Of a DNA stretch of 35,713 nt, positions 1 through 35,713 are shown piece after piece. A program made the position numbers and the translations under genes. Position 1 is the stretch's first letter, and each line of letters starts with the position of its first letter. The stretch covers positions 1 through 35,713 of IMG/VR virus record IMGVR_UViG_3300030106_006869; one strand, 5' to 3'. Source of the stretch: a virus. The notes beneath the pieces were generated by a model. It saw only the letters and a list, made by a program, of their open reading frames with translations, had not been told where the DNA came from and made no database searches.

Positions 1-1
1 T

Positions 2-412
2 GTTATCAGAGACGGTAGAGACGTAGTGTTATCAGATGGAAAGTACGTCAAGCCAGAGCGTTGGATTTCTTCAATGGTTCAAAGAGAAAAATATGCCGAC
101 ATCATTGATTATGAAATCAGGTATGAAGATCTAATCAAAGACCCAAATAGAATTCAGGAAAACATGTGCAACATCTTCGGCCTGCAAAGAGAGCACCACT
201 TCTCAAAGTATCCAGAATACGTACAAGACTGGATCTACGATTGGAACGTTTCCGTAACCGGGAGGGCAGGAAAGCAAGAAAGCGATTATGGAAAGAGGCA
301 ACTATCCAATGCATCCGTTGGGAAGGACCCTCTTGCGTATAGGGAAATCTGCACACCAGATGAATTGACAATCTTCGATGAAGAGTTGAAAAAGGCAGGA
401 TACATTAAATGA
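2..412 (+). CDS. Sulfotransferase, C-terminal fragment (cut by window start)
   Basis: The frame is open to the left edge, so this is the 3' part of a longer gene. It starts with VIRDGRDVVLSDGKY, matching the (I/V)xRD(P/G)RDV segment that contacts the 3'-phosphate of PAPS in sulfotransferases. About 40 residues later comes IRYEDLIKDP, another typical sulfotransferase segment. The family moves a sulfuryl group from PAPS to a sugar, lipid or protein hydroxyl. The N-terminal PAPS loop lies outside the window, so activity cannot be judged. A GTG at 26 would give a shorter reading frame, but that would cut the conserved motif in two, so it is not the true start. The stop overlaps the ATG of the epimerase (ATGA), implying co-translation. 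The acceptor is unknown; with sugar-nucleotide genes next door a glycan is a reasonable guess. Confidence 0.8.
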   Translation, partial: VIRDGRDVVLSDGKYVKPERWISSMVQREKYADIIDYEIRYEDLIKDPNRIQENMCNIFGLQREHHFSKYPEYVQDWIYDWNVSVTGRAGKQESDYGKRQLSNASVGKDPLAYREICTPDELTIFDEELKKAGYIK

Positions 413-1257
413 ACCTGCTAGTCACGGGACACAAGGGATACATTGGCGGCAATCTTCTAAAAAGATTGCAAGAGCTAGGCCATAACGTAATGGGTATCGA
501 CCTCAAAGAAGGAGAAGATATTCTCGACGGATTCCAACAAAAGCATCGTGACTTTAAGCCAGAGGTGATATTTCATCTTGCAGCCATACCAAGAGTTGTA
601 TACAGTATTGAAAATCCAGTAGAGGTTATGCACAACAATGTTCATTCGACTTCTTTAGTTCTTGAGTTTGCTAAGGAAGTAGGAGCGATGGTTGTATATT
701 CAAGTTCATCATCCGTTGTTGGCAATGGCGAAGGTCCAGAGAGTCCGTATGCTCTTTCAAAGTATGTTGGAGAGTTAGAGACGATATTGTATAACAGATT
801 GTATGGAGTCGAGACTGTTGCTCTTCGATACTTCAATGTGTATTCTGTTGATCAAGTTGCCGATGGACCATATGCTACATGTGTTGCAAACTGGAGAAGG
901 TTTATTAAAGAAGGGCGCACCCCATATATAACTGGAGACGGTGAACAGAGAAGAGATATGGCTCACGTTAGTGATGTTGTTTCTGCTAATGTATTTTGCA
1001 TGAATCATCGCTCTAACGAGGGCCTGTTAGGCAAGGCCTTTGACGTTGGTACGGGCAACAACATTTCTATAAATGAAATGAAAAAAGCCGTCCACGAGTC
1101 TTTGCCTGATTTAGAGTTTGAGTATGTTGCCGATAGACCCGGCGACGTTAGATTAACAAAAGCAAACATTCAGCCCCTTTTGGATCTAGGCTGGAAACCA
1201 GAAGTTAATATATCAGAAGGAATAAGAACATGTTTTTCGGAGTTTATAAATGAGTGA
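409..1257 (+). CDS. NAD-dependent nucleotide-sugar epimerase/dehydratase (extended SDR)
   Basis: Extended short-chain dehydrogenase. The N-terminal Rossmann glycine motif is GHKGYIGG (residues 7-14), there is an aspartate after beta-2 (GIDLKEG), a serine-rich strand VVYSSSSSVVG, and the catalytic pair Tyr114/Lys118 in SPYALSK. LRYFNVYS follows, as in UDP-glucose/UDP-glucuronate 4-epimerases, and RPGDVRLTKA near the C terminus is typical of sugar-nucleotide epimerases. At 282 residues it is somewhat shorter than the usual 310-340. Members interconvert or dehydrate nucleotide sugars in the cytoplasm; the exact substrate cannot be read from sequence. AGGA at 397-400 gives a good ribosome site for the ATG at 409. 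The 3' end overlaps the dehydrogenase gene by 8 bases, so the two probably act in one sugar pathway. Confidence 0.88.
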   Translation: MNLLVTGHKGYIGGNLLKRLQELGHNVMGIDLKEGEDILDGFQQKHRDFKPEVIFHLAAIPRVVYSIENPVEVMHNNVHSTSLVLEFAKEVGAMVVYSSSSSVVGNGEGPESPYALSKYVGELETILYNRLYGVETVALRYFNVYSVDQVADGPYATCVANWRRFIKEGRTPYITGDGEQRRDMAHVSDVVSANVFCMNHRSNEGLLGKAFDVGTGNNISINEMKKAVHESLPDLEFEYVADRPGDVRLTKANIQPLLDLGWKPEVNISEGIRTCFSEFINE

Positions 1258-2104
1258 GATTAAGGCAGTTGGTATTATTGGAAATGGCTTTGTAGGGCAA
1301 GCAATAGGGTTTGGTTTTGTGCCGGTTCTTCCCGTACATGTTTATGACAAGGACCCACTTAGAAGCATGAACACGTTAGAGGAAACAGTAAACAACTCAG
1401 ACATAATCTTTGTGTCTGTTCCAACACCAATGAATAAGGATGGGTCCATAAATTTGGATATTGTAAGGTCTGTCCTATCAGACGTGCAAAGAGTGAACAC
1501 CAGAACTGATAATGTGGTAGTAATTAAATCAACCATAATACCCGGAACTACAAGATCTCTCAAAGAGGACTTCCATGACTTGAATTTTGTATTCAATCCA
1601 GAGTTTCTAACAGAGAGGCACGCTAAATATGATTTTTTAAATCAAGCAAGAATTGTTCTGGGTGGCTACAAGAATCACACACAGAGAGTTGCAGAGCTTT
1701 ATAGACTTAGGTTTAAGCATTGTAATATTATGGAAACAGACTTTAACACGGCAGAGTTTATAAAGTATTTTAATAATGTTTTCTTTTCTGTTAAGGTCGC
1801 CTTTGCTAACGAAATGAAGCTTATGGCAAGAAAATCAAATGTAAATTGGGATGAGGCCTTGGCTGGCTTCGCTGCAGACGGTCGTGTTGGTGACTCTCAC
1901 TTGAACGTCCCTGGCCCTGATGGTAAGTGGGGCTTTGGTGGCAGTTGTTTTCCAAAGGACATAAATGCATTTATAGACCATGCAAACAAGAAAGGCGTAA
2001 ACGTCAATGTGATTAAGGCAGCATGGCAAACGAATCTAGAAGTTCGGCCCGAAAAAGATTGGGAAAATCTAAAGGGCCGAGCAGTAGTAGAAGAAAAGGA
2101 GTAA
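1250..2104 (+). CDS. UDP-glucose/GDP-mannose dehydrogenase family, short form
   Basis: The N-terminal NAD-binding domain carries GNGFVG (residues 11-16), then SVPTPMNKDG, KSTIIPGTTR and NPEFLTERHA, all diagnostic of the family. The middle domain has EFIKYFNN and the catalytic-cysteine segment GGSCFPKD with Cys233. Family members oxidise UDP-glucose or similar sugars to the uronic acid in two NAD-dependent steps through a cysteine thioester. The protein is only 284 residues against about 390-450 for full-length enzymes: it ends just after the central helical domain and lacks the C-terminal UDP-binding domain. The stop is in clean sequence with the next gene's ribosome site beside it, so I see no frameshift. 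It may be a natural short phage form or use a partner for substrate binding (inference). GGAG at 1239-1242 supports the ATG. Confidence 0.87.
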   Translation: MSEIKAVGIIGNGFVGQAIGFGFVPVLPVHVYDKDPLRSMNTLEETVNNSDIIFVSVPTPMNKDGSINLDIVRSVLSDVQRVNTRTDNVVVIKSTIIPGTTRSLKEDFHDLNFVFNPEFLTERHAKYDFLNQARIVLGGYKNHTQRVAELYRLRFKHCNIMETDFNTAEFIKYFNNVFFSVKVAFANEMKLMARKSNVNWDEALAGFAADGRVGDSHLNVPGPDGKWGFGGSCFPKDINAFIDHANKKGVNVNVIKAAWQTNLEVRPEKDWENLKGRAVVEEKE

Positions 2105-2107
2105 CAA

Positions 2108-2329
2108 ATGAGAATTTCAGATCAGGCATTGGGTGCTATTATGATGGCGCTACAAAAGTCACTAATTGAGCAGACAGATATCGTACCGGTACTGAGGGAC
2201 TTTGATTTCCAAGTAAATGAAAACGAGGAGCTTACTGTTGTGAACCCTCCTGTTTTCAAGTTCGATCAGGAAGAGCTAAGTTCAGCTACCGAATCGAATG
2301 AGAAATTTACAACTGTTGGTAGCGACTAG
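2108..2329 (+). CDS. Small conserved-type phage protein of unknown function
   Basis: A 73-residue soluble protein. The N-terminal half (SDQALGAIMMALQKSLIEQ) should form an amphipathic helix. The rest is acidic with a short beta-like part (ELTVVNPPVFKF) and a polar C terminus. I see no enzyme motif, signal peptide or membrane segment. The start is well supported: AAAGGAG ends at 2101, six bases before the ATG. The stop TAG overlaps the GTG start of the zinc-ribbon gene. It reminds me of small proteins found near the sigma-factor/zinc-ribbon cluster in marine T4-like phages, but that is memory, not a search. No function is assigned. Confidence 0.75.
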   Translation: MRISDQALGAIMMALQKSLIEQTDIVPVLRDFDFQVNENEELTVVNPPVFKFDQEELSSATESNEKFTTVGSD

Positions 2330-2577
2330 TGCCAAGATATACTTATCACTGCGGAGAGTGCGATAAGGCATTTGAGATAATGCATTCTATGAGTCATGAA
2401 CAGGAGGAGTGTATCTTGTGTTCTTTCATAGGAAAACTAGAGAAAATACCAGCACTAATTGGTGCAAAGGTTCAAGAAAGAGAGGCAAAGGTTGGTGATG
2501 TCGTGAAAGATCACATCAAGAATGCCAAAGAAGATTTGCGTGATGAAAAGAAAGCTTCAAGAGAGGAATTTAAATAA
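2329..2577 (+). CDS. FmdB-type zinc-ribbon protein
   Basis: 82 residues. It begins PRYTYHCGECDKAFEIMHSM, the characteristic opening of FmdB/CxxC_CxxC_SSSS-type zinc ribbons. Two Cys pairs (C8/C11 and C28/C31) would bind one Zn. The C-terminal half is a charged, probably helical tail rich in Lys and Glu. Such proteins are common in phages and bacteria and are called regulatory, but no molecular role is firmly known. The start is GTG within the preceding stop (taGTG) and no clear Shine-Dalgarno lies upstream, so translation is probably coupled to the gene before. No ATG lies between the GTG and the ribbon. The stop overlaps the next ATG (taATG). Confidence 0.8.
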   Translation: MPRYTYHCGECDKAFEIMHSMSHEQEECILCSFIGKLEKIPALIGAKVQEREAKVGDVVKDHIKNAKEDLRDEKKASREEFK

Positions 2578-2915
2578 TGGGTGAATTAATAACAATACTG
2601 GTTATTTCAGTTCTTCTTAACGTTGCAGCAATCTGGTATGGAATAGTCAGTGCACGCAAGTTATTGGTTGTCTCTAGTAACTTGTATTCTCTGCAGGATG
2701 AGTTTGTTGCATTTCAAGCGCATGTCGAAGCGCTTTATGAGACTGAGATGTATTATGGGGATGAGTCTTTGAAGGCATTGATTGATCACACTAAGAGCAT
2801 CTTGGATGAATTAGACAAATATGAGGATATTTATATGCTTGTTGTAGACGACGAAGAAATAAACGAGGAATTAAATCTTGACCAGACTGAAGAAGAAGAG
2901 GAAGAAGAGAACTAA
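2577..2915 (+). CDS. Single-pass membrane protein, T4-like phage type, unknown function
   Basis: 112 residues. Residues about 3-25 (LITILVISVLLNVAAIWYG) form one hydrophobic helix without a signal-cleavage site, followed by positive residues (SARK). This suggests an N-terminal anchor with the remainder in the cytoplasm. The middle part (LYSLQDEFVAFQAHVEALYE, then MYYGDESLKALIDHTKSILD) looks helical and resembles a small membrane protein seen beside replication/sigma genes in marine T4-like phages, from memory. The C terminus is a strongly acidic run of Glu. AGAGGA at 2562-2567 supports the ATG. The last 38 bases are also read in another frame as the start of the sigma-factor gene, so the acidic tail is dual-coding. 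Confidence 0.8.
   Translation: MGELITILVISVLLNVAAIWYGIVSARKLLVVSSNLYSLQDEFVAFQAHVEALYETEMYYGDESLKALIDHTKSILDELDKYEDIYMLVVDDEEINEELNLDQTEEEEEEEN
2865..2869 (+). promoter_or_regulatory. Shine-Dalgarno site deciding a TTG start at 2878
   Basis: GAGGA lies 8 bases before TTG at 2878, which is good spacing. No ATG exists in that frame before the conserved part of the sigma-factor protein. The site is inside the coding sequence of the membrane protein. Confidence 0.55.
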
Positions 2916-3591
2916 AAATTATTATTTCACTAAGGTTCACGAAGATGCCATAGTGGAATATACAAAAACTAGCGACAACAAAGTTAGAACAAAGTTGTAT
3001 GTTGAATTTATACAGCCTGCCTTTCACGAGATGGTTGAAAAGATAACTTACACGTACAAGTTCACGACCCTGCCTAACATTGATCCTCTAAAAGAAGAGT
3101 GCAAAATTTGGCTAACAACAATCCTCGACAAGTATGATCCAAACAAGGGATCAAAAGCATTCTCTTATTTCAGTGTGGTAACAAAGCACTGGTTTATTCA
3201 CAAGCTAAAGAAAAACTCACAAAGAACAAAGAAAGAAATTAGCTACGAAGAGTTAATATACGAGTCAGCACACAGAGACTTGGTAACCGATGATGACACT
3301 TACATAGAACTGAGAGAGCAAAAAGAGTTTTGGCAGTCGCTATTGTCTGAGATCGATCGCTGGGATTCGATGGACTTAAAAGATAACGAGAAGCGCGTCG
3401 TAGAAGCTGTAAAGGTTCTTTTGAATAGCGCAGACCAAATAGAAATCTTCAACAAGAAGGCTGTTTACCTTTATCTTCGTGAGCTAACAGGCCTTAACAC
3501 AAAGCAAGTTGTAAACAATTTAAATAAGCTTAGATCCAAGTATAGGATTTTTAAAACGAAATGGGATCGCGGAGCCTATGAAAAAAGATGA
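2878..3591 (+). CDS. T4 gp55-like sigma factor for late transcription
   Basis: 237 residues, resembling gp55-family late sigma factors of T4-like phages. YYFTKVHEDAIVEYTKT (residues about 15-31) matches the family's opening. DPNKGSKAFSYFSVVTKHW (about 87-106) is the region-2-like core that contacts RNA polymerase and the -10 element. A helical C-terminal part (ELTGLNTKQVVNNLNKLRSK) looks like a helix-turn-helix. In T4, gp55 replaces the host sigma and directs polymerase to TATAAATA-like late promoters with gp45 and gp33. It is longer than T4 gp55 (185 residues). The proposed TTG start overlaps the preceding gene by 38 bases and adds the basic run KKKRKKR. A later GTG would be possible but would remove part of the conserved start. 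No late promoter lies in an intergenic gap here. Confidence 0.75.
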   Translation: MTRLKKKRKKRTKNYYFTKVHEDAIVEYTKTSDNKVRTKLYVEFIQPAFHEMVEKITYTYKFTTLPNIDPLKEECKIWLTTILDKYDPNKGSKAFSYFSVVTKHWFIHKLKKNSQRTKKEISYEELIYESAHRDLVTDDDTYIELREQKEFWQSLLSEIDRWDSMDLKDNEKRVVEAVKVLLNSADQIEIFNKKAVYLYLRELTGLNTKQVVNNLNKLRSKYRIFKTKWDRGAYEKR

Positions 3592-3612
3592 TCTAGTCTA
3601 ATTAATAATGTT

Positions 3613-3912
3613 ATGGACAAGCTACAAGAATTTATAGAAAAGTCAATCGACAACATCAAAGAGGACAGAGCTGTAACAAAAACGCTCTTAACTAGTTTGA
3701 TGAAGTATATGGTTGTATCCGAAGACCGCCATAAAGAAGTCGGCATGATCGCCGCAAAATACGTAGAAACACTGCAAAGATCTAATGAGCAACTAGTTAA
3801 GTTGACTGCATTGATGCAAAAGCAGACCTCTGGAAATGAAGAAATAACAGAAGAGGAAAAGAACGATCTATTTGATTTAATTCAAGGCGACGGAGAAAAC
3901 AAAGATGGCTAA
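3613..3912 (+). CDS. Small helical protein of unknown function
   Basis: 99 residues, almost entirely predicted helix. Amphipathic stretches with heptad-like spacing (LQEFIEKSIDNIKED, then YVETLQRSNEQLVKLTALMQ) suggest a coiled coil or helical bundle. The C terminus is acidic (EEITEEEKNDLFDLIQGDGE). There is no membrane segment or enzyme motif. The ATG at 3613 has no recognisable Shine-Dalgarno: the 21 bases after the sigma-factor stop are A+T-rich. Expression may therefore be weak or depend on read-through from upstream translation. The 3' end overlaps the tail-lysozyme gene by 8 bases, linking it to the tail operon. A chaperone or assembly role is possible but unsupported. Confidence 0.65.
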   Translation: MDKLQEFIEKSIDNIKEDRAVTKTLLTSLMKYMVVSEDRHKEVGMIAAKYVETLQRSNEQLVKLTALMQKQTSGNEEITEEEKNDLFDLIQGDGENKDG

Positions 3913-5047
3913 AGGAGATTGGACAGATCCTGAATGGGGAACAGACGGCGACTTGTCTAGTATCTCTTCAAAGCCTGTAGCCACAACTAAGTACGGCATG
4001 GCTTCTGGGATGGATACTATGGGTATGCTTAAAACCATGGCAGAAGACTATTTCACTCCACGTAGACCAGATGATGGAGTTTCTGGAGTTCGCCCAGCAA
4101 TAGTGATACACGCAGAAACCATAGAAATCCAGCAAATTCCAGATCCTGTGCTGAAGGATATGATTGATATTTTGGGGAAAGACGAATTAAAAAACAAGGT
4201 ATTGTTGGTGCATGCTGCCCCAGCCGGCGGAACAGCATCGATGTTACCTAGACCAAGGAATGAAAACGACGCCGCTGCTAAAATTAGATATCCTAGGTTT
4301 TACAAGTTTGCTACAGACGAACCTTCAGACGTGATTCAAGCTACTGTTGGCAAACCCTGCAAGGTTGAGATAACTGACAAAGTAACTCATGCTTATGGAA
4401 TATATCACGGACAAGTTAGAGAGGAGATCGAATCGTTGTCTGCAGGTCCTAGTCTTTATTCTTTTCAATCTGCACCCGTAGCTGGTGAGTTTAACAAGGC
4501 TAGCACTAAACTTTCTAAGGTTGGTGACTTTTCCTCGTTTGTCCCCGACGTCGCCCTAGGGATGTTCGACCCTAATTTAAAAGTGTATCCTCCTAATTCG
4601 GCAGAGTGTATTGCCCTCTTTGAACAAGCGGCGCGCACTGCCAATTTGCCAATAGAGTGGGCTAGAGACCCAGGCTTGCACCATATTTTGCGTAGAGAGT
4701 CTGGAGGGCGCGTCGGAATACCTAATTTTACTTATGGAAAAAACAACGCAGGCAGAAGATTTGGAATAAACACAAGAAGCAAATCAGAAAACTTTATCCA
4801 TCGACGAACTGACGTTTGGCCAGCAATTCACGCCGAATTAAAAAGTGGTCGAAAGGGCGCCACCTCGACTGCCACAGGTTTAGGTCAATTAATATTAGGC
4901 AACACAGAAACTTATTATCCTAGTGGTCGTCAGGGAATTGGCAACCCACTAGAAGAGGCGATAGGTATGTTAAGATACATAGCAGCAAGATACAAAAACC
5001 CGGCAAGAGCTTGGAAACTGTACGGGACAAAGTTTAAGGGCTACTAA
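3905..5047 (+). CDS. Tail-associated lysozyme/transglycosylase (SLT-type fold)
   Basis: 380 residues. The C-terminal part (about 235-380) has the lysozyme-like SLT pattern: catalytic Glu265 in RRESGG, then TATGLGQL (residues 322-329), the usual (S)xxGLxQ block, and finally MLRYIAARYKNPARAW before KGY, matching the terminal RYxxPxxAW...GWY signature. Such domains cleave the glycan strand of peptidoglycan. The N-terminal 1-230 has no clear family; its segment KPCKVEITDKVTHAYGIYHG looks like an OB-fold strand pattern of spike/hub proteins (weak inference). There is no signal peptide, so it is not a secreted endolysin. Its position directly before the spike-like gene suggests it is carried in the tail to open the cell wall, like the lysozyme domain of T4 gp5. 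GGAG at 3892-3895 supports the start. Confidence 0.75.
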   Translation: MAKGDWTDPEWGTDGDLSSISSKPVATTKYGMASGMDTMGMLKTMAEDYFTPRRPDDGVSGVRPAIVIHAETIEIQQIPDPVLKDMIDILGKDELKNKVLLVHAAPAGGTASMLPRPRNENDAAAKIRYPRFYKFATDEPSDVIQATVGKPCKVEITDKVTHAYGIYHGQVREEIESLSAGPSLYSFQSAPVAGEFNKASTKLSKVGDFSSFVPDVALGMFDPNLKVYPPNSAECIALFEQAARTANLPIEWARDPGLHHILRRESGGRVGIPNFTYGKNNAGRRFGINTRSKSENFIHRRTDVWPAIHAELKSGRKGATSTATGLGQLILGNTETYYPSGRQGIGNPLEEAIGMLRYIAARYKNPARAWKLYGTKFKGY

Positions 5048-5065
5048 GAGGATCGTTAGAGGCAT

Positions 5066-6835
5066 ATGTTAAAAGTAAAAGCTCACGCAAAGAGTGTAGA
5101 CGGAAAAAGTATACAAATCATTCTGTATGATCCATCTAACGGATCAGTTAAAGGCACTCACACCATTAACGAGGCACCAACGCTAACAGCACCAGAAGGG
5201 CAAATGTCTGGTGTTCAACATGTTGAGGCGTTTCTTGACAGGTATCACCAATCTAATCCAGACGACGGCGTTGTTGCATATACCGTAGAAAACTTTGCAC
5301 GAATGTCTGTTATGCCGGGCGCAGAGATGGAAGAATGGAAAAAAGGTTCTGGATTAGTAGAGCCAATCGAAGAGGTTGGAAGTGCAGAAGAGATCAAAAC
5401 TCCAACTGGCAATGAACCAAAAGTAATAACGTCAGAAGACGGCACGCCAGCTGTTGAAGGTGCAACCGTTGTTGTGAAACCACCCCCGGATGACCCTGAA
5501 AGTCCCGAAGCTGTGACCAATGCGGCCCTTCGCCTGGCCGCTGCAGAAAATCCGGAGGATGTAATTCTTGCTAATGCTACATCTGTAATGATAAAGTCCT
5601 CTCCTGCTCCAATTGGACAACTGCCTCAGTTTATGTCAGGCGATCCCGAATGGTACGTCGGAATGACCCCGGAACAGATGGCAGAAGAGTTGGAGGATTA
5701 TGGCAACTTATTGGGCGAAACTATACTTGTCGCTGGTAACGACTTTAGTTTGCCTGACGATTTTCGAGGCGAAGAGCCAGCAACTCCGCCAGCTGAACCA
5801 ACACCAGAGCCCGAGCCTGAAGAAGAGAAAACACCTGAAGACCCAGATGCCAAGGCTGAACCGCAACCCAAGAAAAAGAGGGCAGTTCAGACTGACGGAA
5901 TTTCAAAAGATGCTGAAGCAAAGCTGTCAACAATGAGCAAAAAAGAGGCCAACAGGAATAAAGGCGTCGGTGGCGATCCCATCGTCGAACCAGTTCCCGG
6001 TTTTGTTCAAGCAAGGACTGAAAAGGTAATCTCTCACAAATACAACACTTGGATCGTCATGGGCCGGGACAGAGCAGATCCAGACAAAGCTTCACGAGCT
6101 AGTGGGTATGGCGGTCGTGGAAACACTCAATGCGGAGCCATAGACATAGTTGTTGGTAGGATGTCACCAAGACCATTGTCTGTTGGTAGGGACGGAAAAA
6201 AAGTCTCTGTAGATCCAATATTTAATTTAGCAAAGAGTGGCAAAGACCATCTTTGTGATGCAGCTAGAATCTACATAAGTCAAAAAACAGATGTAGACAA
6301 AAACTTTAGACTAGCGAAGGGGAGAGTGGGTATGGCCGAAGCTAGATCTGCAATAGCAATGAAGGCAGATGGAATAAGGATAATGGCCAGAGAAGGCATA
6401 AAACTTGTAACACATGCTGATAAAATGAACTCTCAAGGTGGTACAATAACAAGAGTTAGAGGTGTTGATATAATAGCAGGCAATAATGAAAGTACGCTGC
6501 AGCCGATGGTTTTAGGTAACAACATGAGAGAATGTATTGAAGAAATGGCACAAGTACTAAGCGAAGTGTGTGGTACTTTGGCCAATGTTTGTACAAACGT
6601 TGCAGAGCTTGATACAGCTTTGTCTACTCATTTTCATCCATCTCCATTTTTTGGTGCACCAACCTTGCCATCGCCAACAGTCATGCCAGTTGCCGTCGCA
6701 TCTTTGATTAAGCTTGCAAGTATTGATATGTTTTCTACTGCAGCGCAAAAATTTAACATAGCAAGAATTAAACAACTTTATACTGGCCCCGGCGCAAAGA
6801 AACCAATAAGGAGCAAGCACAACAATGTCAACTGA
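5066..6835 (+). CDS. Baseplate spike/hub-like protein (T4 gp5 position)
   Basis: 589 residues. Residues 1-115 are a beta-rich N-terminal region; 235-280 form a Pro/Glu/Lys-rich disordered linker (EPTPEPEPEEEKTPEDPD). From about 326 to 490 there is a beta-rich region with NTWIVMGRDRAD and short regular strands such as KADGIRIMAREGIKLVTHAD (about 433-452) followed by GGTITRVRGVDIIAGNN, the kind of strand ladder seen in trimeric gp5/gpV-type spikes. Near the C terminus STHFHPSPFF contains an HxH pair that could bind metal at a spike tip (inference). There is no lysozyme domain in this chain; that activity is in the gene just upstream. Spike function rests on pattern and on neighbours (lysozyme, gp25, gp6). 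The 3' end overlaps the next gene by 11 bases. Confidence 0.6.
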   Translation: MLKVKAHAKSVDGKSIQIILYDPSNGSVKGTHTINEAPTLTAPEGQMSGVQHVEAFLDRYHQSNPDDGVVAYTVENFARMSVMPGAEMEEWKKGSGLVEPIEEVGSAEEIKTPTGNEPKVITSEDGTPAVEGATVVVKPPPDDPESPEAVTNAALRLAAAENPEDVILANATSVMIKSSPAPIGQLPQFMSGDPEWYVGMTPEQMAEELEDYGNLLGETILVAGNDFSLPDDFRGEEPATPPAEPTPEPEPEEEKTPEDPDAKAEPQPKKKRAVQTDGISKDAEAKLSTMSKKEANRNKGVGGDPIVEPVPGFVQARTEKVISHKYNTWIVMGRDRADPDKASRASGYGGRGNTQCGAIDIVVGRMSPRPLSVGRDGKKVSVDPIFNLAKSGKDHLCDAARIYISQKTDVDKNFRLAKGRVGMAEARSAIAMKADGIRIMAREGIKLVTHADKMNSQGGTITRVRGVDIIAGNNESTLQPMVLGNNMRECIEEMAQVLSEVCGTLANVCTNVAELDTALSTHFHPSPFFGAPTLPSPTVMPVAVASLIKLASIDMFSTAAQKFNIARIKQLYTGPGAKKPIRSKHNNVN

Positions 6836-9800
6836 AAATTACTCCTCATGGTTTGATCGATACATAGATTCTGGAGGCCTGGATGACGCAGTCAGATGGT
6901 CAACTCGACGTAACGAATTTCTAAACACAGACGATGATGAGTACAATGATGTCTGGACCGACGATCATGAAAATTGGTGGTCAGAGCGGACAGCAAAAAA
7001 AGTACCATATAGGCTTGCAGACGCCCCAGGAGGCGCACAACAGTTTGAGGTTACGATAAAGTGGTATTACAGACCTGATTCAACTTATTCAAAGGCATAT
7101 ACAAGCAGGCAGCCTTTTGGTCGATTGGGTAGAGGCACGTCTATAGAGGTTCCTGAAGCTATAGCTTTTAGAGATGCTGTCTTGGAAGCTGAAAGAAAAG
7201 CATGGGAAGATCGCCCGGCTCGATACGAAGACGACGCAGAAGAGCAAGCACGAGAAAATGCAAATGCAGCCGAGATTGAACGCGCCCGTGGCGACAGACC
7301 ATGGTGGGCTCGCCCGGGCGAAGAAGATGACCCTGCGGTAATAGATCAGCGCGTTCGTCAAAAAATGGGCAATCCTTCCAATCTTATAGAAACTCTAAAA
7401 AGATTAAAAGAAAGAGCAATAAGAAATAGGCCAATGGGTGAAGTCGGCGGGCAACAAGGGGCTTCCGACGCACTTATAGATACCAGAACCGAAGACTATG
7501 ATGAGTTTCTTAAACAGGAACTAAGTATCAAGATAAGTAGAATCAATTTTAATGTTGATTATGAAGGTCGAACCGTAACACACATATACTATAATTTGGA
7601 TCCAGAGCTTTCAGGACAAGATGGGCCACGAGGCTTAATCGGAGAAAACGTCGCTCCATCACTGCAGGAAGAGTGGAGAACCATAAATACGATATTTACC
7701 ACTGGAGACTTGGAAGGCCCATCGGAACTAGACAGAATAGAAAGAGATGAAGAGTACGAAAGAGCAAAGATCAACGACCCCCTTTCAGCTAAAGAAATGG
7801 AATTTATCGTTATTTCAGCAACAATTCAAGAAAAATTTGTAGAACTCAATGAAATAAGGCGCGTTCTGATTGAAACTCAAACCCTAGTCGATCCAGTTGG
7901 GGAATTCCCATCAGAAGAGTTTTTAAGCGAAACAAAAGAATCTCTGGAAGCCAGAGGCATTGAGTGGACCGATCCACTCACCCCGCCATTTCTAGTACAA
8001 AGAGAACTTAATCGGTATCAGGCAATCCTTGGAAGCCCGCGCCGTCAGCGTGCAGATGGCAGCTGGAGAGGCGTTTCAAATCTTCAGGACAGCATCAGGA
8101 GCCTTAGGAGCCAGATAGATTTAAGCATCTTTGAAGGAGCTGACGGCGGCGACCGGCCTCCTCCTGGCACTTTCATTATTGGCGAGCTGGAAGAAGCAAG
8201 AGTAGACGAACAAATTGAAGCCTTTCAACAATGGAAAGACACCGCCCGCGAACGATTGCTAGAGTACAAGCGCGCCCTTGATGCCCTCATGGCCGAAGAA
8301 GAAGCCCGCGTTCAAGCTGAAATGAAAGCAGCAGAAGTTGGCGAACTCTTAAGACAAAAAGAATTTATAATCGTAGACAGTAAACAAAGAAGTATAGAAT
8401 TCAAACTTCCATTGGAAAAGAATCAAAAGAGTATACAAATACAGGTCTTAAGAGTCTTCCTTGGCTTTGAGCCATCAGATGGCGATCTGTTTGATGAGCA
8501 AACAAAAAAGAGGCTGATGGAGTGGCAAGATGAAAATGCAAATGACATGTACGACTTCGCCCTGAGAGCTATGAAGTATGATGGTCCACGAGCAGCCGCA
8601 CCCTCGATGAGAGAGGAACTAGCATCAGACTATGGCCGCGTTACTGCGCTTTCTTTCAATTTCATGGCAAAAGAAAAAGGATTGGCAAATGCTCTGGAAA
8701 GAGTATATGATCACAATACTGGAAATGTAGGAGAAATGGTCAGTGAGTTGACCCCTCCTGACGTTCCAACGAATGCTCTAGGTAAAAGAGTAATCGGAGA
8801 CGGAAAGAATCCTCCATGGAGCGACGCAAAATATCACTATTACATTTACAACACAAGAGCAACAAGAGAAGATATAAATAGCGACAACCCGGACAGCTTG
8901 AAAGAGTGGTATACCGAGCATGCTGAAAGAGCATTAAGAGAATCCGTGATAGCCCTGTGTGGACATCACGCTAGAAAGAAAACTTGGAAAGTATTTGGAA
9001 ACAGGCAAGAGCACAAAAGGTTTAATTCCATATTACAATACCAGAATAAAATTGTAGATAAGATGGAGAGTGATCAAGAATTTACAATGACTGTTCTCGG
9101 ACAAGACTTGGCAGAAAACTTAGGATTCAGAGACGACGATCAGGTTCCAAAGGTAGATGTTCTATTTGGGCAAAGCCTTATGGCTGGAGCAGAGCCGCGT
9201 TTTGCAAACATACAACAATTTCACGGCCCTACTCAAAGACCAACTTCAACTTGGAAGCTAGAGGTTAGAGTTAGGAAAGACCTATTTGACACGATCCCAA
9301 CCATTGACTCACGCGCGTTTACGATTGGCGAAACTATTGCCAAAGCAAGAGAAGCTGCAGCAGCAGTAAGATCTGCAGTTGCGGCACTACCAGGCGCAGG
9401 AGCAGCACTAAATGCAAGAAAAGATGAAATAGCAAACGGCCTACTTGACCGAGCTTCCAGCGTTAATAAGGGAATGGCTTGGGCAAAGAAAAATAAAAAG
9501 CAAGCAATAGAGCAAGGAGCATCAGCAGCTCTTGGTGCAGCAAAGAAATTCTCTAGAGACGCTGAGGCAGCAAAACAATTTGGTTCCGGAGTTGGTCCTT
9601 TGGCCCTCTCCAAGAAGCAACAAGAAGCGTTTATCGCACAAGTAGAAGCAAACCAAATAGATTTAAACACTTATCCAGTTACTGTCGCTTACCCTCTTAA
9701 TGAAATTAACATAATGATAGAGAAAGTTGCGGAAATGTTTGACACGTTTCACCAAGAGGTGCAGAACTGGAGGAGAAAAGGTGGTCGTCTACGTCCGTAT

Positions 9801-12800
9801 GTGGATATGAGCGAAGAAGCAAAACATCTAAGAGCGCTAATACCAGCTTTGACATCTCTTCTTGCCGCAAACGGTTACGTTAAAAGGGACTATTTACGCC
9901 GAGAAGATTATCTAGAAGTCCAATTCTCAGAAGTACAAATGGTTCGAAGTGTTCCAGTTCCTCCGTTAACAACCGGACCAACTGCTGGGCAGCCTCGTCC
10001 ACCAATGAAGATAAGTGATATTGCCGGCGGCGCAGTACTAACTATGGACTATGATTTTCAAGAACCAAACAAAGATAAAAAACCCTTGCTTCAGGGCACT
10101 ATTGCACTTAGTCAACAGTATCCATTTAATGTACCAAGAACAATGCACTACTTTATGAATCTTTATAGCTTGCATGATCTTGCAATGGATGGCGCATCAT
10201 GTTTGATGAGTAGCAATATTCTAGATCCATCTATAAATGCTCTCGATACAATGAAAAAGTATACCACTCCAGCTCTGGTTATATTGCCAAAAGATCCAAA
10301 GCCCATATTTGATATAGAAACAAAGATAGATATTCAGGGGCCAATAAAGAGATTCGAACAAAAACTAAAAGAAGATCTGGACATGCAAGGAAGCGGCCCG
10401 CTTGCTGAAAGGTGGAGAGAGGGCATAATAAGAGTAGAAAGAAACAAAACATATGCAATAGTTGATCCTATACCGACTGTAGAATTGTGCACACTGGAGG
10501 CTTTGTTTGATGAGTTCTTAAATCAGTTTGACTTCAAGGCTTTGTTTTGTGATTACGCCTCCTGTATACCAGAACTTCCTTGGCCTCCTCATTTTAACTG
10601 GGACTTTAACTTTACAATTCCAGAATTACCAAGGATCCCAAGCTTTGATCCAATGGCAATAATCATTCCAAGAATCGAATTGGCTCTTGCAGATCTGCTA
10701 CTTGCATTCCTTTGTGGATTGGTGAGAGGTATACTACAAATCATAAGGTTCCCAGACTGTCAGGACCTATTAGAATTTGGCAAAGCAGCTTGGGAAGATT
10801 TATGGCCAGCAGAAAAGAATGGTCAAAAACTAAAGGTGATGCAAGATGCTGCAACCGTAATAGAAGAAATGGATCTTCCTGAAGACGCTTTCATAAACTT
10901 GGCAGACTTGTTTGATGACTTGGCCGTTGCCCTCACGCCTGCTGAGTTGTGTTCTTTGTTGGACGGCAGTGCAGATCCAGAGGTTATACAGATAGTATTA
11001 GAACTTATAAGAACCAAGCATGAAGAAATAGCTCCACACCTTTCAAACGAAGCAGATGTAACAAACTTCTTTATGTTGCTCGGTAGGTTTGTCGATCCTG
11101 ATCTTTGCAATAAAGTTTCAAACATATCTAACGTAATCTTGGGAGATGTGTTGTGCCCAAATCCAAACAGCAACAGTTCTCTAAGATCTAGACTTGAATC
11201 ACAGAAAGCCACTTCAGAGGAGATTGCAAGAGCACTTGCAGACGTAGCAGAGCGCCGAGAAGCCCTAAAGGATTTGTTCAACAAGGATCCTTTGGCGGGA
11301 ATGGTTCCTAAGCCTGGAACCCCTGGAATGCCAGGCCCATATGATAATCCCTTGTCTAAGAAGATGGCCGAGATGGCAATAAAGACGGTACTAGAAAATG
11401 TTGAGATAATGCTAAAGAACGACCTAGTTTCGTTTGTTCCTAGTTTGACAGATTCTTCCTATTCGCAAATGCAACCAGGCGATCCAGGCTATGACATAGT
11501 AGCTGCTGAGGAATATAGTTTTCTAAAGCAGGCTATAGAATCAATGACACATGCTGAGGAGGACATGGCCGACATTGTTCAGGAATTCGAAGACTGGGTT
11601 GGTGAAGTTGGATCCAGCGGCGCAGCTAGGGTCTTTGGAGGGTTGGCCAAGAGAGCAGTGTATAACATAGCTGGATACAGCGTACAAAGAGGAAAGAAGA
11701 GGCCAACTCGATATTACGTTAGAAGAGGTCCAGTAGATACAGGAACAGCCATCCCGGGCGGCGGCGTCAAATCTGCAACAACAAGCGGCGGAGGCATACA
11801 CAAGGAAAGAGTCCTTGACGTTATAAGGCAAGACCTAGCCAGGCGAAATGAAGGTGCCTCAAAAATACCTCAACCTAGTACACTTGTAATGAGTGAAGAA
11901 GGCGAGCCCTACGTTACGGGTCTAGTGGATTCCGAAGGAGAACCAATATATTTTGATCTGGCAAGCCCACAGGATATAAAAGCAATAGCGGACATCTTGA
12001 TGTTTCCGTTAAGAAACTTGAGCCCTAATGCAGATATAGCACCGTGGCTCAAAAATATTCTGGATACAGATCTTACTGGCCTTTTTAGAGCAGACACAAT
12101 ACGAAAAAAGAGAAGCCCAGCACTTAATTTTCTGTATCCAAATTTGCAGTATGAGTCTAATCCAGTTCAACTCAGACCTAGGGAAGATAGGCACTTTGAA
12201 ATAAAGCTCGCAATCACTGACGACCGCAGAGAACACTTAACCTATCAAGAAATACCGTTTCACGGCGTCGATGTAAAAGATTGTTACAACATTCACAGGC
12301 CAGCCCGCATTAGAACTGATACCGGCTTTGTAGAGTCTTGGAAGGGGAAGACAATTAATGAGGCAATACACGAAGATATAAAGAACTTGCGTCTTGCTGC
12401 TCGTGATATCGGCAATAATCCTGAGCAACTCAAGCTTTTGCGACCAGGCGCTTTTGCAGATATGGTCCTAAACTCTTGGTCTAATTTGAGACTAATGCAT
12501 AGAAACGTCTCCCCGTCTGTAGATTCCGCAGAATCTAGAATTTTCGAGAAGTTGCAGGGATTTGTATCTCGTAATCAAGTCGCTAATGACGGAACAGGTT
12601 TTGAAAATGCTTATGAGCAAATGGTTGAAAGCTTCAATGAAAAGATAAGCAAAAAGGTAAGTCAGTCTAGATTTTTTGATTTAGATCAAATGATAGAAAT
12701 GGCAAATTTGATGACAGCAGAGTTCATAGAAAACGAAGATGCAGAAGGCAACATATGCTATGTAGAGAACGAACCATTTATTGATTTTGAAAAGATAAGA

Positions 12801-15419
12801 AAAGAATTAGTAGATAAATACACGCAGTCATTGTCACAATCACAACATGCACCAGAAAACAGAGACTTTTCTAAGCCCGGTCCACTTGAAGAGTCTATGG
12901 GCACTCAGATGTGTTATTTGTATATCAAGACATTTGTTATAGAGTTTATGCTAAGAGGTGTGTTTGTTTTCTCTGAATTTGGCCCACGGTCTTGCTTTAA
13001 GAGTGAGATGGTCAAAGACTTCTTTACAGACTTTCTCCTTAGTTCAATAAACTCAGACATGTCTATTGATACAGAATCTAAAGAAGCTTTTGAACAAGAG
13101 ATGAAAAAAGCAGGAAACAACACAGATCTTAGAGATGCAGTTAGGACCTTGGTATCGCAATTCACGGCAGATGAAGACTTTATGAGTACAGTGGAAAGAA
13201 TATTTCAGCCGGAAAACAGATCATTTAAGGAAGCTTTTTTCTATGAGTTGTTGGGATCAGAAAAGAATGTTTCATCCTTAAAGCACATTGCTCCTAGCTC
13301 GCATGACCCATCAGTAGGCACTCGCAGAGGATTTGTTCCTTTGCACCACTCTTTTAATGGGCCATTGGGTTATGATGACGAAGAGGGTTTGAAAAACCTA
13401 AACCAAGGTATGTTCTATTTGGAGTCGTACTATCGATTCTCTCAAGATATTATAGACGAATACATTACTCCTGAGAATTCTTTGATGAGAAGGCTTATTC
13501 GTAGAGATCATGTGTGGGATGCCGCAGCCCAGGCCCTCGGCAACACTCTAACAACAAAATTTTACAGCATACATCAATTCACTGGAGTTTTTTCGAGTTA
13601 TGAGTTGGATGCATTGTTAAAAGTTCTGTACACGTTCACCAGATTTGGCGAAGGGCTACAAAAGCAGGTTCACGGAGCTTCGTGGGAAGAAATATCAGAA
13701 CAATTCTTAAGGGATCTCGCTCGCCCGGGCCGCTTTAAGGCAGGATTAAGACTAGTTTATTTACCAGGCAAGGCGTACGCTCCTGACCCAAATATGTCCC
13801 CAGTGGACCTTTCGTTGATTGAGGAAGATATATTTACCATTATAAAAAACGAATCGGCACCAAATCAAGAAGATTTCTTTGAAAATCCTGTAGGAGCTGA
13901 TGCATTTAACGGTCCTTGGATACCTCTAAGTGATTTTAAGGTTCCTGACGATGCACCAGCTTATTATGAGTATCAAGCCGCCCGTAGTCGCTCAGCAGAC
14001 GGTGATCAAGAAGCTGAAGTTATCGTCCGACAATGGGAGGCCGCCAACCGCGCAGAAGAACTAGCACGCTCAAGAGCTATAGAAGAGTTTGATATCACTT
14101 CAAAAACAAGAGCTTATGTCGCAGACACTACCCCGCGTTATGGTTCACAGCGCGCACCACGTTTAGATGTTAGAAGCCATAGAGGCCCGATTGCAAAAAA
14201 CGCTGCCCGACGAGCTTTGGAGCAAAATGAGGCATACGCATATGGTTATTCACACATTGTACTTGTAGAGGACGGAGAATTCATCAATGATGGAGAAGAA
14301 GCGACAGTCGATCGACGTGGCAATGTATCCTTAGTTGGACAAAGAGAGCCAGTCGAGGTTTCCTATGCCCCAGGAAAACCAGGAAATATAATGTTTCCAA
14401 CTCCAATTGTTGAAAAAGAAGTAAATCTTTGTTTCGCTGATCTCTTAAACGCAGACGCTGACGACGCCACCGCCGCCGTCCGCGCCAGCTTACCTTCCCG
14501 CCGAGCAGCGAAAAACAACGTAAGAGCGCAAATGTTTGGAAATAAATTTATAAATGAAGGCACTCTCGGAGATGATGCAGCCATAGAGATCAAGTATTTG
14601 TTTGATTTCATCTTTCCTCTGGACAGATATCAGGCTCTGTTTTTAATACAGAACCAAATAATGATGGACTCTTCTGGTGATCTGGCCACCCTTCTAGATC
14701 CCACAAGAGGAATAATAAAGAAGCTAGCACTTACGCTCCGAGACGCCAGTAAGTTTGGAGTAGATAAAACACCCAGCAATTCAAAGATACGAAGTGTTTT
14801 GATATCTGATGTTACTTCGGATGGTCCCGGACCAAAGGCACAATTTGCGTTAGGGGATTTGGCACCACAAATAGTAAAAATGGCTGCAATGACAATTCCA
14901 ACGCTAATAAGAGGTCAAGCAGCATATTTAGATCCAGCGTACAAGCAATTGAAAAAGCAATTTGAAACTGATGTGTGCAAGATGAAGGCAGGCATGACAC
15001 CAAGGGTGCTCAAGCCAGGTTTGACATATTCACCACCATGGACGAACGAGTCGGGCGATCAATTGACAAGTGGTTTTGATTCAGATGGAGCATATGCCCC
15101 TCTTAATGTGCATGGAGTTTTGGACATGCAGGTTGTTATGGGCATGATTGGTAATCCGTTCATGGTAGGTACTTTGCCACACAACATCGGAGAATTTATA
15201 AGGATAGTAGAACACTTAAGCAACGCAGTAACATCGGACACGGGCGAAAATAGCTACGGCAAATTCCTCAGTCCAGTTGGTATGTTGGCTATGGGCATGC
15301 CAGAGCTTCAGGGCGAACAATATAGAATTAAAAAGAGAGAGGCTAAGTGTAGAAACGGAGAAAAGACAGCACCAGATTTCAAGGTCTGCGACGATGAACA
15401 AGAAGAACAGGAGGAGTAA
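6825..15419 (+). CDS. Giant tail/baseplate-associated protein, 2864 residues
   Basis: I do not recognise the whole protein. Visible parts, by residue: 1-510 charged, Arg/Glu/Asp-rich with coiled-coil-like stretches; 513-580 a possible peptidoglycan-binding-type helical repeat (VLRVFLGFEPSDGDLFDEQT, then KRLMEWQ); 833-926 an Ala/Lys-rich helix region; 1225-1310 Cys- and Pro-rich (FCDYASCIPELPWPPHF), then one long hydrophobic helix (IELALADLLLAFLCGLVRGI) that could be a membrane or buried segment; 1310-2860 a mixed alpha/beta part. The C terminus is acidic. Its place between spike and gp25 genes suggests a baseplate hub or hub-wall protein; a tape measure is less likely because long uniform coiled coil is absent. 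Several internal segments use CGN rather than AGA for arginine. AAGGAG at 6808-6813 supports the ATG. Confidence 0.7.
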   Translation: MSTENYSSWFDRYIDSGGLDDAVRWSTRRNEFLNTDDDEYNDVWTDDHENWWSERTAKKVPYRLADAPGGAQQFEVTIKWYYRPDSTYSKAYTSRQPFGRLGRGTSIEVPEAIAFRDAVLEAERKAWEDRPARYEDDAEEQARENANAAEIERARGDRPWWARPGEEDDPAVIDQRVRQKMGNPSNLIETLKRLKERAIRNRPMGEVGGQQGASDALIDTRTEDYDEFLKQELSIKISRINFNVDYEGRTVTHIYYNLDPELSGQDGPRGLIGENVAPSLQEEWRTINTIFTTGDLEGPSELDRIERDEEYERAKINDPLSAKEMEFIVISATIQEKFVELNEIRRVLIETQTLVDPVGEFPSEEFLSETKESLEARGIEWTDPLTPPFLVQRELNRYQAILGSPRRQRADGSWRGVSNLQDSIRSLRSQIDLSIFEGADGGDRPPPGTFIIGELEEARVDEQIEAFQQWKDTARERLLEYKRALDALMAEEEARVQAEMKAAEVGELLRQKEFIIVDSKQRSIEFKLPLEKNQKSIQIQVLRVFLGFEPSDGDLFDEQTKKRLMEWQDENANDMYDFALRAMKYDGPRAAAPSMREELASDYGRVTALSFNFMAKEKGLANALERVYDHNTGNVGEMVSELTPPDVPTNALGKRVIGDGKNPPWSDAKYHYYIYNTRATREDINSDNPDSLKEWYTEHAERALRESVIALCGHHARKKTWKVFGNRQEHKRFNSILQYQNKIVDKMESDQEFTMTVLGQDLAENLGFRDDDQVPKVDVLFGQSLMAGAEPRFANIQQFHGPTQRPTSTWKLEVRVRKDLFDTIPTIDSRAFTIGETIAKAREAAAAVRSAVAALPGAGAALNARKDEIANGLLDRASSVNKGMAWAKKNKKQAIEQGASAALGAAKKFSRDAEAAKQFGSGVGPLALSKKQQEAFIAQVEANQIDLNTYPVTVAYPLNEINIMIEKVAEMFDTFHQEVQNWRRKGGRLRPYVDMSEEAKHLRALIPALTSLLAANGYVKRDYLRREDYLEVQFSEVQMVRSVPVPPLTTGPTAGQPRPPMKISDIAGGAVLTMDYDFQEPNKDKKPLLQGTIALSQQYPFNVPRTMHYFMNLYSLHDLAMDGASCLMSSNILDPSINALDTMKKYTTPALVILPKDPKPIFDIETKIDIQGPIKRFEQKLKEDLDMQGSGPLAERWREGIIRVERNKTYAIVDPIPTVELCTLEALFDEFLNQFDFKALFCDYASCIPELPWPPHFNWDFNFTIPELPRIPSFDPMAIIIPRIELALADLLLAFLCGLVRGILQIIRFPDCQDLLEFGKAAWEDLWPAEKNGQKLKVMQDAATVIEEMDLPEDAFINLADLFDDLAVALTPAELCSLLDGSADPEVIQIVLELIRTKHEEIAPHLSNEADVTNFFMLLGRFVDPDLCNKVSNISNVILGDVLCPNPNSNSSLRSRLESQKATSEEIARALADVAERREALKDLFNKDPLAGMVPKPGTPGMPGPYDNPLSKKMAEMAIKTVLENVEIMLKNDLVSFVPSLTDSSYSQMQPGDPGYDIVAAEEYSFLKQAIESMTHAEEDMADIVQEFEDWVGEVGSSGAARVFGGLAKRAVYNIAGYSVQRGKKRPTRYYVRRGPVDTGTAIPGGGVKSATTSGGGIHKERVLDVIRQDLARRNEGASKIPQPSTLVMSEEGEPYVTGLVDSEGEPIYFDLASPQDIKAIADILMFPLRNLSPNADIAPWLKNILDTDLTGLFRADTIRKKRSPALNFLYPNLQYESNPVQLRPREDRHFEIKLAITDDRREHLTYQEIPFHGVDVKDCYNIHRPARIRTDTGFVESWKGKTINEAIHEDIKNLRLAARDIGNNPEQLKLLRPGAFADMVLNSWSNLRLMHRNVSPSVDSAESRIFEKLQGFVSRNQVANDGTGFENAYEQMVESFNEKISKKVSQSRFFDLDQMIEMANLMTAEFIENEDAEGNICYVENEPFIDFEKIRKELVDKYTQSLSQSQHAPENRDFSKPGPLEESMGTQMCYLYIKTFVIEFMLRGVFVFSEFGPRSCFKSEMVKDFFTDFLLSSINSDMSIDTESKEAFEQEMKKAGNNTDLRDAVRTLVSQFTADEDFMSTVERIFQPENRSFKEAFFYELLGSEKNVSSLKHIAPSSHDPSVGTRRGFVPLHHSFNGPLGYDDEEGLKNLNQGMFYLESYYRFSQDIIDEYITPENSLMRRLIRRDHVWDAAAQALGNTLTTKFYSIHQFTGVFSSYELDALLKVLYTFTRFGEGLQKQVHGASWEEISEQFLRDLARPGRFKAGLRLVYLPGKAYAPDPNMSPVDLSLIEEDIFTIIKNESAPNQEDFFENPVGADAFNGPWIPLSDFKVPDDAPAYYEYQAARSRSADGDQEAEVIVRQWEAANRAEELARSRAIEEFDITSKTRAYVADTTPRYGSQRAPRLDVRSHRGPIAKNAARRALEQNEAYAYGYSHIVLVEDGEFINDGEEATVDRRGNVSLVGQREPVEVSYAPGKPGNIMFPTPIVEKEVNLCFADLLNADADDATAAVRASLPSRRAAKNNVRAQMFGNKFINEGTLGDDAAIEIKYLFDFIFPLDRYQALFLIQNQIMMDSSGDLATLLDPTRGIIKKLALTLRDASKFGVDKTPSNSKIRSVLISDVTSDGPGPKAQFALGDLAPQIVKMAAMTIPTLIRGQAAYLDPAYKQLKKQFETDVCKMKAGMTPRVLKPGLTYSPPWTNESGDQLTSGFDSDGAYAPLNVHGVLDMQVVMGMIGNPFMVGTLPHNIGEFIRIVEHLSNAVTSDTGENSYGKFLSPVGMLAMGMPELQGEQYRIKKREAKCRNGEKTAPDFKVCDDEQEEQEE
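7185..7365 (+). other. Codon-atypical island inside the 2864-residue gene (1)
   Basis: Of ten arginine codons in this stretch eight are CGN and two AGA, while the gene at large mostly uses AGA. The encoded part is Glu/Ala/Arg-rich and probably helical or disordered (EEQARENANAAEIERARGD). Confidence 0.5.
8030..8305 (+). other. Codon-atypical island inside the 2864-residue gene (2)
   Basis: Eight of twelve arginine codons are CGN and G+C is visibly raised. It encodes a charged helical segment (for example TARERLLEYKRALDALMAEE) just before the peptidoglycan-binding-like repeat. Confidence 0.45.
13970..14350 (+). other. Codon-atypical island inside the 2864-residue gene (3)
   Basis: Between 13970 and 14225 ten of fourteen arginine codons are CGN, and more (CGA CGT) follow near 14310. 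The product is Ala/Arg/Glu-rich (RQWEAANRAEELARSRAIEE), then a short beta-like part (YSHIVLVEDGEFINDGEEAT). Flanking sequence at 12600-13300 mostly uses AGA. Confidence 0.5.
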
Positions 15420-15422
15420 AAG

Positions 15423-15812
15423 ATGTCAGGTATATCACCAAAATTGCCCTTAGAGAGAGATGAGCAAGATGGCTTCTCGCTAAACAAAACTGTTATAGAA
15501 GCGGTAAAGCAAAATTTAAAAATGTTAGTGTTAACTTCACCCGGAGAAAGGGTAATGGATCCCGACTTCGGTTGCGGGATTCGACGTCTTTTGTTCGAGC
15601 CTGCTACCTTTGATGTGAAAGGGCAGGTAGAAAGTAGAATAAAATCACAGGTTTCAAGATACCTTCCGTTTGTAAACATTATCGATGTCCATTTTATTGA
15701 TGAAGGTGACCCAGTATCTTCTGGAGCGGCGGTCACAATACAAATACGCTACACAGTTTCGACACTAAGTAATGTCAATATTCTCGCAATAAGTGTCTCA
15801 GAAACTACTTAA
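15423..15812 (+). CDS. 25: Baseplate wedge protein, T4 gp25/GPW family
   Basis: 129 residues, the usual size for gp25-like proteins. NLKMLVLTSPGERVMDPDFG and the following CGIRRLLFEP give the family signature: the TxxGERxMxPxFG loop and the Rxx(L/F)FEP turn. Strand-rich C-terminal residues (AAVTIQIRYTV) complete the fold. In T4, gp25 is in the inner baseplate next to gp6 and gp53 and links baseplate to sheath; the fold is shared with type VI secretion TssE. AGGAGGAG at 15409-15416, at the end of the giant gene, is a strong ribosome site for the ATG. The gp6-like gene follows after 18 bases, the same order as in many T4-like marine phages. Confidence 0.92.
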   Translation: MSGISPKLPLERDEQDGFSLNKTVIEAVKQNLKMLVLTSPGERVMDPDFGCGIRRLLFEPATFDVKGQVESRIKSQVSRYLPFVNIIDVHFIDEGDPVSSGAAVTIQIRYTVSTLSNVNILAISVSETT

Positions 15813-15830
15813 TAAAGAGGAAAATACAAA

Positions 15831-17624
15831 ATGCCAAAAAAACTAGTTCCAATAAGGTATACAAACAGAGATTTCTCTTCAATTAGAGAGTCTTTGACAG
15901 AGCACGCAAGAAGATATTACCCAAATACTTTTAAAGATTTCAACGAAGCATCATTCGGAGCACTAATGATAGACACAGTTTCTTACATTGGTGACGTCCT
16001 GTCTTTCTATTTAGACTATCAGGCGAATGAATCTTTCCTTCAAACTGCAGCAGAATATCAAAACGTTCTGAAGCTATCAAGAACTCTTGGCTTTAAGTTT
16101 AACAAGTCACCATCTTCATATGGTATATGTCAATTCTTCGCTCTTGTTCCAGTGGTGGCTTCTACCGGCGCACCAGATATGAGATATGCCCCGCTTCTTA
16201 AGGCAGGATCTAGAGTGGCTACAAATTCAGACATATCTTTTACTTTGATAGAAGATGTTTCTTTTGAGAATACTGAAAATGAAATTGTTGTAGCGAAAGT
16301 GGATGAACAAACCGGAGCACCATTGTATTACGCAATCAAGTCAGAGGGGCAAGTTGTTTCGGGAGAGCTTCTAGAGCACACTGCTCCAGTGGGAGATTTC
16401 AGAAGATTCCTTTCAGTTTCAGTCCCAGGAACAAATGTGTCGGATATTATTTCAGTTACTGATGCTGAGGGTCACGAATACTTTGAGGTTGAGCACCTAT
16501 CTCAAGATACAGTTTTCAAGCCAGTAGCAAACGGAAATGCAACAAACGACTCAGTAGCAAACCTACTAAAGGCAGTCTCTGTGCCAAGAAGATATACTGT
16601 GGAACATCTCGACGATCGAACAGATTTACAGTTTGGCTTTGGTTCAGAGACAGAAATGGTAAGTGGCTCCATTGCTGATCCTTCAAATGTTGTATTAAAG
16701 CGACACGCAAAAGAGTTTATATCAGATACATCTTTTGATCCATCAAAGCTGACATCTACAGATAAGTTTGGAATAGCTCCAGCAAACACTACGTTGTCGA
16801 TAGTCTATCGCTCAAACACCAGCGATAACGTAAATGCTGGAGCAAATCAGGTTGTACGAGTGCTTGATGCAGACGTTGAATTTAACAACGTCACAACATT
16901 AGATGATTCTATAAGGGATTATGTCATACGGTCAATAGAGGTAACTAACGATGAGCCGATACTTGGGGATGTTAGTCTTCCTTCTGTCGATGAACTTAAG
17001 ACCCGCGCAATGGGCAACTTTGCAACACAAAACAGAGCAGTTACAAAACAGGATTATATCAGCGCAACATATGCGATGCCTGGAAAGTTTGGGGCAATAA
17101 AGAGGTGTACAATCTTTAAAGACGAGGATTCATTCAAGAGAAATCTCAATTTGTACATATTGTCCGAAAACTTGGACGGAGAGTTGGTGCTAGCCAGTAA
17201 AACTTTGAAATTAAATCTAAAAAGTTGGCTGAATAATGTTAGAATGATGAATGACACAATTGACATTTTAGACGCTCACATTGTCAATATAGGTATAGAT
17301 TTTAGTATAGTGGTAGATGATAACGCGAACAAGTTTGATACTTTGAGAAAGGCCTCAAAGGTTATAGAAGATACATTTTTGATTCACAAAGATATAGGTG
17401 AACCACTAGTTATATCAGATTATTTTAAGGCATTGAAAGACATAGAAGAAATAGTAGATGTTGTAGATGTTGAAATAGTCAACAAAGTTGGAGCACCATA
17501 TTCAGACGTTGATTTTGTTGTGTCTCGACACACATCTGCAGATGGCAGAGTTGTCACACCTGAAAAGACACAGGTCTTCGAATTGAAGTATCCAGATGTG
17601 GACATTAGGGGCACAGTTGTATAA
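15831..17624 (+). CDS. 6: Baseplate wedge protein, T4 gp6-like (baseplate J family)
   Basis: 597 residues, close to T4 gp6 (660). The N-terminal RYTNRDFSSIRESLTEHARR and the segment FGALMIDTVSYIGDVLSFYL, then DYQANESFLQTA (about residues 40-68), are highly typical of gp6-like proteins. RAVTKQDYISATYAMPGKFG (about 404-423) is the second conserved block, as in baseplate J proteins. In T4 two gp6 chains per wedge join neighbouring wedges into the inner baseplate ring. AGAGG at 15816-15820 precedes the ATG. The stop overlaps the ATG of the next gene (taATG). With gp25 this is the firmest anchor for a contractile tail. Confidence 0.92.
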   Translation: MPKKLVPIRYTNRDFSSIRESLTEHARRYYPNTFKDFNEASFGALMIDTVSYIGDVLSFYLDYQANESFLQTAAEYQNVLKLSRTLGFKFNKSPSSYGICQFFALVPVVASTGAPDMRYAPLLKAGSRVATNSDISFTLIEDVSFENTENEIVVAKVDEQTGAPLYYAIKSEGQVVSGELLEHTAPVGDFRRFLSVSVPGTNVSDIISVTDAEGHEYFEVEHLSQDTVFKPVANGNATNDSVANLLKAVSVPRRYTVEHLDDRTDLQFGFGSETEMVSGSIADPSNVVLKRHAKEFISDTSFDPSKLTSTDKFGIAPANTTLSIVYRSNTSDNVNAGANQVVRVLDADVEFNNVTTLDDSIRDYVIRSIEVTNDEPILGDVSLPSVDELKTRAMGNFATQNRAVTKQDYISATYAMPGKFGAIKRCTIFKDEDSFKRNLNLYILSENLDGELVLASKTLKLNLKSWLNNVRMMNDTIDILDAHIVNIGIDFSIVVDDNANKFDTLRKASKVIEDTFLIHKDIGEPLVISDYFKALKDIEEIVDVVDVEIVNKVGAPYSDVDFVVSRHTSADGRVVTPEKTQVFELKYPDVDIRGTVV

Positions 17625-19597
17625 TGGCAATTAAGAGATATTTGGCCAACGCCGATAATACCATAACGAATGCCTACAAAGCAAACCTTTCTACGCGAGG
17701 CACTGGTTCAAACATGGGCGAATCAGATGTTTTGGAGGTGTTTTCGATTCTAGGACAGGCTTCGACTAGCTCCGTTGAGAAGGCAAGAGCCTTAGTCCAG
17801 TTTCCAGTTAGTGATATATCGACAGATAGAACAAATGGTGATATACCGCTCTCTGGAAATGTTAAATTCTTCTTAAGAATGTTTAATTGTCCTCACGGAC
17901 AAACCCTTCCAAAGAAATTTGATATGCACATCTTGCCACTTTCTCGGTCTTGGACAGAAGGTCAGGGCCTGGATATGGAAGAATATTCAGACGAAGGTGT
18001 TTCAAACTGGATCATGGCTTCGACAACAAAGCAGCCACACATAACTGATATCAAGATTTTGACAGCAACAAAGGGCAATTTGAGACAAAAATATTTTAGC
18101 CTACACAACGCAGACAATAAGAGGTATAATTTTTGGTTTCAACAATCTAACGGCTCGACTTTTTCCGGATCTGTATCTGGTCAAGAGGTTGTTGTGCCAA
18201 TTACTGGCTCCGGCGTCACGACGATTAGGCATATCGCACAAGTACTGAGGCGTGCTATCAATAATGCTAATTCTGCCACCGCCGTCGTTGCCGGCGCGGA
18301 AAGTATTGGCCTGTCAGCCTCTATTTCTTTTGAAGACACAGGTGACTCAACAGGGGCAACAATAAGAGTAACAACTACAGGATCAAAAGGAATTTCAGGA
18401 TCTTTTCAGGGAACGGTTGATGCATCACACTTGACCTTGACAACCGCACAGTTTGGTGGAAAGACCAGATGGACAACTCAGGGCGGAGACTATCACGAAG
18501 TTGGGTATACAGCAGGCAGAAACTTGCCTCACTACATGAAAAACTTTCAGCACGGCACAGAAAATCTAGAACTAAACATAACAGCCCTTGTTGAGGAGTG
18601 GATCGCGGCAGAATCAACGGTCGATCCAGATAGAGAGAACTATGGAATCATCCTTAAGATGTCTGGAGCCTATGAGGATGGATCCCTTAACAGGTCCTAT
18701 TATACAAAGAAGTTCTTTGCAAGAGGTTCGGAATTTTTCTATAAGCGACCACAGATTGAAGCACGCTGGGACGACTCAAAGAGAGACGATAGAAACAACT
18801 TCTTTAGAAGCAGTTCTTTGGCGTCTGGTGATGATAACTTAAATACAATATATTTGTACAACTATGTCCGTGGACAGCTCAGAAATATCCCAGTTCTCGG
18901 AGGAAACTCAGGAAGCAACGATGCTTATACCCAGATAAATCTTCAAGTATTCCCATCTGGAAATATAAAGAACCAAGTTATCAAGGCAAAGACTTTGCCT
19001 ATTGGTGGTGGAGTTTCTGTTGACGGCGCTACAGTCGTCACCGGAGGATGGGTCAGTACTGGTATATATTCAGCTTCTTTCGCCTTTACAGGATCTGAAA
19101 GTGAAGTTTTTGAAGTTTGGAGCAAGCCTTCAAAGGTTTCGCAAGGAATACAGCTTGTTACTGGATCTGTGTTCAAGGTAAAGAAGATGGACTCCTTGGT
19201 TTATAATCCAAGTACTTCTTATATAACTACAATAAAGAATCTAAAGTCTTCTTACTCTCAGAGTGATAAGGCCAGATTTAGACTTTTTATTCGCCCTAAA
19301 GATTGGCAGCCAAACATTTATACTGTTGCCTCTAATACGGTCGAGCCGACAACGATAGACAACGCATACTATCGTGTCTTCAGGATAATAGATGAGTTTG
19401 AAGTTCTTCCTTTCGGTACTGGTAGTGGCGCCCAAAACAAGTATACGCGTCTATCGTACGATAAGGATGGAAACTATTTTGATTTAGAGATGTCGATATT
19501 CGAGTCTGGATACTCTTACGGTATTCAGTTTGCATACGATGTCGACGGTAGATATGTCGTTCAAGACAAGGTTTTCAAATTTAGAGTTGATAGGTAA
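17624..19597 (+). CDS. Tail/baseplate structural protein with DNRLRE-like domain
   Basis: 657 residues. Residues about 26-150 and 315-390 together look like one DNRLRE-type carbohydrate-binding jelly-roll domain: a first half with KARALVQFPVSDIS, and an end with LNITALVEEWIA, then NYGIILKMSG, KKFFARGSEFFYKRPQIEAR and WDDS. Between them lies an inserted beta-rich module (about 150-282) starting YFSLHNADNKRYNFWF and containing IRHIAQVLRRAINNAN. Residues 400-657 are another beta-rich region ending in YSYGIQFAYDVDGRYVVQDK. No enzyme motif is present. It stands directly after gp6, where T4-like phages carry wedge genes 7 and 8, so a wedge or fibre-attachment role is likely (inference). The ATG overlaps the preceding stop. 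Confidence 0.7.
   Translation: MAIKRYLANADNTITNAYKANLSTRGTGSNMGESDVLEVFSILGQASTSSVEKARALVQFPVSDISTDRTNGDIPLSGNVKFFLRMFNCPHGQTLPKKFDMHILPLSRSWTEGQGLDMEEYSDEGVSNWIMASTTKQPHITDIKILTATKGNLRQKYFSLHNADNKRYNFWFQQSNGSTFSGSVSGQEVVVPITGSGVTTIRHIAQVLRRAINNANSATAVVAGAESIGLSASISFEDTGDSTGATIRVTTTGSKGISGSFQGTVDASHLTLTTAQFGGKTRWTTQGGDYHEVGYTAGRNLPHYMKNFQHGTENLELNITALVEEWIAAESTVDPDRENYGIILKMSGAYEDGSLNRSYYTKKFFARGSEFFYKRPQIEARWDDSKRDDRNNFFRSSSLASGDDNLNTIYLYNYVRGQLRNIPVLGGNSGSNDAYTQINLQVFPSGNIKNQVIKAKTLPIGGGVSVDGATVVTGGWVSTGIYSASFAFTGSESEVFEVWSKPSKVSQGIQLVTGSVFKVKKMDSLVYNPSTSYITTIKNLKSSYSQSDKARFRLFIRPKDWQPNIYTVASNTVEPTTIDNAYYRVFRIIDEFEVLPFGTGSGAQNKYTRLSYDKDGNYFDLEMSIFESGYSYGIQFAYDVDGRYVVQDKVFKFRVDR
18075..18470 (+). 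other. Probable nested module inside the DNRLRE-like domain
   Basis: The encoded segment separates the start and end signatures of the DNRLRE-like domain. Its middle (about 18205-18305) is visibly G+C-richer, for example gccaccgccgtcgttgccgg. Confidence 0.45.
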
Positions 19598-22500
19598 ATG
19601 AGTTTAAAGAATCTTTTTAACAAAGCGGGATCGAACCATGTTCTTCCGCAATTAAATGTCAATGGCCTTCTTCGCGATGTTGAGTCTGGAAGGTATGTCG
19701 ACGAGTATGTTAAGAGAAAGATGCAGTTCGAGCCGCATGTTGACTATGCAACTGCGTCTAATTTTGCTAAGTTTGGTCTTGCCGAAGAGTATTATGATTC
19801 TTCTATAAGAAGAATATATCAAACATATCCATACGATGGATCTTCCTACGAAAAAATAAAGTGGATTAATGAATCTAACGGCCTGGATCTTCACGTATTC
19901 AACAATGGTTATCCGAGATCTCATGGATACGCCAAGTTTTCTCCATCCGGATGGGGCAGTAGAGTCTCTACATCTGGTAGTTATGGAAATCCTGCGACAA
20001 AAGAATACATCTATATAAAGGGTGGCCCAAATGTAGACAATATTTGGAATACAGCTAGTAACAGATCCTCAAATCTAGAGATCGATGGAAACAAAGGAAA
20101 CACAGTTGAGTTCTGGCTAAAGAAGGACGCCTATCAGTCGCTGACAAAGCGAGAGGTTCTTTTTGATTCGTGGACTACTGGGTCGTATGTTGGAGATCAC
20201 AAGTACGGACGTATGACCATCGAGCTTGACAGCAGTAATTCAGATGGAAACTCTCCGTGGGTAATAACATACAGATCAGGATCTGCAGGTATTAAGAACC
20301 TGTTTGTGTCTGGGACCGCCGGCCTTCACGCTAGTGCCTCTGACGGCCAATGGCACCATTACGCATTCACCTTTCAGAACACAGGAAGCCAAGTTAACTA
20401 TAGGATGTACATAGATGGTGAACTAAACCACTCTGTCCTTACAGGTTCTTCCGTTGGTAGCCTTAACACTGCAATAGTAGGTGCGATCGGCGCCCTCGTT
20501 GCAGGTAAAGATCTTGGCGATACAGGCACTCAAAAAGGCAGAGAGTCAGCAGAAACCCAAAATCCAGGCCTTGGATACGGAAAGCTTTCTGGATCTGTTG
20601 ACGAGTTTAGATTCTGGAAGACAAGAAGGTCGGCAAAAGACATTGGTCGACACTGGTTCACGCAAGTTCATGGTGGAACAAACACAGATGATCCAAATAC
20701 AGATTTGGGAGTTTACTATAAGTTTAACGAAGGTATAACCCTTACAAGCAGCATTGACAATATTGTTTTGGACTATTCGGGTCGCATAACAAATGGTGAT
20801 TGGGTTGGTTATGCTTCGGGTGCAAGAAGTACAAAGTCAGCAATGATACAGTCTTCAGCTTCTCTGACAGAGTTTGCTGATCCTATCATACACACTGAGA
20901 ACCCAAAGGTCAACAATTACATTGATGACACGCTAGAGTTTGGTCGCAATCACGATGTCAATAGTAACTCCTGCATTTACCACTCTTTTCCAGGCTGGAT
21001 AGTAGAAGAAGAGGGGCAAACCGGAGGAGAACTAAAGAGACTGTCTCAGATAATGGGAAGTTACTTTGACACCTTGTTCTTCCAGATTGAGTCTCTTGCA
21101 AAGCTTAAGCACATAAAGAACGAAGATTACGACAAGAAGCCAAACCCTTTTATGGATCGTGTCCTTGCTTCTGTTGGTTTTGACACTCCTGATATCTTTA
21201 TTGATGCAGATGTTTTGGCTTCTTTGGCTGGCAGAGACGAAGAGAAGGAGTTCGAACAAAGACTAGAAGATGTTAAGAACGTTATATATAGAAACATTTA
21301 CAATAACATAACTCACATCTATAAGTCAAAGGGAACAGAAAGAGCATTCAGAAACCTTATTCGTTGCTACGGCGTCGATGATGAATTGATACAACTAAAC
21401 ACATATGCTGACGGTGTTGACTATCCGGTCGAACAAAACTACAGAGTTGGTAACTTTAAGACAAAGTGTATCAACTTTAATCGTCCAGAGAACTTTAATG
21501 CATCTGTGTTTCAGTATAGCTCTAGTTTGGATCACTCAAATAATTCATCAGAATTTCCAGTCTCTGGTTACATAACTGGTGCACATGCTAATGATCCCAC
21601 GGTTGGACTCTCTTTTACAACAGAAGCAGAGGTAGTGTTCCCATTCCGACACAAGCCTAGATCAAAGCTGTACTTTGAAAGTCCTTTGTCTTCGTCTTTG
21701 TTTGGTGCACATACGGTTCTGGATAGCCATGGATCAAACCATGATTTAACTTGGCGCGCATCTGCAAAAGACTTTGCTAACTTTGAAGTTTATGCAGTTA
21801 AGCATAGAGACGACTCAAGACACGCTAGATTTGTAATTAAGTCTACTTCTGGAATTATATCTCCTATGGAGACAAAAACTTTCCATAATGTATATGAGGG
21901 TCAAAAGTGGAACTTTGCAGTTCGACTTGCGCCGAATGGAACTTTCGGAAGCACAATCTCAGGGTCTACAAATTCTTATAATATAGAATTTTTTGGTGTC
22001 AAGACCGACGCTGGAGAAACAGAGGATGAGTTCTTACTAACCAATTCCCTTACTAAGGAGCAAGGAGAAAGGTTTCATGAGAAGTCCAAGAGGCTCTACA
22101 TCGGCGCGCACAGAGAAAATTTTACAGGATCTGTAAAGACACGATCGGATGTTCAGTTTTCTCACTTGAGGCACTGGGCAACATACCTTAACAATGAGAC
22201 CATCAGAGCACACGCAATTGATCCAAAATCTTATGGTGTTGATCACCCAATGCGTAACGCTTATGCTTTCCAGCCTGGCCTTGATAACCCGGTTCCAGAG
22301 ATTGAAACGCTGGCACTTAACTGGGATTTTGGATCTGTAACTGGATCATCAAAGGGTGGAAATTTAGTGGTAGAGGATATCTCTTCTGGATCCTTCACTC
22401 ACAAGAGAGACTACGGTTGGATTGGAGACGTTATCGGCTCAAACCACCCAGGACGCGGAGTATTTTTCCCGGCCGAAACTACTGCTAGTGTAGCAGTGGC

Positions 22501-25500
22501 TTACCTCCAAACGGCCCGTCAGCAGCTACCAGAGAACGTGCATAGCACAAAGATGATCAACATTCTAACCAATGATGATAGAACATACACAAGAGAATCA
22601 AGACCTGTAAATCACTTCTTCTCCATAGAGAAGAGCATGTATCGAACAATATCGGAAGAGATGCTTGATATGTTTGCAACAATAAAAGATTTTAGCAATA
22701 TTGTTGGTGAGCCCGTAAACAGATATCGACCAAACTATAAGTCGATGGAAAAGTTAAGGCAGCTATTTTTCGAGAGAGTGGAAAACACACCAAGCATCGA
22801 GAAGTATTTAGAATTCTACAAGTGGATTGATTCTTCTTTGTCGATAGTCTTGGATCAGCTAAAGCCAGCTTCTGCAAACTTCTCAGAAGACGTCAGGACA
22901 ATGATTGAAAGCCACGTACTTGAAAGAAACAAGTATTGGTCAAAGATGCCAAATCTCGATTTTAAGACAGCAGAGCCAGTTGTCGATTTGGGAGGCCTCG
23001 CAGGCACCGATTACATGCTATATCATTGGAGTGCTGGTCACTCACCGCCACCTGAGTCTCCTCGACCACAAGACAAAAATCTTCTTTATTGGAAAGTGCG
23101 CGCAGAAAGGAGTAACTCTGAGATATCAACAGGAAACTCTGAAATTGATAAGGAAAGAGACACTCTAAGTAGAATAGCTCATGGGCACATCTCAGGGTCT
23201 ACATATGCTCGTCGAGCATTGTCTCGCCCTTATAAGGTAACAGCACACTTGCAGCCAGTTATTCACGCTGGTGACAACTTTCACTTAAACAAGAAGAAAG
23301 ACTTTTATCTCGGCACTACTAATCCTGGCGCGAAGGATTATATAAGAATCAGTGGTTCTGACGTTGACTTTGGAAAAATAAAGGAAATTACTCATCCAAG
23401 ATATGGAAACGGTCTAGGGTCTGAGGTGTTCGAGAAAAAGAGAGCAAACGCTTCGGCCGATATAAGCAATACAGGAAACGATCTTGACGCAGATATTGTA
23501 GCACCGTTTAGTATGTATAGTTGCTCGATAGATACTCCGGTTGACTATAAGTCAGAAATATATAGACACTTCAAGAAGAGTCTTGATATAACAAACTTGC
23601 ACTCTGATTCTTATGGTGATGACAGAGAGATACCAATACAGTCTCCATTTACACATCATTGGGTTGGCGGTCACGAACATCGACACCAGCACCTAAACAT
23701 AATGAGGCCTAAGAAGCTTGATACGGCAGAGAGTTTCCCGACAATGAGCCTGGACACTGCTGGAAGAAGATTCGAAGCATTCCACATTACAATGTCACAG
23801 GGGCAATTGTTTGTAACTTCTCCAAACTTGTACAAGTTAAACCTTGAGCCTCCTAATACGTTTAGTGTGTCGTTGACGTCTAGTGCCCACAATAGAGCTA
23901 GAATATTAAGAGAACCTCTCGCAAAGCGTCCTGTTAACATTAGAAACATAAAGACAACAGCGAGTCTGCAAGAGAAAGAAGTTGTACTTAATATTGGAAA
24001 CTATAAGCACAGCTACGAAATAGTTCAGGGTACGTCTGTAGAAGTTTCACCTGCATTCTTGATTAGAACTGGATCTGTTGAGCCAGTTGAGAAGACAAGC
24101 AACTCTCCTTTCTTTGTCGAGATTAATGAAAGAAGAAAGTTTGAGAGACCAAAGAGAAAGAACGTCTTTGTAAGTAGGTTCTCTGCACCTGGCGGACCAG
24201 AAACAGCGGGTGACAGCTTAGGTGGCCCTGGTTTGGACATAGCAACTAACCAGTATTCTATCTACAACACGATGAACTATAGAAACCTAATGCCTCGTCT
24301 GGCATTAAATGAGTGGTCTGTCGACAGAATGGGTGGATTTGGACATGCTCACAACAGCTCTATAACGTCTTCGAGCCCAACTGCTTCTTATCATAAGGTA
24401 AACAGTAATCCAATATATGTGGCAACTGGTAGCGCTGACACAGGACAAGAGTGCAAGCCAAAGTATGACAATCAATTTGTACAGCACCAGATCCCAAGAA
24501 CTGATCTTGGATATTCTTGGATTAAAGCGTCTACGATTGAAACGTCATGCAGTTATAACAGACTAGAGTCAGACTTTACGTATCCAAAGGCACAGTCCGA
24601 TGAGACGGTCTATCAGACAAATCTTGCAAATGCTGTTGATTTTGATTCACCAAGATTCCTTAGTGCATCATCAAGAGGCCTTCGTGAAAGCGAAGCCAAC
24701 AGATTGCTTTCTTACGGTGATGATCACGCACTCACCAATCATCCCGATCCGGGAGTCCCAACAGATTTCTTGGGATTGAACTCTATTATATACGAGAACA
24801 TCTCTGGAAGCAGAAACACTTTGGGTGATGTAGATATAGATCCTGAGGGAGGATTACTCACTGGCTCTATTGAGGCAAGCAAGAAGCGCTACACTCTCAA
24901 CCACATACTGTTAAACAGAGGAGCCTTGTACGGTCACCCATCTTGGAAGCAGATAAGAGCTGGCGATCATCCGGTGGCAAGGAAACTAAGAAAAGATAAC
25001 ATAATTACCATTGCTGTTCGTAGAAATGAGAAGAAGAATTCTTTCACACCTGCTCCTTTTGCCAATGGTGGCTACTCTTGGCCAGAGCACACTGACCACC
25101 GACGAGCAAGAAATGCAAGAACAGTCAGCGCACAGAGATATAGATTTACAGAATCTGCAGTAACTTCTAAGTATAAGCCACTAAGATCTGCAGATATGAT
25201 ATCGATTGTTGCAGGCGCAGCTCAGGCCTATGGGTCTTTTAAGGCTGCAGCAGAAGATAAGGGCCCGGGCAATAATTTTGTTGCAGGGAATAAGATAACC
25301 TACGGTAATGATATGGTGTCGTTCTCAAACCCAGAGCTTGTTAACTTGCTGCAAATAGGAGAGAGAGAAAAGGGAGACTTCCTTGGATCTAAGATTAGTC
25401 CTCACACTATTCAAACTCTATATTCTGAGACCATATTCCCAAGAGATGTAAATTCATACACATCTAAAGCCAGAGGGAGAGAGAATTTTGTAATTGACTG

Positions 25501-28500
25501 GTGGAGTACACTAAGAGACGACAGAACAAAGACAAACGTCCTAAACTCACAAAACACCAGCAGCGCCACTACTAGTATATGGCCACTCGACGCTCAGACA
25601 AATTTTGGCAAGAGCAGAGAGTTTAGCATCGGTGGCGACAACGCACCGGGCTCTACCGGCGAAGGTGAGTTGATGACAACGCACGGTTTGTTTAGGACAG
25701 GCTCTACAAGACATGCCCCAAGTGCTTCTGCTTTCTATGCAAGAAGGTTCCCGGAAACACCGATAAAGTACTCTATCGAGTTATTGGAGGAGGGCAACTC
25801 TTTCCCGAGTAGGAGTGCCGGATTTTACGTAGGGTTGCCAGGAAAAGCACAACGGGTCTTGGTGAGATACGCCAACAACGACACGGTATTTTCTACAGGC
25901 GACAACATAACCAAATATGCTAGTATAAAAAAGCAAGACAGAACTCCAGAGCAATTAGCATCAGCTTCTGTGGGTATTATAAATGCGGTATTTGATCCCA
26001 CAAAGAATAACACCTTTGATAGTTTTAAGGGAATGTTCACTGCTTCTATAGATCCAAACAATTCTCGAAGATGGTTTTTTAAGTATCTTGGAAGCTTTGA
26101 GAATGAAGACTTTGGCGTACCGCCGCTCGATGGAGATGACTCCAGAGGCCACCAGTCCGGCCGGCAGGGATTTATATCTTGGTACTATAGCCAAAACCAG
26201 CAAGATCCATACATGTACAATGCACTGAACTACATTGAAATGAGCAAGTATGTTAAATTCAAGTTGCATAATACGACATACTTGGGTGGAGCTGCAAAGT
26301 GGGAAGCTGGAGACCCATTCCCATACGATGGCTATCAAGCATGGGCAGAACAGATTAGATTGCTAGGTAAGGATTATTCAGTAATTCCAGAGTTTAGAAT
26401 TAGTGAACACATGTCCTATTATGAAGATAAGCAATCTAGTGATCCGTTCTACGAGTGCCCAATAAGCAGCCAGTTTTCATTAACAGGTGCAGCGGATGAT
26501 TATGTAGATAGCAGCAAGCCAGAATTCTTTAAGGTCATGGGCCACACTGACTTTATAAAGTATTTTGATATTGTTCAAGAAGATCATGAAGAACTTGGCA
26601 TGGTAGAAGATTCTTTGACACTTCGCTGTAAGGCGCTAAAGAAGTTCCTCCCTTACGAAGGGCTGTATCCTGCACAAAGAACTTTGCAGATGGCATCGTT
26701 GTTTAGTCGATCTTATGGTGATTTTATGAATCCCAACCCCATGGGGTCTTGGCAGACAGCACTAAAGCCTTTCTATGCTCCGGGTATTGCGTACAATTCT
26801 ATAAAGTCTGGTATAGCTGTCGACTATCCGATATACGAACCAACAAAGGATAGAGAGTTCAATAGGTTCTGTACTAGATTTAGAGCCAATGTCAGAAACT
26901 TTGTAGACATTGGTAGTGCTGAAAAGTGGGCATCCCTGTTTACGGGCTCTAGTTCTCCGGGAACCCCAGCAAGAAACAACTTTGATTCAGGGTCGTCAGG
27001 CATGCATCTGGATTCTGGATCAGTTGATGGTCGCGGAATATCTCTGTCAATGTGGTGTAATTTCTATAAGGATCCTGACACCAATGTCCCAACAAGCCCT
27101 AACCAGGCATCTCAAGAAACAACCTCTGGAAGCTTGGTTATGTTTGGGGACACTCACGCATTTCATAACCCGGAAGCAACAGGCATAGAGTTTAGAAAGG
27201 AAGGGGGCATGTTGGTCTTCGGTATTCACCACACCTCTTCTTATAAAGTGTGGAAAACCACGGGATCTTGCCTAACAGATAACTCCAAGTGGTATCACAT
27301 TGCCCTTTCGTATGAGTGGGGTAACTCGACGAACCCCACAATATATCTGAATGGTAACTCAATGGGGGTTGAATCAAGCGCTTCAAACGGTACTTTTGAG
27401 TTTGGTGGAGCCGAGGACGATCCAAGTAGAATGGGTACAACCATATTGAGCAGTTCTGGCGGACGAACAGACAGGTCAAATGATACTGCCAATGGAAGTT
27501 ATCGCAACAGGTCAAACTGCAGTATCGGAATTCACAGATACGAACACGACAAGAACGACGAGAAATCAAAATTGTACAAAGCGCTGCCAGTACATATAGA
27601 TGAGGTATCAATATGGAATACTCCGTTACCTTCTGCTGCTGTGACTGGGCTGTATGGTGGAGGAATTTCGGGATCTCGTGGCCCATGGGTACCAGAGTGG
27701 TGCGTGCCTTCTTCTTATCGATCATCTTTGATAGGTTGGTTTAGAATGGGTGATGACACCGGGTATGTGCACGATGAATCGCACCCATCGTCATCAATGA
27801 CAGACCATCTGTACATGTTGAATAGGGCATCGCCAGCACCTAGAACCCACATAGAAACAAACATGTCAGGTGTGTTTTCTGGATTTACAGATGTCTGGAC
27901 GGAAGTTGAGAAGACGGAGTCGTCCGGCGTCGGTTGTTTTACCAACGGTGGAAAGTACCAGAGAGGCGGAGGCATCAAGGACGTCAGAGAGTTAGAAGGA
28001 TCCCCAGCAAGCTATTTGAGCCCAGACTCCAGTAGAAAGATTGCACTTACGGGCGCACTTATGTATCCGTCATTTATTACTGGTTCAAGATGGAATGAAA
28101 CGCAAGATAAGGGTATACCAAGAATCGGGTCTGCGAGTTGGGGCGTTTCCAGAGCTACGATGTTCGGAGAGGATACTCTAGATAATCCACGGAGAACCAC
28201 ACTGAAACTCGTCCGAGTTCACCAGAACAACTGGTGGGGTAGAGGACAAAAGGCACCACACGGAATAAATGCCGTTACCAGAGTTCCTTTTGAAGCGATT
28301 ATCGATCCAAAGATTTACGCACCAATAAACCTCAAGACAACCGCTGGTGGTAACTTTGTTGTATATGATAATGAGCCTCATGCAAGTGCAAGTTTGCATG
28401 CTGCAAATTGGACAAGAAATGTAAATCATACAGATCACTCGTACCAAACTTCAAGTTGGGGTACTCCGATAAACTCTAATCAAATAACCTCAAGTTTTAA

Positions 28501-30394
28501 TATGGATAGAGTTAATGCAAACAGATCGAACTTCGACCAATACAGCTTGGCTGCAAACAACTTCTTTGCAGAGTCTATGAACTTTTTCCTTAAAGATGGG
28601 CACGGAACAGTCTTGGCAACAAACGACAGACTGGAAGAACAGGTCGATCTGAAGTCAACTTACAAGATGAGAATAAAATTGTTCAGAGATTCACAGGGCG
28701 ACTTCCCAATGTACAACAGGGCTTCAGCATTTGGTCCACCTGTTGACGCAGGAGATGAAGGGTTCACGCAAGAGAAGTTTAAGCATGGTCAGTATGTCCC
28801 AGCCGGCGGCGGTGATCGAGGAGTAATGATGAATGCTTGGGGTTATGCTCCGTTTACTCCGCCACATTATGATGGATTTGCAGAAGTAGAGTATTCGTTT
28901 AGTCCTAGTGTGTCGGCATCATACACAAAGATAAGTGACGTACTAGAAAGAATCTCAACAGCACTTTCAGGAAACCACATCAAGTCCAACAGAATGACAA
29001 ATATTACAGGCTCTTGGCCCGGACTTGATTTCTTTGGAGGCCAGACAAATTCCGACATGGTTTCAGACGCATCGCTGATAACTACTTCAAGTCTCAACAA
29101 GTCAACTTCTATGCAGTTGTCGGCGAGCTTCTACGGAATGGGTCTAGAAGATAGAAGCATTGTACCAGTCTTTGAGAATACAAAGGGAAATCAAACTATA
29201 ATGAGAGATTTCTGGGCGATACAAACAAAGTTTGAGTGCCCGACATTCGACTTTAGAGCTGTTTCAGCGTCAACGCCAATACCATTAGGGCTTACAAAGA
29301 CAATAGGTATGTGGCATCAGAGTCCAAATAACGTGAATGAATCTCCTATTCAGATACAGATTATGCCACCTGATAAGGATTCTGGAGCCAAAGATCTAAG
29401 CACGCTTCTGGGTCTTTCCTTCCTTGAAGGCGGAATAAGAAAGCCAGAAAAGAAAACAAGAAAGACTGGTACTCTTGCAGATACCAGAACAATCAAAGAG
29501 GCAGTCATTGCTGTTCCGTTCATGGAAGAAAAGGGAACAGGAAAGAGAAACTTCTTCTCTCTAAGAAGGCCAGAGGTTTACAAGGCTGTTCAAAATGCAG
29601 GATATAGTGACTACAAGAAGGAGCTTATTGATCTTGTAGAGTTTAAAGATGTCAAGCAACCTAAGAAGGGCACCCTACCACCAACGCCTGCAGCTATGGA
29701 AAAACAAAGAAAGGTGATCGAGGTCCGTCCGTCTATCCAATCAATGGTCGACAAGATGTTGAATTACGTTATACCTCCAAAGATGAACTTCTTGAAGTAT
29801 AACGACAGAACAACTGGAAAGTATATCGAGCCTTTTGTCATGTATGTTTTTGAGTTTGAGCACACCTTGAAAAAGAAAGATCTTGCAAACTTGTGGCAAA
29901 ATCTGCCACCCGACATTGCTCTGAATGATTTCCACAATGACGAGGATGATACTCTCAAGGAAGAGGCAGTAGTGTCACATCAGTTGGGTGGCGAGATGGA
30001 TCTGATGTCAGGAAAGCTTAACAAGGACGTTAAGTGGCTTGTGTTTAAGGTCAAGCAGAAAGCACAATCAAATTACTTTAAGAAGATAGAAAGAGACAAG
30101 CTTCCTCTGGACCATCCGGGCCGTAAATTGTCCGTCGAAGATGACATTTATGAGTATGGATTTAACTGGCCATACGATTATTTCTCACTGATTGAACTAG
30201 TTAAACTAGACGCTGAAATTGGATTTGTGAAGAAAGAAGATGCAGCAGATCCAGTGCCTCCGGAGGACAGAGTTGAGGTCGTGCGAAAAGCAGGTTTGTT
30301 AGAATCGGTTTCTAAAGCAAAGGACACAAAGGATGATCCACGTCCAGAAATTAGAATGCCGTTCATGAACATAATATCAGATGAGGATGAGTAA
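19598..30394 (+). CDS. Giant baseplate/tail protein with three LamG-like domains, 3598 residues
   Basis: Layout by residue: about 165-385 a LamG/concanavalin-like domain (NTVEFWLKKD, DGQWHHYAFTFQN, GSVDEFRFWKTRRS); 480-605 a baseplate-type helical region (NNITHIYKSKGTERAFRNLI) recalling P2 gpI/T4 wedge proteins; 670-895 a second, looser ConA-like region (KWNFAVRLAPNG, RLYIGAHREN); 2390-2420 a block APGIAYNSIKSGIAVDYPIY; 2475-2725 a third LamG domain (GISLSMWCNFY, WYHIALSYEWG, VHIDEVSIWNTPL, SLIGWFRMGDD); and a C-terminal domain ending NWPYDYFSLIELVKLDAEIG plus an acidic tail. LamG folds usually bind glycans. Its position suggests a greatly enlarged gp7-like wedge or peripheral baseplate protein (inference). 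There is no protease or lyase motif. The ATG directly follows the preceding stop, with no strong Shine-Dalgarno. Confidence 0.75.
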   Translation: MSLKNLFNKAGSNHVLPQLNVNGLLRDVESGRYVDEYVKRKMQFEPHVDYATASNFAKFGLAEEYYDSSIRRIYQTYPYDGSSYEKIKWINESNGLDLHVFNNGYPRSHGYAKFSPSGWGSRVSTSGSYGNPATKEYIYIKGGPNVDNIWNTASNRSSNLEIDGNKGNTVEFWLKKDAYQSLTKREVLFDSWTTGSYVGDHKYGRMTIELDSSNSDGNSPWVITYRSGSAGIKNLFVSGTAGLHASASDGQWHHYAFTFQNTGSQVNYRMYIDGELNHSVLTGSSVGSLNTAIVGAIGALVAGKDLGDTGTQKGRESAETQNPGLGYGKLSGSVDEFRFWKTRRSAKDIGRHWFTQVHGGTNTDDPNTDLGVYYKFNEGITLTSSIDNIVLDYSGRITNGDWVGYASGARSTKSAMIQSSASLTEFADPIIHTENPKVNNYIDDTLEFGRNHDVNSNSCIYHSFPGWIVEEEGQTGGELKRLSQIMGSYFDTLFFQIESLAKLKHIKNEDYDKKPNPFMDRVLASVGFDTPDIFIDADVLASLAGRDEEKEFEQRLEDVKNVIYRNIYNNITHIYKSKGTERAFRNLIRCYGVDDELIQLNTYADGVDYPVEQNYRVGNFKTKCINFNRPENFNASVFQYSSSLDHSNNSSEFPVSGYITGAHANDPTVGLSFTTEAEVVFPFRHKPRSKLYFESPLSSSLFGAHTVLDSHGSNHDLTWRASAKDFANFEVYAVKHRDDSRHARFVIKSTSGIISPMETKTFHNVYEGQKWNFAVRLAPNGTFGSTISGSTNSYNIEFFGVKTDAGETEDEFLLTNSLTKEQGERFHEKSKRLYIGAHRENFTGSVKTRSDVQFSHLRHWATYLNNETIRAHAIDPKSYGVDHPMRNAYAFQPGLDNPVPEIETLALNWDFGSVTGSSKGGNLVVEDISSGSFTHKRDYGWIGDVIGSNHPGRGVFFPAETTASVAVAYLQTARQQLPENVHSTKMINILTNDDRTYTRESRPVNHFFSIEKSMYRTISEEMLDMFATIKDFSNIVGEPVNRYRPNYKSMEKLRQLFFERVENTPSIEKYLEFYKWIDSSLSIVLDQLKPASANFSEDVRTMIESHVLERNKYWSKMPNLDFKTAEPVVDLGGLAGTDYMLYHWSAGHSPPPESPRPQDKNLLYWKVRAERSNSEISTGNSEIDKERDTLSRIAHGHISGSTYARRALSRPYKVTAHLQPVIHAGDNFHLNKKKDFYLGTTNPGAKDYIRISGSDVDFGKIKEITHPRYGNGLGSEVFEKKRANASADISNTGNDLDADIVAPFSMYSCSIDTPVDYKSEIYRHFKKSLDITNLHSDSYGDDREIPIQSPFTHHWVGGHEHRHQHLNIMRPKKLDTAESFPTMSLDTAGRRFEAFHITMSQGQLFVTSPNLYKLNLEPPNTFSVSLTSSAHNRARILREPLAKRPVNIRNIKTTASLQEKEVVLNIGNYKHSYEIVQGTSVEVSPAFLIRTGSVEPVEKTSNSPFFVEINERRKFERPKRKNVFVSRFSAPGGPETAGDSLGGPGLDIATNQYSIYNTMNYRNLMPRLALNEWSVDRMGGFGHAHNSSITSSSPTASYHKVNSNPIYVATGSADTGQECKPKYDNQFVQHQIPRTDLGYSWIKASTIETSCSYNRLESDFTYPKAQSDETVYQTNLANAVDFDSPRFLSASSRGLRESEANRLLSYGDDHALTNHPDPGVPTDFLGLNSIIYENISGSRNTLGDVDIDPEGGLLTGSIEASKKRYTLNHILLNRGALYGHPSWKQIRAGDHPVARKLRKDNIITIAVRRNEKKNSFTPAPFANGGYSWPEHTDHRRARNARTVSAQRYRFTESAVTSKYKPLRSADMISIVAGAAQAYGSFKAAAEDKGPGNNFVAGNKITYGNDMVSFSNPELVNLLQIGEREKGDFLGSKISPHTIQTLYSETIFPRDVNSYTSKARGRENFVIDWWSTLRDDRTKTNVLNSQNTSSATTSIWPLDAQTNFGKSREFSIGGDNAPGSTGEGELMTTHGLFRTGSTRHAPSASAFYARRFPETPIKYSIELLEEGNSFPSRSAGFYVGLPGKAQRVLVRYANNDTVFSTGDNITKYASIKKQDRTPEQLASASVGIINAVFDPTKNNTFDSFKGMFTASIDPNNSRRWFFKYLGSFENEDFGVPPLDGDDSRGHQSGRQGFISWYYSQNQQDPYMYNALNYIEMSKYVKFKLHNTTYLGGAAKWEAGDPFPYDGYQAWAEQIRLLGKDYSVIPEFRISEHMSYYEDKQSSDPFYECPISSQFSLTGAADDYVDSSKPEFFKVMGHTDFIKYFDIVQEDHEELGMVEDSLTLRCKALKKFLPYEGLYPAQRTLQMASLFSRSYGDFMNPNPMGSWQTALKPFYAPGIAYNSIKSGIAVDYPIYEPTKDREFNRFCTRFRANVRNFVDIGSAEKWASLFTGSSSPGTPARNNFDSGSSGMHLDSGSVDGRGISLSMWCNFYKDPDTNVPTSPNQASQETTSGSLVMFGDTHAFHNPEATGIEFRKEGGMLVFGIHHTSSYKVWKTTGSCLTDNSKWYHIALSYEWGNSTNPTIYLNGNSMGVESSASNGTFEFGGAEDDPSRMGTTILSSSGGRTDRSNDTANGSYRNRSNCSIGIHRYEHDKNDEKSKLYKALPVHIDEVSIWNTPLPSAAVTGLYGGGISGSRGPWVPEWCVPSSYRSSLIGWFRMGDDTGYVHDESHPSSSMTDHLYMLNRASPAPRTHIETNMSGVFSGFTDVWTEVEKTESSGVGCFTNGGKYQRGGGIKDVRELEGSPASYLSPDSSRKIALTGALMYPSFITGSRWNETQDKGIPRIGSASWGVSRATMFGEDTLDNPRRTTLKLVRVHQNNWWGRGQKAPHGINAVTRVPFEAIIDPKIYAPINLKTTAGGNFVVYDNEPHASASLHAANWTRNVNHTDHSYQTSSWGTPINSNQITSSFNMDRVNANRSNFDQYSLAANNFFAESMNFFLKDGHGTVLATNDRLEEQVDLKSTYKMRIKLFRDSQGDFPMYNRASAFGPPVDAGDEGFTQEKFKHGQYVPAGGGDRGVMMNAWGYAPFTPPHYDGFAEVEYSFSPSVSASYTKISDVLERISTALSGNHIKSNRMTNITGSWPGLDFFGGQTNSDMVSDASLITTSSLNKSTSMQLSASFYGMGLEDRSIVPVFENTKGNQTIMRDFWAIQTKFECPTFDFRAVSASTPIPLGLTKTIGMWHQSPNNVNESPIQIQIMPPDKDSGAKDLSTLLGLSFLEGGIRKPEKKTRKTGTLADTRTIKEAVIAVPFMEEKGTGKRNFFSLRRPEVYKAVQNAGYSDYKKELIDLVEFKDVKQPKKGTLPPTPAAMEKQRKVIEVRPSIQSMVDKMLNYVIPPKMNFLKYNDRTTGKYIEPFVMYVFEFEHTLKKKDLANLWQNLPPDIALNDFHNDEDDTLKEEAVVSHQLGGEMDLMSGKLNKDVKWLVFKVKQKAQSNYFKKIERDKLPLDHPGRKLSVEDDIYEYGFNWPYDYFSLIELVKLDAEIGFVKKEDAADPVPPEDRVEVVRKAGLLESVSKAKDTKDDPRPEIRMPFMNIISDEDE

Positions 30395-31344
30395 TGTCGT
30401 TTTTTAACAAAAAAGAAGAGGTAATGGAGATACAACTTACTCAGTACGGTAGGTATCTTCTCTCTAAGGGTAAATTTAAGCCTGTTTTTTATGCGTTCTC
30501 TGACGATGAGATCCTTTATGATAGTTCCTATGGAGAAAACAAGACAGAAATAAAAAAGGAATCACAACAAAGAATACAAGAAGACACAATAAGGGTAAGG
30601 CCTCTTTATGATAACGAAAGTTCAGAGATAAGAATACAAAGACTTAATCAGCATATCGCAGGTGCAAGCACAGACGAGGAAGCAAACGCTCGACTGAACA
30701 GTATGCCGGCCGATTCTTTGTATGGAAACGATCTTGTAGATGATTCTCTAATGGTGCCCGATGATCGAAAACTCGTCAGAAACCTAATAGGAAGTTCTGA
30801 AATTGGAAACAAATATGCTGCTTCTTGGTCTGTGTCAAGTCTTAACGACCAGGCTTTTGAGCTTCCAATATTCTTAAGTGCATCTGGTCCAAACATAGGC
30901 ATGAGAAGACCACAAGTAAACATGATCGTCGATTATGATCTGGAAGTAAAAAACTTTACAGAGGACGAGACATTTGTATTTGATGAATACGTAGATCAAG
31001 ACGGCACAGAGTCTGAAATAAAATTTGTAGACGGCGTAAGCCTCAGTATCAACAAGGGTCAAATAGTTCTCCACATAGGAGAAGACAATGTGGGCTACAC
31101 CGATGATGGTTTTGAGATAGAGTTTTTCACAGTAGAAGACCAAGAGGAGATAACCAGAGGGGGCACAACAGAGAAGGTAGAAGTATTAAGTTCTCTATAT
31201 GTTAACCGCCCTGGTATCGATGCTGCTACAAACTTGCACACTTATTTTGAAGTTCTTTTTGATAATCAAGTCTCAATCTCTAGGGACTATGATTTTGAGA
31301 CATATGTCATAGATGAGCCAACTGATGAGGAGTTCTGCGACTAA
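30394..31344 (+). CDS. Conserved-type phage structural protein, 316 residues
   Basis: The N terminus, FNKKEEVMEIQLTQYGRYLL followed by SKGKFKPVFYAFSDDEILYD, is a block I recall from many marine tailed-phage structural proteins; its function is not known to me. The rest is acidic and beta-rich, with a helical patch at about 75-130 (ADSLYGNDLVDDSLMVPDDR) and a C terminus rich in Asp/Glu (YVIDEPTDEEFCD). It has no signal peptide or membrane segment. GAGGA at 30383-30387 and a taATG overlap with the giant upstream gene support the start. It probably sits on the baseplate or fibre base between the LamG giant and the polycationic protein; this comes from its place only. Confidence 0.7.
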   Translation: MSFFNKKEEVMEIQLTQYGRYLLSKGKFKPVFYAFSDDEILYDSSYGENKTEIKKESQQRIQEDTIRVRPLYDNESSEIRIQRLNQHIAGASTDEEANARLNSMPADSLYGNDLVDDSLMVPDDRKLVRNLIGSSEIGNKYAASWSVSSLNDQAFELPIFLSASGPNIGMRRPQVNMIVDYDLEVKNFTEDETFVFDEYVDQDGTESEIKFVDGVSLSINKGQIVLHIGEDNVGYTDDGFEIEFFTVEDQEEITRGGTTEKVEVLSSLYVNRPGIDAATNLHTYFEVLFDNQVSISRDYDFETYVIDEPTDEEFCD

Positions 31345-34300
31345 TGGCAAAAACAAAAGTATACACCAGGCGAACTCAAATAATTGCAGATTTTCTGCCA
31401 AATGCTCGTTTCCGCAGAATAACACTAGAAACACCAAGAGTCGACTCTCTGCCTTCACCACGAGGACCTGCACCAAATCCAGGCATTACTTTTGATGAGG
31501 ATACAATGTCTTTATTTGTTGACTTAGAAATAGACAACGTCATAGATGACGCTGCAGCTCGCCTAGCCCGAGGTGACGTCTTGGCTAAAGAATCTGGCGA
31601 CATAGGACAGCCAGACAAAGACGAAATTCAAAGCAAATTTGACGAAGCTTTAAAAGTTTGTGTTCTTGTCGGAACCACCCCTCTTGCGGACAACGTTTTA
31701 AAAAGAGTGCTAATAAGAAGTGGTGGATCTTTTCAAGAAAGAGTCAGAAGTTATAAAGGCATTAATAATATTACAAACTCTCACACAATCAAACAAGCAC
31801 TCCAGTCTTTGGTGGCGTCTGTTCCCGGAGAAATACACCTTAAGACGTCCATCGCCCGCCCAGTAGATGGGCAGCAAAGCCTAGACTCCTCGATAGAGCA
31901 TATGAGAACTTTTGACAGCAAGGGCAACGCAGTTTTTAGAATGCCTATATCGTTTGATGTACAAGGTATACCTGCAAATCCCGACAGCCTTTGCGTGTAT
32001 GCCTTTACGTTTGTGGACTTTGATGTGTTTGATATTGAAGTCCCTCCGGATGAGCTGGCCTGGCTAAATAGCCTCTATGGTAGAATGGTTTACAACAAGA
32101 TCATTGAAAACGGACAAACCGCAGCGTTCTCTATGCAACTACTAGAAGAAAATGGTACCCCATGGACAGGCACATATCATCAGATGGAATCCGGGGGATT
32201 CATGACCGGCCGAAATCATAGCGATCGTTCGAAGCCTTTGACGCAAATAATGGTCCCAAACTTAAAGGTCCAAGATTTTCGAGCATTCAAGAGGTCTGAA
32301 AAGGACCTATACATACCGCACGGCATGCCCAGTTTCTTGCAGGCTGACATGAAAACCAAATTTCTAAAAGATAAGCGAGACAATCATTTTAATTCTCGCT
32401 TAGAAATAGAACACGACCCAGTAAGAGGAAATGTTGAGTTTGAATTTGTAATAGATCAAGAGCAAATACTAAGACAAAATTCCAGATTTGGATCAATATA
32501 TGATAAATTACCAAATGGTACAAGATACAATGTGTTGCGACCAAGGGATTATTTTAGATTAGTCAATGTAAAAGTCCTAAGAAGAAGAGTCACAGAAAGA
32601 AACTTAGGAATAAACTCTCTTGGGCTTCCGGCCAAGGATGTCTTCGACCGTGAAGCTCCGCTTACTGTGGTTGCTGAGACAGGCGAGCCCCACCGTATTG
32701 GAAGTCACCCTCGCGCCTCTGTAGACACTAGTGAGTTTGAAATGCAGAGAAGACTGGAAAAGGTCTTCGATGAAGGGGATCTTTTGATACGAAACGACAC
32801 AAACACCAGTAGCATCTCTGATGAGCCCTATTCTGAATTGGCAGAGTCAACAAATTCTGATTCATTTGTTGAGTGGTTGTCCGAACAGGTTTCAACGCCC
32901 GTGCCTCTAGATGGACTAAAGACTTTGCCTTTTCCGTTTTATCGAAACATAATAGGATCGGACCTTGGGCTGATGAGTGTACATGACGGTGTTTATCAGT
33001 ACGGAATAGAGCTTACGTATGAGGACGGGATTGAAAAATATCTAACCGAGATCATGCAAAATTTGCAACGCGAAACAACAAAGCTAGAAGAATATTATAA
33101 CGAATGTGTAATCCCAGTCACTTCTGTTGGGTATGCTACGAGATCTGGACTATCAAGCCCAACAGCACAAGAGATAAATCCGGACTACAGATCACGAAGA
33201 ATACAAAAGACAGACAGTCAAGGAAACTATAATCACATAAGAAGGGCATTTTCTCCAGATTTTATAAGTTATGCAAATACAAAATATGATTTTAGAAAGA
33301 TGGTTAGTGCATATTTTGACGTTGTAAATGTTGTTCACGCAGATGCTCAGCTTAGAGTGGGCAGCACATCTATCGTTGATGAAGAAGCAGAACCAAGATT
33401 TGATTTTGATACTGTAATGTCTTTGCTGATGCCTAACAACTCAAGACCCGAACAGGTGCTAGAGATATTAGGATCCTTTCAAGAGATGGCAAGGCTATTA
33501 TCAGACATCACCGATACTGATTTAATTAAAAGCGCAGCAAATGTAAGCCTTGTTCGTGGAGATAGATCGTCTTCTGGGCGAACTCCGACAATGATAACTG
33601 TACAAAAGTGGTACTCAGACGTGGATGATTACGTAGACGCCACTGCCAGAGAAGAGCCTTCTTTTGATTTCTTGGGCGAAAACATGCTTATGTTAACTTT
33701 GCCAACTTTTACAACAGTGGCTTCAGTCGAGTCGACAGCAGTAGAGCCGACCTCTTTGCAGTTGCCTAGTCTTTTTTCTCCTTCGCCTGACACGACACCA
33801 AAGGCCACATCACCAAGAAAGCAACACGGCCAAAAGAGTTTTACGCCTGCTCAAGTTGCAGAACGCGTGGCTACTGAGATGGCAAAGTTTGATACAGATT
33901 TCGGAGAAACAAAGTACGACAATTCTCCCGCATCTTTGACATTTATGAGTTTTAACATTCCGGGCCCTTCGCCAATAAAAATCTCCTTCGCGCCAGAAGG
34001 TAAAGAGGTCTTTGGCAGCCCAGAAGTGAAAGAAGACCTAATCATCAGATATAGGTCTCAAAGATCTAGAAGGAATCGTCGAAAAGCAAGAACACAATTC
34101 CCTAGGAGAATAGAGCCCTTTAAGGTTATGGATATGGTTCTTCGAAGATCGAAAACATTGAAAAAGAAATCTCTCGGAAGAGTTCGCCCACTTGTCTTGG
34201 GCAAGCCTACTAGCAAGTTCACAAAGAGAAAAGGCAGAATTAAAAAGCCCAATATTTCAATAATGGAAGCAATGAAAAAGACTCTAGAAACAGAATTAGT

Positions 34301-35651
34301 TTCACAAGCGGGTCATGCTATTTTTGTAAGGGCTCCAAAAAAGATTCTTAAAAAACTTGCGACCGTGGACTCAATAAAGAGCTTGTGTAACGAGACTGCA
34401 AATGAACCAAGACCATTGATTGATTTCGAATTAGACCTATCAGAAGAGACTAGTCACGAGAACGAAATAACAGACAAGTCTATCGCTGTTGCTGAGACTA
34501 TTAGAAAAACAGCCGAAAGCAAGATAGAAAAAAAGAAAATGATAAAAAAGGTCGCTATATCGAAAATAAGAGAAACAATAGAATTCAGCCCTCCAGCGGA
34601 AGTAAGAAAGTTACCAACACGAAGAAGGAGAAGAACACGTCGCGACGCACCGAAAAAGAAAAATCCACCAGCTACTGCAGCTGGGTGGGCTCGTGGCGCA
34701 GCTGCAGCAAAGCAAAAGAAAGAAGAAATAAAGACATTTCCAGATCCAACTCCGGTGTTGGTAAAAAAGAAAACATTGGATCCTCCAATGCAGGTTTTAA
34801 AATTGGCTGAACCCGGTCCATCATTAGGTGCAACAGAGTCAAGTGCCCCTTCATCTTTGTATGGCTCAGTCATGAAGATACAAAAACTAGATGATTTTAA
34901 GAGAGATGACAGTAACCGTCCAATATTGTCTGCCCCTATTTACAAAGAGGTGACAGTAGCAGAAGTAAAGCAAGGACTGCCAGAGGGCAAATATAAACTA
35001 GAAAGCTTTGAGAGCGTAGAAATGGACATCACGCCGGCAGTTGTGTCTGTGATGAAGCCTGTAAGGTTCAAGATAACAAAAGAATCAAAGCCTCCAGTTC
35101 AGCCGGCAAAAAAGCCTGAACCAAAATCTGTTATAGCAACTGCAATAAAAGAGCAAAAGAAAAAGGAAAGAACCGAGAGAAATCGAAGTCCAGAAACAGG
35201 AAAAGTGAGAAATACAAAAGTACAAAAGTCTAGTCGAATTATTGCAAAAGAAGAGCAAAAAGAAAGCGCAAGAAAGATTAGAGAAGCGAAGAACAGAAGA
35301 CAGGACGCTCCAAAGAAGCCGAAAAGCAATAGCAGAGCAGAAGCTAAAGCGGCAGCCAAGAAAGACGCACACAGAAGAGCGATGGCGAAAAAGGAGGCGG
35401 CCAAGCAGGCTGCACAGAGAAAGAACGCAAAGCGCGAAGCTGCTGACAGGCGCCGCGCAGAAAAGGTAGAAGCGTATAAAAACGCCAAAGCAAGCAAAAA
35501 AGGTCGCAGAAAGTCTAAGACAAAACAAAGTAAACCAATAAATATAGTAAAGGGTTCCGTTTCTGCAGCTCGACTTCCGATATCGCCAATGGGTGGTGGT
35601 AGTATGGGAGGCTTCGGAGGCGGAGGCTTTGGAGGCGGAGGAGGTTATTAA
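31344..35651 (+). CDS. Large structural protein with cationic, glycine-ended tail, 1435 residues
   Basis: Two unlike halves. Residues 1 to about 830 look like a folded structural protein with mixed alpha/beta segments (VYAFTFVDFDVFDIEVPPDE, RYNVLRPRDYFRLVNVKVLR, VYQYGIELTYEDGIEKYLTE). From about 890 on the chain is strongly basic and low-complexity: RSRRNRRKAR, then TRRRRRTRRDAPKKKN (about 1090-1105), and a histone H1-like Ala/Lys/Arg stretch at about 1320-1400 (AKAAAKKDAHRRAMAKKEAA). It ends in a glycine run (GGFGGGGFGGGGGY) like the glycine-rich tips of phage adhesins. No family is recognised. It may be a fibre or whisker protein whose tail binds polyanions such as lipopolysaccharide or sulfated glycans (inference). 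GAGGAG at 31327-31332 supports the ATG. Confidence 0.7.
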   Translation: MAKTKVYTRRTQIIADFLPNARFRRITLETPRVDSLPSPRGPAPNPGITFDEDTMSLFVDLEIDNVIDDAAARLARGDVLAKESGDIGQPDKDEIQSKFDEALKVCVLVGTTPLADNVLKRVLIRSGGSFQERVRSYKGINNITNSHTIKQALQSLVASVPGEIHLKTSIARPVDGQQSLDSSIEHMRTFDSKGNAVFRMPISFDVQGIPANPDSLCVYAFTFVDFDVFDIEVPPDELAWLNSLYGRMVYNKIIENGQTAAFSMQLLEENGTPWTGTYHQMESGGFMTGRNHSDRSKPLTQIMVPNLKVQDFRAFKRSEKDLYIPHGMPSFLQADMKTKFLKDKRDNHFNSRLEIEHDPVRGNVEFEFVIDQEQILRQNSRFGSIYDKLPNGTRYNVLRPRDYFRLVNVKVLRRRVTERNLGINSLGLPAKDVFDREAPLTVVAETGEPHRIGSHPRASVDTSEFEMQRRLEKVFDEGDLLIRNDTNTSSISDEPYSELAESTNSDSFVEWLSEQVSTPVPLDGLKTLPFPFYRNIIGSDLGLMSVHDGVYQYGIELTYEDGIEKYLTEIMQNLQRETTKLEEYYNECVIPVTSVGYATRSGLSSPTAQEINPDYRSRRIQKTDSQGNYNHIRRAFSPDFISYANTKYDFRKMVSAYFDVVNVVHADAQLRVGSTSIVDEEAEPRFDFDTVMSLLMPNNSRPEQVLEILGSFQEMARLLSDITDTDLIKSAANVSLVRGDRSSSGRTPTMITVQKWYSDVDDYVDATAREEPSFDFLGENMLMLTLPTFTTVASVESTAVEPTSLQLPSLFSPSPDTTPKATSPRKQHGQKSFTPAQVAERVATEMAKFDTDFGETKYDNSPASLTFMSFNIPGPSPIKISFAPEGKEVFGSPEVKEDLIIRYRSQRSRRNRRKARTQFPRRIEPFKVMDMVLRRSKTLKKKSLGRVRPLVLGKPTSKFTKRKGRIKKPNISIMEAMKKTLETELVSQAGHAIFVRAPKKILKKLATVDSIKSLCNETANEPRPLIDFELDLSEETSHENEITDKSIAVAETIRKTAESKIEKKKMIKKVAISKIRETIEFSPPAEVRKLPTRRRRRTRRDAPKKKNPPATAAGWARGAAAAKQKKEEIKTFPDPTPVLVKKKTLDPPMQVLKLAEPGPSLGATESSAPSSLYGSVMKIQKLDDFKRDDSNRPILSAPIYKEVTVAEVKQGLPEGKYKLESFESVEMDITPAVVSVMKPVRFKITKESKPPVQPAKKPEPKSVIATAIKEQKKKERTERNRSPETGKVRNTKVQKSSRIIAKEEQKESARKIREAKNRRQDAPKKPKSNSRAEAKAAAKKDAHRRAMAKKEAAKQAAQRKNAKREAADRRRAEKVEAYKNAKASKKGRRKSKTKQSKPINIVKGSVSAARLPISPMGGGSMGGFGGGGFGGGGGY
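35607..35644 (+). repeat. 15-base tandem repeat coding Gly-Gly-Phe-Gly-Gly
   Basis: Unit ggaggcttcggaggc (35607-35621), a second copy with one change (ggaggctttggaggc, 35622-35636) and a partial third (ggaggagg). It codes the glycine-rich end of the 1435-residue protein. Confidence 0.85.
35637..35644 (+). promoter_or_regulatory. Shine-Dalgarno formed by the glycine-codon repeat
   Basis: GGAGGAGG ends six bases before the ATG at 35651, so the last glycine codons of one gene serve as a very strong ribosome site for the next. Confidence 0.65.
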
Positions 35652-35713
35652 TGAGTAATTGTACACCACCGGGCGCTGGCGGCGGAGGCGCCCCGGACCA
35701 ACCGGGCGGCTTC
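35651..35713 (+). CDS. Start of a Gly/Pro-rich protein (cut by window end)
   Basis: The ATG overlaps the stop of the preceding gene (taATG) and has an excellent ribosome site. Only 21 codons are visible: MSNCTPPGAGGGGAPDQP then GGF. The Gly/Pro-rich, flexible start is similar in character to the glycine end of its neighbour and could belong to another fibre or adhesin protein. Too little is present for any function. Confidence 0.6.
   Translation, partial: MSNCTPPGAGGGGAPDQPGGF

Follow-up and report, generated by a model that had tools for sequence, protein, structure and literature searches.

A long basic C-terminal region with a glycine/aromatic tip on a baseplate-region protein encoded by a viral contig from IMG/VR

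The window analysed here is a stretch of 35,713 nucleotides within the 46,421-base virus record IMGVR_UViG_3300030106_006869, and its last nucleotide is followed by 10 N (contig 35714-35723), which lie in the gene after the one under study. The genes and parts given below with start..end coordinates lie on the plus strand. Homologues of the baseplate wedge proteins gp25 (15423..15812) and gp6 (15831..17624), both identified by Pfam/PHROG matches, are followed in order by a gene for a 657-aa protein, by a giant gene whose 3598-aa product has a Laminin_G_3 match (gene 0, 19598..30394), by a gene for an acidic protein of 316 aa (gene 1, net charge -36, 30394..31344), and by gene 2 (31344..35651), which encodes 1435 aa. 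This arrangement recurs in many uncultured IMG/VR contigs found via gp6, as a block composed of a LamG giant (3-5 kaa, with variable and sometimes Gly-tipped tails), an acidic protein of ~310-400 aa, gene 2, and a protein of ~600-1170 aa; in this virus, gene 2 occupies the position that defines its family. The original prediction of a baseplate-region structural protein fits both the upstream gp25 and gp6 homologues and the conserved gene order. Upstream of the tail genes, window 409-2104 encodes homologues of a nucleotide-sugar epimerase and of a UDP-glucose/GDP-mannose dehydrogenase, and a 2864-aa ORF occupies 6825-15419, ahead of gp25. The gp6 matches include marine cyanophages, and the fold matches include a protein of an "uncultured marine virus"; judged from relatives of this kind, the virus is apparently marine. 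A gp6 scan of genome contigs found no relative and thus gave no clue to the host.

The N-terminal part of the gene 2 protein (residues 1-892, 31344..34019) is the conserved core of the family, with a predicted mixture of beta strands and helices, a net charge of -28 and a K+R content of 11.0%. Residues 893-1435 (543 aa, window 34020-35648) have a net charge of +78, with 25.6% K+R, 11.2% D+E and 10.1% Ala. When the residues of the 1435-aa protein were shuffled 2000 times, the best 543-aa window averaged +36 and never exceeded +63. Similarly, the most basic 100-aa window of this protein has a charge of +28, and the runner-up among the contig genes checked has +16. The basic tail is therefore genuine and unusual for its contig. 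Sequence comparison also indicates that the reading frame of this region is real and coded, because an identity of ~32-39% to the nearest clade spans parts of it. Two antisense ORFs (34454-34873 and 35085-35669) were set aside: nothing independent supports them, and they are probably mirror images of purine-rich codons.

The tail is not uniform, and its richness in Lys, Arg and Ala is discontinuous over residues 893-1435. In the AlphaFold2 model, a basic and mostly disordered stretch (residues 893-1160, 34020..34823), with a local acidic patch of net -6 at residues 1001-1050, precedes a small beta domain (1177-1244). A second basic, mostly disordered stretch (1249-1330, 35088..35333) then leads to a lone, 61-residue cationic helix (1331-1391, 35334..35516; net +17) and to the Gly tip. 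The beta strands are mostly predicted at pLDDT 83-91 and the helix at ~91-96; most of residues 820-1435 outside the domain and the helix is below 50. The enrichment in Ala is mainly limited to residues 1301-1390. Thus, of the more than 500 Lys/Arg/Ala-rich residues with a Gly-Phe end that had been described, the overall basicity and the Gly/aromatic tip hold, but a folded domain and an acidic patch interrupt the run and Ala is concentrated near its end.

On moderate evidence, the beta domain is probably the C-terminal domain conserved across the family (residues 1166-1248, 34839..35087). In profile-profile comparisons, residues 1100-1260 gave P 0.0016 (with a probability of only 16%) and the domain-containing block 1128-1288 gave 0.0025, while blocks lying outside the domain gave 0.23-0.83. 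A MAFFT alignment placed the domain at the same position; an HMM search alone for the conserved block in this protein stayed below threshold. Because profile-profile comparison, MAFFT and AlphaFold2 place the domain at ~1166-1248, the "tail" would consist of a basic linker, a conserved domain and a basic extension. A fold search with the C-terminal half returned transthyretin-like beta sandwiches (Z <4) and long-helix matches, both of which are common arrangements and were set aside.

The helix has no heptad hydrophobic stripe: its hydrophobic moment is 0.03-0.23 in 18-residue windows, and its strips are mainly charged residues and Ala. Having no hydrophobic face, it appears unsuited to coiled-coil packing. 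It is not a balanced single alpha helix either, with 2 acid-to-base i,i+4 pairs vs 11 same-charge basic pairs over its 61 residues. The suggestion that the tail could form a long helix is thus borne out for residues 1331-1391, but much of the remainder is predicted to be disordered; likewise, the check for disorder and coiled coil found the former over much of the tail but not the latter.

The nearest relatives, reached by direct search together with weaker matches, form a clade of four (L099, L100, L101 and L102) whose 1333-aa proteins share 43-47% identity with the gene 2 protein, are also basic and end in GGGGKGY, but lack the helix; for the core, identity to this clade is 46-47%. Iterative profiles extended the family to proteins of ~740-1435 aa at the same gene position, including one (L089, 950 aa) that is counted by position only. 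Their conserved C-terminal domain follows the pattern VEYLxGY...PxWkxLT...LCRL...YNxYFil, and distant members often end soon after it. A first scan with the N-terminal part had returned no relatives, which were reached via gp6. The family has no match in Pfam, PHROG or PDB sequences; one member has a weak match (E 0.005) to a PHROG "minor tail protein". A tblastn search of phage records with the gene 2 protein gave no match, and Microcystis phage Mel-JY01 and Flavobacterium phage immuto, the isolated phages whose gp6 is nearest, contain no detectable copy of the gene 2 family. No description of such a tail was found in the portions of the literature covered by a text search.

Structural comparison of the core model with BFVD identified seven viral proteins (A0A1B1IWS3, A0A1B1IV14, A0A516LBR8, A0A1B1IUS7, A0A516MB65, A0A516M7F3 and A0A0F7LC34; E 2e-31 to 9e-13), six with no listed name and one called "uncharacterized". 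Their whole-length TM-scores are low, which could reflect a flexible arrangement of the domains or a poor prediction of them. Against the PDB, the best matches of the core were antibody domains (Z 8.2), read as a generic beta sandwich, and no phage baseplate protein appeared among the fold matches listed for this low-confidence core model.

Only close relatives are strongly basic, and for this reason the tail looks lineage-specific, more like an appendage in rapid change than a conserved machine. Over the last 150 residues, this protein has a net charge of +33 and its L099 counterpart +25, and the values of the other 26 members surveyed lie between -29 and +13. Distant relatives have a near-neutral or acidic charge, and several of them have no sequence beyond the conserved domain. 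Homologues lacking the charge bias, which had been named as evidence against the prediction, therefore exist at a distance, but the nearest clade keeps the bias. Since the distant members do without the charge, it is not essential to the core role of the family. The tail after the domain ranges from 0 to 215 aa across the family, and tails of the LamG giants are variable too. Between L099/L100 and L102, the tail shows 8 changes (6 synonymous and 2 non-synonymous; dN/dS 0.10), a value compatible with selection over few sites, and the basic insert shows zero changes of either kind. Separately, the family genes at L099:9998-13999 and L100:1956-5957 differ at 196 nt in their first half and are identical from codon 741 on, a pattern that looks like within-gene recombination.

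The gene 2 protein ends in GGGSMGGFGGGGFGGGGGY, and its last 20 residues (1416-1435, 35589..35648) form the Gly/aromatic tip MGGGSMGGFGGGGFGGGGGY, part of which is encoded by a 15-bp tandem repeat present in 2.3 copies. At least 6 Gly in the last 30 residues were found in 8/28 family proteins, 8/29 LamG giants and 3/98 other genes (Fisher P 2.5e-4 and 3.2e-4), with a threshold that was picked after the tips had been seen and sequences that are mutually related. In another virus, the LamG giant (gene 0 of L088) has the C-terminus TGGGGGGFTGGGGGGFTGGGGGGGY, encoded by a near-identical DNA repeat. The recurrent feature is thus a hypervariable low-complexity tail with a Gly-rich tip, on the gene 2 protein or on the LamG giant. 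A strict complementary split between the two was rejected, as L110 and L123 carry Gly-rich ends on both, and tail lengths of the two proteins are not anticorrelated (rho -0.20, P 0.38).

The next gene of this virus encodes an acidic insert of ~95 residues (~-19 per 100 aa), low in complexity and GC-rich, at about 9420-9680 of L002 (contig 36420-36680); L099 has no such insert at the equivalent place. In a set of 22 viruses, the more positive the last 500 residues of the gene 2 protein, the more negative the next gene product tended to be (rho -0.51, P 0.015 uncorrected); the first 500 residues showed no such correlation (rho -0.07). The correlation reached rho -0.56 after relatives were thinned, and P was 0.10 without the three most basic members. 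Because ~10 charge pairs were examined, in sequences related to each other, it counts as a lead; no correlation was seen with the gene 1 product. The run of N (L002 8715-8724) lies within this next gene, and the ATG frame before it and the long frame after it disagree; the length of the gap is therefore probably not true, and the TTG start of the 1168-aa ORF is probably an artefact. Farther along, L002 15829-17030 encodes a protein of 221 aa that matches a DnaJ domain weakly (below the Pfam cut-off), and next to it a short protein whose likeness to a RuvC-like nuclease was judged by eye only.

Our preference, which is tentative, is that gene 2 belongs to the baseplate/tail-fibre block of a contractile-tailed virus and that its tail is a flexible cationic tether for an acidic partner. 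An ancestral protein would have had the N-terminal core and the small C-terminal beta domain. The linker ahead of that domain and the extension behind it may then have lengthened in this lineage and turned basic and mostly disordered, with the cationic helix and the Gly-Phe/Tyr tip as parts of the extension. Such a tail, if exposed on the particle, would stick to polyanionic partners through its charge, with the tip adding weak aromatic and glycine contacts. The first candidate partners would be acidic neighbours in the baseplate, chiefly the product of the next gene with its acidic insert, and the second would be polyanions of the host envelope. A tether is supported by a charge far beyond that of shuffled sequences, the conserved gene order, the domain inside the tail, a helix that has no hydrophobic face, a nearest clade that is also basic with a Gly-Tyr tip and a low tail dN/dS (on few sites), the charge correlation and the acidic insert. 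Against it count the number of pairs examined for the correlation, the relatedness of the sequences and its weakness without the most basic members, the distant homologues that do without the basic charge, and the lack of a solved homologue, in a protein known here from sequence and prediction. A broader version is decidedly unlikely: two nearby baseplate-block proteins would carry interchangeable, hypervariable, disordered tails with Gly-aromatic tips, and here the polycationic tail would pair with a co-evolved acidic insert, as an electrostatic, disordered "glue" in or around the contractile-phage baseplate.

After the cationic tether, the order of preference places host adhesion and then little-constrained filler. 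For the former, which we consider rather unlikely, an exposed basic tail and a sticky Gly tip would help adsorption by binding LPS or acidic polysaccharide, and their position facing the host would explain their quick variation. The hypervariable length and charge of gene 2 tails, the similar variability of the LamG giants, the recurrence of Gly-rich tips on these two proteins and few other genes, and the lectin-like LamG domain of the neighbouring giant all agree with this. However, the charge is not conserved, the position of the tail in the virion is assumed, Pfam, PHROG and further sequence searches revealed no likeness to a known receptor-binding family, and the ionic strength of seawater screens electrostatic binding. 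Growth of low-complexity sequence at termini and linkers, tolerated by selection and with no specific binding job, would account for the tandem repeat in the tip DNA, for the locally higher GC content of the helix/tip region and of the acidic insert that the next gene encodes, and for the large length variation among homologues; it is unlikely, given that the nearest clade, with its 43-47% identity, has retained the strong one-sided charge, that the dN/dS of the tail is ~0.10 (though from 8 changes only), and that the Gly tip is enriched at just two genes.

Two further explanations are much less probable. The tip, as distinct from the basic tail, might exist solely as a source of a Shine-Dalgarno site: its codons contain AGGAGG and run into a TAATG stop/start overlap (35639..35653), a likely ribosome-binding site of the next gene, reading GGA GGA GGT TAT TAATG here and GGA GGA TAT TAATG in L123. 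However, most other tips are encoded by GGC/GGT codons that contain no site of this kind, and L099 has it after the stop codon; this reading was already weakened and is very improbable. Least probable of all is a nucleic-acid-binding tail, for DNA or RNA, that would touch the genome end or act in the infected cell. The Lys/Arg/Ala-rich helix and the basic disorder recommend it by composition, which is also the sense in which "histone-like" stands, but Pfam contains no nucleic-acid-binding family that matches, even at E 0.1, and the gene lies in the baseplate region, with no obvious contact to packaged DNA.

Neither Pfam nor PHROGs nor, by sequence, the PDB includes this family, yet it is present in many uncultured viral contigs beside giant LamG proteins. 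If its tails are charged, sticky tethers, they would document contacts driven by disorder in a contractile baseplate and, as a fast-changing part, would be worth a look when uncultured viruses are linked to hosts.

Among known systems, the unnamed viral proteins of BFVD resemble the core model in structure, with no function or name attached. Residues 1301-1391 resemble Lys/Ala-rich histone H1-type tails in composition, but the gene 2 protein has no linker-histone or other nucleoid-protein match, and residues 893-1435 include a folded conserved domain. The gp38 protein contains polyglycine sequence. The gene 2 protein likewise has Gly-rich sequence in a tail-associated context, although as one 20-residue tip only and with no adhesin family match in PHROGs or Pfam; the gp38 tail-fibre adhesins of T-even phages are described as the receptor-binding tip (PMC12892980). 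Finally, although the genes between gp6 and gene 2, and the gene 2 protein, match no known wedge protein by sequence, the locus resembles a T4-type baseplate block in that gp25 and gp6 homologues lie, in order, ahead of gene 2.
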